Shown: piece after piece, positions 1 to 64,000 of the stretch | Layout: the number at the start of each line of letters is the position of its first letter | How positions within the stretch are numbered: the stretch's first letter is position 1 | Assembly (NCBI RefSeq): GCF_037023745.1 | Contig: NZ_CP146101.1 | Location: forward strand, 7,358,001 to 7,422,000 | Direction of reading: 5' to 3' | Source of the DNA: Streptomyces sp. SCSIO 30461 | Lineage (GTDB): Bacteria > Actinomycetota > Actinomycetes > Streptomycetales > Streptomycetaceae | DNA: 64,000 nt | Notes under the pieces: model-generated | Databases searched by the model: none | What the model was told of the DNA's origin: nothing | Seen by the model: the letters and a program-made list of their open reading frames with translations, nothing else | Position numbers and translations under genes: made by a program

Positions 1-1
1 C

Positions 2-1237
2 GGCGGCGAGGTGCCCGGCTTCATCGCCACCGCCTTCCGCGGCTACTACAACCGGCACTGGCCCAAGAACCTCCCGCCGCGGATACTCCGCGACAAGGCC
101 GCGCTGCTCGTGCCCTACGGTGGCGACCCGCGGTGGGACTGCGGCAACGCGTCGGGCTGCGGCGACTACAACGTGGGCGGCAGGCGCCCGTTGACCAACA
201 GGAAGGGCTGGGTCCGCTCGACCCACCACCGCTACCCGGGCGCTGAGCCCGTCGTCACCACCGAGAAGGACGGGCGGCTCGCGGCGTACGGGGTGCTCGG
301 GCTGCGTACCGTGCGCTGGCGTGAGACGGCGCCCGGCAGCGGCCAGTGGGGCGCCCCGCAGGACCTCGGTGGCGGGCCGCTCGCCCCGGCGCTGGGCTCG
401 GCGGCGCTCCCGGACGGCCGCCGGCTGCTGTTCGGGCTGCGCTTCGCGGCCATCGGCGGCCATGGCAGCGAGAACCGGCGCGAGGTGGTGCTGCTCGAAC
501 AGCGTTCCGCGGGCGGGGAGTTCCTCGCCTGGCAAGGCCTGGGCAATCCGGAGCGGGACGAGGACCGCGGACGGCGGGTCGGTGTGCCCGTCGCGGTGAC
601 CTCCCCCGACGGTCGGGTGCATCTCTTCGTACGCAACGCGGACAAGGGCCTCAGCACTCGGGTCCGTGACACGGACGGGCGCTGGAACCGCTGGAGCGAC
701 CTCGGCGGCGCCGAGGTGCAGGACGGCCTGTCCGCGGTGGTGGACAGCTCGGGCCGTGTACACGTGTTCGCGGCGGGCCACGACACCGTGCACCTCTGGG
801 CGCAGCGGCGACCCGGCGGGGAGATCACCTTCCAGCCGAACCGTACGGACGGGCTCCCCGTCCCGGGAGGTGCGCCCACCGCGCTGGCGACCGGCGACGG
901 CGGGATCGAGCTCTACTACCGGGAGCCCGCGTCCGCGACCGTGCGCGCGGTGTGGGCCGACGCATCGCCCGCGCTTCGGCGACAGCGCGCCGAACCCCTC
1001 GACGGCTACGGCACGCTCGAAGCGGCCGAATCCCCCAACGGCAGAGTGCTGCTCGGACAGGATCTGAACGGCCGGGTCCTCATGCTCAGCGGCGACAGGC
1101 GGCTGACCCGCACCCATGGCACCCAGCCGCTCGGCTCCCCCAGCCTCCACCTGGGCCGCTCGGGCTCGACCGCGGTCGGTATGGGCCCGGACGCGCGCCC
1201 ATGGACCTGGTACGCCGAGGGCGGCACCCCCGGCTGA
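2..1237 (+). CDS. C-terminal part of a hypothetical propeller-like secreted protein (5' truncated by window)
   Basis: The frame is open from base 2, so the start lies upstream of the window. I do not recognise a named family. The first 60 visible residues contain a Cys pair (DCGNASGC) and an aromatic-rich stretch (FRGYYNRHW). The rest shows four or five loosely repeated blocks of 45-60 residues ending in patterns such as [11 protein letters not shown] and LWAQRRPGG, with D/S-G-R-V-H-V/L-F strands between them. That pattern is typical of PLL/tectonin-like beta-propeller lectins (inference). It ends convergently with tuf, with one shared hairpin between them. It could be an extracellular carbohydrate-binding protein; no enzymatic motif is visible. 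Confidence 0.6.
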
Positions 1238-1270
1238 TCCCCGGGCCGCCCCCGGCCCGTACACGACGAA

Positions 1271-1300
1271 GAGGCCCCGCACCTTCCGGTGCGGGGCCTC
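1271..1300. terminator. bidirectional hairpin terminator between the propeller-like gene and tuf
   Basis: A perfect stem of GAGGCCCCGCA paired with TGCGGGGCCTC closes on a short loop in the only intergenic stretch between two convergent genes. There is no long T-run on either side, as is common for Streptomyces terminators. Confidence 0.8.
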
Positions 1301-1343
1301 TCGCTTGGTGCTCGTGAGGAGCTACCAGGTCGAACCGTCAGAC

Positions 1344-2537
<1,194 letters not shown>

Positions 2538-2690
2538 TGGGGTCCTCCTGTGGAGTGGTTCTGTACGCCTTACTCATCGGCGCCAGGGTGATCTTTGCTG
2601 GTGGTGCCGGCCGCCGGGGCGAACCTCACGGGTTCGCGGGGAACGCCCCTGCGGTCACGGCGTCAAGCCTACGGCGTGAACTCGGGTGAG

Positions 2691-4817
<2,127 letters not shown>

Positions 4818-4856
4818 AAGGCTTCAGTCTTCTCTCGGTCTCGATGTGGGGTGCGA

Positions 4857-5327
4857 CTACCAGCGGTAGTGCGCGAAGGCCTTGTTGGACTCGGCCATCT
4901 TGTGCGTGTCCTCGCGCTTCTTGACCGATGCGCCGAGGCCGTTCGAGGCGTCCAGCAGCTCGTTCATGAGGCGCTCGGTCATGGTCTTCTCGCGACGGGC
5001 GCGGGAGTAGCCAACGAGCCAGCGCAGGGCCAGCGTGGAGGCACGACCGGGCTTGACCTCGATCGGCACCTGGTAGGTGGCACCACCGACACGGCGGGAC
5101 TTGACCTCGAGCGTCGGCTTGACGTTCTCGAGGGCGCGCTTCAGCGTGATGACCGGGTCGTTGCCGGTCTTCTCGCGGAGGCCTTCCATGGCGCCGTAGA
5201 CGATGCGCTCAGCGGTGGAACGCTTGCCGTTGAGCAGGATCTTGTTGATGAGCGAGGTCACCAGAGGAGAACCGTAGACCGGGTCGATGATGACCGGGCG
5301 CTTCGGGGCGGGGCCCTTACGAGGCAT
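4857..5327 (-). CDS. rpsG: 30S ribosomal protein S7
   Basis: A full-length 156-residue S7, the 16S rRNA 3'-domain nucleator in the small subunit. It begins [11 protein letters not shown] and ends with the typical AFAHYRW. The ATG follows the rpsL stop by two bases, and its Shine-Dalgarno GGAGAAG lies inside the last codons of rpsL. The two genes are therefore translationally coupled, which keeps S12 and S7 output equal. Confidence 0.98.
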
Positions 5328-5329
5328 TC

Positions 5330-5701
5330 TTACTTCTCCTTCTTGGCGCCGTAGCGGCTGCGGGCCTGCTTGCGGTTCTTGACACCCTGGGTGTCGAGCG
5401 AACCGCGGATGATCTTGTAGCGAACACCCGGCAGGTCCTTCACACGGCCACCACGCACGAGCACGATGGAGTGCTCCTGCAGGTTGTGTCCCTCACCCGG
5501 AATGTAGGCCGTGACCTCGATACCCGAGGTCAGACGCACACGCGCGACCTTACGCAGGGCCGAGTTCGGCTTCTTCGGGGTGGTCGTGAACACACGCGTG
5601 CAGACGCCGCGGCGCTGAGGGGAACCCTCGAGTGCGGGCGTCTTGTTCTTCTCGACCTTGTCCTGCCGGCCCTTACGGACCAGCTGCTGGATCGTAGGCA
5701 C
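5330..5701 (-). CDS. rpsL: 30S ribosomal protein S12
   Basis: S12 (123 residues) forms part of the decoding centre. The GTG start at 5701 encodes the conserved [12 protein letters not shown] and has GGAGAAG 3 bases upstream; the longer in-frame ORF upstream of it has no family similarity and lies in the leader. Conserved [13 protein letters not shown] carries the lysine equivalent to E. coli K42, and [10 protein letters not shown] the region where K87 and P90 map; all look wild type, so no streptomycin-resistance substitution is visible. It heads the rpsL-rpsG-fusA-tuf operon. Confidence 0.97.
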
Positions 5702-5894
5702 TACTTCTCCGGTTTCTGTGTGCCGTGTAGTAAAGCTAACCTGGAACATTCGCCGACCCACGCGGTCGGGTGTGTCGAACCCGGCGGGCTTCCGCACAAG
5801 GCTGGAAGAGCACGGATCACGGTGGCCGATGCCGGCTCGCCGTGCGGCTGAGGACACGCACACGAGCCCAGGCACACCCCAGGCACAAGGTCTG

Positions 5895-5923
5895 AGCGTA
5901 CCTAGCGCATCGACTCCGGTCAA
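5895..5923 (-). promoter_or_regulatory. predicted HrdB-type promoter of the rpsL-rpsG-fusA-tuf operon
   Basis: On the minus strand TTGACC (5923-5918) and TACGCT (5900-5895) are separated by exactly 17 bases, matching the streptomycete vegetative consensus TTGACA-17-TAnnnT. The start point would be near 5888, giving a leader of about 185 bases before the GTG of rpsL. The rest of the 5702-6079 gap shows no gene. Confidence 0.75.
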
Positions 5924-6079
5924 AACAAATGCCCGCCACCCCGGCTCGGGGGGGTCTCACAGTGCCTTCACGAGTGCGCTGAGCCCTTCCTCGCCGACCG
6001 CCGCACGCTCGGCGACGAAGCCACGGTCGCGCGGACGGCACCCGGAGCGTGGTTCTCCGTCGCCTCCCGCAATGGCCGG

Positions 6080-6121
6080 AGGGCGGCTGCCCCGCGCATC
6101 ATCGCGCGGGGCAGCCGCCCT
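6080..6121 (-). terminator. rpoBC operon terminator
   Basis: A long perfect stem (AGGGCGGCTGCCCCGCGC paired with its complement, loop ATCATC) starts 15 bases after the rpoC stop. It marks the end of the rpoB-rpoC transcript. No T-tract follows. Confidence 0.88.
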
Positions 6122-6135
6122 CTCAAGCTGCTCGC

Positions 6136-10047
<3,912 letters not shown>

Positions 10048-10105
10048 TATGCGTCAATCCCTCTCAGGGTCGTAAGTCTGTGGTCTGAAACGGGGGCCTG
10101 GGGGT

Positions 10106-10136
10106 CGGCGGGGCCCTCTGGACGAGGGCCCCGCCG
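10106..10136 (-). other. 13-bp hairpin in the rpoB-rpoC gap
   Basis: CGGCGGGGCCCTC pairs perfectly with GAGGGCCCCGCCG across a 5-base loop. It lies only 8 bases from the rpoB stop and lacks a T-run, so it is more likely a processing or stability element, or a partial attenuator, than a full stop. Confidence 0.6.
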
Positions 10137-10144
10137 GACTCCCG

Positions 10145-13100
10145 TCAGACCTCTTCGACGCTGCTCGGCTCGCGCCGCGACAGGTCGATGCCGAGCTCCT
10201 CCGCAGCGCGGAAGACGTCCTCGTCGGTGTCGCGCATCTCGATGGACATACCGTCCGAGGACAGCACCTCCACGTTGAGGCACAGGGACTGCATCTCCTT
10301 GATGAGCACCTTGAAGGACTCGGGGATGCCGGGCTCCGGGATGTTCTCGCCCTTGACGATGGCCTCGTAGACCTTCACGCGGCCGGTGACGTCGTCGGAC
10401 TTGATGGTCAGCAGCTCCTGGAGGGCGTATGCGGCGCCGTAAGCCTCCAGCGCCCACACCTCCATCTCACCGAAGCGCTGACCGCCGAACTGAGCCTTAC
10501 CACCCAGCGGCTGCTGGGTGATCATCGAGTACGGACCGGTCGAGCGGGCGTGCAGCTTGTCGTCGACCAGGTGGTGCAGCTTGAGGATGTACATGTACCC
10601 GACCGAGATCGGGTCCGGGAACGGCTCGCCGGAGCGGCCGTCGAACAGCCGGGCCTTGCCGGTCGGCAGCACCATGCGGTCACCGTCCCGGTTCGGGATG
10701 GTGTGCTGGAGCAGGCCGGCCAGCTCGTCCTCGCGGGCACCGTCGAAGACCGGGGTCGCGACGTTGGTGCCCGGGGCGACCTGGTCGGCGCCGATGGCCT
10801 GGAGGCGCTGGGCCCACTCGTCGGCGAGGCCGGAGACGTCCCAGCCGCGGCTGGCGAGCCAGCCGAGGTGGATCTCCAGGACCTGTCCCGGGTTCATTCG
10901 GGACGGGACACCCAGCGGGTTGAGGATGATGTCGACCGGGGTGCCGTCCTCCAGGAACGGCATGTCCTCGATCGGGAGGATCTTGGAGATGACGCCCTTG
11001 TTGCCGTGACGGCCGGCGAGCTTGTCACCGTCGGTGATCTTGCGCTTCTGCGCGACGTAGACGCGCACCAGCTGGTTCACACCGGGGGGAAGCTCGTCGC
11101 CCTCCTCGCGGTCGAAGACGCGGACGCCGATGACCTTGCCGGTCTCGCCGTGCGGCACCTTCAGCGAGGTGTCTCGGACCTCACGGGCCTTCTCACCGAA
11201 GATCGCGCGGAGCAGGCGCTCTTCCGGCGTCAGCTCGGTCTCGCCCTTGGGGGTGACCTTGCCGACCAGGATGTCGCCGGCGACGACCTCGGCACCGATC
11301 CGGATGATGCCGCGCTCGTCGAGGTCCGCGAGGACCTCCTCGGAGACGTTCGGGATGTCCCGGGTGATCTCCTCGGGGCCGAGCTTGGTGTCACGGGCGT
11401 CGACCTCGTGCTCCTCGATGTGGATCGAGGAGAGGACGTCGTCCTGGACGAGGCGCTGCGACAGGATGATCGCGTCCTCGTAGTTGTGGCCCTCCCACGG
11501 CATGAACGCGACGAGCAGGTTCTTGCCGAGCGCCATCTCGCCGTCTTCGGTGGCCGGGCCGTCGGCCAGCACCTGGCCCTCGATGACCCGGTCGCCCTCG
11601 GAGACGACGACCTTCTGGTTGACCGAGGTGCCCTGGTTGGAGCGGGCGAACTTGGCCAGGCGGTACGTGATGTACGTGCCGTCGTCGTTGGCGACGGTGA
11701 TGTAGTCCGCGGAGAGCTCCTGGATCACACCGTCCTTCTCGGCCTTGACCACGTCACCGGCGTCGGTGGCGCAGCGGTACTCCATGCCGGTGCCGACGAG
11801 CGGGGCCTCCGCCTTGATGAGCGGAACGGCCTGGCGCATCATGTTCGCGCCCATGAGGGCACGGTTGGCGTCGTCGTGCTCGAGGAACGGGATCATGGCG
11901 GTCGCGACCGACACCATCTGGCGCGGCGAGACGTCCATGTAGTCCACGTCGGCGGGCGAGACGTAGTCGACCTCGCCGCCACGGCGGCGCACCAGGACAC
12001 GGGCCTCGGCGAAGCGCAGCTCGTCGTTGAGCGCGGCGTTGGCCTGCGCGATGACGAAGCGGTCCTCCTCGTCGGCGGTCAGGTAGTCGACCTCGTCGGT
12101 GACCTGGCCCTCGACGACCTTGCGGTAAGGGGTCTCCACGAAGCCGAACGCGTTGACGCGTCCGTACGAGGCGAGCGAACCGATCAGACCGATGTTCGGG
12201 CCTTCGGGGGTCTCGATCGGGCACATGCGTCCGTAGTGGGACGGGTGCACGTCGCGGACCTCGAAGCCGGCCCGCTCACGGGACAGACCGCCGGGGCCCA
12301 GCGCCGACAGGCGGCGCTTGTGGGTGAGGCCCGAGAGCGGGTTGTTCTGGTCCATGAACTGGGACAGCTGGCTGGTGCCGAAGAACTCCTTGATGGAGGC
12401 GACGACCGGCCGGATGTTGATCAGGGTCTGCGGCGTGATCGCCTCGACGTCCTGGGTGGTCATGCGCTCGCGCACGACGCGCTCCATACGGGCGAGACCC
12501 GTACGGACCTGGTTCTGGATGAGTTCGCCGACGTTACGCAGACGGCGGTTGCCGAAGTGGTCGATGTCGTCCGTCTCGACCACGATCTGCGTGCCGCTCT
12601 CGCCGACCGTCTCGGTCTCACCGGCGTGCAGCTTGACCAGGTACTTGATGGTCGCGATGACGTCGTCGGTGGTGAGCACGCCGGCATCCAGCGGCTCGTC
12701 CGCGCCGAGCTTCTTGTTGACCTTGTAGCGACCGACCTTGGCCAGGTCGTAGCGCTTCGGGTTGAAGTACAGGTTCTCAAGAAGGGTCTGCGCGGCCTCA
12801 CGCGTCGGGGGCTCACCCGGGCGCAGCTTGCGGTAGATGTCGAGCAGCGCGTCGTCCTGGCCCTGGGTGTGGTCCTTCTCCAGGGTGGCGCGCATGGACT
12901 CGTACTCGCCGAACTCCTCGAGGATCTGCTCGGTCGTCCAGCCGAGCGCCTTCAGGAGGACGGTCACGGACTGCTTGCGCTTGCGGTCGATACGGACACC
13001 GACCATGTCGCGCTTGTCGATCTCCATCTCCAGCCAGGCACCCCGGGACGGGATGATCTTGGCGGAGAAGATGTCCTTGTCGGACGTCTTGTCGATGGAG

Positions 13101-13630
13101 GAGTCGAAGTAGACACCCGGCGAGCGGACCAGCTGCGACACCACGACACGCTCGGTGCCGTTGATGACGAAGGTGCCCTTGTTGGTCATGAGCGGGAAGT
13201 CGCCCATGAAGACCGTCTGGGACTTGATCTCGCCGGTCTCGTTGTTGGTGAACTCGGCCGTGACGAAGAGCGGCGCGGCGTACGTGAAGTCGCGCTCCTT
13301 GCACTCGTCGATCGAGTTCTTGGGGGGCTCGAAGCGGTGGTCGCGGAAAGTCAGCGACATCGACCCGGAGAAGTCCTCGATCGGCGAGATCTCCTCGAAG
13401 ATCTCCTCCAGACCGGACTTGGTGGGAACGTCCTGTCCGGACTCCAGAGCCGCCTCGACCCGAGCCTTCCAGGCGGCGTTGCCGAGCAGCCAGTCAAAGC
13501 TCTCGGTCTGCAACGCGAGAAGGTTCGGAACCTCGAGGGGCTCCTTGATCTTTGCAAAGGAGATGCGCAGCGGGGCGGTGCTTGCGCCGTTGTTCGTATT
13601 CGCGGTCGAGGCGTTGCGCGAGGCGGCCAA
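10145..13630 (-). CDS. rpoB: DNA-directed RNA polymerase subunit beta
   Basis: The beta subunit, 1161 residues from a TTG start at 13630 (encoding [14 protein letters not shown], with GGAAGGA upstream). This is the length I remember for other streptomycetes; the upstream ATG-led extension of 27 residues has no family similarity and falls in the leader. The rifampicin-binding cluster reads [21 protein letters not shown] and continues LSALGPGG, wild type at the positions that normally mutate. [11 protein letters not shown] and the C-terminal [15 protein letters not shown] segment that contacts beta' are intact. Transcribed from the promoter at 13794-13822 together with rpoC. Confidence 0.98.
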
Positions 13631-13793
13631 GAGGGGGTCCTTCCGAGGGCTCGGACTCACTACGCGCGTACCGGTCCCAAGCCGGGCACAGGGCCAGAAA
13701 TCCCAGGTCAACGGGTATTCGGCCGTCAGTGCTCTGGCGAGGGTATGCCCCTGGTGACGGGCAGGAGGCAGCTAACAGGCAGCGCAAAGGGTC
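13631..13793 (-). other. rpoB 5' leader
   Basis: This stretch of about 160 bases lies between the predicted start site and the TTG of rpoB. I see no gene and no conserved riboswitch. Upstream of the promoter, 13823-14086 also holds no gene that I can support. Confidence 0.4.
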
Positions 13794-13822
13794 AGTGTAG
13801 CCACTTGGCCCACTGATGTCCA
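13794..13822 (-). promoter_or_regulatory. predicted HrdB-type promoter of rpoBC
   Basis: On the minus strand TGGACA (13822-13817), a 17-base spacer and TACACT (13799-13794) form a near-consensus vegetative promoter. It lies downstream of the rplL terminator, so rpoBC can be transcribed independently of rplJL. Confidence 0.72.
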
Positions 13823-14086
13823 GGGCGGGTTTTCCGCGACCCTCGTTGTTCTCAACTCCGCCGGTATGCCGTGCGTCGGAAGACGCACACCGATACTGCC
13901 CGTTCGGCCGTCGATCCATGCCTCGAACTTGGACCGTTGTGACGACGCGTCCTGAGAATTGCGCGCTACGTGCGGTTCGTCAAGGCCCTCCACCTGGTGG
14001 AGATCGTCACCTGGCGCACGGCGAAGATCACCTTACTCTCCGCTGCCGACGGCGCAAGACGACCACCCGCAGGTGTCAGGAACGCC

Positions 14087-14120
14087 GAAAGGCGACCACC
14101 CGCTTGGGTGATCGCCTTTC
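14087..14120 (-). terminator. rplJL terminator
   Basis: GAAAGGCGACCACCC pairs with GGGTGATCGCCTTTC across a GCTT loop with one mismatch, about 40 bases after the rplL stop. The A/T-rich base of the stem supplies a short U-rich 3' side. Confidence 0.8.
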
Positions 14121-14161
14121 AGTGTGCGCGCGTTACAGCGCGGGAGTCAGAAGACTCAGGG

Positions 14162-14551
14162 TCACTTGACCTCGACCGAGGCGCCGGCGGCCTTGAGGGA
14201 CTCGGCGGCCTTCTCAGCGGCCTCCTTGGCGACCTTCTCGAGGACCGGCTTCGGGGTGCCGTCGACGAGGTCCTTGGCCTCCTTCAGGCCCAGCGAGGTG
14301 AGCTCACGCACGACCTTGATGACCTGGATCTTCTTCTCGCCGGCGCCGGTGAGGATGACGTCGAACTCGTCCTGCTCCTCGACGGCCTCGGCGGCAGCGC
14401 CACCAGCGGCACCGCCGGCCATCATGACCGGGGCGGCGGCAGCGGCGGTGACGTCGAACTTCTCCTCGAACGCCTTCACGAACTCGGAGAGCTCGATGAG
14501 GGTCATCTCCTCGAACTGCGCGAGCAGGTCTTCCTGAGACAGCTTCGCCAT
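14162..14551 (-). CDS. rplL: 50S ribosomal protein L7/L12
   Basis: L12 (129 residues) forms the flexible stalk that recruits translation GTPases. From the start [12 protein letters not shown] the order is an N-terminal dimerisation helix, an Ala/Gly-rich hinge around residues 35-55, then the globular domain with [22 protein letters not shown] and the C-terminal SVEVK. The ATG at 14551 has GGAAGGA upstream; the 24-residue in-frame extension is rejected. It follows rplJ in one operon, usual for producing several L12 copies per L10. Confidence 0.97.
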
Positions 14552-14665
14552 GGTGGCGGTCCTTCCACTAAATCGGCTGGTGCCGGGTGTACTGGGTAAG
14601 GCGGGCGTACGTCGGGCCCGCATCGACCCTCACCTCATGCGGCGAGGATCGGAAAGCGAGCCGAA

Positions 14666-15196
14666 TTACTCGGCACCGCCCTGCTCGTCCTGCTTGGCCC
14701 GAAGCGCGTCCACGGTGCGGACGAGCTTCGACGGGAGCGCCTGGAAGACAGAGGCAGCCTGGGACTGCTTGCCCTTGAACGCACCGGCCAGCTTGGAGAG
14801 CAGAACCTCGCGGGACTCGAGGTCCGCGAGCTTCTTGATCTCATCGGCGGACAGCGCCTTGCCGTCAAGGACACCGCCCTTGATGATGAGATTCGGGTTG
14901 TCCTTGGCGAAGTCACGCAGCCCCTTCGCCGACTCCACCGGGTCACCGGTGACGAAGGCGACGGCCGTCGGACCAGCGAAGAGCTGGTCGTCCAGCGTGA
15001 TCCCGGCCTCGTTGGCCGCAATCTTGGTCAGCGTGTTCTTCACCACGGCGTACTGGGCGTTCTCACCGAGCGACCGGCGCAGCGTCTTGAGCTGCGCCAC
15101 GGTGAGACCGCGGTACTCGGTCAGCACTGCGGCGTTGGAGCTGCGGAACTTGTCCGTCAGCTCGGCAACCGCGGCAGCCTTGTCGGGCGTCGCCAT
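14666..15196 (-). CDS. rplJ: 50S ribosomal protein L10
   Basis: L10 (176 residues) anchors L12 dimers to the 50S subunit and is commonly an autogenous repressor through its mRNA leader. The sequence [33 protein letters not shown] and the C-terminal helix that carries L12 are typical. GGAAGGAGG lies just upstream of the ATG at 15196. The roughly 480-base region upstream holds no gene and contains the leader structure described separately. Confidence 0.97.
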
Positions 15197-15678
15197 GAGC
15201 CTCGGCCTCCTTCCGGGTGATTCGGACCGCGTGGACTGAAGGAAGGAGACTGGGCAAAACGAAACGCCCCGGCGCAGGCGCACGGGGCTTGGCTCAACCG
15301 GATGTCATACGAGTCCGTATGCGTACCAGGAGCGCTTCCACAGTCACCTGCGCGGGTCGTCCGCAGCTAGCGGATCCTTCGGCCACCACACCCATACGGG
15401 CGCGGCAACGACCAGCGGTCTTTGGCTTCCGGGGAAGACTACGGGAACGGGGCGGCGGTAGGCAAATCCGCCCTCAACGGCGTCTGCCTCCCGGCATACG
15501 GCCGGGTACTCGGCCTCGGACGGCGGGCAGCGGGCAGCGGGGCGCTCCGCGGACTGCGGAGGGCTCAGCGGGGCCCAGTCACGCCCCGTTACGCGCCCGG
15601 CCCCCGGCGGTCCCCAGACGCAGCCGAACCCTGTCCCTGCGGCCGGGGCGGCGACCGCAGAGGACACGCACGACAAGA
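15197..15678 (-). other. rplJ leader and upstream region without genes
   Basis: The stretch between rplJ and the rplKA terminator has no supported coding sequence. Its part nearest rplJ contains a 6-bp hairpin (CATACG-AGTC-CGTATG, 15306-15321) and the GC-rich hairpin with U-tract at 15256-15288. Position and size fit an L10 leader, the autoregulatory RNA found before rplJ in many bacteria. I could not establish the conserved L10-binding kink by eye. Confidence 0.45.
15256..15288 (-). promoter_or_regulatory. terminator-like attenuator hairpin in the rplJ leader
   Basis: On the minus strand GCCCCG (15288-15283) and CGGGGC (15271-15266) close a stem with an inner GCGC pairing, followed at once by the U-rich GUUUCGUUUU. 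This is the layout of an intrinsic terminator placed about 60 bases before the rplJ start codon, so it would have to be read through for rplJL expression. Confidence 0.55.
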
Positions 15679-15717
15679 AACCGGCCCCGCGTCTCACAGC
15701 GAGACGCGGGGCCGGTT
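15679..15717 (-). terminator. rplKA terminator
   Basis: A perfect 17-bp stem (AACCGGCCCCGCGTCTC and its complement) with a 5-base loop begins 22 bases after the rplA stop. It separates rplKA from rplJL. Confidence 0.9.
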
Positions 15718-15739
15718 CACAGCTGGGAGCCGGTCAGGC

Positions 15740-16462
15740 TCAGACCGCTGCCGGGTCCTCCTCGACGAGGAGGTTGCGGGTGCGGTTGGCGTCCAGCGGG
15801 ATGCCGGGGCCCATGGTGGTGGTCAGGGTCGCCTTCTTGACGTAGCGGCCCTTCGCGGCGGACGGCTTCAGACGGAGGATCTCCTCCAGCGCCGCGGCGT
15901 AGTTCTCCACCAGCTTGGTCTCGTCGAAGGAGACCTTGCCGATGATGAAGTGCAGGTTCGAGTGCTTGTCGACGCGGAACTCGATCTTGCCGCCCTTGAT
16001 GTCGGTGACAGCCTTGGCGACGTCCATGGTCACGGTGCCGGTCTTCGGGTTCGGCATCAGACCACGGGGACCGAGCACGCGGCCGAGACGGCCGACCTTG
16101 CCCATGAGGTCCGGGGTGGCGACGACGGCGTCGAAGTCCAGACGGCCCTTCGAAACCTCGTCGATCAGTTCGTCGGAGCCGACGATGTCGGCGCCAGCGG
16201 CTTCCGCTGCCGCAGCACGGTCACCGGTCGCGAAGACCAGGACCCGGGCGGTCTTGCCGGTGCCGTGCGGAAGGTTCACGGTGCCACGGACCATCTGGTC
16301 GGCCTTGCGCGGGTCAACGCCCAGGCGGAAGGCGACCTCGACGGTGCCGTCGAACTTGGTGGAGGCGGTTTCCTTCGCAAGACGGACGGCCTCGAGCGGG
16401 GCGTAGTTGCGCTCCCGGTCGACCTTGGCGTCCGCGTTGCGGAGAGCCTTGCTGCGCTTCAC
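15740..16462 (-). CDS. rplA: 50S ribosomal protein L1
   Basis: L1 (240 residues) builds the mobile stalk near the E-site and can repress its own operon. Start [20 protein letters not shown], then [40 protein letters not shown] and [15 protein letters not shown], the last two being hallmark rRNA-contact regions. It follows rplK by 80 bases in a two-gene operon closed by the hairpin at 15679-15717. Confidence 0.98.
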
Positions 16463-16542
16463 TTCTTCTCCTGTGATGTCTCAGGCATGGAGTCGTGGTC
16501 CGGGCCGGCGCTGGCCCTGCCACTGAGGTCTTGCGGGGGCTG

Positions 16543-16977
16543 TCAGCCCTCGACCGTGATGCCCATGGAACGGGCGGTGCCGGCGATGATCTTCTCGGCG
16601 GCGTCCAGGTCGTTGGCGTTCAGGTCGGGCATCTTGGTGGTGGCGATCTCACGCACCTGGTCGCGCGTCAGCTTGGCGACCTTGGTCTTGTGCGGCTCGC
16701 CGGAGCCCTTCTCCACACCCGCGGCCTTGAGGATCATCCTCGACGCCGGCGGGGTCTTGGTGATGAAGGTGAAGGAGCGGTCCTCGTAGACCGTGATCTC
16801 CACCGGGATGACCCAACCGCGCTGCGACTCGGTCGCGGCGTTGTAGGCCTTGCAGAACTCCATGATGTTGACGCCGTGCTGACCCAGCGCGGGGCCGACC
16901 GGCGGCGCCGGGTTGGCCGCACCGGCCTGGATCTGGAGCTTGATAAGCCCCGTGACCTTCTTCTTCTTGGGAGGCAT
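16543..16977 (-). CDS. rplK: 50S ribosomal protein L11
   Basis: L11 (144 residues) sits at the GTPase-associated centre and is the thiopeptide contact protein. [37 protein letters not shown] gives the proline-rich N-terminal domain; the C-terminal rRNA-binding domain ends [17 protein letters not shown]-type Shine-Dalgarno precedes the ATG. Because nusG ends in a terminator, rplKA needs its own promoter in 16978-17094, where I see only weak candidates. Confidence 0.98.
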
Positions 16978-17094
16978 TGCTCTCTCCGGGTCCAGTTGAG
17001 AGTTTGCTGAAACTGCATGACTTCCACCGGAGTCATCCGGATGGAGGCATACCGCACAACGATAGCCGGTATCGCCGCGCGGCCAAAAACCGAC

Positions 17095-17125
17095 AGGTCA
17101 GAACGGCATTGAGCCGTTCTGACCT
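17095..17125 (-). terminator. nusG terminator
   Basis: AGGTCAGAACGGC pairs perfectly with GCCGTTCTGACCT over an ATTGA loop. On the minus strand it is followed by GTCGGTTTTTGG, a proper U-tract. It closes the secE-nusG unit upstream of rplKA. Confidence 0.88.
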
Positions 17126-17162
17126 GGTCGGAAACCTGTGAACCTGCGAGCCGACGGGCTCG

Positions 17163-18044
17163 TCAGTTCTTCTGGATCTGGTCGAAGCTCAGCTCGACCG
17201 GGGTCTCGCGACCGAAGATCTCGACCAGGCCCTTGACCTTCTTCGAGTCGGCGTTGATCTCGTTGATCGTGGCCTGGAGGGTGGCGAACGGACCGTCGGT
17301 GACGGTGACGGAGTCGCCGACCTCGAAGTCCAGCACCTGGACCTCGACCTTGCGAGCCGGAGCCGGCCGACCCTCGGCCTCGGCGGCCTCGCGGGCGGCC
17401 TTCTCCTCCGCCTCCGGGGCGAGCATCTTGACGATCTCGTCCAGGGTCAGCGGGTACGGGTCGTAGGCGTTGCCCACGAAGCCGGTGACGCCGGGGGTGT
17501 TGCGGACGACGCCCCAGGACTCGTTCGTCAGATCCATCCGGACGAGCACGTAGCCGGGCAGCTTGTTCTGCCGGACGTTCTTGCGCTCGCCGTTCTTGAT
17601 CTGGACGATCTCCTCTTCGGGGACCTCGGCCTGGTAGATGAACTCCTCGACGTTCAGCGAGACGGCACGCTGCTCCAGGTTGGCCTTCACGCGCTTCTCG
17701 TAGCCCGCGTAGGTGTGGATCACGTACCACTCGCCGGGCAGACCGCGCAGCTCCTCGCGGAGCGCGGCGACCGGGTCGGCGGGAGCCTCGGGCCCGACTT
17801 CGGCCTCGTCCGAAGCCTCGGCCTCATCGGCGTCGAAAGCCTCGTCCTCATCGACCTCGGCGTCCGCGACGGCCTCGTCCTCGATGTGGACCGCGGCCTC
17901 CTCGGCGGCCTCGCCCGCCTCGGCGTCAGCAGCTTCGGCCTGGTCCGGGTCCACAGCGTCCGCCGCCTCGACGATGTCGAGCTCGTCCTCAGCGGACTCG
18001 TCTACACGCGGCTCAACGGCGTCGTTCAGGTTCGGGTCAGACAC
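17163..18044 (-). CDS. nusG: transcription termination/antitermination factor NusG
   Basis: NusG (293 residues from the GTG at 18044, [12 protein letters not shown]) links RNA polymerase to Rho and the ribosome. The first ~95 residues are extremely acidic and low in complexity (Glu/Asp/Ala). The NGN domain follows with [22 protein letters not shown], then [11 protein letters not shown] and VGN..DPYPL, an Ala/Glu linker, and the C-terminal KOW domain with [19 protein letters not shown] and [10 protein letters not shown]. The ATG at 18083 would add 13 residues inside an upstream hairpin and is less likely. Confidence 0.96.
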
Positions 18045-18086
18045 GGTGGCTGCTTCTTCCTGGATACAGATTGGGTGGAACATGCG

Positions 18087-18108
18087 AAAAGGCGCCGGAT
18101 GAGGCGCC
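18087..18108 (-). other. hairpin with U-tract between secE and nusG
   Basis: On the minus strand GGCGCC-UCAUCC-GGCGCC is followed directly by UUUUCG, in the 75-base gap between the secE stop and the nusG start. It resembles a weak intrinsic terminator inside the operon. Confidence 0.5.
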
Positions 18109-18119
18109 CTCCCGCGGGA

Positions 18120-18407
18120 TCAGCCGAGGACGTACTTGACGGCTTCCTGGAGACCGAAGTCGATCACAGTCACAAGGCCGATCATGACGACGACGAAGAT
18201 GATCACCACGGTGGTGTAGGTCGTCAGCTGACCGCGGGTTGGCCAGACGACCTTACGCAGCTCTGCGATGATCTGGCGGTAGAACAGCGCGAGACGCCCG
18301 AAGGGACCCTTCTTTCCGCGCTTGCCGCCCTTCCGGGCCTTCTTGCGGGCCTCGGGTGCCTCATCTTCGGCATCAGGCATGTCGATGGACCCCACGGCGT
18401 CCGTCAC
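18120..18407 (-). CDS. secE: preprotein translocase subunit SecE
   Basis: SecE (95 residues) clamps SecY in the plasma-membrane translocon. The N-terminal 35 residues are charged and Lys-rich (KKARKGGKRGKKGP). The conserved amphipathic helix with IIAELRKVVWPTRGQL follows, then one transmembrane segment TVVIIFVVVMIGLVTVIDFGL. The GTG start at 18407 (VTDAVGSIDMP) is preceded by AGGTGAG. Single-helix SecE is normal for actinobacteria. It lies between tRNA-Trp and nusG, the classic Gram-positive order. Confidence 0.95.
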   Translation of the reverse strand: MTDAVGSIDMPDAEDEAPEARKKARKGGKRGKKGPFGRLALFYRQIIAELRKVVWPTRGQLTTYTTVVIIFVVVMIGLVTVIDFGLQEAVKYVLG

Positions 18408-18513
18408 GTCTCTCACCTGATTCCGGGTCGTGGCCGTGCCGCGCCCGGTTGAGCCGCACGGCGGTGCATTCACGTACGTACATGCGCACACATCCTGGCG
18501 AAGGTGTGTGTAG

Positions 18514-18586
18514 CAGGGCCGGAGGGACTCGAACCCCCAACCGCTGGTTTTGGAGACCAGTGCTCTACCAATTGAGCTACGACCCT
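18514..18586 (-). tRNA. tRNA-Trp (CCA)
   Basis: A 73-base cloverleaf: acceptor AGGGTCG with CGGCCCT plus discriminator G, D-arm TAGCTCAATTGGTAGAGCA, anticodon loop with CCA, and T-arm GGGGGTTCGAGTCCC. No 3' CCA is encoded. Confidence 0.97.
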
Positions 18587-18648
18587 TTGTGGTTCCCCAC
18601 AAACCTACCGCATCGGATGAGGTGGTCGGTGAGGGCCAACGAGCCACG

Positions 18649-18677
18649 AGTGTACGTGGTCAGAGGCCATGCGTCGA
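18649..18677 (-). promoter_or_regulatory. predicted promoter for tRNA-Trp and probably secE-nusG
   Basis: On the minus strand TCGACG (18677-18672), 17 bases and TACACT (18654-18649) lie about 60 bases upstream of the tRNA. The -10 is consensus; the -35 is one base off TTGACG. Confidence 0.5.
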
Positions 18678-18874
18678 ACAGATAGCTCCTCGACGGTCTC
18701 TGTCCGTGTTCCGCCGCTGTCCCGCGGCCGCTCCCGGAGTGGGGATCGCGACCGGTCCGGGCCGGGTTCCGATCAGGTGCCGGTCCGGTTCGATGCGATC
18801 GGTCCCGGCCGTTTCCGGTCCGCTCCGCGAAACCCCCGCACCCCGGTCGCGCCGGGTCTGGGACCATGGCACCC

Positions 18875-20101
18875 ATGAGCGCTTCAACCCCTCCCACCGA
18901 GCGCCGGGTCTCCGCCCGTATCGGCGCGATCTCCGAGTCCGCGACGCTCGCCGTCGACGCCAAGGCCAAGGCCCTCAAGGCCGCCGGGCGTCCGGTGATC
19001 GGCTTCGGCGCGGGCGAGCCCGACTTCCCGACGCCGGACTACATCGTCGAAGCCGCCATCGAGGCATGCGCGAACCCCAATTACCACCGCTACACCCCGG
19101 CCGGCGGCCTGCCCGAGCTCAAGAAGGCCATCGCCGAGAAGACCCTGCGTGACTCCGGGTACGAGGTCGACCCCGCACAGGTGCTGGTGACCAACGGCGG
19201 CAAGCAGGCGATCTACGAGGCCTTCGCGGCGATCCTCGACCCGGGTGACGAGGTCATCGTCCCGGCCCCCTACTGGACCACCTACCCGGAGTCGATCCGT
19301 CTCGCGGGCGGTGTCCCGGTGGAGGTCGTGGCCGACGAGACCACCGGCTACCGCGTGTCGGTGGAGCAGCTCGAAGCCGCCCGCACCGAGCGGACCAAGG
19401 TCGTCCTTTTCGTGTCCCCGTCCAACCCCACCGGCGCGGTCTACAGCGAGGCGGACACCGAGGCGATCGCGCGCTGGGCGCTGGAGCACGGCCTGTGGGT
19501 GCTGACGGACGAGATCTACGAGCACCTGGTCTACGGCGACGCGAAGTTCACCTCGGTCCCCGCGCTGGTGCCCGAGCTGCGCGACAAGTGCATCGTGGTC
19601 AACGGTGTGGCCAAGACCTATGCCATGACCGGCTGGCGGGTGGGTTGGATCATCGGTCCCAAGGACGTGGTGAAGGCCGCGACCAACCTCCAGTCGCACG
19701 CCACATCCAATGTCTCCAACGTGGCGCAGGTGGCCGCGCTCGCCGCGGTGTCCGGCGACCTGGACGCGGTGGCCACGATGCGGGAGGCCTTCGATCGCCG
19801 CCGCCAGACCATCGTGCGGATGCTCAACGAGATCGACGGCGTGCTCTGCCCCGAGCCTGAGGGCGCCTTCTACGCCTACCCCTCGGTGAAGGGCCTGCTG
19901 GGCAAGGAGATCCGGGGCAAGCGCCCGACGACCTCGGTGGAGCTCGCGGCACTGATCCTGGACGAGGCCGAGGTTGCGGTGGTGCCCGGTGAGGCGTTCG
20001 GCACGCCGGGCTATCTGCGCCTGTCCTACGCGCTCGGTGACGAGGACCTGATCGAGGGTGTCTCGCGGATGCAGAAGCTGCTCGCGGAAGCCAGGGACTG
20101 A
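18875..20101 (+). CDS. aspC: pyridoxal-phosphate aspartate aminotransferase
   Basis: A class I/II aminotransferase (408 residues from [17 protein letters not shown]) expected to interconvert aspartate/oxaloacetate with glutamate/2-oxoglutarate in the cytosol. [14 protein letters not shown] is the substrate-side N-terminal motif, [12 protein letters not shown] and APYWTTYPE form the cofactor pocket, SNPTGAVYS and DEIYEHLVY hold the PLP-binding Asn/Asp/Tyr, and the Schiff-base Lys lies in [17 protein letters not shown]. The arginine for the distal carboxylate is in YLRLSYAL. An in-frame ATG at 18866 would add MAP; neither start has a clear Shine-Dalgarno. Confidence 0.93.
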
Positions 20102-20145
20102 CGCTTTCGCGGTTCCGCTTGTGCCTGTGCGGTTGCGGGTCTCCG

Positions 20146-20173
20146 GCTACGGCCGGGGACCCGTTTCTGCGTT
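20146..20173 (+). terminator. aspC terminator
   Basis: CGGGTCTCCGGC pairs with GCCGGGGACCCG (one G-U) over a TACG loop, 45 bases after the stop, and is followed by TTTCTGCGTT. Confidence 0.65.
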
Positions 20174-20237
20174 CGGGCAAGAACCCGATCGGTGAAAGGG
20201 GGTGCCTGACGGTCCGGGTGTGCGGCAAGATCCTGCA

Positions 20238-21257
20238 ATGGAGCGCGTCCGAGACCTCACACTTCTGCCCAAGGCCCATCTGCATCTGCACTTCACCGGC
20301 TCGATGCGGCCGACCACGCTTCTCGAACTCGCCGACAAGTACGGGGTGCACCTCCCGGAAGCGCTGACCGGCGGCGAACCGCCGAAGCTCCGCGCGACGG
20401 ACGAGCGCGGCTGGTTCCGCTTCCAGCGGCTGTACGACATCGCGCGCTCCTGTCTGCGTGCGCCGGAGGACATCCAGCGCCTGGTGCGGGAGGCGGCGGA
20501 GGAGGATGTCAGGGACGGATCCGGCTGGCTGGAGATCCAGGTGGACCCGACGTCGTACGCACCGATGCTGGGCGGGCTGATCCCGGCGCTGGAGATCATC
20601 CTCGACGCGGTGGAGAGCGCGTCGCGCGAAACCGGTCTCGGTATGCGGGTGCTGGTCGCCGCGAACCGGATGAAGCACCCGCTTGACGCCCGCACCCTCG
20701 CACGGCTCGCGGTGCGCTACGCGGACCGGGGCGTGGTGGGCTTCGGGCTGTCCAACGACGAGCGCCGGGGCATGGCCCGGGACTTCGACCGCGCCTTCGC
20801 GATCGCCCGCGATGGAGGGTTGCTGGCCGCCCCGCACGGCGGCGAATTGACCGGGCCCTCGTCCGTACGGGACTGCCTGGACGATCTGGACGCCTCCCGG
20901 ATCGGCCACGGCGTCCGCGCCGCCGAGGACCCCCGCCTACTGCGCAAGCTCGCCGAGCGCGGGGTGACCTGCGAGGTGTGCCCGGCGTCGAACGTGGCGC
21001 TCGGGGTGTACGAGAAGCCCGGCGACGTACCGCTGCGGAAGCTCTGGGACGCCGGGGTACCGATGGCGCTGGGCGCGGACGACCCCCTGCTGTTCGGTTC
21101 GCGGCTGGCGGCGCAGTACGAGATCGCACGGCGCCACCACGGCTTCACGGACGAGGAACTGGCTGAACTGGCCCGGCAGTCGGTTCGGGGGTCGGCGGCG
21201 CCGGAGGGGGTGCAGGACGGATTGCTGGCGGGGATCGACGCCTGGGTGAAGGGGTGA
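20238..21257 (+). CDS. adenosine deaminase family protein
   Basis: A 339-residue amidohydrolase-fold enzyme of the adenosine/AMP deaminase family, likely converting adenosine (or a modified adenine nucleoside) to inosine in purine salvage. The metal-binding HLHLHFTGS is at residues 14-22. The expected catalytic motifs follow: AAPHGGELTGPSSV (His, Glu), ASRIGHGVRA, CPASNVALGVY and the Asp pair in ALGADDPLLFGS. I start at MERVRDLTLLPKAHLH; the longer frame from 20202 is a poor fit. The exact nucleoside cannot be told by eye, since streptomycetes carry several paralogues. Confidence 0.88.
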   Translation: MERVRDLTLLPKAHLHLHFTGSMRPTTLLELADKYGVHLPEALTGGEPPKLRATDERGWFRFQRLYDIARSCLRAPEDIQRLVREAAEEDVRDGSGWLEIQVDPTSYAPMLGGLIPALEIILDAVESASRETGLGMRVLVAANRMKHPLDARTLARLAVRYADRGVVGFGLSNDERRGMARDFDRAFAIARDGGLLAAPHGGELTGPSSVRDCLDDLDASRIGHGVRAAEDPRLLRKLAERGVTCEVCPASNVALGVYEKPGDVPLRKLWDAGVPMALGADDPLLFGSRLAAQYEIARRHHGFTDEELAELARQSVRGSAAPEGVQDGLLAGIDAWVKG

Positions 21258-21380
21258 GGGACAGTTGTCGGGGCGCGGTTCGAGTGTCCCGAGGCCCGTG
21301 GTGGCGCGCCGGCGCTGAAGTGCCGCGCACCACCGGCCCGTGACAGGGCAGCTGGTCGACGGGTGGGGAAGGTCGGCCCC

Positions 21381-22193
21381 TCAGGAGCACATCGGCACCT
21401 TCTCACCTGGCTTGGCGGGGCGGAACTCGATCGGGTCGAGCCCCGGGGAGTCGAAGCGGAGCCTGTTCTTGGACTCGAGCCGCGCGAAGCCGCGGATGGT
21501 CGCGTAACGGCCGCTGCCGTCGATTCCGGTCTCCTTCTCGTAGTCGCGGATCGTCAGCCAGTCCCGGCCGTCGAACCCGGCGTAGCGGAGACCGCAGTGC
21601 AGATAGAGGCCGTACGGGTACCAGAACCTACTGCCGACCTCGGCGGCCTTCGGGGGCTGCTCCAGGACCGGGGGCCTGGCCGGGTCCGGTGCCGGATTGA
21701 TGGAGCAGTGCCCGCCGCCGGTCACGGGGCGGAAGGTCAGCGGTCGCATCCCCGGCGATTCGAAGCGGGCGGTCTTCTTCGACGTCAGCGTCATGTGGCC
21801 GGATACCCGGTCACCTGAGACGCCGGCCGGTGGTACCACGTCCGTGTCGCTGACCCACTGACCGCCGCCGAACTGGGCGTAGCGAAGACCGCAACTGGTG
21901 ACCAGGTCGTGCTTGTACTTGACGCCCGGTTTCGGGTCCCCCGGTCCGAACTCCAGCGGTCGCTGCGCCACGTCGCCGGTGTTGGTGATCGCGGCGGCTG
22001 ATTCCGGGGTCCGCGCCGTGCGCTCCGCGGGCTGCGCCCCGGTGCAGGCCCCCGTCGCGGCCAGCGCCGCGGCGCAGCAGGCCACCACGAGGCGCCTACG
22101 GGCACGCCCCCGGGTGCGCCTCCGGGGGCTCACGAAGTCCGCGAACCCCTTGTATTCTGTCGAATTGCCCTCTGCCGAACCGCTGTCACTCAT
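21381..22193 (-). CDS. putative exported lipoprotein with two copies of one domain
   Basis: I do not recognise a named family. The 270-residue product has a basic stretch (RRRTRGRARRR), a hydrophobic segment VVACCAAALAAT and a lipobox-like TGAC at about residue 50, suggesting a lipoprotein with an unusually long cytoplasmic head. The mature part is an internal duplication: HDLVTSCGLRYAQFGGGQW matches YGLYLHCGLRYAGFDGRDW, and FESPGMRPLTFRPVTGG matches FDSPGLDPIEFRPAKPG, each ending with a Cys. The two Cys per repeat probably pair outside the cell. It is convergent with the adenosine deaminase gene. Confidence 0.75.
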   Translation of the reverse strand: MSDSGSAEGNSTEYKGFADFVSPRRRTRGRARRRLVVACCAAALAATGACTGAQPAERTARTPESAAAITNTGDVAQRPLEFGPGDPKPGVKYKHDLVTSCGLRYAQFGGGQWVSDTDVVPPAGVSGDRVSGHMTLTSKKTARFESPGMRPLTFRPVTGGGHCSINPAPDPARPPVLEQPPKAAEVGSRFWYPYGLYLHCGLRYAGFDGRDWLTIRDYEKETGIDGSGRYATIRGFARLESKNRLRFDSPGLDPIEFRPAKPGEKVPMCS

Positions 22194-22331
22194 GAGCGCC
22201 TCCCCCTGGAGCGAGGGTCCGGCCTGGACCCCCTGTCACCCACTCGACAACATGGGCCGCTCAGGAGGTTCCACCGGATTTCCGTGGCGCAGAGGTGGAG
22301 GACGCCGTCGCCGACGGGCATCGCCGACGGC

Positions 22332-23387
22332 TCAGAGGCTGACGCCGACCGTCACCGGCTCGTTCACGAGAGTGACTCCGAAGGCGTCCCGCACTCCGGC
22401 CACGACCTCGCGGGCGAGGGCCAGCAGGTCCTCCGTGGTGGCCGTGCCCCGGTTGGTGAGGGCGAGGGTGTGCTTGGTGGAGATACGCGCCGGGCCCGTG
22501 CCGTATCCCTTCACGAAGCCCGCCTTGTCGATCAGCCAGGCCGCCGAGGTCTTGGTGTGGCCGTCGCCCGCGGGGTAGGCGGGCGGTGCCACGTCGTCAC
22601 CGAGGCGCTCGCGAACCCGGCTCAGGAAGGTCTCGTACTCCGATGCGGTCAGGATCGGGTTGGTGAAGAAGGACCCGGCGGACCAGGTGTCGTGGTCCTC
22701 GGGGTCCAGGACCATGCCCTTGCCCGCGCGCAGCTTGAGGACGGTCTCGCGCGCCTTCGCCGCCGGGACGCGGTCACCGGGCTCGACGCCGAGGGCGCGT
22801 GCCGTCTCGGCGTACTTGATCGGGGCGGACAGCCCGCCCGTGTCCTCCAGTTCGAAGCGGACGCGCAGCACGACATAGCGGCCGGGGTCGCCCTTGAAGC
22901 GGCTGTGGCGGTAGGCGAAGCCGCACTCCGAGTTCGGGACGGTGACGACCTCGTCGTCGTGACGGTCGTACGCCACCACCTCGGTGATGGTGCTGGAGAC
23001 CTCCTGGCCGTACGCCCCCACGTTCTGGATGGGGGTGGCACCGGCCGAACCGGGGATGCCTGCGAGGCACTCGATGCCCGCGAGCCCGGCTTCCACGGTG
23101 CGGGCCACAGCGTCGGTCCACACCTCCCCCGCGGCCAGCTCCAGGGAGGTGCCGTCGAGCTGGAATCCAGCGGTGGCGATGCGCAGGGCGGTGCCTTCGA
23201 AGCCCTTGTCGCCGATCACCAGGTTGCTGCCGCCGCCGATCAGCAGCAGCGGTGTGCCGGTGGCGTCGGCTTCGCGGACGGTGGCGATCACCTCGTCGTC
23301 GGTGGTGGCCGTGACGAGCCGGGCGGCCGGGCCGCCGAGGCGGAAGGTGGTCAGCGGGGCGAGCGGGGCATCGTGGAGTTCCTGCAC
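22332..23387 (-). CDS. murB: UDP-N-acetylenolpyruvoylglucosamine reductase
   Basis: MurB (351 residues) reduces UDP-GlcNAc-enolpyruvate to UDP-MurNAc with NADPH and FAD in peptidoglycan synthesis. FAD-binding LLLIGGGSNLVIGD is at residues 47-60, IPGSAGATPIQNVGAYGQE around 111-129, the substrate Tyr-Arg in FAYRHSRFKG near 157-166, and the catalytic Ser in SAGSFFTNP (Ser239). The C-terminal KTSAAWLID and ISTKHTLAL place it in the type I group. The GTG at 23387 gives the family N-terminus VQELHDAPLAPLTTFRLGG; a longer frame continuing antisense to the MFS gene is spurious. Confidence 0.96.
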   Translation of the reverse strand: MQELHDAPLAPLTTFRLGGPAARLVTATTDDEVIATVREADATGTPLLLIGGGSNLVIGDKGFEGTALRIATAGFQLDGTSLELAAGEVWTDAVARTVEAGLAGIECLAGIPGSAGATPIQNVGAYGQEVSSTITEVVAYDRHDDEVVTVPNSECGFAYRHSRFKGDPGRYVVLRVRFELEDTGGLSAPIKYAETARALGVEPGDRVPAAKARETVLKLRAGKGMVLDPEDHDTWSAGSFFTNPILTASEYETFLSRVRERLGDDVAPPAYPAGDGHTKTSAAWLIDKAGFVKGYGTGPARISTKHTLALTNRGTATTEDLLALAREVVAGVRDAFGVTLVNEPVTVGVSL

Positions 23388-23461
23388 GGGCACAAGACTA
23401 CGGTCCGGGCCGCGGCGGCCCGGACCGCAGTCCGCGACGGGGGTCGTATGCGGGGCCGACC

Positions 23462-24913
23462 TCAGACGAGCACCCGCTCCTGGCCTGACGATGTGGCCAC
23501 CGCCGGGTGGGCGGCCGTCGCCTGGGCCGCCCCCGTCCTGCCGCGCGGTACGAGGAGCGTCGCCGCCGCGCCCACCGCCACCGCCGCCGCGCCGATCCAC
23601 AGCGCCGGGACCGTACCGTCGGTGAACGCCTGGGCGGACTCGAAGCCGCCCTGGGACGAGAAGACCGAGGAGAGTATCGCCACACCGAGGGCTCCGCCGA
23701 CCTCGCGGAGCGCGTTGTTGGCGCCGGACGCCATGCCCTGCTCGGCGGGGCGGACGCTCGACATGAGGAGGTTGGCGGCCGGGGCGAAGAACAGAGCCAT
23801 ACCGACACCGCTGATGATCAGCGCCGGGAGCTGGGCCGCATACGAGACCTCGGGCGCGAGGACCAGCGCGAAATAGGCGAGGCCCACGGCTTGGAGGGCG
23901 AGTCCGCTGAAGACGACGGGCCGCCCGCCGATCCGGTCGGTGAGAAGGCCTGCGACGGGCGCGACGAGCATCGGCATCCCGGTCCACGGCAGCATCCGGA
24001 GTCCGGCCTCGGTCGGCGAGTAGCCGGCGATCGACTGCATGTACTGGGCGAGCAGGAAGATCGAGCCGAACATGCCGAGGAACATCGTCAGGCTCGCGAT
24101 GTTGATGCCGAGGAATCCGCGGTCGCTGAACAGCCGCATGGGCAGCATGGGGTGCTTCCCCTTGATCCCGTGCAGGACGAACGCGCCGGTCAGCAGTCCG
24201 CCCGCGATCAGCCCGATGAGCACCCGGGCGTCGGACCAGCCGTGCGAGGGCGTGCTGACCAGGGCGTAGACGATCCCGAACAGTCCGCCGCTGATGAGCA
24301 CGGTGCCTATGAGGTCGAGTCGTGTGCCCGGGGCGGTGGACTCGGCGAGCCGCAGCCTCGCGAGCAGCAGCAGAGCCGCCCCTACGGGCACGTTCAGCCA
24401 GAAGATCCACTGCCAGGACAGGTGCTCGGTGAGGCTGCCGCCGATGAGCGGGCCGCTCGCGACGGCCAGTCCGGTGACGGCACCGAAGACGCCGAGGGCC
24501 ATGCCGCGGCGCGCGGCGGGCACGGCCCCGATGAGCAGGGTGAGGGTGAGCGGCATCATGACCGCCGCGCCGACGCCCTGTACCGCCCGGGCGATGATCA
24601 GCTCGTCGATGCCCGGGGAGAGCGCGGCGGCGGCGGACGCTGCGGTGAAGAGGGCCAGACCGCCGATGAACAGCCGGCGCCTGCCGTACCGGTCACCGAG
24701 CGCCGCACCGGTCATGAGGAGGACGGCGAACGTGAGGGTGTAGGCGTTCACCGTCCATTCGAGGTCGGCCAGTGAGCCGCCGAGGTCGGCGCGGATGGAG
24801 GGCAGTGCGGTGGTGACGACGAGGTTGTCGAGCGCCGCCATGAATCCGGCGGCGCTGGTGACGACCAGTGTCCAAACGGCAGAGCTGCGGCTCCCGGTCG
24901 GGTACTGCTTCAC
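23462..24913 (-). CDS. DHA2-family (EmrB/QacA type) MFS drug:proton antiporter
   Basis: A 483-residue polytopic membrane protein. The first helix carries the DHA motif GFMAALDNLVVTTALPSI, helix 2 EWTVNAYTLTFAVLLMTGAALGDRYGRRR (motif A), and motif C follows in FGAVTGLAVASGPLIGG. About 14 membrane segments can be counted, as expected for DHA2 pumps, and GGLLTDRIGGRP is a second motif A. The GTG start has GGGGGAGGA upstream. A TetR gene lies 83 bases upstream in the same direction with a palindrome at its start, so substrate-induced derepression is likely. The substrate is unknown. Confidence 0.88.
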   Translation of the reverse strand: MKQYPTGSRSSAVWTLVVTSAAGFMAALDNLVVTTALPSIRADLGGSLADLEWTVNAYTLTFAVLLMTGAALGDRYGRRRLFIGGLALFTAASAAAALSPGIDELIIARAVQGVGAAVMMPLTLTLLIGAVPAARRGMALGVFGAVTGLAVASGPLIGGSLTEHLSWQWIFWLNVPVGAALLLLARLRLAESTAPGTRLDLIGTVLISGGLFGIVYALVSTPSHGWSDARVLIGLIAGGLLTGAFVLHGIKGKHPMLPMRLFSDRGFLGINIASLTMFLGMFGSIFLLAQYMQSIAGYSPTEAGLRMLPWTGMPMLVAPVAGLLTDRIGGRPVVFSGLALQAVGLAYFALVLAPEVSYAAQLPALIISGVGMALFFAPAANLLMSSVRPAEQGMASGANNALREVGGALGVAILSSVFSSQGGFESAQAFTDGTVPALWIGAAAVAVGAAATLLVPRGRTGAAQATAAHPAVATSSGQERVLV

Positions 24914-24996
24914 GGTGTCCTCCCCCTGGAGATCGGTTGTGGATGACTGCTTCTCCGGACGCGACGAGATCGAGGCAGCCGCCCCGGCCTGTCGGT

Positions 24997-25599
24997 CTAC
25001 GCGTCCTTCCGCTGGTTCCGCTCGACCTGCTCGACCTGCTCGACCCGCTCCGGTCGCGCGGAGGCGTAGAAGCCCTCCCAGACCCGGTGGTCCGGCGGGA
25101 AGCCCATGGCGAGAAGCGTGTTGATCAGCATCCCGTAGGCCATGAACTGCGTGGTCGCTTCGACGTCCGCACCGAGCGGAAGGTGCACGGCATCCCAGAG
25201 CTCCGTCCACGCGGCGCGGACCGTCTCGCCGAATTCACGGTCACCGGCGGCTTCTGCGGCGGCCACGGCGACATAGGTCTGCATCTGCATCAGCAGGTGC
25301 TCGGGCTGCTCGTCGATGATCCGGCGGTACGCCGCGGCCATGGCCTGCTCGGCCTCGTCGGCTTCGAGCCCCTCGCTCGCCTCATCGAACACCCGGCGCA
25401 TATCCGCGATGCAGCGCTGCACAGCGGCGAGGAAGATGGCCTTCTTACCGGGAAAAAGGCGGAACAGATAGGGCTGGGAGACGCCCACCCGCTTGGCGAT
25501 CACCTCGGTGGACGTACCCGCGTAGCCACCGTGTGCGAACTCGGTCATCGCCGCGCGGACGACGCTCTCACGCCGTTCCTCTGCACTCATCCGAACCAT
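24997..25599 (-). CDS. TetR-family transcriptional repressor
   Basis: A 200-residue regulator. The N-terminal DNA-binding domain reads RRESVVRAAMTEFAHGGYAGTSTEVIAKRVGVSQPYLFRLFPGKKAIFLA in overlapping pieces, the canonical TetR helix-turn-helix; the C-terminal ligand domain is mainly helical and ends in a Glu/Gln/Arg repeat (RVEQVEQVERNQ). I prefer the ATG at 25599 (MVRMSAEERR): a GTG at 25620 lies inside the operator palindrome. It precedes the MFS pump by 83 bases with no terminator, so it probably represses itself and the pump together. Confidence 0.88.
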   Translation of the reverse strand: MVRMSAEERRESVVRAAMTEFAHGGYAGTSTEVIAKRVGVSQPYLFRLFPGKKAIFLAAVQRCIADMRRVFDEASEGLEADEAEQAMAAAYRRIIDEQPEHLLMQMQTYVAVAAAEAAGDREFGETVRAAWTELWDAVHLPLGADVEATTQFMAYGMLINTLLAMGFPPDHRVWEGFYASARPERVEQVEQVERNQRKDA

Positions 25600-25605
25600 G
25601 GCAGG

Positions 25606-25631
25606 GAAGTTAGTGCTCACTCACTAACTTC
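25606..25631. promoter_or_regulatory. TetR operator palindrome
   Basis: GAAGTTAGTG and CACTAACTTC form a perfect 10-bp inverted repeat around a 6-base spacer, 6 bases upstream of the chosen tetR start. It is AT-rich against a very GC-rich background and has the size of a TetR dimer-of-dimers site. Confidence 0.8.
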
Positions 25632-25782
25632 GTCAAGCGATCGACTGCGGCCGGCAAAGGCGCTCATGGACGGGCCGGCGGAGTGCGGAAGCGAGCAGAA
25701 CGCGACGCGGAACGCGCGTGGACCCGGGATCGCGGTGGGGGGCGGCCTTTGCTGCCCGGCCGCCCCCCACACCGCTGCCGCG

Positions 25783-26211
25783 TCAGGCCAGCCGCACGAC
25801 CGCGCGCGACATGCCCAGCACCTTCCGACCCGCCGACATCGCCGTCAGATCGACCCGCACCTGATGGTCGTCGAGCTTCGCGGCGACCTTGCCGCTGACC
25901 TCGATGAGCGCACCCTCGCCGTCGTTCGGCACGATTACGGGCTTGGTGAAGCGGACCCCGTACTCGACCACCGCACCCGGGTCGCCCGCCCAGTCGGTGA
26001 TTACACGCGCGGCCACGGCCATGGTGAACATGCCGTGCGCGATGACGTCCGGCAGCCCGACCTCCCTGGCGAACTTCTCGTTCCAGTGAATGGGGTTGAA
26101 GTCGCCGGACGCTCCCGCGTAGCGCACCAGCGTGGCACGGGTCACAGGAAAACTCTGCGCCGGGAGTTCGGTGCCGACCTCGACGTCCGCGTACGCGATC
26201 TTCGCCGCCAT
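25783..26211 (-). CDS. MaoC-family (R)-hydratase, HadB-like catalytic subunit
   Basis: This 142-residue hot-dog-fold protein has the hydratase motif GDFNPIHWNEKFAREVGLPDVIAHGM, written here as one stretch in two parts: Asp37 and His42 are the catalytic pair. That makes it the active subunit, by analogy with mycobacterial HadB, which pairs with HadA or HadC to dehydrate 3-hydroxyacyl-ACP in type II fatty-acid synthesis. It follows the HadA-like gene by 5 bases, so the two are co-translated. In a streptomycete without mycolic acids the substrate is presumably a shorter acyl chain (inference). Confidence 0.85.
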   Translation of the reverse strand: MAAKIAYADVEVGTELPAQSFPVTRATLVRYAGASGDFNPIHWNEKFAREVGLPDVIAHGMFTMAVAARVITDWAGDPGAVVEYGVRFTKPVIVPNDGEGALIEVSGKVAAKLDDHQVRVDLTAMSAGRKVLGMSRAVVRLA

Positions 26212-26216
26212 CTCGA

Positions 26217-26669
26217 TCAGCCTTCCTCTGTGGCGCGCGCCACCAGCTTCGTCCAGGCGGTCACGACATGCTCGCCCGCCTCGTCGTGCACCTCACCGCG
26301 GATGTCCAGGATGTCGTTGCCCGCCAGGGACTTGATCGCCTCGATGGTCGAAGTGACCGTGAGCCGGTCCCCCGCCCGCACCGGGCGGGTGTACGCGAAC
26401 TTCTGGTCGCCGTGTACCACGCGGCTGTAGTCCAGGCCCAGTTGCGGATCCTCGACAACCTGCCCCGCGGCTTTGAAGGTGATCGCGAAAACGAAGGTCG
26501 GCGGGGCGATCACATCGGAATGCCCGAGGTGCTTGGCCGCGTCGGGGTCGGTGTAGACGGGATTCGTGTCGCCGACCGCCTCTGCGAACTCCCGGATCTT
26601 CTCCCGGCCTACCTCGTAAGGCGCGGTGGGCGGATAGGTCCGCCCGACGAAGGACTGGTCGAGCGCCAT
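26217..26669 (-). CDS. MaoC N-terminal-like dehydratase subunit, HadA-like
   Basis: A 150-residue hot-dog protein of the UPF0336/HadA group. The segment AVGDTNPVYTDPDAAKHLG aligns with the hydratase motif of its neighbour but has Tyr where the catalytic His would be, and APPTFVFAITF instead of AHGM. It should therefore be the structural, substrate-holding half of a heterodimer with the gene 5 bases downstream. Start MALDQSFVGRTYPP at 26669 has AGGAGGT upstream; the longer frame reads back into the rpmG terminator. Confidence 0.85.
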   Translation of the reverse strand: MALDQSFVGRTYPPTAPYEVGREKIREFAEAVGDTNPVYTDPDAAKHLGHSDVIAPPTFVFAITFKAAGQVVEDPQLGLDYSRVVHGDQKFAYTRPVRAGDRLTVTSTIEAIKSLAGNDILDIRGEVHDEAGEHVVTAWTKLVARATEEG

Positions 26670-26710
26670 GGACTCGCTACCTCCTGTGTGGCTGGATTGC
26701 CGAAACGACA

Positions 26711-26743
26711 CGAGGCCGCCCCCCGAAGATGGGGGCGGCCTCG
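26711..26743 (-). terminator. rpmG terminator
   Basis: A 13-bp perfect stem (CGAGGCCGCCCCC and complement) with a 7-base loop begins about 15 bases after the rpmG stop and overlaps the region upstream of the HadA-like gene. Read-through could feed that gene. Confidence 0.82.
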
Positions 26744-26757
26744 TGATCGAGCCTGAT

Positions 26758-26922
26758 TCAGCGCGTCTCGCGGTGCGCGGTGTGCGCGTTGCAACGAGGG
26801 CAGTGCTTCTTCATCTCAAGACGGTCCGGGTTGTTGCGCCGGTTCTTCTTGGTGATGTAGTTCCGCTCCTTGCACTCCACGCAGGCCAGCGTGATCTTCG
26901 GGCGGACGTCGGTGGCAGCCAC
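26758..26922 (-). CDS. rpmG: 50S ribosomal protein L33, zinc-ribbon form
   Basis: L33 (54 residues) from the GTG at 26922 with AAGGAG upstream. The sequence [18 protein letters not shown] and [15 protein letters not shown] contains two CxxC pairs, so this is the zinc-containing C+ paralogue. Streptomycetes often have a second, zinc-free L33 under Zur control elsewhere. Confidence 0.95.
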
Positions 26923-26969
26923 GTGAGTGCTCCTTGGACGGACGGATGGACTGTTAGCTTGCACCACTA

Positions 26970-26986
26970 TGACCATGTGATGGTCA
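26970..26986. promoter_or_regulatory. palindrome upstream of rpmG
   Basis: TGACCA-TGTGA-TGGTCA is a perfect 6-bp inverted repeat about 50 bases upstream of the rpmG start. It could bind a dimeric regulator. It does not match the AT-rich Zur box I know from Streptomyces (TGAAAAT-type). Confidence 0.35.
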
Positions 26987-27046
26987 AGGTGGACGCATAA
27001 AAGAGTAGCCGATCGGAGGACCGACCCCGCAATCGGCTACTGTGTG

Positions 27047-27119
27047 TAGCGGTGACCGGACTTGAACCGGTGACACAGCGATTATGAGCCGCTTGCTCTA
27101 CCGACTGAGCTACACCGCT
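27047..27119 (-). tRNA. tRNA-Met (CAT), elongator type
   Basis: A 73-base cloverleaf with acceptor AGCGGTG/CACCGCT plus A, anticodon CAT inside CGGCTCATAATCG, and T-arm ACCGGTTCAAGTCCGGT. The perfectly paired first acceptor base pair (A-T) argues against the initiator, which normally has a C-A mismatch. Confidence 0.95.
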
Positions 27120-27167
27120 GCGATGTCGGATTCACCTCGCCCGAGGGCGAGGATCTTCCAACATCAG

Positions 27168-27240
27168 AGCCCCAATACGGAATCGAACCGTAGACCTTCT
27201 CCTTACCATGGAGACGCTCTGCCGACTGAGCTATTGGGGC
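27168..27240 (-). tRNA. tRNA-Thr (GGT)
   Basis: Acceptor GCCCCAA/TTGGGGC plus T, anticodon loop ATGGTAA with anticodon GGT, T-arm TACGGTTCGATTCCGTA. It lies 48 bases upstream of tRNA-Met and is probably co-transcribed with it. Confidence 0.95.
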
Positions 27241-27499
27241 GAGCGATGAAGACATTACACGGTCCGCGACCGATCGCCCAAATCCGTTTACTCGATCCGT
27301 TACCCGCGGCGTTCGGGCACGGTGACGGAGGCGCGGAGGGCCCTGTCCGGCACGCCGTCCCGATCGACTCGTACGCCACTCACAGCCACACCGGTACGAC
27401 TATTGCGCTCCTCCGCGAAGCGCGGTGCGGACCGCCCTAGGGTCCTTCTGACGTCCCCCGCCCTCCAGGCCTTCCGCCTTCCGCCACTTCAGGAGCGCC
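27241..27499. other. intergenic region between tRNA-Thr and the amidohydrolase-like gene
   Basis: This divergent 259-base stretch must hold the promoters of the tRNA cluster (minus) and of the following gene (plus). I see no additional gene and no pair of boxes I would defend. Confidence 0.3.
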
Positions 27500-28873
27500 A
27501 TGCCCGACAGCCAGGCGGAGCCGCCCGGCGGAGCCACCGCCGACTCCACCGTGCTGCTCCTGTGCGGTGCCCGTCTCACCGACGGCCGCACGGTCGACGT
27601 CCGACTGAACGGCGGCCGGATCGAGGCCGTCGGCACCGCCGGAAGTCTCGCTCCGCGCTCGAAGCCCCTGTACCCCCTGAGCCCTTCCGGCCTCGCCGCC
27701 GGTCCGTCCGCCGTGTCCGGTCCGTCCGGCCACACCGGTTCCACCGGTGCCTCGAACTTCTCGAACGCGTCGAGTCCCGCTCCCGCGAAGACGCATTCCG
27801 CGCGCGTGGACCTGAGCGGCTACCTGCTGCTGCCCGCTCCCGCCGAGCCGCACACCCACGGCGACACCGCGCTCACCGCTCCTTCGCCCGACGGACCGGT
27901 GTCCTGCGCCGTCGCGGAGATCCAGCGCCGCGCCACGGAGGCAGCGCTGCTCCAGCTCGGACACGGCGCCACGGCGATGCGCTCCCATGTGCGGATCGGA
28001 GGCGTCCACGGCCTGGAATCCCTCGATGCCGTGCACCAGGCACAGCGTTCGCTTCGCGGCCTGGCCGAGCTGACCACCGTGGCAGTACCGCGGCTGCTGA
28101 CCGGTGTGGCCGGAGCCGACGGCCTCGCGATGCTGCGTGACGCGATGAAGATGGGTGCCTCCGTGGTCGGCGGCTGCCCCGATCTGGACCCGGATCCGGT
28201 CGGCTACGCGGAAGCGGTCCTGGACATGGCGGCGGAGCACGGCTGCCCGGTGGACCTGCACACCGACGGCGATGACCCTGCCCGGCTCGCCCGGCTCGCG
28301 ACCATGGCGGGTGGACTGCGGCAGGGGGTCTCGATCGGCCCGTGCGCGGGGCTCGCGCGGCTGCCCGCCGAAGTGGCGTCCCGTACGGCGGACCGGCTCG
28401 CGGCCGGCGGAGTCACCGTGGTCTGCCTGCCTCAGGGCGGCTGCACCGGCGCCGAACTGCGCGGCAGCGCACCGGCCCGGCTGCTGCGCGCGGCAGGGGT
28501 GCGGGTGGCGGCGGGCAGCGGGGCGCTGCGCGACGCGGCGAACCCGGTGGGACGCGGTGATCCGCTGGAGGCGGCGTTCCTGCTGGCATCGCAGGGGAGA
28601 CTGCGCGCACTGGAGGCGTACGAGGCGGTCAGCACCACGGCGCGGCGGGCCATGGGACTGCCAGAGGTGCGGGTGGAGGCGGGCTTTCCGGCCGAATTGC
28701 TCGCGGTGCGCGGACAGGAGCTGACGGGGGTGCTGTCGCTCGCGTACAGCCGGATCGTGGTGCACTGCGGCCGGGTGGTGGCCCGGACCAGTGCCGTGCG
28801 GGAGTACTGCGACTCCGCCGCGGCTGTCGCGCTCGAACTGCCGCGCCAGGGGCGCCCGGATCCCGGGCCGTGA
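27500..28873 (+). CDS. cytosine-deaminase-like amidohydrolase with an altered metal site
   Basis: A 457-residue protein of the CodA-like amidohydrolase group. The N-terminal strand domain (LLLCGARLTDGRTVDVRLNGGRIEAVG) is interrupted by a Ser/Gly/Pro-rich insert at about residues 50-100. The metal His pair is present (APAEPHTHGD) and a third candidate His is in PVDLHTDGDD. Where CodA has SHCYALG the sequence is GPCAGLARL, losing the fourth His, and where CodA has the catalytic Asp (DNVRDP) it reads GALRDAANPVGRGDPLEAA, with Gly. The fold is kept but two catalytic residues seem replaced, so I would not call it a cytosine deaminase. GTG/ATG choice is supported by AGGAGC upstream of ATG. Confidence 0.8.
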   Translation: MPDSQAEPPGGATADSTVLLLCGARLTDGRTVDVRLNGGRIEAVGTAGSLAPRSKPLYPLSPSGLAAGPSAVSGPSGHTGSTGASNFSNASSPAPAKTHSARVDLSGYLLLPAPAEPHTHGDTALTAPSPDGPVSCAVAEIQRRATEAALLQLGHGATAMRSHVRIGGVHGLESLDAVHQAQRSLRGLAELTTVAVPRLLTGVAGADGLAMLRDAMKMGASVVGGCPDLDPDPVGYAEAVLDMAAEHGCPVDLHTDGDDPARLARLATMAGGLRQGVSIGPCAGLARLPAEVASRTADRLAAGGVTVVCLPQGGCTGAELRGSAPARLLRAAGVRVAAGSGALRDAANPVGRGDPLEAAFLLASQGRLRALEAYEAVSTTARRAMGLPEVRVEAGFPAELLAVRGQELTGVLSLAYSRIVVHCGRVVARTSAVREYCDSAAAVALELPRQGRPDPGP

Positions 28874-28995
28874 GCGGCGGGGCGTGCGGTGTGGAGCCGC
28901 GCGGTGTGCGTTCCCGACGCCCACGCGGCCCGCGGGTGCCGTTCCCCGTGGCCCGGCCCGCGCATCCGGGCAACGACCGGCGTACGGTCGTGAGC

Positions 28996-29652
28996 ATGCG
29001 CATTATCATCGCGGGAGGACACGGTCAGATCGCGCTGCGCCTGGAGAGGCTGCTCTCGGCGCGCGGGCACGAGGTCGCGGGCATCGTCCGCAAACCCGAA
29101 CAGGGCGACGAGCTCAGGGCAGCCGGTGCGGAACCGGTCCTGCTGGATCTGGAGTCGGCCACGGTGGAGCAGGTGGCAGAGGTGCTCCAAGGCGCCGACG
29201 GGGTGGTGTTCGCCGCCGGCGCCGGAGCGGGCAGCGGCACCGAACGCAAGGAGACAGTGGACAGGCGGGCGGCGATACTGACCGCGGATGCCGCCGAGCG
29301 GGCGGGCGTACGCCGGTTCCTCATCGTCTCCTCGATGGGCGCGGACTCCACCCGTACCGGCGACGAGGTGTTCGACGCGTATCTGCGCGCCAAAGGCACG
29401 GCGGACGATTACGTACGCGGCAGCAGCGGCCTGGACTGGACGGTCCTGCGACCCGGGATGCTGACGAACGACGCCGGCACGGGACTGGTCAGGCTGGAGG
29501 CTGCGACCGGGCGCGGGCCGGTGCCGCGCGACGACGTGGCCGCGGTGCTCGCAGAGCTCGTCGAGAGCCCGGCCGCGGCGGGGCTGACGCTGGAACTGGT
29601 CAGCGGGTCGGTCCCGGTCTCGGTGGCCGTCAAGGCGATCGCGGGCAACTGA
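28996..29652 (+). CDS. NAD(P)-binding atypical short-chain dehydrogenase/epimerase-like protein
   Basis: A 218-residue single-domain Rossmann protein (NmrA-like, atypical SDR). The dinucleotide motif GGHGQIA follows the first strand MRIIIA; the later FLIVSSMGAD carries the Ser typical of atypical SDRs, and YLRAKGTADDYVRGSSGLDWTVLRPGML is the classic sequence for this subgroup, with Lys but no clear YxxxK tyrosine. It is probably a redox sensor or reductase of unknown substrate. I start at MRIIIAGG; GTG two codons earlier is possible. It follows the amidohydrolase-like gene by about 120 bases. Confidence 0.8.
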   Translation: MRIIIAGGHGQIALRLERLLSARGHEVAGIVRKPEQGDELRAAGAEPVLLDLESATVEQVAEVLQGADGVVFAAGAGAGSGTERKETVDRRAAILTADAAERAGVRRFLIVSSMGADSTRTGDEVFDAYLRAKGTADDYVRGSSGLDWTVLRPGMLTNDAGTGLVRLEAATGRGPVPRDDVAAVLAELVESPAAAGLTLELVSGSVPVSVAVKAIAGN

Positions 29653-29704
29653 GCGGTTACGCCGCTCTCACGGTGCGGTGACCCGGCCGGTGGCCCGGCT
29701 GCGG

Positions 29705-30388
29705 CTACCTCACCCGGACCAGGCTCGCGTAGACGACCAGATTGCCCTGGTACCCCGTGGACTTCCGGTATCCGCCTCCGCAGGTGACGATCCGCAACTG
29801 GGGCGCCGAGCCGCCTCCGTAGACCTTGCGGCTCGGGAACGAGCGCTTGGCGTACACCTCCACGGCATCCACGGAGAACACCGCTGTGCGCCGGTCCTTG
29901 CGGGTGATCTCGACGGTGCTCTTCTTGCGCAGCGCGCCGAGCGAGTAGAAGACGGCCGGCCCGGTGGGGGTGTCCACATGCCCGGCCACGATGGCTGCTC
30001 CGGCTTCACCGGGTGCCGGACCACGGGAGTACCAGCCGGCCAGGTTGGAGCTGCCTGGCGGCGGGAGCTGCAGCGCGCCCTTCCCGTCCAGCGCCAGCGT
30101 CGTCATCGACGCGTCGATATGAACGGCGGGGATGCGCAGCCTGACCGGAGTGGAACGAGGCAGCGTATGCGCCGCTCGGTGGACTGCCGCCCGGTCGGCG
30201 GCACTCGACCCGGAGCCGTGCGCCCCCGACTGGTCGGAGAACGGCTGCGGTGGGCTCTCGCCGATCAGTCCGCGGACCAGCAACCAGATGCCGAGCGGCA
30301 CCAGGAAGATCAGGATTCTGCGCGAGGACCCGTGCGTGTGGCGCTGAGCGGCACGGGCCCGCCGCTCAGACGGAACCGCTGTCGGCAC
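29705..30388 (-). CDS. class E/F-type sortase
   Basis: A 227-residue membrane-anchored transpeptidase candidate. A basic N-terminus is followed by one membrane helix (ILIFLVPLGIWLLVRGLIG), a Ser/His-rich linker, then the sortase barrel from VRLRIPAVHIDA. The catalytic His is in IVAGHVDTPTGPAVFY and the Cys in LRIVTCGGGYRKSTGY. The usual Arg could be in CGGGYRK; the position later in the strand where many sortases have Arg is Gln-Gly here. It overlaps the partner gene by 23 bases and is co-translated with it. No LPxTG protein is seen nearby. Confidence 0.85.
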   Translation of the reverse strand: MPTAVPSERRARAAQRHTHGSSRRILIFLVPLGIWLLVRGLIGESPPQPFSDQSGAHGSGSSAADRAAVHRAAHTLPRSTPVRLRIPAVHIDASMTTLALDGKGALQLPPPGSSNLAGWYSRGPAPGEAGAAIVAGHVDTPTGPAVFYSLGALRKKSTVEITRKDRRTAVFSVDAVEVYAKRSFPSRKVYGGGSAPQLRIVTCGGGYRKSTGYQGNLVVYASLVRVR

Positions 30389-30866
30389 GGCGCCGCATCG
30401 CGATCAGGCCGATGGCCGACGCTCCGGCGAGCAGCGCGGAGCCGATGACGACCTCCGTACCGTTCAGTCCCGTCGCGCCGCCGAAGCCTCCGTGCACTGC
30501 CCCGTCGGGGCGGCGCGCGACTTGATAGCTCGTCTCCACGCGACCGCCCGTCAGGCATTTGACCGTGATGTCGTAAACGCCGTCCTTGATGTCGTCGGGG
30601 ACGGTGAAGTCGCCCGCGAGTTCGCCGTCGTGGCCGGTCTCCGTGAGATGGATCTGCCCGGCATACTCCGCCTGCCCCTTGGCGTAGGCCACATCGCCCT
30701 CGCAGGCCGTGGTACTGACGGTGACCGTCGAACCGGGGAACGCCACATCCGGGCTGACGCCGATCCCCGACTCGTCGGCGGCCGTCGCGACGGACTGCCA
30801 TCCGCAGGCGATCACGACCATGGCACCGACGACGAGAACACGCGTACTGCGCACGACTGACCTCAT
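30366..30866 (-). CDS. exported membrane-tethered protein paired with the sortase
   Basis: The 166-residue product starts MRSVVRSTRVLVVGAMVVI, a signal peptide ending near VATAADE. The mature domain has an Ig-like look (GVSPDVAFPGSTVTVSTTAC, DGVYDITVKC) with two Cys that may pair. A Gly-rich stretch (GGFGGATGLNG) leads to a C-terminal membrane helix VVIGSALLAGASAIGLIAM and the basic tail RRR. That is the outline of a cell-wall sorting signal, but no LPxTG-like pentapeptide precedes the helix. The neighbouring sortase overlaps its 3' end. Function unknown; it could be a sortase helper or an atypical substrate. Confidence 0.78.
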   Translation of the reverse strand: MRSVVRSTRVLVVGAMVVIACGWQSVATAADESGIGVSPDVAFPGSTVTVSTTACEGDVAYAKGQAEYAGQIHLTETGHDGELAGDFTVPDDIKDGVYDITVKCLTGGRVETSYQVARRPDGAVHGGFGGATGLNGTEVVIGSALLAGASAIGLIAMRRRADSGSV

Positions 30867-31132
30867 GACCGACCACCAGCCTCCGGATGAGCGCGCGGCA
30901 GGACACCTTGTCCCGGCAGGGGGCGCCGCACTCACGTGCAAAGAAAATCAGCTCGTATTACTAAAAGCCTGAAATGACACGAGATGATCACTTCGACCTG
31001 TCGGCCTGTCAGGTCGTCAACGCAGCTCACGCGGGTCGCGAGTGACCCGGCGACAGGACACTCCCTGCGCCGGAGTCAACCGGCGAACGGGTGGCGCACC
31101 CACGCCGGCTTCGGCAGGCAGCAGACGTGATA
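30867..31132. other. AT-richer intergenic region upstream of the sortase pair
   Basis: This gap contains an unusually AT-rich patch near 30940-30990 and an inverted repeat GACCTG-N9-CAGGTC (30995-31015). It probably holds the promoter of the sortase-partner operon. No gene is visible. Confidence 0.35.
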
Positions 31133-31162
31133 GAGCCCGGCGGCCGTGCTGCCGCCGGGCTC
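31133..31162 (-). terminator. terminator of the L,D-transpeptidase gene
   Basis: GAGCCCGGCGGC pairs perfectly with GCCGCCGGGCTC over six bases, 31 bases past the stop codon. Confidence 0.82.
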
Positions 31163-31193
31163 CACCAGAGGTTCAGACGTTCGAGGGTGGTGC

Positions 31194-31889
31194 TCAGGTG
31201 CCGGGCTTGCGGCCGTACACGTAGACGTCGTCCCCGTTGCGCAGCAGGCTCCAGTACTTGGCCGCGTCCGTCTTGGTCATGTTCACGCACCCGTGCGAGC
31301 CGGGCGGCGCCCAGACGCTGACGCCGACCGAGTGGAAGGCCTGGCCGCCGTCGAAGAACTGGCTGTACGGCATGGGCACGTTGTACAGGCTCGACACATG
31401 GTCGATGTTGCGCCAGTAGACCTTCTTCAGGCCGGTACGGGTCTCGTACCCGTTCCTTCCGGTGCGCACCGGGACCGGCCCGTACACCAGCTTCGACCCG
31501 TCCTGGATCCAGCTCAGCTGGAGCGTCAGGTTGACGCAGGCGATCCGGCCCTTGTTCGTCGGGCAGGCACCGGACTTGTTCGGGGTCTTCCCGACGGCCT
31601 TCTGCCTGTTCATCAGATCCATGACGCCCCAGGTGATGGGCCCGGCATACCCCGCGTTCGGGGATATCGAGTGCTTCGTCTGGAACGCCTGGATCGCCTT
31701 GCAGTCGGTGGCGGACTGCTTGCCGTCCACCGGCCGGCCGAGGAACTTCTCGACCTGCTTCTGATACGGACCGGTCTGCGTGTTGCACGACGCCGCCTGC
31801 GCGGTCCCGGTCCCCATGGCCAGAGTGAGCGGGGTCACGAGTGCGGTGATCCCGAGTGCGACGATCCCTCGTCGGCGTGTGGCTCCCAT
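31194..31889 (-). CDS. secreted L,D-transpeptidase with peptidoglycan-binding domain
   Basis: The 231-residue protein begins MGATRRRGIVALGITALVTPLTLAMGTGTAQAAS, i.e. a basic head, a hydrophobic core and an AQA-A signal-peptidase site near residue 32 (given here in overlapping pieces of the same segment). A PG_binding_1-like domain follows (VEKFLGRPVDGKQSATDCKA, IQAFQTKH), then the YkuD catalytic domain with FHSVGVSVW and the active-site SHGCVNM (His199, Cys201). It would form or hydrolyse 3-3 cross-links or attach proteins in the wall. Four or more Cys suggest extracellular disulfides. ATG at 31889 has AAGGAG upstream. Confidence 0.9.
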   Translation of the reverse strand: MGATRRRGIVALGITALVTPLTLAMGTGTAQAASCNTQTGPYQKQVEKFLGRPVDGKQSATDCKAIQAFQTKHSISPNAGYAGPITWGVMDLMNRQKAVGKTPNKSGACPTNKGRIACVNLTLQLSWIQDGSKLVYGPVPVRTGRNGYETRTGLKKVYWRNIDHVSSLYNVPMPYSQFFDGGQAFHSVGVSVWAPPGSHGCVNMTKTDAAKYWSLLRNGDDVYVYGRKPGT

Positions 31890-32099
31890 GGCTGTCGACT
31901 CCTTATGCGTACGCGCATGGCGCGAGTTCCGCCTCATAGACGGCGCAGGGCAGGCGGTAGTTGCACGGCCGAAGGGGACAGTTCCGTAACGGCCGGGCTT
32001 CAGGGCTCCCGGCGGGGCCCTTCACCGCCGGGGGTGCGGATGCCCGGCCGGGTGGACACGGAACCGGATCTCCCTCGTGTGCGGTCGGCGGGTCGCTGA

Positions 32100-32820
32100 C
32101 TGGCGACACCCCGGCGGTTCTCCCCCGGGGTGGGCCGGGACATCAAGGAGGGCGAACTGCCGGAGGCGGCCGTCGATGAGGCCGCGGCGTCCTCGGCCTG
32201 GTACAAGATCATCGGAGACTGGCAGTGGGACGAACCCGCCGTACCGCTGGACGTGATGCGAGCGGCCGTGGCCGCGGTGCACGCCGCCGGCGGACGGGTC
32301 GCAGTGCAGCCAGACCGCCGAGGGCTCACGGAACGCCGTGCTGGCCGGCGCCGACAGCCTTGAACACGGGATGCATCTCGACCCCGAACTCCTGGATCTG
32401 ATGGCCGACCAGGGCACCGCGCTCGTGCCGACCCTTTCGGTGTTCGCCGACAGCGCCGAGCGCTGGCTGGGCCGAGAACCCAGCGTGAAGCGCTCGCACT
32501 GGCTCGACGGCTGGCAGGGGATGCTCGACAACGTCCGGCGCGCGCACGAGGCAGGCGTCACCTTACCGGCCGGAACGGACAGCTTCCCGTGCGGCACGGT
32601 GGCCGCGGAGTCAGAGCGGTTGGCGCGGGCCGGAATGCCGGCCGACGCGGCACTCGGGGCTGCCTCCTGGACGGCGCGGGAGTGGCTGGGACTGCCCGGA
32701 CTGGTCGACGGAGCACCCGCCGACCTCGTCGCCTACGACGAGGACCCCACGGCAGCGGGAGCAGCCGGGACCCTGGGGCGACCGAAACGGGTCATCCTGC
32801 GGGGCCGGGTCGTGCGCTGA
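32100..32820 (+). pseudogene. remnant of an imidazolonepropionase-like amidohydrolase
   Basis: Two frames join to give the C-terminal ~240 residues of a metal-dependent hydrolase. Frame 3 (from an in-frame stop at 32097) reads EAAASSAWYKIIGDWQW and ends at AAVHAAGGRVAVQ; frame 1 then continues TAEGSRNAVLAGADSLEHG, a Glu-His metal motif, through VTLPAGTDS and the C-terminal beta strand VILRGRVVR. The join near 32302 reads GTGCAGCCAG where GTGCACTGCCAG would restore the frame, so two bases are missing. The N-terminal third with the HxH metal motif is absent. Either lesion alone would inactivate it. Confidence 0.8.
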
Positions 32821-32912
32821 CCACGCGAACCCGGACGACGGGCCGGTACAACTATTCGGCGCCCGCCGATGTCTCTCTGACGAAGAGAACAACCGCATCA
32901 GGGGGAACATCC

Positions 32913-34496
32913 GTGCACAAGCACATCCGTCATGCCGTAGTGATGGCTGTCGCAGGCGCGCTCAGCGGTGGTCTGCTGGCGTCGTCCGCCGCTGCGGCCC
33001 AGCCCGCCGGGACGACGACCGGGACCAAGCGCACGGCCGAGATGACGGCCCAGAGGGTCGAGCCGACCATGTCGGCCAAGTCCAGGGGACCGGCCGCCAC
33101 CCGCTACCCGGACGACTTCAACGGCGACGGCTACCACGACCTGGCCGTGAGCGAAGCTGACGCGAACCTGGTCGTGCCGGGTACCGCCGAGAAGGAGAAC
33201 GCGGGCTGGCGCGCCGGCTACGTCACCGTCTCGTACGGCTCGAAGTACGGCGCCCAACGCACCGGCCTGAAGATCATCACTCAGGACAGCCCGGGTGTCC
33301 CGGGCAAGGCCGCACTGACCAACGGCTTCGGCGACGTGCTCGCCAACGGCGACTTCAACGGGGACGGCTACGCCGACCTGGCGGTCTCCGCCTCCTGGCA
33401 GAGCACCACGACCGACGACAACAGCGGGACGGTCACACTGCTGTGGGGCAGCCCGACCGGCCTCAAGGGCGGAGCGGCGGTCGCCGACCACGCCCCACGG
33501 AAGTACGGGAACTTCGGTTCGGTGCTGGTGGCCGGCGACTTCGACGGGGACCGCAAAACCGATCTCGTCATCGGCCACCGGGACCGCCTCGACCTGTTCC
33601 GAGGCCCGTTCAGTGCCACCGGGAAGCCGGCTGCCGTCCAGCCCGTGGACCCGGGCTTCAAGGTCGATTACGGCCACTGGGACAGCAAGCGGCTGGCCGC
33701 GGGACGGATCAACAAGGACGCGGCGGACGACCTCGTCGCGTTCAACGGCTCGGGCAACGCATACGCCTCCACCCAGGGGCGCGTGCTACTCGGCGGTTCG
33801 GCCGGCCTGAAGGCGACACCGACGGTACTGCGGTCCGGCAACCGTCCCGTGATCGCGGACTTCGACAAGGACGGCTACGGCGATATCGCGGTCGGCGACA
33901 GTGGCGCCGACTGGGAGACCGAGCGCACCGCGGGCCGCGTGCACATCACCTTCGGCGGGGCGAAGGGCGTGGACACCAGCCGCCGGGTGAAGGTGTTCAC
34001 CGAGGACAGCCCGGGTGTGCCCGGCACCCCGAAGCAGATGGACCAGTTCGGCTCCGCGCTCGGCGTGGGCGATCTGAACCGCGACGGCTACCCCGATCTG
34101 ATCGTGGGCGCCCACGGTGAGAACCACCCCGCCTGCGACGACGGCGGCTGCACGGGTAGGCCGGGTGGCGGCATCTACGTCCTGAAGGGCTCGGCCAAGG
34201 GCGTGGTCTCCACTGGCGCGGCGTTCTACGGCTACAGGACGAAGGGACTGCCCGTCGTTCCCGCGAAGAGCAAGTTCCGCTTCGGCCATGAGCTCAAGAT
34301 CACGGACTTGAACGGGGACAAGCAGCCGGAGATCGCCCTCCTCGTCCACGGTGTCGGCCGATCGAACCTGTGGTCGGTCGGTACGAAGAAGGACGGCACG
34401 GTCGCCGGCACCGCGCCCACCCGCGCCGTTCAGGCGCCCGTTGACCCGAAACTCCAGTACGACTGGGGCTACGGCTTCACAGCCCTGGCCGGCTGA
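32913..34496 (+). CDS. secreted FG-GAP/VCBS repeat protein
   Basis: The 527-residue product starts with a signal peptide (VHKHIRHAVVMAVAGALSGG, then LLASSAAAAQPA). At least six FG-GAP repeats follow, each with a Ca-binding D-F/L-N-G/K/R-D-G-Y stretch: DFNGDGYHDLAVSE, DFNGDGYADLAVSA, DFDGDRKTDLVIG, DFDKDGYGDIAVGD, DLNRDGYPDLIVGAH and DLNGDKQPEIAL. They should fold as an integrin-like beta-propeller outside the cell. No catalytic domain is seen. GTG at 32913 follows AGGGGGA. Streptomyces encode many such proteins; the ligand is unknown. Confidence 0.9.
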   Translation: MHKHIRHAVVMAVAGALSGGLLASSAAAAQPAGTTTGTKRTAEMTAQRVEPTMSAKSRGPAATRYPDDFNGDGYHDLAVSEADANLVVPGTAEKENAGWRAGYVTVSYGSKYGAQRTGLKIITQDSPGVPGKAALTNGFGDVLANGDFNGDGYADLAVSASWQSTTTDDNSGTVTLLWGSPTGLKGGAAVADHAPRKYGNFGSVLVAGDFDGDRKTDLVIGHRDRLDLFRGPFSATGKPAAVQPVDPGFKVDYGHWDSKRLAAGRINKDAADDLVAFNGSGNAYASTQGRVLLGGSAGLKATPTVLRSGNRPVIADFDKDGYGDIAVGDSGADWETERTAGRVHITFGGAKGVDTSRRVKVFTEDSPGVPGTPKQMDQFGSALGVGDLNRDGYPDLIVGAHGENHPACDDGGCTGRPGGGIYVLKGSAKGVVSTGAAFYGYRTKGLPVVPAKSKFRFGHELKITDLNGDKQPEIALLVHGVGRSNLWSVGTKKDGTVAGTAPTRAVQAPVDPKLQYDWGYGFTALAG

Positions 34497-34526
34497 GCCG
34501 TCAACGGGCCACCGCCGCCGGACCGA

Positions 34527-34559
34527 GTCCGGGGCCTGAGCCGCCATCAGGCCCCGGAC
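34527..34559 (+). terminator. terminator of the FG-GAP gene
   Basis: GTCCGGGGCCTGA pairs with TCAGGCCCCGGAC over a 7-base loop, 30 bases after the stop codon. Confidence 0.8.
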
Positions 34560-34676
34560 GGCGCACCTGTCCCTCGCAAGGGTTCCCGCACCAGGGCGAG
34601 GGGCCCGGCTTGTCCAGTCCAACGACATCGCGGTGAACGGTTTGCCTGCGCCGGAGCGGTCGCGACCCAGCAGCCG

Positions 34677-34722
34677 AAAAAAGAAACGGCCCCTGCCTGC
34701 GAAAACACAGACAGGGGCCGTT
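34677..34722 (-). terminator. strong intrinsic terminator downstream of tRNA-Tyr
   Basis: On the minus strand AACGGCCCCTG pairs with CAGGGGCCGTT (plus three more pairs beyond a mismatch) and is followed by TTTCTTTTTT (34686-34677). This is the best classical terminator in the window. Confidence 0.9.
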
Positions 34723-34731
34723 CTCATCGCG

Positions 34732-34813
34732 TGGCGGCGCCAGGATTCGAACCTGGGTAGGCTAAGCCGACGGATTTACAGTCCGCTCCCATTGGCCACT
34801 CGGGCACACCGCC
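34732..34813 (-). tRNA. tRNA-Tyr (GTA)
   Basis: An 82-base class II tRNA: acceptor GGCGGTG/CGCCGCC plus A, anticodon GTA in GACTGTAAATCC, long variable arm, T-arm CCAGGTTCGAATCCTGG. As I recall, tRNA-Tyr is the chromosomal target of the integrating plasmid SLP1 in S. coelicolor; no duplicate of its 3' half is visible in this window. Confidence 0.96.
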
Positions 34814-35025
34814 ATGGGATCGCTGCCGGAGTGTCCGCTCTCGGCGGTGCTCCCTGGCAACGACGTAAACAATACCTGATGCGCGGGGGTGCTTCGCCAC
34901 CGGATTGATCAGCGCCTCGACGGAGTCGGATGGCTAGGCTTGCCGCAGCGGTCCGCCGGAGCCCGGCAGGCCGTACAGGCACCGACACGCCACGATTCGC
35001 CCACGACATCAAGGAGCCACAGCAC

Positions 35026-35514
35026 ATGGCCGACTCCAGTTTCGACATCGTCTCGAAGGTCGAGCGGCAGGAGGTCGACAACGCCCTCAACCAGGCCGCC
35101 AAGGAGATCTCGCAGCGCTACGACTTCAAGAACGTCGGGGCGTCGATCTCCTGGTCCGGCGAAAAGATCCTGATGCAGGCGAACTCCGAGGAGCGGGTGA
35201 CCGCCATCCTCGACGTCTTCCAGTCCAAGCTGATCAAGCGGGGGATCTCGCTGAAGGCCCTCGACGCAGGTGAGCCGCAGCTGTCCGGCAAGGAGTACAA
35301 GATCTTCGCCTCGATCGAGGAGGGGATCTCCCAGGAGAACGCCAAGAAGGTCGCGAAGGTCATCCGAGATGAGGGGCCGAAGGGCGTCAAGGCTCAGGTG
35401 CAGGGCGACGAGCTGCGGGTCAGCTCGAAGAGCCGGGACGACCTCCAGGCCGTGATCGCGCTGCTGAAGGGCCAGGACTTCGACTTCGCGCTCCAGTTCG
35501 TGAACTACCGCTGA
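35026..35514 (+). CDS. YajQ-family nucleotide-binding protein
   Basis: The 162-residue protein [19 protein letters not shown] belongs to the YajQ (UPF0234) family, two RRM-like domains; family members bind cyclic di-GMP or RNA and some act as transcriptional co-regulators. KYDFKN-type motif appears as [14 protein letters not shown], and the C-terminus is the conserved [13 protein letters not shown] at 35026 has AAGGAG upstream. The last 20 bases of the gene form the left copy of a 21-bp direct repeat that bounds an integrated element, so the gene is kept intact while its natural downstream DNA has been displaced by 6.7 kb. Confidence 0.93.
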
Positions 35515-35515
35515 C
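35495..35515 (+). repeat. attL-like direct repeat (left copy)
   Basis: The 21 bases are identical to 42173-42193 and differ from them on both outer flanks. They comprise the last codons and stop of yajQ plus one base. Confidence 0.88.
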
Positions 35516-35557
35516 GATCCCCTTTGACCTGCACCAACGCGGTCAGGCTGAGCGAGC

Positions 35558-35578
35558 AGGGCACAACGGGGGCACATC
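35558..35578 (+). repeat. left arm-type repeat (AGGGCACA-N4-GGGCACAT)
   Basis: Two GGGCACA boxes with a 4-base spacer, 43 bases inside the left direct repeat. The same arrangement recurs near the right end at 42050-42069, in the same orientation, as expected for integrase arm-binding sites. Confidence 0.6.
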
Positions 35579-35642
35579 ACCGAGCACGGACTCGACTGCC
35601 GCCCTCGTTGTGTCCTCCTCGTCCGGCCACAGATGCGTGTAG

Positions 35643-37193
35643 GTGTCGACCGCCGCCGCACGCTCCGTGGTCCCCTTCCGCCGTCCGGAACGGGCGGCGG
35701 AGCCCTCGCGCACACCGCAGCAGGAACGCCAGCCGCCACAGGCCGAGGTACTGCGCTTGCTCGGACAGAACAGATTCCGCTATCTGCATCACAACGGCGC
35801 CCCGTACGCCGTGCCGTACGACGGCCCGCCCGTCGCCGTACCGCTTCGCGCCACCGCCAGTACGGGCACGGGCAGTCTGCGGCAGCGCCTCATTCACGCG
35901 TACGTAACTGAGCACAACCGCACCCCCTCGCAGTCCGCGCTCGCCGACGCCGTGGCGGCGCTCGACGCGCTCGCCATGCACGCGGCCGAGGTCGAGCTGC
36001 CGCTGCGCATCGCCGCCGACCCCAACGACGGCGTCGTGACATGGCTCGACCTCGGCCGCCCCGATGGGGAGTCGGTACGCCTCGCCCCAGGCGAGTGGGC
36101 ACTGACCCATCCCGACCCTGAGATCGGGCCCGTATGGCGACGTAGCAGGCTGGTGCGCCCTCTGCCGCGCCCTGACCGGGTAGCGGGTGGCTGGCGCGCG
36201 GGCATCGAGGAGTTCGCCGAACTGCTGCCGTTCACCTCCGAGACGCTGCCGCTTGCCGTCGGCTGGCTGCTCGCCGCGCTGCGCCCAAATATCCCGCGGC
36301 CGGTCGCGTACCTGACGGGCGAGCAGGGCACAGGCAAGAGCACGTCGGGGCAGATGCTCGCCGGGGTCATCGAGGGCGCCCGCGCTCCCCTGCGCCAGGC
36401 GCCCGAGAACCTGCGCGACCTCGGGCCGACCACCGCCGCCGGATGGGTGCTCGCCCTCGATAACCTCTCAGGCTTGCCCGGGTGGTTGTCCGATGCCCTG
36501 TGTCGCATCGTCACTGGCGACGCGCAGGTGACGCGCGCTCTGTACACCGACGATGACGTGAACGTGTTGACCTACCAGCGACCTGTACTGCTCACCGGGA
36601 TCGACCTCGGGGCGCTGCGCAACGACCTCGCCGAGCGGATGTTGCCACTCGAACTCTCACCCATCTCTCGGCACAAGCGGCGCACCGCGGGCGCCTTGTG
36701 GGCGGCGTACGAGCAGGCGCATCCGCGCATTCTTGGCGCGCTGCTCGACCTCGCCGCCGGCATCTGGGCCGAACTCCCGTATGCAGCAACTCACTTGACA
36801 GAGCGTCCGCGCCTGGCTGACTTCGCCGAACTACTGCACGCCCTCGACCGTGTCACCGGCTGGCGCAGCCTCGACGCGTTCAACGCCACACAGGACGCGC
36901 TGAACGAGACGGTTCTCGACGGGCACCCGGTTGCCGCCGCACTGCGTGAGTGGGCCACCTCTCACGCCTTCCCGCACGGCGGCTGGACGGGCACCATGGC
37001 CGAGCTACATCGGCTGCTCGGCAGCGACGGGCGCGGCTTCGCCGACGGCTGGCCCAAGACGCCCGCCGTCCTCAGCGCCCGCATCCGCCAGGTCGCCCCC
37101 GCGCTCCGCTCCCGAGGTATCCACGTGGCCCGCACCTCGGGCAGCAACAAGCACGGGAAGACATGGGCCGTGACCTACATCCCGCCGTCATGA
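35643..37193 (+). CDS. primase/helicase-type P-loop ATPase of an integrative element
   Basis: A 516-residue protein. The first 45 residues are Pro/Arg-rich and disordered; residues 45-185 resemble the accessory domain found before such ATPases (YLHHNGAPYAVPY, VTEHNRTPSQSALADAV). The ATPase core has Walker A TGEQGTGKST at 225-234, a Walker-B-like VLALDNLSGLP around 269-279, RIVTGDAQVTRALYTDDD and a sensor-type VLLTGIDLGALRNDLAERML. The C-terminal ~110 residues look like a winged-helix DNA-binding part. Family members sit in Streptomyces plasmids and integrated elements, often after a Prim-Pol gene, absent here. The GTG start has no strong Shine-Dalgarno, so an upstream fusion or loss is possible. 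Confidence 0.75.
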   Translation: MSTAAARSVVPFRRPERAAEPSRTPQQERQPPQAEVLRLLGQNRFRYLHHNGAPYAVPYDGPPVAVPLRATASTGTGSLRQRLIHAYVTEHNRTPSQSALADAVAALDALAMHAAEVELPLRIAADPNDGVVTWLDLGRPDGESVRLAPGEWALTHPDPEIGPVWRRSRLVRPLPRPDRVAGGWRAGIEEFAELLPFTSETLPLAVGWLLAALRPNIPRPVAYLTGEQGTGKSTSGQMLAGVIEGARAPLRQAPENLRDLGPTTAAGWVLALDNLSGLPGWLSDALCRIVTGDAQVTRALYTDDDVNVLTYQRPVLLTGIDLGALRNDLAERMLPLELSPISRHKRRTAGALWAAYEQAHPRILGALLDLAAGIWAELPYAATHLTERPRLADFAELLHALDRVTGWRSLDAFNATQDALNETVLDGHPVAAALREWATSHAFPHGGWTGTMAELHRLLGSDGRGFADGWPKTPAVLSARIRQVAPALRSRGIHVARTSGSNKHGKTWAVTYIPPS

Positions 37194-37259
37194 CCCGCCA
37201 CCCGCCCTCGACGCGCCCCGGAACGGCACCCCGCCGCCCCGGGGCGCAGCCGTCTCTCG

Positions 37260-37576
37260 GGGGACGCGTGGGGGACGACAGGGGACGCGTCTCGCACCGC
37301 GCAGCGTCCCCGCGAAACCCTGTTCCTGCCTGCGGAAACGGACGAACGCCCCCACCAGGAGGACGCGGGGGACGCTCTACCCCCCTCTCCTCTCTGTCCT
37401 GATGAGAAGAGGAGGGAAGAAGGGAGAGAGCAGCCCGGAAAGTGCGTCCCCCACGTCCCCGCCGTCCCCCGGCCACACTTCAAAATGTCGCGCTGCGACC
37501 GGTCGCGGCCTTGCGCGCGCGGGCGCGCGCGAATACCGCACCCCACTGACATTCGGTGTCGGCTGCGGAGGGGACG
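37260..37576. repeat. nine GGGGACG heptamers, iteron-like (candidate origin)
   Basis: GGGGACG occurs on the plus strand at 37260, 37271, 37281, 37368 and 37570 and on the minus strand (CGTCCCC) at 37305, 37445, 37454 and 37463. The first three are spaced 11 and 10 bases, the last inverted three exactly 9. The region lies directly after the helicase-type gene, in a 390-base gap without genes, next to a GC-alternating tract (GCGCGCGCGGGCGCGCGCG near 37512-37530). Confidence 0.7.
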
Positions 37577-37583
37577 TCTCTCG

Positions 37584-37826
37584 TCAGCAGGGGTCGAGGA
37601 AGCGTGCTGCCTCGCGGGCGTCCGGAGCGACGCCGACCGGTGTCCAGGTGCGCCCGTCCCACTCCAGCAGCAGGCGGGGGGCAGCAGGGGCTACGTGGGC
37701 GGCGTGGACGCCGGGGGCGAGAGGCAGAACGCGGCGAGTGCCAGCGATCTGCCGATCCGAGGCGCGCTGCCGATCGCGGCGCGCGAACCAGTCGGCTAGC
37801 GGTTCATTCTCGGGTTGCTCGCCCAC
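37584..37826 (-). CDS. small conserved-looking protein downstream of the methyltransferase
   Basis: I do not recognise a named domain. The 80-residue product starts at the GTG at 37826, 11 bases after the methyltransferase stop and behind a strong TAGGAGGG. It contains WFARRDRQRASDRQIAG, VLPLAPGVHAAHVAPAAPR and LLLEWDGRTWTPVGVA and ends RFLDPC. The WDGRTWTPV strand-turn looks like a small beta unit. It is the last gene of the minus-strand operon of the element. Its 3' end reaches the iteron-like region. Confidence 0.65.
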   Translation of the reverse strand: MGEQPENEPLADWFARRDRQRASDRQIAGTRRVLPLAPGVHAAHVAPAAPRLLLEWDGRTWTPVGVAPDAREAARFLDPC

Positions 37827-37836
37827 CCTCGCCCTC

Positions 37837-39000
37837 CTATCGCTGCGCGCGTGGTACGCGGTTGTCTGGTTCGTCCAACCATGGTGTAGCACTGCCAGGC
37901 GTGATCGTGAGGCCGAACCTGTCGACTGCTGGCTGTCCCTGCGATTCCCACCAACGGTAAGCCGCTTCTACCTCTGTCCAGAGTTGGCGGGGTCCAGCCT
38001 GGTAGACCTCGCCGGGTTCGCCGACGGCTGCCCACCGTACGGCCGCCCACGAACGGTCATTCAGGCTGTAGAACCACGCGGCATGGTTGCCGTCGGGCTG
38101 CTCGTAGATGGTGTGGGTGCACGACGGTACGGTGAGGCCGATGATGAACTGGGTGGCGTCGAGTTCCATCGGTCCGATGTCGGCGGAACTACTGTCGGCG
38201 GCAGTCCAGTCGGTGACGTAATCGGTGTGCTGCGGCCAACTGCCCCGGTCGTGCCGGTCCTTCATGAATTCCACAGCCCTGGTGAAGCGGCCCGATGCGG
38301 TACCGCCATTCACGACGAGACGGACGATGGCGTCACGACTGGTGTAGTGCGTGCCGTAGGGGGCGACGATCACCCCGCCGGGGCGTGTCTGTGCGATCCA
38401 CGCGGGCGGGATGGCACGCACGGCGTAGGTGGCCAGGATGCGGTCGTACGGTGCTGTTGGCAGGTAGCCGTCGCGTCCGTCGCCGATAACCATCGTGGTG
38501 TAAAGGCCCATGCCGCAGAGACGTTCGCGAGCGGCCCGGGATACAGCCGGGTCAAGATCGACGGTGAAGACGCTTCGCCATCCGAGCCTGTGAGCGAGCA
38601 GTCCCGCTGTCTCGCCCGCGCCGGTTCCGACATCGAGTGCCTGCATGCCCGCGTCCACGTCGAGATCACCAAGCGCGCCGTAGACAACGCTCGGCATGCT
38701 GGCGCTGGACGTCGGCACGTTGCCGGGGGCGGTTCCGCGGTGGGCGCCATCGTCCCATTGGGTAACGATCGGCATGTCGGCATCGGCGTACCGGTGCCAG
38801 GCGTCGGGGGCGTCGGACCGGCTGACGGCGGTGGCCTTCCCTGTTTCCATGTTGAAAGGCCACATGAGGTCGGGAAGGAAAGCGGCGCGGTCGACGGCCG
38901 CGAACGTGGGTGCCCAGTCTGAGGACATCGCACCCGTCTGGAGCAGGGCGCGCCCCAGCCGAGTACGGCTGGGGCGCTCCTGGTGCTGTTGGGCGGTCAC
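37837..39000 (-). CDS. PIMT-type SAM-dependent methyltransferase
   Basis: The 387-residue enzyme resembles protein-L-isoaspartate O-methyltransferases of the kind found with ribosomal peptides in actinomycetes. The N-terminal FAAVDRAAFLPDLMWPFN and DMPIVTQWDDG and the substrate-loop PTSSASMPSVV match PIMT architecture. SAM motif I is ALDVGTGAGE at 121-130, motif II VFTVDLDPAVS, and post-motifs IGDGRDGYLP and YDRILATYAV follow. A C-terminal domain of about 170 residues is additional to plain PIMT. Its GTG overlaps the stop of a 35-codon ORF (GTGA), so translation of both is coupled. Possible role: methylating the peptide or another Asp/iso-Asp substrate (inference). Confidence 0.8.
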   Translation of the reverse strand: MTAQQHQERPSRTRLGRALLQTGAMSSDWAPTFAAVDRAAFLPDLMWPFNMETGKATAVSRSDAPDAWHRYADADMPIVTQWDDGAHRGTAPGNVPTSSASMPSVVYGALGDLDVDAGMQALDVGTGAGETAGLLAHRLGWRSVFTVDLDPAVSRAARERLCGMGLYTTMVIGDGRDGYLPTAPYDRILATYAVRAIPPAWIAQTRPGGVIVAPYGTHYTSRDAIVRLVVNGGTASGRFTRAVEFMKDRHDRGSWPQHTDYVTDWTAADSSSADIGPMELDATQFIIGLTVPSCTHTIYEQPDGNHAAWFYSLNDRSWAAVRWAAVGEPGEVYQAGPRQLWTEVEAAYRWWESQGQPAVDRFGLTITPGSATPWLDEPDNRVPRAQR

Positions 39001-39104
39001 TTGCGGTGGCCTCCATCACCGGGCGGGCTACTGCCGTCAGGGGACGGCGGCGGCGGGGGCGGCGGCGGTTGGATGGGCGCGGGCTTTCCAGAGTGGTTTC
39101 CCAC
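38997..39104 (-). CDS. 35-residue proline-rich peptide, coupled to the methyltransferase
   Basis: A GTG at 39104 preceded by AAGGGAGAG (8-base spacing) opens a 35-codon frame whose stop overlaps the methyltransferase start. The peptide begins MGNHSGKPAPIQ (GTG read as Met), has eight consecutive prolines, then SPDGSSPPGDGGHRK. It includes Asp-Gly twice and Asn early on; Asp-Gly is the sequence most prone to isoaspartate/succinimide formation, the substrate class of PIMT enzymes. An ATG-led longer version (to 39134) exists but lacks a Shine-Dalgarno. It may be a ribosomal peptide precursor or only a translational leader. Confidence 0.55.
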   Translation of the reverse strand: MGNHSGKPAPIQPPPPPPPPSPDGSSPPGDGGHRK

Positions 39105-39201
39105 TGGATTCTCTCCCTTCGTGGTTTCCATCATGACGCTGGACGGGTGTGCCCTTGCTGGAATTCGGGCGCTCTCGACCCGTCCCAACACCAACCACCA
39201 C

Positions 39202-39552
39202 TCACTCTCTGCGGGTTAGGTGGTCGGCGCGTGGTGCGCCCTGCGGCGGGGTGTGCGGGCCCGTGGGGAACGGGTGGGATCGTCCCCGCCGCAGGGCAGT
39301 CTCTAGAGGGCAGTTCGAGCACGCTGTTCGGCGCGGTGTATCGGTGACCTGGTGGGGCTGATGTCCGGGCCAGAGACTGATGTACTCATGTCGTGCTCCG
39401 TCCATGAGTGGTCGGGAGCCGTGATGGTGGGCGAGCTGGCTGCGTCGCCGACGTGGGGGGGTGCAGATCAGCGCGGGCGGGGCGATGCCGAGGGCGGCAA
39501 GGACAGCGACGGCTCGGCCTGGTCCACGGGGCCGGGCGTGCTGGCCCCTCAT
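39202..39552 (-). CDS. hypothetical 116-residue protein, translationally coupled
   Basis: I recognise no family. The ATG at 39552 overlaps the stop of the upstream gene (ATGA) and has AAGGTG upstream, which supports it as real. The product is basic and His/Pro/Arg-rich with the early stretch AVAVLAALGIAPPAL, a HEYISLWPGHQ segment and a CxxC in ACSNCPLE. Low sequence complexity in the last 40 residues weakens the call. Confidence 0.5.
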   Translation of the reverse strand: MRGQHARPRGPGRAVAVLAALGIAPPALICTPPRRRRSQLAHHHGSRPLMDGARHEYISLWPGHQPHQVTDTPRRTACSNCPLETALRRGRSHPFPTGPHTPPQGAPRADHLTRRE

Positions 39553-39806
39553 GACGTCACCTTCGGGTGGGTATCGGGGGTGACCGGCACGGCGGGTTTG
39601 AGCGTTGTAGGGTCTGCCGTCCACTCCCACCCGCTCCCGTCAACAGGCCGGAGATGAGCGGTGCGCTTCACCACGCGGTCCGTGGCGCGGTTCCGCTCTA
39701 CCAAGACACTGCCGAGGATGCCCCGGCGGCCAGTACTGGGGTCGATGACTTCGCGGCCGGCGAGGCGATGCTGCACGCTTTCAAGGCACGTGTCCTGACC
39801 TACCAC
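39549..39806 (-). CDS. small protein of a type common in Streptomyces elements
   Basis: An 85-residue frame from a GTG behind AAAGGAGG. The core EVIDPSTGRRGILGSV and LRPVDGSGWEWTADP resembles short beta-rich proteins next to regulatory genes in actinomycete elements, usually ending WEADPxxL (from memory, no named domain). It heads the minus-strand operon: this gene, the 116-aa gene, the peptide, the methyltransferase, the 80-aa gene. Confidence 0.62.
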   Translation of the reverse strand: MVGQDTCLESVQHRLAGREVIDPSTGRRGILGSVLVERNRATDRVVKRTAHLRPVDGSGWEWTADPTTLKPAVPVTPDTHPKVTS

Positions 39807-39953
39807 CGGATGCCTCCTTTCGTTGGGGGGCGCTCAACCCGCTCTCTTACGGGAGCCGGGCGAGCGGGTTCCCGTGCCACGCGGGTACAGGTGTTTGGAG
39901 ATTGCGGCTCCCGAGCGGCTGTGACGATTCGACCGCACCGAGTAGCGTCGGTG

Positions 39954-39985
39954 TGACTCCGCGGGATGACTCCAACTTGGGGTCA
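39954..39985. promoter_or_regulatory. candidate operator between the element's divergent operons
   Basis: TGACTCC occurs at 39954-39960 and 39967-39973, and the second copy pairs as an imperfect palindrome with GGGGTCA at 39979-39985. The 231-base divergent gap between the small-protein gene and the XRE regulator is where autoregulation would act. Confidence 0.4.
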
Positions 39986-40037
39986 CCGTTGGAGGTTTGG
40001 CCGTGGCGTCAAAGCAGGCTCACTCGGGGGAGTCGGT

Positions 40038-41306
40038 ATGAGCAGCAATCCGCAAGACCCGCGCGCAGTAGTCGCCGCGTTGCTCGACGACCCGCGCCTA
40101 CTGTCGGCGTGCGCCGAGCGGGACATGGGCGCCGTGTTCCGACTGCTCAACAAACGGGGCGTAAGCACGCGCCGCCTCGCCGCGGCAGCAGACATCAGTC
40201 AGGGGCGTCTTTACGACTACATGAATGGGCGCACCCGAGTTGAAAAGCTGGCGCTGTTCGAGCAGATCGCGGACGCCTTCCACATCCCTGGCCGCCTCCT
40301 CGGCCTGTGCCGCCGCGCGTGGGAGCCGCCCGTAGCAGCCGTGCCGCAGCAACGCTCCGACTATGCAGGGCCGGACGGCAATGACCTGACCGCCATGGAC
40401 GCCTTCCGAAATGCGGACCGCCAGGCGGGGGGCGGGCGCCTGTACGGAGCGGTCGTACGGCATCTCACTGACCGGGTCGCGCCGCGACTGGTCGACACCA
40501 GCACTGGAGCGCAGGTGTTCGCCGCTGCGGCGGCACTGACGGAGATGGCGGGGTGGATGGCCCACGACTCGGGACACGATGACCGAGCCGACCGACACTT
40601 CGCGCGTGCGCTTCCCCTCGCTCGCGTCGCGGGTGACCTGCCGCTGGCAGCGCATGTTGCCGCCAGCAGTAGCCACTTAGCCCTCCAGACCGGCGACGCT
40701 GCGGGAGCGGCAGGCTGGGCACGGAGCGGGCTGGGCCTTGCTGCCCAAGGGCCGAGGATTCCGGCCTTGACCGCGCGGCTGCACACGATGCGGGCCCGAG
40801 CTCTCGCCGCAGAGCACCAGCACGCATCAGCCATGCGGGCGCTCGACGACGCTCACCGCGACCTGGAGACGGCGGGTGCGGGTGCGATGCATCCATGGTT
40901 GAGTCCGTTCGATGCCGCCGCCCTCGCCAGCGAATCCGCCCTCACGCTGCGGGACCTCGGGCAGTACGACAAGGCCCTTACCGCCGCCGAGCGTGCCGTA
41001 GCCCTGCGGGAAGACGGTAGGGCCCGCTCGCTGGCACTGAGCCGCATCACGCTCGCCGCTATCTACGTGCACCGGAGCGACCTTGATGCGGCGGTAACCG
41101 TCGGCCATGAATTGCTCATGACCAGCCCGACCCTTGGTTCTGTGCGGGTCGTTCAGGAACTCGACTCCCTTCGGCGGCTGCTGGAGCCCCACCGCGGGTA
41201 CCTGCCTGTGCGTGAGTACCTGACGCGCTTCGACGACGCAAGGAGGGCCAGAATGCTGCTCCTGGCCGACATCATCCCGCCATCCTCGGGAGGCACACCC
41301 GTATGA
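40038..41306 (+). CDS. XRE-family regulator with TPR-like C-terminal domain
   Basis: The 422-residue protein starts MSSNPQDPRAVV behind GGGGGAG. A helix-turn-helix occupies residues ~35-75 (GVSTRRLAAAADISQGRLYDYMNGR in part, residues 41-65, then VEKLALFEQIADAFHIPGRLLG). The remaining ~330 residues are helical repeats rich in Ala/Leu with TPR spacing (LRDLGQYDKALTAAERAVAL, ITLAAIYVHRSDLDAAV). Such regulators can bind peptides or pheromones. The stop overlaps the NUDIX start, so the two are co-translated. It is divergent from the methyltransferase operon and is its likely regulator. Confidence 0.85.
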   Translation: MSSNPQDPRAVVAALLDDPRLLSACAERDMGAVFRLLNKRGVSTRRLAAAADISQGRLYDYMNGRTRVEKLALFEQIADAFHIPGRLLGLCRRAWEPPVAAVPQQRSDYAGPDGNDLTAMDAFRNADRQAGGGRLYGAVVRHLTDRVAPRLVDTSTGAQVFAAAAALTEMAGWMAHDSGHDDRADRHFARALPLARVAGDLPLAAHVAASSSHLALQTGDAAGAAGWARSGLGLAAQGPRIPALTARLHTMRARALAAEHQHASAMRALDDAHRDLETAGAGAMHPWLSPFDAAALASESALTLRDLGQYDKALTAAERAVALREDGRARSLALSRITLAAIYVHRSDLDAAVTVGHELLMTSPTLGSVRVVQELDSLRRLLEPHRGYLPVREYLTRFDDARRARMLLLADIIPPSSGGTPV

Positions 41307-41824
41307 GGCCCACGGCCCCGAACTCCACCGATCCGGTCGCTTGGAATGCCTATCTGGCGGAGGGGAACGCCACGCAGGCACGCAAGCGTGTAGCCGCTGA
41401 CGTCCTGCTACGTGATCCCGGCGGCCGCGTGTTGCTGGTGAACCCCACCTACAAGCCGGGGTGGGACCTGCCAGGCGGAATGGCCGAGGAGAACGAGCCT
41501 CCGCATGAAGCCGCCGCGAGGGAACTGCACGAAGAACTCGGCTTGGAGATCAGCCCGCGTGTGCTGCTGGTGGTCGATTGGGTGCCCCCGCATGGGCCGT
41601 GGGACGACCAGATCGCATTCATCTTCGACGGCGGCACCCTCGGACACGAGGAGGCCGAGGGGTTGCGTCCCCACGACGCCGAACTCTCCGAGATCATGTT
41701 CGTCGCACCCGACAAAGCCGCCGCGTTTCTTCAAGATCGCCTCTGCCGCCGCTTCGATGCGGCGATGCGTGCCGCTTCGGCCGGTATCCCTGCGTACCTC
41801 CACGATGGTGTGACCGTGATGTAG
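41303..41824 (+). CDS. NUDIX hydrolase
   Basis: A 173-residue hydrolase of X-linked nucleoside diphosphates. The Nudix box reads GGMAEENEPPHEAAARELHEE plus LGLEI, with the Gly, both Glu pairs and REL in place. Upstream VAADVLLRDPGGRVLLVNPTYKPGWDLPGG forms the first strand pair. The ATG overlaps the regulator stop as ATGA. It may process a signal nucleotide or clean up oxidised nucleotides; substrate not inferable. Confidence 0.88.
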   Translation: MRPTAPNSTDPVAWNAYLAEGNATQARKRVAADVLLRDPGGRVLLVNPTYKPGWDLPGGMAEENEPPHEAAARELHEELGLEISPRVLLVVDWVPPHGPWDDQIAFIFDGGTLGHEEAEGLRPHDAELSEIMFVAPDKAAAFLQDRLCRRFDAAMRAASAGIPAYLHDGVTVM

Positions 41825-42172
41825 AAACCTTGCCGCCTACCGCGCACGCACGCCGCCGTGTTGCGGCCAATGCTGTCCGGCTCGGGCGGCCACTGGTCTG
41901 TCGGCGTGGCTCGACCGCCGCCACGGCCCCCGCTCGTTCCCGGGACGCTTCCTGAATCCGGGCTACCCGTCCCGCCAGGTCTCCCCCACGCCCCCGATAG
42001 CCTGAGCGAGCACTCGCGGCACGAAACGCCAGTGCCCCGGCTGCGCGTGAGGGCACAGCCAGGGCACATGGGCCTAGAAAACCCTGAGAAACGACAGCAA
42101 CCACTGAGTGTAGTTTTCGCAGGTCAGGGCGCTAATGCTCGCGTCGGCGCAGGTCAGAGGGCCGAGAGGGAA
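41825..42172. other. right end of the element, no gene
   Basis: These 348 bases carry the right arm-type repeat (42050-42069) and a pair of CAGGTCAGRG decamers 30 bases apart (42121-42130, 42151-42160). No coding sequence is supported. Confidence 0.45.
42050..42069 (+). repeat. right arm-type repeat (AGGGCACA-N4-GGGCACAT)
   Basis: Same 20-base layout and orientation as at 35558-35577, differing only in the 4-base spacer. Confidence 0.6.
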
Positions 42173-42193
42173 GTTCGTGAACTACCGCTGACC
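42173..42193 (+). repeat. attR-like direct repeat (right copy)
   Basis: Exact copy of the yajQ 3' end at 35495-35515. Here it is not part of any reading frame with yajQ similarity upstream. Confidence 0.88.
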
Positions 42194-42395
42194 AGGCACG
42201 CCTGGCCCCGCATGAGCGTGGCCAGGCGGATCCCTGACGCTCCGGCCGCCGCCCAGGACCTGACCCTGGTACGCGGCCGGATCCGCACCCGGGCCCGCCG
42301 GTGGCACACGTGATGTCCGATTACTGCCAGCCCTGCCCGACCCGCAGGTGCAGACTCGGAAGTCGCGAGACGCACGAGGTGAGGACGGAGACACC

Positions 42396-42914
42396 ATGAC
42401 CGTGTACACGGAGATCGACAGCCCGCTGGGCACCCTGCTGCTGGTCGGCGAGGAGTCCACCACCGCCCTGGGCGGCGTGGCTCTGGTGTCGCTCTCCCTG
42501 CCGGGGCAGAAGGGCGCGGCGGTCGTCCGGGACGGCTGGCAGCGTGCGACGGAGGCGTTCGAGGAGATCGCCAGGCAGTTGCGGGCGTATTTCGACGGAG
42601 AGCTGAGGAGCTTCACGATCGAGTACGCCCATGCGGTGGGCGGGGGTTGGGGCACCGCGTTCCAGCAGCGGGTCTGGGGGGCGGTGGACGGGATCCCGTA
42701 CGGGCGGACCGTCACCTACGGGCAGATCGCGGAGCAGGTCGGCGCCTCGGGGGCCGGGGTACGGGCGGTGGGGACCGCGATCGGGCGCAATCCGCTGCTC
42801 GTGGTGCGGCCCTGCCATCGGGTGATCGGCGCCGACGGCGCCCTGCGCGGTTACGCGGGGGGCATCGAACGCAAAGAGCGGCTGCTCGGCCTGGAAGGCG
42901 CGCTGGCCCCATGA
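42396..42914 (+). CDS. ogt: methylated-DNA--protein-cysteine methyltransferase
   Basis: A 172-residue suicide DNA-repair protein that takes O6-alkyl groups from guanine. The active-site PCHRVIG is at 139-145 with acceptor Cys140; the recognition helix and Arg finger region GVRAVGTAIGRNP and the upstream TAFQQRVWGAVDGIPYGRTVTYGQIA are standard for Ogt/MGMT. Start MTVYTEIDSPLGTLLL at 42396 has GAGGACGGAG upstream. It is single-domain, without an Ada activator part. It lies 200 bases beyond the element's right end. Confidence 0.94.
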   Translation: MTVYTEIDSPLGTLLLVGEESTTALGGVALVSLSLPGQKGAAVVRDGWQRATEAFEEIARQLRAYFDGELRSFTIEYAHAVGGGWGTAFQQRVWGAVDGIPYGRTVTYGQIAEQVGASGAGVRAVGTAIGRNPLLVVRPCHRVIGADGALRGYAGGIERKERLLGLEGALAP

Positions 42915-43097
42915 CCACCGGGCTGTTTCCGGGAGAGCGCGCCGAGGTTGCGCCTGGGGCGGTGCACATACCCGGATGGCTTACATCACCTTTCGCGAGA
43001 CGGGGTTCGACGCCTGAGCAGCCGTGCGGTCGGCCGGTCATGCGGCCGCCGTGTGATCGGCCGGCGCCCTCGAGTGGTGCCGATGATGCCTGGATCA

Positions 43098-43126
43098 CAC
43101 CGGGACTCCGCCGGGAGTTCCCGGTG
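43098..43126. terminator. hairpin between convergent ogt and the GlsB-like gene
   Basis: CACCGGGA pairs with TCCCGGTG and an inner CTCC/GGAG extends the stem. It lies a few bases from the 3' end of the minus-strand gene and may serve both. Confidence 0.55.
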
Positions 43127-43132
43127 CGGCGC

Positions 43133-43402
43133 TCAACGTGAACGTGAGTGGCCGAACAGGATCCGGTAGGCGATCAGCAGAACGAGCGCGCCGCCGATGG
43201 CGGAGACCCAGGTGGCACCGTCGTAGAAGTCCTTTGTGATGGGCCGGTCCAGCCAGTGTGCCGATATCCAGCCGCCCACGAACGCACCCGCTACGCCGAT
43301 GATGGTGGTGCCTATGAAGCCCCCCGGGTCGCGCCCAGGCAGCAGTACCTTGGCGACGATCCCGGCGAGCAGCCCCAGGACTATCCAGCTGATGATGCCC
43401 AT
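43133..43402 (-). CDS. GlsB/YeaQ/YmgE-family small membrane protein
   Basis: An 89-residue transglycosylase-associated family protein with three hydrophobic helices: MGIISWIVLGLLAGIVAKVL, GGFIGTTIIGVAGAFVGGWI and a C-terminal WVSAIGGALVLLIAYRILFG. The Gly-rich motif between helices 1 and 2 (PGRDPGGFIGT) is the family signature. Members are linked to cell-envelope stress; the molecular role is unknown. Confidence 0.88.
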   Translation of the reverse strand: MGIISWIVLGLLAGIVAKVLLPGRDPGGFIGTTIIGVAGAFVGGWISAHWLDRPITKDFYDGATWVSAIGGALVLLIAYRILFGHSRSR

Positions 43403-43509
43403 GCTGTGGCCTACCTCTCCGCACAGGGTGGTGTGCGCGTTGTACGGGTCCTCGCTCTCGGGGACGCTCGGGAGTCGGTGCGCGGTTGCGCTGTCAGTAG
43501 GGTGTGGAC

Positions 43510-44754
43510 ATGCCACACGAGCTGAGACGGTCACTGGGTGTGTTCGACGCTGTGATCGTCGGGCTGGGTTCGATGGTCGGAGCCGGGGTGTTCGTGGCCA
43601 TGGCACCGGCTGCCGCGGCGGCCGGCTCCGGCGCGCTGCTGCTCGTCGGACTCGCACTGGCCGGTGTCGTGGCGTACTGCAACGCCACGGCGTCGGCCGG
43701 ACTCGCGGCCCGCTACCCGGCGTCCGGCGGTACGTATGTCTACGGTCGCGAGCGACTCGGCCCGTTCTGGGGGTATCTGGCAGGCTGGAGTTTCATCGTC
43801 GGCAAGAGCGCGTCGTGTGCCGCGATGGCGCTGACCGTCGGCACCTACGCCTGGCCGGACCAGGCGCATGCGGTGGCGGTCGCCGCGGTCGTGGCGCTGA
43901 CTGCCGTGAACTACCGCGGTGTTCAGAAGTCGGCACGATTGACTCGGTCCATCGTGGCGGTCGTCCTCGCGGTGCTGGCGGCTGTGATCACCTCCTGTCT
44001 GGTGTCATCGGCTGCGGATCCGGCGCACCTGGTCTCGGGTGGGAGCAGCGGAGGGGCGGCGGGTGTGCTGCAGGCAGGCGGGCTGCTGTTCTTCGCGTTC
44101 GCGGGCTATGCGCGGATCGCCACCCTCGGCGAGGAGGTCCGGGATCCGGAGCGGACGATCCCTCGCGCGATCCCGCTGGCGCTCGGTATCGCTGTGCTGG
44201 TGTACTTGGGTGTCGCCATCGCGGTCCTTTCCGTGCTGGGGGCGGATGGTCTGGGTCGGGCGACTGCGCCGCTGGCGGACGCCGTGCGGGCGGCAGGAGC
44301 TCAGTGGCTCGTCCCCGTGGTGCGGGTGGGCGCTGCGGTTGCCGCGCTCGGTTCACTCCTGGCGCTGATCCTCGGTGTCTCCCGCACCACGCTGGCGATG
44401 GCACGGGACGGCTACCTCCCTCGTACGCTCTCTGCCGTGCATCCCCGGTTCCAGGTGCCGCATCACGCCGAACTCGCCGTGGGGGCGGTGGTGGCGGTCG
44501 TCGCCGCGACGGCTGATGTGCGGGGTGCGATCGGTTTCTCGTCCTTCGGAGTTCTTCTCTATTACGCCGTGGCCAACACCTCGGCGTGGACACTTGGTCC
44601 CGAATGGCGGGTAGTCGCCACGCTCGGGCTCGTGGGCTGTCTGGTCCTGGCGTTCAGCCTGCCGCTGTCCTCGGTGGTGGCGGGTGGGGCGGTGCTGGCG
44701 CTGGGGGCGGTGGCGTACGCGGTGCGGGCGCCGCTCAGTCGAGGACGGACTTGA
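43510..44754 (+). CDS. APC-family amino-acid permease
   Basis: A 414-residue integral membrane transporter with 11-12 segments. The N-terminal LGVFDAVIVGLGSMVGAGVFV is the APC substrate-binding unwound helix, followed by ARYPASGGTYVYGRERLGPFWGYLAGW in pieces and FFAFAGYARIATLGEEVRDPERTIPRAI, the consensus amphipathic region in the middle. The C-terminal part is short compared with 12-TM members. A GTG two codons earlier is an alternative start. Substrate unknown; no regulator adjoins it. Confidence 0.88.
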   Translation: MPHELRRSLGVFDAVIVGLGSMVGAGVFVAMAPAAAAAGSGALLLVGLALAGVVAYCNATASAGLAARYPASGGTYVYGRERLGPFWGYLAGWSFIVGKSASCAAMALTVGTYAWPDQAHAVAVAAVVALTAVNYRGVQKSARLTRSIVAVVLAVLAAVITSCLVSSAADPAHLVSGGSSGGAAGVLQAGGLLFFAFAGYARIATLGEEVRDPERTIPRAIPLALGIAVLVYLGVAIAVLSVLGADGLGRATAPLADAVRAAGAQWLVPVVRVGAAVAALGSLLALILGVSRTTLAMARDGYLPRTLSAVHPRFQVPHHAELAVGAVVAVVAATADVRGAIGFSSFGVLLYYAVANTSAWTLGPEWRVVATLGLVGCLVLAFSLPLSSVVAGGAVLALGAVAYAVRAPLSRGRT

Positions 44755-44910
44755 CGCCGTCCGCTTCGATGTCGCCGGCGGTCTCCGCGGATTCGGCAGG
44801 GCCGCCGTCGAGCAGCGCCGTCACACCGTCGAAGCATCGGGCGACAGCGGCGCCGTGCCGGGTGAACGCGGGATCGGGCCTCACAGCACCGGGCCCCGCA
44901 GGCCCCAGTG

Positions 44911-45303
44911 TCAACGCGTCGCGAACGGCTGGTCCGTAGGCACGATCTCCTTGCCCAGCGGCAGCAGTGACACCGGGATCAGCTTGAAGTTGGCGATGCC
45001 GAGCGGGATGCCGATGATCGTCAGACAGAGCGCGATGCCCGTGACGATATGCCCGAGTGTCAGCCACCAGCCCGCCAGGATCAGCCAGAGCACGTTGCCG
45101 ACGCAGGACGGCGCGCCCGCGTCATGCCGTTCCACGACGGTGTAGCCGAACGGCCAGAGCGCGTACACACCGATGCGGAAGGCCGCGAGTCCGAACGGAA
45201 TGCCGATGATCGTGATGCAGAGCAGCACACCGGCGAGGAGATAGCCGAGGAACATCCAGAAGCCGCAGAGGATGAGCCAGATGATGTTCAGGATGGTCTT
45301 CAT
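44911..45303 (-). CDS. YccF-domain inner membrane protein
   Basis: The 130-residue product consists of two YccF units: [20 protein letters not shown] and [19 protein letters not shown], each flanked by a hydrophobic helix. Four membrane segments are likely. Its ATG overlaps the htpX stop (ATGA), so it is co-translated with the protease. Function unknown. The 156 bases between this gene and the permease hold no gene that I trust. Confidence 0.85.
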
Positions 45304-46163
45304 GATCGGCGTCCTGCCATCTGCTCGAGCCGGGCGATGCGTTCCGCCATCGGCGGGTGTGTGGAGAACATCTTCGACAGCCCCTGGCCCGGGCGAAACG
45401 GATTGGCGATCATCATATGACTCGCTGTCTCGATCTTCGGCTCGGGCGGCAGGGGCAACTGCTTGGTGCCCGTCTCCAGTTTGCGCAGGGCACCGGCCAG
45501 AGCGAGCGGGTCGCCGGTGAGTCGGGCACCGGATGCATCGGCCTCGTACTCACGGGAACGGCTGATGGCGAGTTGGATCACGGAGGCGGCGATCGGGCCC
45601 AGGATCATGATCAGCAGGAGACCCAGGAAGCCGGGCCCCTCGTCGTCGTTCGAGCGCCCGATCGGGATCAGCCAGGCGAAGTTGACCAGGAACAGGATCA
45701 CGGATGCGAGGGCGCCGGCGACGGAGGAGATCAGGATGTCGCGGTTGTAGACATGGCTCAGCTCATGGCCGATGACACCGCGCAGCTCCCGCTCGTCCAA
45801 CAGCCGGAGGATGCCTTCGGTGACGCACACCGCCGCGTTGCGCGGATTGCGGCCGGTGGCGAAGGCGTTGGGCGCCTGGGTGGGTGAGATGTAGAGCCGG
45901 GGCATCGGCTGGCGGGCCTGGGTGGAGAGCTCTCTGACCATCCGGTACAGCGCGGGCGCCTCGAACTCGCTCACCGGGCGGGCGCGCATGGCGCGCAGCG
46001 CCAGCTTGTCGCTGTTCCAGTACGCGTACGCGTTCGTCCCGATCGCCACCAGGAGGGCGACGATCAGGCCCGTACGGCCGAAGAAGCTGCCGATGACGAT
46101 GATGAGGGCGGACAAGCCCCCGAGGAGAACGGCGGTCCTCAGCCCGTTGTGCCGGCGGTGCAC
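45300..46163 (-). CDS. htpX: membrane zinc metalloprotease HtpX
   Basis: A 287-residue M48-family protease for membrane-protein quality control. Two N-terminal membrane helices ([35 protein letters not shown]) precede the zinc motif HELSH at residues 133-137; a third ligand Glu is in [13 protein letters not shown], and two more helices lie between. The GTG at 46163 follows TGGAGGG; a longer frame of 27 residues is Ser/Gly/Pro-rich and unlikely. It overlaps the YccF gene downstream. Confidence 0.93.
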
Positions 46164-46343
46164 GGTACGCCCTCCAGATGGTGCGGCAGGGGAACCCTCT
46201 GCTGGTCGTGGTCCGTCTCCAGTGGACCCTCCCGTACTGGTCAACGCCAGGCGAGAGCCACGGGTTCCCTTGCCCCCGGGGGCGGCGCACTGCTCCGTTC
46301 GGGTGATGCTCCGGCCGGGGCGCCACCCGGCATCCCGCAGGGG

Positions 46344-46802
46344 TCAGCGCTGGGCGGGCAGCAGTCCGGCCTTCTGCAGGGCCTCACGGACGGGCTCGAC
46401 CTCGCTGGTGCAGTGCGCGCAGCGGCTCGCGATCGCCGGGATCTCGGTGTAGCAGCGGGGGCAGTCGCGCACGGCCGCCTTGATGCTGAACGGCTCGTCC
46501 TTGGTGAAGCGGTTCTGCACCTTCGTCATCGGGAGCACGACACAGAAGTAGAGCACCGCGGCGGTGATCAGGAAGGCGATCGCGGCGCTGATGAACAACC
46601 CGTAGGGGAACTCCACGCCCTGGACCTCGAAGACCGCCTCACTGTAGTCCCCTGTGCCCTCGGTGGCGACGCCGATCAGCGGAATGACGAAGGCGTCGCT
46701 GAAGCCGGTGACGACCGCCGTGAAGGCCGCTCCGACGGCCAGTCCGATCGCCATCGAGATCACGTTTCCACGGAGGATGAAATCCTTGAATCCGCTCAGC
46801 AC
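46344..46802 (-). CDS. mscL: large-conductance mechanosensitive channel with C-terminal zinc-ribbon
   Basis: MscL opens under membrane tension to release osmolytes. The pentamer-forming TM1 follows FKDFILRGNVISMAIGLAVGAAFTAVV (in two pieces) and TM2 is GLFISAAIAFLITAAVLYFCVVLP. At 152 residues it is longer than E. coli MscL (136): after TM2 the tail carries RDCPRCYTEIPAIASRCAHC, two CxxC pairs as in zinc ribbons. The GTG start has GGGAGAC upstream. It is a lone gene between htpX and nuoN. Confidence 0.93.
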   Translation of the reverse strand: MLSGFKDFILRGNVISMAIGLAVGAAFTAVVTGFSDAFVIPLIGVATEGTGDYSEAVFEVQGVEFPYGLFISAAIAFLITAAVLYFCVVLPMTKVQNRFTKDEPFSIKAAVRDCPRCYTEIPAIASRCAHCTSEVEPVREALQKAGLLPAQR

Positions 46803-46915
46803 TACCGGGTCTCCCTTGCTCTGTACGGTGTCCTTGCGCGCTGGACACGGTGCCGGGTTGGGGGCCCGCTTGTCGAACCCCGTCCGCCTGCCCCGTTCAT
46901 GCGCTCATACGACCC

Positions 46916-48541
46916 TCAGAAGAGATTGGTCGTAGCGAAACGCAGCACCAGCTGGGGCCAGCCCGACAGCAGGACGCCCGCTGCGGCCGTGACCGCGATC
47001 GCGGCCATGACCAGCGCCGGAGCCCCGTGGCGCACCGGCACGGCCGCCGCGAGGTCTCCGGGGGCTCCGCTCACCGCCTCCGCCGAGGCACCGGTCTCGG
47101 CGCCCTCGGGGGCGCGGAACAGCAACGCGGTCCAGCGCAGGTAGTAGTAGAGCGCGATCACCACGTTCACGGCCATGATCACCGCGAGCCAGCCGAGCCC
47201 GGCGTCCACCGCCGCCGAGAACACCGTGACCTTGGCGAACAGGCCGATGACACCGGGCGGCAGCCCCGCCAGGCACAGCAGGAAGAACCCCATGACCAGG
47301 GCGGTCACCGGACGGGTGGCGTAGAGGCCGCGATAGTCGGCGATCCGGTTCCGCGGGCTGGTTCGGGCGACCAGCGCGACCACGGCGAAGGCGCCGAGGT
47401 TGACGATCGCGTACATCAGGGCGTAGGCGACGGTGGAGCCGATCTGGTCGTCGCTTGAGTACGCGGCGGCCGCGATCGGCACCAGGATGTAGCCGGCCTG
47501 CGCCACCGACGACCAGGCGAGCAGCCGCACCGCGCTCCAGGAGCGTGCGGCCGACTGGCGTACGGCCGCCACATTGCCGACGGTCATCGTCAGCGCCGCG
47601 AAGACGGCCAGGGCGGGGCCCCAGATGTCGGCGTAGGCGGGGAAGGCGATGACGGTCACCAGAACGAGCCCCGAGAAGCCGACGGCCTTGCCGACCACCG
47701 AGAGGTAGGCGGCCACGGGCAGCGGCGCGCCCACATAGGTGTCGGGCACCCAGAAGTGGAAGGGCACGGCGGCGGTCTTGAAGGCGAATCCCACGAGGGT
47801 GAGGGCGACACCGGCCTGCGCCAGGACCTCCAGCTGTCCGGGAACGTCGTCGAGACGTCCGGCGATCCGGGTGAGGTGCATGCTTCCGGTCGTCGCGTAG
47901 ACGAAGCTCACCCCCAGCAGCATCACCGCGGTGGCGGTGACCGAGGAGAGGAAGAACTTCAGCGCCGCCTCGCTCGACAACCGGTCGCCGCGCCGCAGGC
48001 CGACAAGGGCGAACGCGGGCAGCGAGGCGACTTCGAGTGCGACGACCAGGGTGGCCAGGTCGCGCGAGGCGGGCAGCAGGGCGGCACCGGCGGCCGAAGA
48101 CAGCAGCAGGAACCAGTACTCCCCCGCGGGCAGCCGCTTCCTGGTCTCCGTGACCGAGAGCAGCGCGGTGAGCAGCGCGCCTCCGAGCACCAGGAGCTGG
48201 ATGACCAGGGCGAAACGGTCCGCCGTGTAGCTGCACGCGTCAGGGGCCGTGGTGAGGCAGAACGTGGAGCGGTCGCCCTTGCGCAGCGGGGCCAGGGACA
48301 GCACGGCGGCGGCAAGGCCGGCGATGGCCCCGTAGCCCAGGTACGCCTTCTTCGAGTCGGGCACGAAGAGGTCGGCCACCAGGATGGCCAGACCGACGAC
48401 GGCGGCGATGGTCGGCGGGGCGATGGCGAGCCAGTCGACCGACTGGACCAGGGAGGACGCGGCGGGCTCGGCAGACGCGGCCCGCCCGACAGGGGTCGCG
48501 GCGAGCACATGCGTGGTGGCCAGGGGTGCCAGAGGGGTCAT
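46916..48541 (-). CDS. nuoN: NADH-quinone oxidoreductase subunit N (second cluster)
   Basis: A 541-residue antiporter-like subunit of complex I with about 14 membrane helices, including VALTLVGFAFKTAAVPFHFWVPD, the Lys-bearing helix of the proton channel, and SSVAQAGYILVPIA. It starts where nuoM stops (4-base overlap). It is the last gene of the ten-gene cluster. Confidence 0.93.
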   Translation of the reverse strand: MTPLAPLATTHVLAATPVGRAASAEPAASSLVQSVDWLAIAPPTIAAVVGLAILVADLFVPDSKKAYLGYGAIAGLAAAVLSLAPLRKGDRSTFCLTTAPDACSYTADRFALVIQLLVLGGALLTALLSVTETRKRLPAGEYWFLLLSSAAGAALLPASRDLATLVVALEVASLPAFALVGLRRGDRLSSEAALKFFLSSVTATAVMLLGVSFVYATTGSMHLTRIAGRLDDVPGQLEVLAQAGVALTLVGFAFKTAAVPFHFWVPDTYVGAPLPVAAYLSVVGKAVGFSGLVLVTVIAFPAYADIWGPALAVFAALTMTVGNVAAVRQSAARSWSAVRLLAWSSVAQAGYILVPIAAAAYSSDDQIGSTVAYALMYAIVNLGAFAVVALVARTSPRNRIADYRGLYATRPVTALVMGFFLLCLAGLPPGVIGLFAKVTVFSAAVDAGLGWLAVIMAVNVVIALYYYLRWTALLFRAPEGAETGASAEAVSGAPGDLAAAVPVRHGAPALVMAAIAVTAAAGVLLSGWPQLVLRFATTNLF

Positions 48542-50124
48542 GCCTTTCCTCCCGCGAGGAGCTTCTGCACGGCCGGGTCGGTGAGACCGAGGAGGACCGC
48601 GGGCCAGAGTCCGGCGATGACGGTGAGGGCGACGAGCGGGGTCCAGGCGGCGAATTCGTAGCCCCGGACATCGGCGAACTCGGCGGGTCCCGACTCCCCC
48701 GCGGGCTTGGTGCCGCCCATGCAGACCCGCCGGACGACCATGAGCAGATACGCGGCCGTGAGCAGGGTGCCGAGGCCGCCGATCACCATGAAGGTGAGGA
48801 AGGCAGGGCGACTGAGGCCGGGCGCGGGGTCGAAGGCGGCGAACAGGGCCAGCATCTCGCCCCAGAACCCGGCAAGCCCCGGCAGACCGAGGGAGGCGAC
48901 GGCGGCGAAGGCCAGCAGGCCCCCGAGGCGGGGCGCGCGTCCGTACAGCGCGGCGCCGGTGGCTCCGGCCAGTGCGTCCAGGTCAGCGGTGCCGTAGCGG
49001 TCCTTGATAGCGCCGACCAGGAAGAAGAGCAGGCCGGTGATCAGGCCGTGGGCGATGTTGGCGAACAGCGCGCCGTTGACGCCGGTGGCGGTCATGGTCG
49101 CGATGCCGAGGAGGACGAAACCCATGTGGCCGACGGAGGAGTACGCGATCAGCCGCTTGAAGTCGCCCTTGCTGCCTGGCCTGGCCAGGGCGAGGCAGGC
49201 CAGCGAACCGTAGATGATCCCGGCGACGGCGAAGGCCGCGAGATAGGGGGCGAAGACCTGCATACCGTCAGGCGCGACCGGAAGAACGATACGAACAAAA
49301 CCGTATGTGCCCATCTTCAGCAGGACACCGGCCAGCATGACGGAGCCGACGGTCGGGGCAGCGGTGTGGGCGTCCGGGAGCCAGCTGTGCAGGGGCCACA
49401 TCGGGGTCTTCACAGCGAGCCCGACACCGATCGCGAAAACGGCGATGAGCTGCACGGATGTACTCAGTCCGCGGCCGTTGTCAGTGGCGAGTGCCACCAT
49501 GTCGAACGTGCCGGCCTTGACTCCGACGAGAAGCAGGCCGAGCAGCATCACGACCGAACCGAGCAGTGTGTAGAGGATGAACTTCCAGGCCGCGGCCCGG
49601 CGGCCCTCACCGCCCCAGCGGGCGATGAGGAAGTACATGGGGACCAGGACCGTCTCGAAGGCGAGGAAGAAGAGCAGCAGGTCGAGGACGGCGAAGGTGG
49701 CAAGAGTGCCGGACTCGAGGACCAGCAGCAGGGCGACGAAGGCCTTCGGGGACGGACCCGCGGGCATCTTGAAATAGCTGTACAGCGCGCAGAGGAAGGT
49801 CAGCAGCGCGGTCAGGACGAGGAGGGGGAGCGAAATGCCGTCGACACCGAGATGGATCCGCACATCAAGTGCCGGGATCCAGCTGATGTCAGTCGTGGCC
49901 TGCATCTTCGAGGGCTGGTCGTGGTCGAAGCCGAGCGTGAGGACGACGGCGACGGCGAGGATGACACCGGTGACGGTCACCCCGTGCCGGAGCACAGCCT
50001 GCTCGGGCGACTTCCCCTTCAGCCCGGGAGGGGCGGGCAGCAGCGCGGCGGCGGCGCCGATGAGCGGGCCGACGACGATGAACGCGAGAAGGAACTGCAT
50101 CACGGATTCGCTGATATCGATCAC
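48538..50124 (-). CDS. nuoM: NADH-quinone oxidoreductase subunit M (second cluster)
   Basis: 528 residues, antiporter-like. Conserved AVKTPMWPLHSWLPDAHTAAPT (with the Lys and following Trp/Pro) and SVGHMGFVLLGIA place it as NuoM, and LAGVLLKMGTYGFVRIVLPVAP is the broken-helix region. GTG at 50124 lies 3 bases after the nuoL stop; ATG at 50100 is a possible shorter start. Confidence 0.93.
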   Translation of the reverse strand: MIDISESVMQFLLAFIVVGPLIGAAAALLPAPPGLKGKSPEQAVLRHGVTVTGVILAVAVVLTLGFDHDQPSKMQATTDISWIPALDVRIHLGVDGISLPLLVLTALLTFLCALYSYFKMPAGPSPKAFVALLLVLESGTLATFAVLDLLLFFLAFETVLVPMYFLIARWGGEGRRAAAWKFILYTLLGSVVMLLGLLLVGVKAGTFDMVALATDNGRGLSTSVQLIAVFAIGVGLAVKTPMWPLHSWLPDAHTAAPTVGSVMLAGVLLKMGTYGFVRIVLPVAPDGMQVFAPYLAAFAVAGIIYGSLACLALARPGSKGDFKRLIAYSSVGHMGFVLLGIATMTATGVNGALFANIAHGLITGLLFFLVGAIKDRYGTADLDALAGATGAALYGRAPRLGGLLAFAAVASLGLPGLAGFWGEMLALFAAFDPAPGLSRPAFLTFMVIGGLGTLLTAAYLLMVVRRVCMGGTKPAGESGPAEFADVRGYEFAAWTPLVALTVIAGLWPAVLLGLTDPAVQKLLAGGKA

Positions 50125-50127
50125 GGC

Positions 50128-52119
50128 TCACACTCCGGCGGCGACGAGTACGGCGGCGATCGCCAGGACGACGGAGCCGGCCAGCAGGGCGCTGAGGTAG
50201 GTCTGCACATTGCCGGTCTGGGCACGGCGGACGAGCCACCCCAGCCAGTTGGTGCCGGTACCGGCGGCGCGCACATAGGTGTCGATGACCTCGCGGTCCA
50301 GGAAGCGGACCAGTTCGGCGCCAGCCAGGACGGGGCGGACGAGCAGAGTGCGGTAGACGGCGTCCAGGTGGAAGCCCGAGGCCGCGGGGCGGTGCAGCGG
50401 GCCGAGAAGCAGTCGACCGGGGTCGGCGGGGTCGTCCGCCGGGTGCGGCAGATGCAGGGCTTCCGCCTCCACGAGGCCGGGCTCGGCGTCCGGATGGGCG
50501 ACCACCTGCGGTTGCTCGGTGGCGGCTGCGGCAGCCCGGGACCGAGCAGCCATGGCCGTGGTGTGGCGCCAGGTGCCGTAAGTCACCAGCGCGCCGACCA
50601 GGGCGACACCGGTGCCGAGCACCGCGGTGGCGAGCGTCGGGGTGAGCGAGCGCCCGTCGAACCAGTCGTCGATGAACACCGCGCTCAATCCGAAGCCGAG
50701 TGACGGGGCCGCGAGCACCCAGAGCACGGCGTTCATGGCGAGGGGCTGCCTGCCATGGTCCGGGGCCGGTGCGCCCTGGCCGCGGAAGGCAAGCAGCCAC
50801 AGGCGGGTGGCGTAGGCCGCGGTGAGGAGGGCGGTCAGCAGCCCGGCGACCAGGACGGTCCAGCCGGCACTGGAGGGAGCGAATTCCGACTCGCCGAGAG
50901 CGGTGTGCTCGGCGGCCACAAGCACGGCTTCCTTGGAGAAGAAGCCGGCGAACGGCGGAATCGCCACCAGCGCGAGCAGGGCGATGGTCATCGTCCAGTA
51001 CGCGTCGGGGATCCGCTTGGTCAGTCCGCTCATCCGGGACATGGCGGCGAGTGAGTTGGTGCCGGTGGCATGGATGATCACGCCGGCGGCGAGGAACAGC
51101 AGCGCCTTGAAGGCGCCGTGGGAGATGAGGTGGAAGACAGCGGCACCGCGGTCGCCGACGGCGAGGGCGCCGGACATGTAACCCAGCTGGCCGATGGTCG
51201 AGTAGGCGAGGACCCGCTTGATGTCGTCCTGGGCGAGCGCGGCGAGCGCCGAGCCGACCATCGTGACGGCGGCCATCACGGCGAGTACGACGAGGGCGGC
51301 GGCGGACTCGGCGAAGACGGGCAGCAACCGGGCGATGAAGTAGACGCCGGCCGCGACCATCGTCGCGGCATGGATCAGAGCGGAGACCGGAGTGGGGCCT
51401 GCCATGGCGTCGGGGAGCCAGGTGTGCAGCGGGAACTGCGCGGACTTGCCGGCGACACCGGCGAGCAGCAGCAGTGCGACCAGCGTGGGGTGGTCGATGG
51501 ATCCGGCCGCGACGGCGCCGAGTACGCCCTTGATCTGGAACGTCCCGGCGTCGACGGCCAGGGCGAACAACCCGAAGAGGAAGGGGACGTCACCGAGCTT
51601 GGTGACCAGGAACGCCTTCAGGGAGGCAGCGCGCGCCTCGGGCGTCTCCCAGTAGTGGCCCACCAGGAAGTACGAGCAGATGCCCATGATCTCCCAGCCG
51701 ACCAGGAGCACCATCAGGTCGCCCGAGTAGACGACGAGCAGCATCGCGGAGGTGAACAGCGAAACGAGTGCCGCGTAGGAGGGATAGCGGGGGTCGTCCC
51801 GCAGATACGCCGTCGAGTAGATCTGCACGCAGGACGCGACGAGCCCGACGAGCACGGCGACCAGGACCGCGAAGCCGTCCAGGTAGAGAGCGAGGTCGAT
51901 GGGCACCGAGCCCGTGGGAGTGAGTTCGGTGGACGCCGTGATCGGCTTCCCGCCGCCCTGGCGCACCGCCACCAGTACCGCCAGCGCGAGGGCGGCCAGG
52001 GTGGGCAGTACGGCCAGTGGGCGGACGAAGCCGGGTGCGGTGCGGCCGGTGAGCAGCCCGGCGGCGGCGCCGAGGAAAGGAAGGAGGGGTACGAGTACGG
52101 CGAGGGTCGTCGTGGTCAC
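50128..52119 (-). CDS. nuoL: NADH-quinone oxidoreductase subunit L (second cluster)
   Basis: 663 residues with about 16 helices and the lateral amphipathic helix at the C-terminus. [38 protein letters not shown] is the NuoL signature and [17 protein letters not shown] the second. GTG start overlaps the nuoK stop (GTGA). The long loop before the last helix (about residues 480-590) is Pro/Ala/Asp-rich. Confidence 0.94.
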
Positions 52120-52484
52120 GCGGTGGCCTCAGCCTTCTCTGCCGGGGCGGGCTCGACCGCCTCGTCGGCGCCGTGCGCCCCTTCGGCGGTGTCGCGGAGC
52201 TTGTCGATGTCCGAGGTGCCACGGTTGCGGTAGACCATCAGGACGATCGCCAGACCGATGCCGATCTCCGCGGCGGCGATGGCGATGGTGAAGAGGGTCA
52301 GGGCCTGGCCCGCGTGCACGGCGTCGCGCAGCCATACATCGAAGGCGACCAGGTTGAGGTTGACCGCGTTGAGCATCAGCTCGACGGACATCAGCACCAG
52401 GATCGCGTTGCGGCGGGCCAGCACTCCGTAGAGCCCGGTGCAGAAGAGCAGGGCGGCGAGCACCGCGGGGTAGGCGAGATGCAT
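52116..52484 (-). CDS. nuoK: NADH-quinone oxidoreductase subunit K (second cluster)
   Basis: 122 residues with three helices. Glu residues in [17 protein letters not shown] and [21 protein letters not shown] are the conserved membrane carboxylates of NuoK. The last 30 residues form a charged tail unusual in length (core members are ~100). ATG shares its A with the nuoJ stop (TGATG). Confidence 0.94.
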
Positions 52485-53128
52485 CAGCTCTTCCCCTCTC
52501 GGGCGGTGACCGCCTCGCTGCTCGCGCCGGTCACGTCAGCGCCCGCGCCCGTACCGGGGCGGTCGGGTGCGGCGCCGAGGCCGGGCTCCCCTGCCGCGGA
52601 CTTGCGGGACAGGACGATCGCCCCCACCAATGCGGCGAGCAGTAGGACGGAGAGCGCTTCGAACGGCAGCACCCAGTGCCGGAACAGCATCTCGCCGGAG
52701 ACCTTGGTCGAGCCCTGGGCGGGCCCGTCGAGATTGATCCAAGTGGTGCGGAAGGCGTCCACGACCACCCAGACCAGCACACCCGCGGAGGCGACGGCCA
52801 CGACCAGGGCGGCTGCTCGATTGCCCGAGTCGGCGTCCGGGGAGCGGCCGATGGGGGCCTTGGTGAGCATCAGACCGAAGAGGAGGAGGACCACGACGGA
52901 CCCGACGTAGATCAGCACCTGCACCCAGGCGATGAACTCCGCCGTCAACAGCAGGTACTCCACGGCCAGACCGCCGAGCGCCACCACCAGCCAGAGCGCG
53001 GCGTGCACCAGTTGCTTGGTGGTCACCGTGATGACCGCCGCGGCGAGCGTCGCGACGCCCACCAGCACGAAGGCGATCTCGACGCCGCTCGGGGAGAGGA
53101 AGCCGTGCGCTTGGGCTGCCGGACTCAC
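52484..53128 (-). CDS. nuoJ: NADH-quinone oxidoreductase subunit J (second cluster)
   Basis: 214 residues with five helices. [32 protein letters not shown] (in part) is the diagnostic NuoJ TM3 region. The GTG at 53128 overlaps the nuoI stop (GTGA). The last ~35 residues are Gly/Ala/Pro-rich and hydrophilic. Confidence 0.92.
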
Positions 53129-53739
53129 GACTGTCCCTCCTCGGTGGTGCCGGGCTCTGCCGCGCTGTCCGGCTCGGCCGTGGCGCCCTCGGCTGCTGCC
53201 TGCTGTGCGGCGAGCCTTTCGGCCTCCTGCTTCTCTGCCGTCTTGCGTGCCGCGGCGAGCTCCTTGGGTTCCTCCGCCGCCGGGTCGAGCGCGGGCGGCT
53301 CGGGGACCGTCCACATCCAGTCGCGGAGCTTGTCCCGTTCGTGGGTCAGTTCGCGGATGTCGGTCTCCGCGTACTCGAACTCCGGCGACCAGAACAGCGC
53401 GTCGAAGGGACACACCTCGATGCAGATGCCGCAGTACATGCAGAGCGAGAAGTCGATCGCGAAGCGGTCGAGGACGTTGCGGCTGCGCTCACGCCCGCCG
53501 GGAGTCGCCGCGGGGACCGTCTCCTTGTGGGAGTCGATGTAGATGCACCAGTCGGGGCACTCACGGGCGCAGAGCATGCAGACCGTGCAGTTCTCCTCGA
53601 ACAGACCGATCACACCGCGGGTGCGGGGCGGCAGTTCGGGCTGCACATCCGGGTACTGCGCGGTCACGGACTTGCGGGTCATCGTGCGGAATGTGACCGC
53701 GAGGCCCTTGGCCAGGCCGGATCCGGGGATGGCCATCAC
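53125..53739 (-). CDS. nuoI: NADH-quinone oxidoreductase subunit I, 2x[4Fe-4S] (second cluster)
   Basis: 204 residues, peripheral electron-transfer subunit. Two cluster motifs are intact: [12 protein letters not shown] and [12 protein letters not shown]. The N-terminus has a short amphipathic stretch for membrane contact. The last ~60 residues are a Glu/Ala-rich tail ([19 protein letters not shown]), longer than in E. coli NuoI. Overlaps nuoH by 4 bases. Confidence 0.95.
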
Positions 53740-54704
53740 TGCATCACCACCTTCACGACGCCGGTGAGGGCGATCTGGGCGAGGGCGAGCGGGACGAGCG
53801 TTGTCCAGGCGAGGCGCTGGAGCTGGTCCTCACGCAGCCGCGGATAGGTCACCCGCAGCCAGATCACGATGAACGCGAGCACGGCTGTCTTGAGCAGGGT
53901 CCAGGCCCAGCCGAGGCCTTCGGCACCGAACGGACCGTGCCAGCCGCCGAGGAAGAGGACGGTGGTGAGACCGCAGAGGACGACGATGCCCGCGTACTCC
54001 GCCAGCAGGAAGAGCGCGAAACGCAGTCCGGTGTACTCGGTGTACGCGCCGAAGATGATCTCGGAGTCGGCGATCGGCATGTCGAAGGGTGGACGCTGGA
54101 GCTCGGCGAGACCGGCGACGAAGAAGACGATGGCGCCGACGATCTGCCAGGGCAGCCACCACCATTCGAAGGCGTTCAGGATGCCGGGGAGGGAGACGGT
54201 GCCCGCCGCCATGGCGACGGAAGCCGCGGCGAGCAGCATCGGAAGCTCGTACGCGAGCAGCTGAGCGGCCGTGCGCAGGGCGCCGAGCAGCGAGAACTTG
54301 TTGGCCGACGCCCAGCCCGCCATGAGCGAGCCGAGCACTCCGACACCCATCACGGCGAGCACGAAGAAGATGCCCGCGTCGACGAGCACTCCGACCGCGC
54401 CCTCGCTGGGTCCGATCGGGATGGCGACCAGGACGAGGAGGTAGGGAAGCAGCGCCACCGCGGGTGCGAGCTGGAAGACGCGTCGGTCGGCGTCAGCCGG
54501 GACCACGTCCTCCTTCTGCGCGAACTTCACACCGTCCGCGACCAGCTGGGCCCAGCCGTGGAAACCACCCGCGTACATCGGACCGAGGCGGCCCTGCATG
54601 TGCGCCATCACCTTGTGCTCGGTCTGCCCGATGACCAGTGGCAGGACCAGGAACACGACGAAGACGACGATCAGCCGCAGGGCGACGTCGAGCGCGTCGT
54701 TCAT
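53736..54704 (-). CDS. nuoH: NADH-quinone oxidoreductase subunit H (second cluster)
   Basis: 322 residues, eight helices, the membrane subunit that forms the quinone channel with NuoB and NuoD. Conserved [57 protein letters not shown] (in part) and [19 protein letters not shown] are all present. ATG overlaps the nuoC stop. Confidence 0.95.
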
Positions 54705-55999
54705 GCGGGGTCGTCTCCTTCGGAATCGGCCCGTGCGGCGTCGGTTCCTTCGGCGGAGCCGTCTGCCGTGCGGGATGGCGGTGACTTGGGGTCGGGTTTC
54801 CGGTCCGCCTCGGCCGCGAGCCCGGAAGGTCCTCCACCGTCGGGGCCCGGCTCGGCCTCTGCCGCTGCCTCGGGACCCGGCTCGGTCCGGGACTCGGGGG
54901 CGAGCCCCGTCTCAGAGGCGGGCCCTGCGTCAGGAGCCGGTGCGGATTCTCCCGGTGCCGGGGCTCCGGTCGTCTCCGCCTCGGAGGCCGATGCGGAGGT
55001 GGCGCCCGCCTCAGGAGCCGGTGCGGATTCTCCGGCCGTCGAAGCGCCCGGCGATTCCGCCTCTGACGTGGCGGCTTCGAACGCCGGGCGAGCGTGGTGC
55101 CATGGAGCGTCGGCACTGCGGGGGCGCGGGCTCGCAGCGGGCGGGGCGGGCGGGGCGGTGTCCTCCGCGCGCTGGGTCGACGAGCCCTCGCTCGCGCTGC
55201 GGGCCCGACGCGCCGCCGCCGCGGGCGGCTGCTGGCTCGCCGAGCCCTCGGCCGCGGTGCGGGCCCGACGTGCGGAAGCGGGGGACGCTGCCGCCGCGGC
55301 CTCGGGGGCGGTCTGACTGGCGGACCCCTCCGCCACACTGCGCGCACGGCGGGCCGGGCGCTCCCCCGTGGCGCCCGCGGCGCGCGGAGTGCGTGCGGGA
55401 CGGGCCGGGGCGGGGGGGAGCTGGCCCTTGAGCGGTCCCCACTCGTTCGGGTCGGGGACACCGGGCGGAAGCATCTGGCGGCGCTTCGGTCCGCCGTGTT
55501 CGGACTCCCCCGGCTCCTTGGCGCCCGGCCATGCCTTGGCGACCCGCGCCGCGAGCACGAAGTCCTTGCGCAGCGGGTGGCCTTCGAAGTTCTCCGGCAG
55601 GAGCAGTGGCACGAGGTGCGGGTGATCGGTGAAGCCGACACCGAACATCTCGTATGTCTCGCGCTCGTGCCAGGCCGCGCCCGCATAGACACCGACCGCC
55701 GTCGGAAGAGTGGGAGCCTCGTGCGGCACCGTCGTGCGCAGCAGCAGACGGCGGACCGAGTGCTCCTCCTGGCCGGGCGTCCCCAGCGCCGCGACATGCG
55801 CGCAGACGCGGAAGCCGGTGCCGGGCTCGTCGACGGCGCTGAGCCAGTCGAAGTAGGTGCAGCCGAGCTCGTCGCGGGCGGTGCGCAGCGCGTCCAGCCA
55901 GCCGGTGGCGGGCACGTCCACGGTCAGCAGGTCGTACGCCGCCTCCGCGGTGGCCTCAGGCCCGAAGCGCTCGGCGATATGCGTCTCGAAGGAGCTCAC
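54701..55999 (-). CDS. nuoC: NADH-quinone oxidoreductase subunit C with a 230-residue low-complexity tail
   Basis: 432 residues from the GTG at 55999 that overlaps the nuoB stop. The NuoC domain occupies residues 1 to ~155, with the 30-kDa signature [20 protein letters not shown] and [15 protein letters not shown]. The region up to ~195 ([19 protein letters not shown]) is conserved-looking. The rest is disordered, Ala/Pro/Glu/Ser-rich, with three copies of RRAR[S/T]xxEGS[A/S]xQ at 20-25 residue spacing and two of GESAPAP[E/D]AG. Normal NuoC is about 200-250 residues. Confidence 0.9.
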
Positions 56000-56646
56000 G
56001 AGGCGGCTCCCGGGGTGGTGGGCCCCGGAGTGCCGCCAGGGGCGGGAGGCGGGGTGACCAGGCCGCTGCGGAGCTGGCCGGCCGACGCCTGGCCAGGGGC
56101 CGCGCCGTACCGCTCGCTCAGCGACTCGCGGGCGATCTTCTCCTGGAGCTTCAGGATGCCCTGGAGCAGCGCCTCGGGCCGCGGCGGGCAACCGGGCACG
56201 TACACATCGACCGGGATGATCTGGTCGACGCCCTTGGTCACCGAGTACGAGTCCCAGTAGGGGCCGCCGCAGTTCGAGCAGGCGCCGAAGGAGATGACGT
56301 ACTTGGGCTCCGGCATCTGCTCGTAGAGCCGCTTGACCGCCGGTGCCATCTTGTCGGTCACCGTGCCCGACACGATCATCAGGTCCGCCTGGCGCGGTCC
56401 GGGCGCGAAGGGGATCACGCCGAGGCGGATGAAGTCGTGCCGTGCCATCGACGCGGCGATGAATTCGATGGCGCAGCAGGCGAGCCCGAAGTTGAAGACC
56501 CAGAGGCTGTAGCGGCGGCCCCAGTTCAGGACCACCTTCATCGGCTCCGGGGCAAGCCGGGAGAGCAGGCCCAGCTTCCCCCCGCGCTCGGTGACCGGGT
56601 CCGGAAGCAGTACGGGCTCGGGAGTCTTCTGTGGGGTCACGTCCAT
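55996..56646 (-). CDS. nuoB: NADH-quinone oxidoreductase subunit B (second cluster)
   Basis: 216 residues from ATG at 56646. N2-cluster cysteines are in place: GLACCAIEF (57, 58), [10 protein letters not shown] (123) and [12 protein letters not shown] (153). The C-terminal 40 residues are Gly/Pro-rich. It overlaps nuoA by 10 bases. All residues needed to bind the terminal cluster are there, so the subunit should be functional if it finds a NuoD partner. Confidence 0.95.
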
Positions 56647-57038
56647 GTGAGGACGCCCTTCTTCCATGCGTACAGCAGTCCCACGGCCAGGAAGCCGAGG
56701 AAGATGAACATCTCCACGAGTGTCGTCGCGCCGTATCCGGGCGCGGCGAAGACCGTGGCCCATGGGAACAGGAAGATCGAGTCGACGGCGAAGATCACGT
56801 ACAGGAAGGCGTACACGTAGTAGCGCACCTGGGTGTGGGCCCAGCCTTCCCCGACGGGGTCTACACCGCACTCGTACGTGAGCAGCTTCTCGGGGGTCGG
56901 CACCGCGGGGCGCAGCAGACGGCCCGCGCCGAAGGCCACCGCCACGAAGAGGACTCCGATGACGGCGAGCAGCCCGACGACCGAGTAGCTCTGGAAGTAG
57001 TCGGCCGCGAGTACGGTCGGTTCGGTGGGTTCCGGCAC
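56637..57038 (-). CDS. nuoA: NADH-quinone oxidoreductase subunit A (second cluster)
   Basis: 133 residues, three helices. [43 protein letters not shown] (in overlapping parts) contains the conserved Cys of the flexible loop and the acidic residue of TM2. First gene of the cluster; promoter candidate at 57118-57146. Confidence 0.94.
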
Positions 57039-57117
57039 GTCCGTCCCTCGCTCCCTACCCCTGCGTTCGATGAATCGTTACGACGACCTGGTGCGATCGA
57101 CGATCCTTTCGCACGGG

Positions 57118-57146
57118 AGTCTAGGCCCTAGTAAGGGCACGGTAAG
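57118..57146 (-). promoter_or_regulatory. possible promoter of the nuoA-nuoN cluster
   Basis: On the minus strand CTTACC (57146-57141), 17 bases and TAGACT (57123-57118). The -10 fits well, the -35 only in part. A small palindrome GCCCT-AGTA-AGGGC (57125-57138) lies inside the spacer and could be a regulator site. Confidence 0.35.
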
Positions 57147-57283
57147 CAGCCGTATCACGCTTTGGTCGGGGATCGGCCACCCGGAGGTCCCGCGGAAACG
57201 GCTCGACGCGGGGGATATCCCTACTCTCCAGCGGCCCACATACCCCATGGCGTGCGCGGATCCGACCCGGCAGGCTGGCACCC

Positions 57284-58558
57284 ATGACCGTGACCAGCAC
57301 TTCTCCCGGTGACAGCGCGGGCACCGGAATCGGCACCGGAATCGGCACCGGCGCAGGCGCAGGCTCCGGCACTCACGCCGGCGTCGGCGCCGCGAAGCGG
57401 GACGCGGCACCACCGCCCGCACGTCTCGCCTACGACCGGTACACCTGGAAGGAGATCGCCTATCTCCTCTCCGGTCTGCCTGCCGCCGTCATCGGATTCG
57501 TCTACACGGTGACCGTGGTCTCCGTCGGGGCGGGGCTGTTCGTCACGGTCGTCGGCCTGCCGCTGCTGGTGCTCGGTCTGGCCGGTTCCCGACTGGTGGG
57601 CAAGGGCGAGCGGGCACGGGCGCGAGCGCTGCTCGGCGTCATGGTGGACGAACCGAGCGCCATGCCGAAACGCACGGGTGACGGGCTCTTCGCCCGGCTG
57701 TGGCTGGGCCTGAAGGATCCGGTCGCCTGGCGATCGGTGCTCTACGCGGTCATCCGGCTGCCCTGGGGCATCGTCGGCTTCACCGTGGCACTGACCGGGC
57801 TCTTCGTCCTGTGGCCGGTCCTTCCTTACATCGCCAGGGGCATGACCAATGTCGACCGCGCCCTGGTCCGCGCGCTGCTCTCGCCCTCCGACGAGCTGGA
57901 GCGGCGGATCGCCGAGCTGGAGTCGGACCGGGGTGTGGTCGTGGACACCGCGGCAGCCGACCTGCGGCGCATCGAACGCGATCTGCACGACGGCGCACAA
58001 GCACGACTGGTCGCCCTCGCCATGGACCTCGGCCTCGCCAAGGAAAAACTCCACGAGGACCCCGACGCCGCGGCACACATGGTCGCCGAAGCACACGGCG
58101 AGGTGAAACTCGCCCTCCAGGAACTACGCGACCTCGCACGCGGCATCCACCCGGCCGTCCTCACCGACCGCGGACTGAACGCCGCCCTGTCCTCCCTCGC
58201 CTCCCGCTGCACCGTCCCCGTCACCGTCACCGTCGACCTCCCGACCCGCCCCGCCGAAGCAATCGAAGGCATCGCCTACTTCACCGTCTCCGAACTACTC
58301 CAGAACGTCAGCAAGCACGCCCGCGCAACCCGCGCATCCGTCGACGTCCGACGCACCCATAACCGCCTGATACTCCAGGTCAGCGACAACGGCCAAGGCG
58401 GAGCCGACATCACAGCAGGCAGCGGACTGACAGGACTCGCCGAACGCCTGGACGCAGTCGACGGAGTACTGACCACCGACTCACCCACCGGCGGCCCCAC
58501 CCTCATCACCGCCCAACTCCCCTGGCGCGAGCGGGCGGCGGTCCCTCCCTCCCGGTAG
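57284..58558 (+). CDS. membrane sensor histidine kinase, NarX/DesK-type (first of pair)
   Basis: 424 residues. The N-terminus is a Gly/Thr repeat (TGIGTGIGTG); the sensor domain has two pairs of helices around a cytoplasmic loop (GLPAAVIGFVYTVTVVSVG, LFVTVVGLPLLVLGLAG; LPWGIVGFTVALTGLFVLWPVL), as in the actinobacterial "putative sensor" family. The HisKA_3 motif RRIERDLHDGAQARLVALA carries the phospho-acceptor His235. The ATPase has LLQNVSKHARA (N box), DNGQGGAD and GSGLTGLAERLDAV (G boxes). The 616 bases from 57914 to 58529 are repeated perfectly in the next gene. Divergent from nuoA. Confidence 0.9.
   Translation: MTVTSTSPGDSAGTGIGTGIGTGAGAGSGTHAGVGAAKRDAAPPPARLAYDRYTWKEIAYLLSGLPAAVIGFVYTVTVVSVGAGLFVTVVGLPLLVLGLAGSRLVGKGERARARALLGVMVDEPSAMPKRTGDGLFARLWLGLKDPVAWRSVLYAVIRLPWGIVGFTVALTGLFVLWPVLPYIARGMTNVDRALVRALLSPSDELERRIAELESDRGVVVDTAAADLRRIERDLHDGAQARLVALAMDLGLAKEKLHEDPDAAAHMVAEAHGEVKLALQELRDLARGIHPAVLTDRGLNAALSSLASRCTVPVTVTVDLPTRPAEAIEGIAYFTVSELLQNVSKHARATRASVDVRRTHNRLILQVSDNGQGGADITAGSGLTGLAERLDAVDGVLTTDSPTGGPTLITAQLPWRERAAVPPSR
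57914..58529 (+). repeat. 616-bp direct repeat, copy 1 (kinase catalytic region)
   Basis: Identical base by base, as far as I can read, to 59498-60113 (offset 1584). It covers the dimerisation/His and ATPase domains. Confidence 0.9.
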
Positions 58559-58713
58559 GGAAAACCCCCGGGTCAAGACGGATACCGACCGCATGGTGCG
58601 GTCGGGGCACGCTCAGCAGCATGGAGTCCGTACCGCCGCCGCGGGACACGACCTGACGCAGCTGACCGGCCCGCCCGGGCAGTCCGGGCCGGGGCCGGCA
58701 CGGAGCGGGCCGG

Positions 58714-58753
58714 CTCAGCCCAGCCCCGACCAGCTCAGCCCAGCCCCGACCAG
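58714..58753 (+). repeat. two tandem 20-bp repeats
   Basis: The unit CTCAGCCCAGCCCCGACCAG occurs twice head to tail in the 225-base gap between the two kinase genes. It may be slippage; no gene or clear promoter is seen in the gap. Confidence 0.6.
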
Positions 58754-58783
58754 CCCGGTGCTGTCGGCCCAGGGCAGAAACGG

Positions 58784-60118
58784 ATGACGACGATGGCCAT
58801 GGCTTATCGGACGGGACCCGACACCCCGGCGCCCCGCTCCCGTCGCCTTCCCCGACCGCTGCGCGCACCGTTCGAGGCACGCACCTGGCGCGAGTTCTGC
58901 TACGTCCTGCTGAGCCTGCCGCTGAGCGTCGTGTTCTTCGGTCTCGCCCTCGGCCTGGTCGCGGCCGGGGCCGGGCTGGTCGTCACCTTCGTCGGCATCC
59001 CCGTCCTGGCCGCCGCCCTCGCCATGTGCCGCGGCTTCGGCGCGCTCGAACGGCTGCGGGCACGCACTCTGCTCGACCTGCGTATCGGCACCCCCGCCCC
59101 GGTCCGGCCCCGCGGCGGCGGCCCCATGGCCTGGGTCGGCGCGATGCTGAAGAGCGGGGCGTCCTGGCGGCATCTTCTCTACGCGCTGGTGCACATGCCG
59201 TGGGCGGTGTTCTCGTTCGCCGTGGCCCTGCCGCTCTGGGCCACCGCCTGGACCTGCGCCACGTATCCGCTCTGGCACTGGGTGTTCCCGGCGTTCGTCG
59301 GCCTCGACGGGCTCCAGCTCTACGGGGATCGTACGCACGCCCACTACCTCGACTCACCGGCCGAGCTGACCGCCACCTCCGCGGTGGGACTGCTGCTGGT
59401 GATCGCGACCCCGTGGATCGTGCGCGGGCTCACCACCGTGGACCGGCTGCTGGTCACGGGGCTGCTGGGACCGTCCCGGCTGGAGGGACGCGTGGTGGAG
59501 CTGGAGTCGGACCGGGGTGTGGTCGTGGACACCGCGGCAGCCGACCTGCGGCGCATCGAACGCGATCTGCACGACGGCGCACAAGCACGACTGGTCGCCC
59601 TCGCCATGGACCTCGGCCTCGCCAAGGAAAAACTCCACGAGGACCCCGACGCCGCGGCACACATGGTCGCCGAAGCACACGGCGAGGTGAAACTCGCCCT
59701 CCAGGAACTACGCGACCTCGCACGCGGCATCCACCCGGCCGTCCTCACCGACCGCGGACTGAACGCCGCCCTGTCCTCCCTCGCCTCCCGCTGCACCGTC
59801 CCCGTCACCGTCACCGTCGACCTCCCGACCCGCCCCGCCGAAGCAATCGAAGGCATCGCCTACTTCACCGTCTCCGAACTACTCCAGAACGTCAGCAAGC
59901 ACGCCCGCGCAACCCGCGCATCCGTCGACGTCCGACGCACCCATAACCGCCTGATACTCCAGGTCAGCGACAACGGCCAAGGCGGAGCCGACATCACAGC
60001 AGGCAGCGGACTGACAGGACTCGCCGAACGCCTGGACGCAGTCGACGGAGTACTGACCACCGACTCACCCACCGGCGGCCCCACCCTCATCACCGCCCAA
60101 CTCCCCTGGCGCGCGTGA
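58784..60118 (+). CDS. membrane sensor histidine kinase, NarX/DesK-type (second of pair)
   Basis: 444 residues. The sensor half differs from the first kinase (LLSLPLSVVFFGLALGLVAAG, LVVTFVGIPVLAAALAMCRG, an extra ~25-residue loop with YPLWHWVFPAFVGLDGLQLYG) but has the same topology; the catalytic half from LESDRGVVVDTAAADLRR onwards is identical. Phospho-acceptor His263. Different sensors joined to the same output domain should both phosphorylate the regulator encoded just downstream. Confidence 0.9.
   Translation: MTTMAMAYRTGPDTPAPRSRRLPRPLRAPFEARTWREFCYVLLSLPLSVVFFGLALGLVAAGAGLVVTFVGIPVLAAALAMCRGFGALERLRARTLLDLRIGTPAPVRPRGGGPMAWVGAMLKSGASWRHLLYALVHMPWAVFSFAVALPLWATAWTCATYPLWHWVFPAFVGLDGLQLYGDRTHAHYLDSPAELTATSAVGLLLVIATPWIVRGLTTVDRLLVTGLLGPSRLEGRVVELESDRGVVVDTAAADLRRIERDLHDGAQARLVALAMDLGLAKEKLHEDPDAAAHMVAEAHGEVKLALQELRDLARGIHPAVLTDRGLNAALSSLASRCTVPVTVTVDLPTRPAEAIEGIAYFTVSELLQNVSKHARATRASVDVRRTHNRLILQVSDNGQGGADITAGSGLTGLAERLDAVDGVLTTDSPTGGPTLITAQLPWRA
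59498..60113 (+). repeat. 616-bp direct repeat, copy 2 (kinase catalytic region)
   Basis: Perfect copy of 57914-58529; identity stops 5 bases before the stop codon and starts within the coding region at the sensor/output junction. Confidence 0.9.
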
Positions 60119-60447
60119 TCCGCGGACGCCCCCGGGGGCATGGCTCGGCACGCATGCCTCCGAACGCATGCCCAGGAGCGCGCGGCCCGGAGCGCCTGCC
60201 CCCCGCGACGGCGCGTCGCGGGGGTCCCGCCCTCTGCCCCGCCCGGTGCGCTGCGGCGCGCCGAGCGGTTTGCCATGAGTAACGGGGCGCCGGGGACCGG
60301 ATCCTGGAATGCTGGGCCCGGTGGCAACGGCCCGGACCGGATTGGACCGGATCAGATCGGTGTCCGGGCGCACGGGCGCACGGGCTCAGGCGAGACATAC
60401 CGGCGATGGATACCGGCGAGACATGGGGGCACAGGGGGATGCAGGTC
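60119..60447. other. gap between second kinase and response regulator
   Basis: No supported gene. It contains runs of ACCGGAT/GGACCGG near 60335-60360 and two imperfect copies of a CGAGACAT-type block near 60391-60424. A promoter for the regulator may lie here but is not recognisable. Confidence 0.3.
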
Positions 60448-61119
60448 GTGGAGGACAGGGTGCGGATCGTGATCGCCGAGGACTCCGTGTTGCTGAGGGA
60501 GGGCCTGACCAGGCTGCTCACCGACCGCGGGCACGAGGTGGTGGCAGGCGTCGGGGACGCCGACGCGCTGCTGAAGACCATCGACGAGCTCGCGGCGCGG
60601 GACGCACTGCCCGACGCCGTGGTCGCCGACGTCCGGATGCCCCCGACCCACACGGACGAGGGGGTCCGGGCGGCCGTGCGGCTGCGCCGTGACCATCCCG
60701 GGGTCGGAGTGCTGGTGCTGTCGCAGTACGTGGAGGAGCAGTACGCCACCGAGCTGCTGGCCGGGAGCAGCCGGGGTGTGGGCTATCTGCTCAAGGACCG
60801 GGTGGCCGAGGTCAGGGAGTTCGTGGACGCCGTGGTCCGGGTGGCCGGAGGGGGCACCGCGCTCGACCCCGAGGTCGTGGCACAGCTGCTGGGCCGCAGC
60901 CGCAAGCACGACGTGCTGGCCGGGCTGACGCCCCGGGAGCGCGAGGTCCTCGGCCTGATGGCGGAAGGCCGGACGAACTCGGCGATCGCCAGGCAGCTGG
61001 TGGTGAGTGACGGAGCCGTGGAGAAGCACGTGAGCAACATCTTCCTGAAGCTCGGGCTGTCCCCAAGCCATGGTGATCACCGGCGTGTACTGGCCGTGCT
61101 GACCTATCTCGACTCCTGA
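60448..61119 (+). CDS. NarL/FixJ-family response regulator
   Basis: 223 residues. Receiver domain with acidic pair AED (residues 10-12), phospho-acceptor Asp61 in VVADVRMPP, Ser in LVLSQYV and Lys in YLLKDRV. A LuxR-type helix-turn-helix follows (LTPREREVLGLMAEGRTNSA, IARQLVVSDGAVEKHVSNIF). I take the GTG at 60448 (VEDRVRIVIAEDS) behind AGGGGGA; an ATG at 60439 is possible but crowds that site. Same-strand partner of the two kinases; targets might include the nuo or kor operons (inference). Confidence 0.92.
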   Translation: MEDRVRIVIAEDSVLLREGLTRLLTDRGHEVVAGVGDADALLKTIDELAARDALPDAVVADVRMPPTHTDEGVRAAVRLRRDHPGVGVLVLSQYVEEQYATELLAGSSRGVGYLLKDRVAEVREFVDAVVRVAGGGTALDPEVVAQLLGRSRKHDVLAGLTPREREVLGLMAEGRTNSAIARQLVVSDGAVEKHVSNIFLKLGLSPSHGDHRRVLAVLTYLDS

Positions 61120-61420
61120 GAATCTGACACCCTATCAGATAACTAGCGGAGACCCAGCGGGTGGCCCCAGCATCGACCGGGAGTGTCTGGGATCGGAAGC
61201 GTCTGAGCTCGGAAGCCTCGGCGGTACCTGAGATCGGGAGCACCTGGAGGGAAGATTCGGGGGCAAGCAGAACCATGGCAGACCAGGACATCAGGTCGTC
61301 TCAAAAAGTCGTCCAGCATATGAGCGGCCCAGGGAAGGCCACCCTTACGGACGTAGGGTTGGCCTTGGAGCGACCGGTGAGCCGGCCGCGGTCCAGCCGC
61401 CTCGAAGGAGGTCCAGTTCA
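61120..61420. other. region upstream of korA
   Basis: No gene is visible in these 301 bases. The sequence near 61125-61145 is AT-rich (CCTATCAGATAACTAG) and would suit a promoter or regulator site for the kor operon. Confidence 0.35.
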
Positions 61421-63443
61421 GTGACCAGCCAGGTCAGTAGCCCAGCCGAGCACGCAGACGAGGACGCGGCCGGAGAGACCGTCGTCGGGGGACAGCGCAG
61501 ATCCTCCGGCGGCGCAGGCGCCGATGACAGCGACGCCAAGGGCAGCAAAGACAACAGCGGCAGCGCCAACGGCAACGACGGCGACAGCAGCAGCGGCACC
61601 AAGGAGGTCCGCCGCCTGGACCGCGTGATCATCCGGTTCGCGGGGGACTCAGGTGACGGTATGCAGCTGACGGGTGACCGTTTCACGTCGGAGACGGCGT
61701 CGTTCGGAAACGACCTGTCCACACTGCCGAACTTCCCGGCTGAGATCCGGGCACCCGCCGGCACCCTGCCCGGCGTCTCCTCGTTCCAGCTGCACTTCGC
61801 CGACCACGACATCCTCACTCCGGGCGACGCACCGAACGTGCTGGTGGCGATGAACCCCGCGGCGCTCAAGGCGAACATCGGCGATGTGCCGCGCGGCGGC
61901 GAAATCATCGTCAACACGGACGAGTTCGCCAAGCGGGCCATGGCCAAGGTCGGCTACGAGACCAGCCCGCTCGAGGACGGCTCCCTCGACGCGTACAACG
62001 TCCATCCCGTCCCGCTGACGACGCTCACCGTCGAGGCGCTCAAGGTGTTCGGACTCTCCCGCAAGGAGGCCGAACGCTCCAAGAACATGTTCGCCCTGGG
62101 TCTGCTGAGCTGGATGTACCACCGGCCGACCGAGGGCACCGAGACCTTTCTGCGCAGCAAGTTCGCCAAGAAGCCGGAGATCGCCGAGGCGAACGTCGCA
62201 GCCTTCCGGGCGGGGTGGAACTTCGGCGAGACCACCGAGGACTTCGCCGTCTCCTACGAGGTCGCCCCTGCCACTCAGGCCTTCCCGACCGGCACGTACC
62301 GCAACATCTCGGGCAACCTGGCACTGTCCTACGGACTGATCGCCGCGTCTCAGCAAGCGGACCTGCCGCTCTACCTGGGCTCCTACCCGATCACCCCGGC
62401 GTCGGACATCCTGCACGAGCTCTCGAAGCACAAGAACTTCGGTGTCCGGACCTTCCAGGCCGAGGACGAGATCGCGGGCATCGGCGCGGCGCTCGGCGCC
62501 GCCTTCGGCGGCTCGCTCGCCGTGACCACGACATCCGGTCCCGGTGTGGCGCTGAAGTCCGAGACCATCGGACTTGCCGTCTCGCTGGAGCTCCCGCTGC
62601 TGATCGTGGACATCCAGCGCGGCGGCCCGTCCACCGGTCTGCCCACCAAGACCGAGCAGGCCGACCTGCTCCAGGCGATGTACGGCCGCAACGGCGAGGC
62701 ACCGGTCCCGATCGTCGCCCCGAAGACCCCAGCGGACTGCTTCGACGCCGCGCTGGAGGCGGCCCGTATCGCGCTGACGTACCGCACCCCGGTGTTCCTG
62801 CTGTCCGACGGCTACCTGGCCAACGGCAGCGAGCCCTGGCGTATCCCGGACCTGGACGAACTCCCCGACCTGCGGGTCCGGTTCGCCACCGGACCCAACC
62901 ACACCACCGAGGACGGCACCGACGTCTTCTGGCCGTACAAGCGCGACCCGCACACCCTGGCACGGCCCTGGGCCGTCCCCGGCACCCCCGGACTCGAACA
63001 CCGGATCGGCGGCATCGAGAAGCAGGACGGCACGGGCAACATCTCGTACGACCCGGCCAACCACGACTTCATGGTCCGCATCCGGCAGTCCAAGGTCGAC
63101 GGCGTCGACGTACCGGACCTCGATGTCGACGACCCGGACGGCGCCCGCACGCTGGTGCTCGGCTGGGGCTCGACGTACGGGCCGATCACCGCTGCCGTAC
63201 GCAGGCTGCGCGGCGCGGGGCTGCCCATCGCACAGGCGCATCTGCGCCACCTCAACCCGTTCCCGGGGAATCTGGGGGACGTTCTGGAGCGTTACCAGAA
63301 GGTAGTGGTACCGGAGATGAACCTCGGCCAGCTCGCCGGACTGATCCGCGCGAGATACCTGGTCGACGCGCACTCCTACAACCAGGTCAACGGCATGCCG
63401 TTCAAGGCCGAGCAGCTCGCCGCGGCTCTCAAGGAGGCCATCA

Positions 63444-63451
<8 letters not shown>
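61421..63451 (+). CDS. korA: 2-oxoacid:ferredoxin oxidoreductase, fused gamma-alpha subunit
   Basis: 676 residues from a GTG behind AAGGAGG. The first ~62 residues are a Ser/Gly/Asp-rich linker ([17 protein letters not shown]). The gamma domain (residues ~65-250) begins [19 protein letters not shown]; the alpha domain starts [20 protein letters not shown] with [35 protein letters not shown] and [21 protein letters not shown], the TPP/CoA-interacting segments. With KorB it should interconvert 2-oxoglutarate and succinyl-CoA with ferredoxin as electron partner, an oxygen-tolerant type known from mycobacteria. Confidence 0.93.

Positions 63452-64000
<549 letters not shown>

Follow-up and report, generated by a model that had tools for sequence, protein, structure and literature searches.

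Genes and features between yajQ and ogt

In our analysis of a 64,000-nucleotide stretch of DNA from Streptomyces sp. SCSIO 30461 (hereafter, the window), yajQ and ogt were found to be separated by several genes enclosed in two copies of a 21-bp direct repeat. The features of this locus are as follows.

34731–34813, minus: tRNA-Tyr gene, just upstream of yajQ (context)
35026–35514, plus: yajQ (DUF520), the host gene, whose last codons and stop are the attachment site
35495–35515, plus: left copy of the 21-bp repeat (attL), with the common core AACTACCG at 35503–35510
35525–35532, plus: arm motif TGACCTGC, at +22 relative to the start of the core
35543–35647, minus: 3' remnant of a yajQ-type tyrosine integrase gene (last 34 codons and stop, presumed catalytic Tyr included; rest deleted)
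35647–35652, no strand: deletion junction joining the integrase and replication genes, with microhomology of about 3 bp; compared with L042, ~3.37 kb are absent
35643–37193, plus: ATPase gene of the type found after prim-pol in relatives, SCO4618/RepPP-like by position; native first codons lost
37584–37892, minus: DUF6087 protein (visual inspection shows a comparable ORF after the methyltransferase in L123–L125)
37837–39000, minus: PCMT/TIGR04188-like peptide aspartyl O-methyltransferase (PAMT)
38997–39134, minus: 45-aa Pro/Gly-rich peptide with an SPDG motif, overlapping the methyltransferase start
39549–39806, minus: small ORF (a comparable ORF, judged by eye, precedes the precursor-methyltransferase pair in L124 and L125)
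39966–41306, plus: XRE/TPR regulator (NsdA family)
41303–41824, plus: NUDIX hydrolase
42049–42192, plus: conserved right end of the element, 77% identical to L042, with GCAGGTCA at 42119–42126 and 42149–42156
42172–42192, plus: right copy of the repeat (attR), the presumed original yajQ terminus, displaced
42199–42228, plus: terminator-like hairpin
42396–42914, plus: ogt, directly 3' of yajQ at several empty sites

The ATPase, methyltransferase, XRE regulator and NUDIX genes named in the preliminary description are all present and are followed by ogt. The integrase remnant, the inverted arm motifs and the small peptide gene had gone unremarked there.

Attachment sites and empty alleles

The perfect direct repeat AGTTCGTGAACTACCGCTGAC occupies 35495–35515 and 42172–42192 (6,677 bp from start to start), which bears out the boundaries first proposed except that the right end had been set one base too far, at 42193. 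The left copy consists of two bases of the sixth-last codon of yajQ, its last five codons, the stop codon and one further base. Since the whole 8.05-Mb genome (G000) contains only these two copies (a reversed control gave 0 matches) and Markov-3 shuffles of the window (n=20) contained no repeated 21-mer, a chance repeat was ruled out. The window has 602 repeated 21-mers, and among the 20 listed, 19 fall within 54930–59513 and one is the AGTTCGTGAACTACCGCTGAC repeat. The 21-mer is present in 41 of 392 same-genus genomes, once each in the 40 others. In a separate search of eight genomes (seven with two same-strand matches, plus G001), five carried two copies 6–15 kb apart on one contig (G199, G266, G268, G269 and G299). 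A tRNA target was rejected, as the tRNA-Tyr gene lies outside the repeats and no second copy appeared in the repeat search of 34500–43500. The tRNA-Tyr target of SLP1 would presumably correspond to this gene beside yajQ.

We found att pairs in 11 genomes besides that of the window, and what all 12 attL/attR pairs share is AACTACCG, about 8 bp. The 21 bp are duplicated at the yajQ end, as had been described, but only this short core is common to all att pairs, and the remainder is a copy of the yajQ end brought by the element. Inverted arm motifs adjoin both repeat copies, with TGACCTGC exact at +22 spacing in 11 of the 12 pairs, the window among them, and GCAGGTCA at −31 or −32 in 11 of 12. 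Right ends were sought by a pattern of the core (at most two mismatches) with GCAGGTC within 60 bp, and therefore the shared core and right arm are partly a product of construction, whereas the pattern has no bearing on the stop-codon differences, on the left arm or on how the arm is spaced. The yajQ stop codon differs between the attL and attR copies in 7 of the 12 pairs, which is indicative that the element apparently gives yajQ its final codon and stop.

We assume attR to be the original yajQ terminus. The hairpin previously reported just outside it is real; the region 42190–42250 folds at −33 kcal/mol (z −2.9, with 1 of 200 shuffles equally good), and the hairpin is probably yajQ's own terminator, displaced by the insertion. 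The comparison with empty sites suggested in the preliminary description gave the expected arrangement, with yajQ running directly into ogt (81–166 bp from stop to start) in six of the eight relatives first fetched, and L002 aligning unbroken across the joined window flanks over 1,212 bp at 77.5% identity; all empty alleles come from other species, and none was seen from the same species.

Integrase remnant, deletion and the yajQ family

The strongest evidence for an element is the integrase remnant just inside the left copy, in the same orientation as in relatives. Together with the repeats bounding the region, one of them at the target gene, and the single-copy empty alleles of other species, it indicates that 35495–42192 is very probably a small site-specific integrative element, decayed by deletion, whose tyrosine integrase belonged to a yajQ-specific family. 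The opposing view, of an old chromosomal island with a repeat that arose by chance or by gene conversion, would accord with the G+C content of the element (69.0% against 69.3–69.7% in the surroundings), which bears no mark of foreign origin; the remnant, the empty sites and the att pairs in 11 other genomes leave it next to no probability, and we take it as refuted.

With 34 of about 440 integrase codons remaining, the element lacks the complete integrase of its own that a site-specific integrative element would carry. Regions 35010–35652, 35647–37551 and 42049–42193 of the window correspond to 14828–14186 (89%), 10826–8941 (84.5%) and 2157–2013 (77%) of L042, respectively, and compared with the closest intact relative (12.3 kb), a deletion of ~3.37 kb took most of the integrase gene along with the repressor-like, excisionase-like and prim-pol genes. 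The G330 integrase tail stops at a comparable position but is joined to different DNA, and a deletion event common to both was rejected on that account. The ATPase frame is open and appears constrained (dN/dS of 0.09 against L042), which suggests that the deletion is recent or that the ATPase is still used.

The earlier proposal of an integrated element at the yajQ 3' end therefore stands, with empty and full-integrase alleles in relatives, but as a decayed deletion derivative; a working element is ruled out by the truncated integrase. From its gene content, the element should not be capable of unaided excision or of its own replication. A related integrase acting in trans, or a second element integrating at this site, might still excise it; the element retains its two att cores together with the arm motifs, and accretion and cis-mobilisation of decayed elements have been proposed in parts of PMC9513070. 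We consider this improbable, as the search for a second cognate integrase in the genome returned none close (best 40% identity) and no relative of the excisionase-like gene remains in the element.

Among 392 same-genus genomes, the yajQ end adjoins the end of this integrase in 17, the window's included; 11 of these integrases are full-length and 6 truncated or broken. In the integrase tree, one clade of 19 members (support 0.85) contains the 18 integrases that sit directly at yajQ; its remaining member, L064, is located away from yajQ. Outside the clade, the L073 and L085 integrases are 2.4–5.4 kb away from a yajQ end, which itself has another integrase-like tail next to it. A known phage or plasmid carrier of the integrase was rejected, all matches being below 60% identity (106 of 106 plasmid and 894 of 894 phage records), and the seven relatives in IMG/VR are distant (25–35%), none with yajQ in the available stretch. 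The order of integrase, excisionase-like and replication genes recurs in annotated intact relatives.

The anatomy of the site and its relatives suggest the following history. Counting from yajQ, the ancestor would have had integrase and repressor-like XRE genes on one strand, followed on the opposite strand by an excisionase-like gene, prim-pol and its partner ATPase, and then by cargo. Its attP would have borne a copy of the yajQ terminus, within which the integrase recombined over about 8 bp (AACTACCG), so that yajQ would have been kept whole but taken its last codon and stop from the element, while its former terminus, along with the terminator, would have moved to the right boundary as attR. 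As alignment to the intact relative shows, a later deletion of ~3.4 kb across about 3 bp of microhomology joined integrase codon ~407 to the first codons of the ATPase gene and removed the integrase, repressor, excisionase and prim-pol genes. The ATPase frame and cargo persist, including the likely pamtide precursor-methyltransferase pair and the regulator-NUDIX pair.

Kinship and cargo of the element

As an attachment site the yajQ 3' end is new, and the element using it is of a known kind, surviving in the window as a decayed remnant; no published yajQ site was found among the open-access papers searched, under yajQ with integrase, or yajQ with integration site and Streptomyces. The preliminary description treated a protein-coding target as unusual, since actinomycete elements mostly use tRNA genes, which is fair as a trend (PMC3218068, in part), but excerpts of two further papers provide precedents in bacA for PAISt (PMC4057263) and in rlmN and a glycosyltransferase gene (PMC9513070). 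PAISt likewise uses a protein-coding 3' end as attB in Streptomyces and differs in being a large island with an 8-bp palindrome, TTCATGAA, and another target gene. The present case adds a protein-coding site with a short common core, and the exchanged stop codon is a visible signature separating empty, occupied and decayed alleles across Streptomyces. Conservation of yajQ among the compared relatives makes the full integrases candidate tools for opening a new site to integration vectors.

The element could be a decayed AICE in the strict sense (SLP1-like) that has lost an FtsK-type TraB, a possibility worth keeping although we think it doubtful. Like SLP1-type AICEs, the yajQ elements have a tyrosine integrase and flanking att sites, and the window's intact relatives place a replication gene after prim-pol, as in the SCO4617-SCO4618 arrangement (PMC3218068, in part). 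Parts of PMC9513070 describe AICEs, in other target genes, that have decayed to cargo, a fragment of the integrase and a pair of direct repeats, while related strains carry empty or intact alleles. Unlike an AICE as outlined in PMC3218068 (integrase, Rep and FtsK/TraB), the window has a truncated integrase, no excisionase or prim-pol gene and no PF01580 match, its target is the yajQ 3' end, and a PF01580 search of four complete yajQ elements (G199, G268, G269 and G299, the last being the closest relative) gave no FtsK. A 751-aa ORF of the G337 yajQ element does exceed the PF01580 cut-off (28.3 against 24 bits), but it also matches other AAA families and reaches only 23.7 bits with NCBIfam FtsK.

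The yajQ family may also include phage satellites. In staphylococcal islands the integrase and repressor genes run in one direction and the excisionase and replication genes in the other, and the intact relatives share this layout and the size of phage-inducible chromosomal islands of the capsid-forming type. The 14.2-kb L154 element, which has both att sites and integrase, primase-like and AAA_25 genes, itself carries packaging genes for a P27-type small terminase, TerS (TIGR01558, 58.3 bits, cut-off 45.6), and an HK97 capsid (TIGR01554, 64.7 bits, cut-off 27.5); G279 and G338 have tape-measure genes, and G229 gave a weaker match to one. In a PHROGs scan of 70 mixed proteins, the matches listed cover 25 of 63 families. 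That the window element is a decayed PICI-like satellite, its family or branch spreading in helper-phage particles, is nevertheless a rather unlikely reading: the window contains no packaging gene that we could find, tblastn with the L154 TerS and capsid found no relative in the window or the other genomes among 36 occupied loci (some genomes twice), and the match of the ATPase model to PriRep1 and D5-type helicases, which would favour a satellite, is weak as a fold match (TM over query about 0.3–0.45).

Only tentatively, we would unite the yajQ elements as one integrase-defined family of Streptomyces phage satellites, or an integration platform common to satellites and other small elements, which would overwrite the last codon and stop of yajQ and repeatedly carry aspartyl-methyltransferase RiPP clusters of differing classes (pamtide in the window, graspetide in G266 and G192, radical-SAM in L072), the window being a satellite-derived island fixed by integrase loss. 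Both the existence of PICI-like satellites in Streptomyces chromosomes and the movement of RiPP clusters by them become testable with the intact relatives, of which some carry TerS, capsid or tape-measure genes.

The retained cargo likely includes a type I pamtide (imiditide) precursor-methyltransferase pair, the peptide at 38997–39134 being the probable precursor. PF01135 covers residues 98–224 of the 387 of the methyltransferase, which is PIMT-like with a C-terminal extension, and the match to TIGR04188 is at 2.3e-80 but with 270.7 bits, under the cut-off of 380. As described in parts of PMC10787088 and PMC13001092 for type I pamtides, the ~45-aa Gly/Pro-rich precursor has a conserved Asp and adjoins a C-terminally extended PAMT with no other modifying enzyme beside it; the likely pair in the window differs in residing on a decayed mobile element. 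Of the 30 methyltransferase loci fetched, 24 have such a peptide, doubtfully so in L148.

Integration at the 3' end of yajQ

In our sequence analyses, the end of yajQ was found to be the left copy of a direct repeat, AGTTCGTGAACTACCGCTGAC, present at 35495-35515 and 42172-42192 (spacing 6677 bp) with no further copies in a search of the whole 8.05-Mb genome, as the preliminary description had proposed for a repeat with one copy at the yajQ terminus. The main features are as follows (G numbers denote the 392 same-genus genomes, G000 being the window's own, and L numbers the loci retrieved for comparison).

35495-35515, left repeat copy (attL), end of yajQ
35643-37193 (+), ATPase
37837-39000 (-), peptide aspartyl O-methyltransferase (PAMT)
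38997-39134 (-), 45-aa peptide, probable type I pamtide precursor
42172-42192, right repeat copy (attR)
42199-42228, hairpin
42396-42914 (+), ogt

The empty site anticipated in relatives was recovered: the window flanks, once joined, align without a break to locus L002 (1212 bp, 77.5%), and yajQ runs straight into ogt in six of the eight relatives first fetched, ogt not being seen in L001 and L004 within the 1.5 kb examined. Across 10 loci compared, ogt lies 81-166 bp past the yajQ stop in seven and was not seen in three (L001, L004 and L049); in the window, the stop of the right repeat copy is ∼204 bp from ogt. The hairpin reported outside the right copy is present and is consistent with a yajQ terminator moved away from its gene; a strong hairpin also lies at the yajQ end in L004, which has one repeat copy there. 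Long exact direct repeats without connection to this element lie elsewhere in the window, at 54930-59513 (e.g., 57914 vs 59498).

Integrase remnant and the yajQ-site family

Immediately inside attL, the minus strand reads DTYTHLWPDEEDTTRAAVESVLGDVPPLCPARSA-stop, which the preliminary description had not noted, and full-length integrases of relatives, which occupy this position in convergent orientation to yajQ, finish with almost the same residues. Only the C-terminal tail of the integrase remains in the window, and the conserved Arg and His boxes are absent. Compared with L042, the closest intact relative (12.3 kb), the window matches L042 positions 14828-14186 and then 10826-8941, and ∼3.37 kb is absent at a junction (35647-35652) with ∼3 bp of common letters. 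In L042, the missing stretch carries the bulk of int plus three genes for which tblastn gave no match in the window element: one XRE-like (HTH matches under cut-off), one excisionase-like with an HTH_17 domain, and a primase-polymerase relative. Decay of AICEs (defined in PMC3218068) leaves a partial integrase, cargo, and repeats, as described in PMC9513070.

A pattern search found the yajQ end joined to an integrase end in 17 of the 392 genomes, G000 counted. By tblastn, the integrase is full-length and in one piece in 11 (G139, G199, G229, G268, G269, G279, G281, G299, G328, G337, and G338) and truncated or broken in six (G000, G018, G080, G192, G266, and G330); tail lengths are unequal among G192, G080, and G266. 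Right ends were located in 12 and not found within the sequence examined in G018, G192, G229, G281, and G330. The attL and attR copies have 8 to 21 bp in common across the 12 pairs, with AACTACCG in all 12. TGACCTGC sits at +22 in 11 pairs; GCAGGTCA, at -31 or -32, is likewise found in 11. The search for right ends itself called for the core (≤2 mismatches) with GCAGGTC no more than 60 bp away, and the sharing of the core and of GCAGGTC is thus partly by construction. Different stop codons are present in attL and attR in 7/12 pairs; on a plain reading, integration replaces the last base of the Arg codon and the yajQ stop with the element's version. The right end is followed by ogt in four of the 12 (G000, G266, G268, and G299).

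An integrase-alignment scan of the genome contigs gave 54 loci, 18 with yajQ in the locus, and in 16 of these yajQ directly adjoins the integrase or its remnant. In L073 and L085, the integrase is 5.4 and 2.4 kb from yajQ, and the yajQ end there is bordered by another integrase-like tail. A tree was built from 53 sequences of 58 loci (the remainder being too short); in it, all 18 integrases directly at yajQ fall within a clade of 19, the 19th being L064, in whose locus yajQ was not seen; those of L073 and L085 are placed outside. Tyrosine integrases of AICEs target mostly tRNA genes, with the pSLS subfamily as the exception (PMC3218068), and insertions in rlmN and a glycosyltransferase gene are described in PMC9513070; no paper treating yajQ together with an integrase was found in the open-access literature.

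Replication genes and possible phage-satellite features

The replication genes are of the primase-polymerase and ATPase type in L042, L060, L061, L062, L067, and L072, D5-type in L041 and L043, DUF3987 in L063, and AAA_25 in L039, L154, L155, and L157. The window ATPase has no match to Pfam or NCBIfam. In a structural comparison, its predicted model (mean pLDDT 75.6) resembles D5/SF3-like helicases as well as PriRep1 (E ∼1e-4), with a TM over the query of only ∼0.3-0.45, and the protein is likely a replicative AAA+ helicase. Since ATPase relatives occur on the tRNA-Tyr side of yajQ (G162, G168, G187, and G020), the region from tRNA-Tyr to yajQ may serve as a double hot spot for integration.

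Each of the six genomes searched with PF01580 contains FtsK proteins, but none lies inside the four complete elements (G199, G268, G269, and G299) or in the window; the G337 element has one ORF, of 751 aa, that exceeds the cut-off (28.3 vs 24 bits). A second ATPase in G000 (C1:7666408-7667793, 43% identical), with an FtsK match at 7662720 (29.7 bits), points to another AICE-like element in the same genome.

The 14.2-kb yajQ element of G139 (L154) is PICI-like and carries small terminase and HK97 capsid genes (5192-7653, above curated cut-offs); a search of the remaining occupied loci found no relative of either. Tape-measure genes are present in L153 (6933-10292) and L155 (8502-11153), with a weaker match in L152, all yajQ elements of 13-14 kb (right end of L152 not found). 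Because of these genes, the yajQ family may include phage satellites; searches of the window's branch turned up no packaging gene. For the Streptomyces satellites described in PMC10690885, likeness to PICIs was confined to the portal protein.

Probable RiPP cargo

The window methyltransferase is TIGR04188-like (270.7 bits, under the cut-off of 380) and PCMT-like, and its start is overlapped by the 45-aa peptide, which ends in SPDGSSPPGDGGHRK, a pair resembling the two-gene arrangement of type I pamtides. Relatives of the methyltransferase (E ≤ 1e-60) were found in 107/392 genomes, G000 counted. Among the 30 best loci fetched, the window's own included, 24 carry just upstream a peptide passing a composition filter that was devised after several such peptides had been seen, and one of the 24, that of L148, looks wrong; many upstream peptides end SPDG...GDG.HRK. 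The cassette at 37584-39806 is likely a type I pamtide cluster. It comprises a small ORF, the Pro-rich peptide, PAMT, and DUF6087, and a comparable order is seen by eye in L124 and L125.

PAMT is present in four of the 27 occupied yajQ loci compared (window, G192, G266, and L072), some of which are cut by contig ends. In G266, it accompanies an ATP-grasp gene and a TIGR04186 precursor, above cut-offs. In L072 (1874-3957), a radical SAM/SPASM gene adjoins PAMT downstream of another occupied yajQ, and this PAMT is presumed to lie inside the yajQ element, whose right end was not seen. L040 (2149-4824) and L160 are yajQ elements with an eroded integrase and an ATP-grasp RiPP cluster with PAMT.
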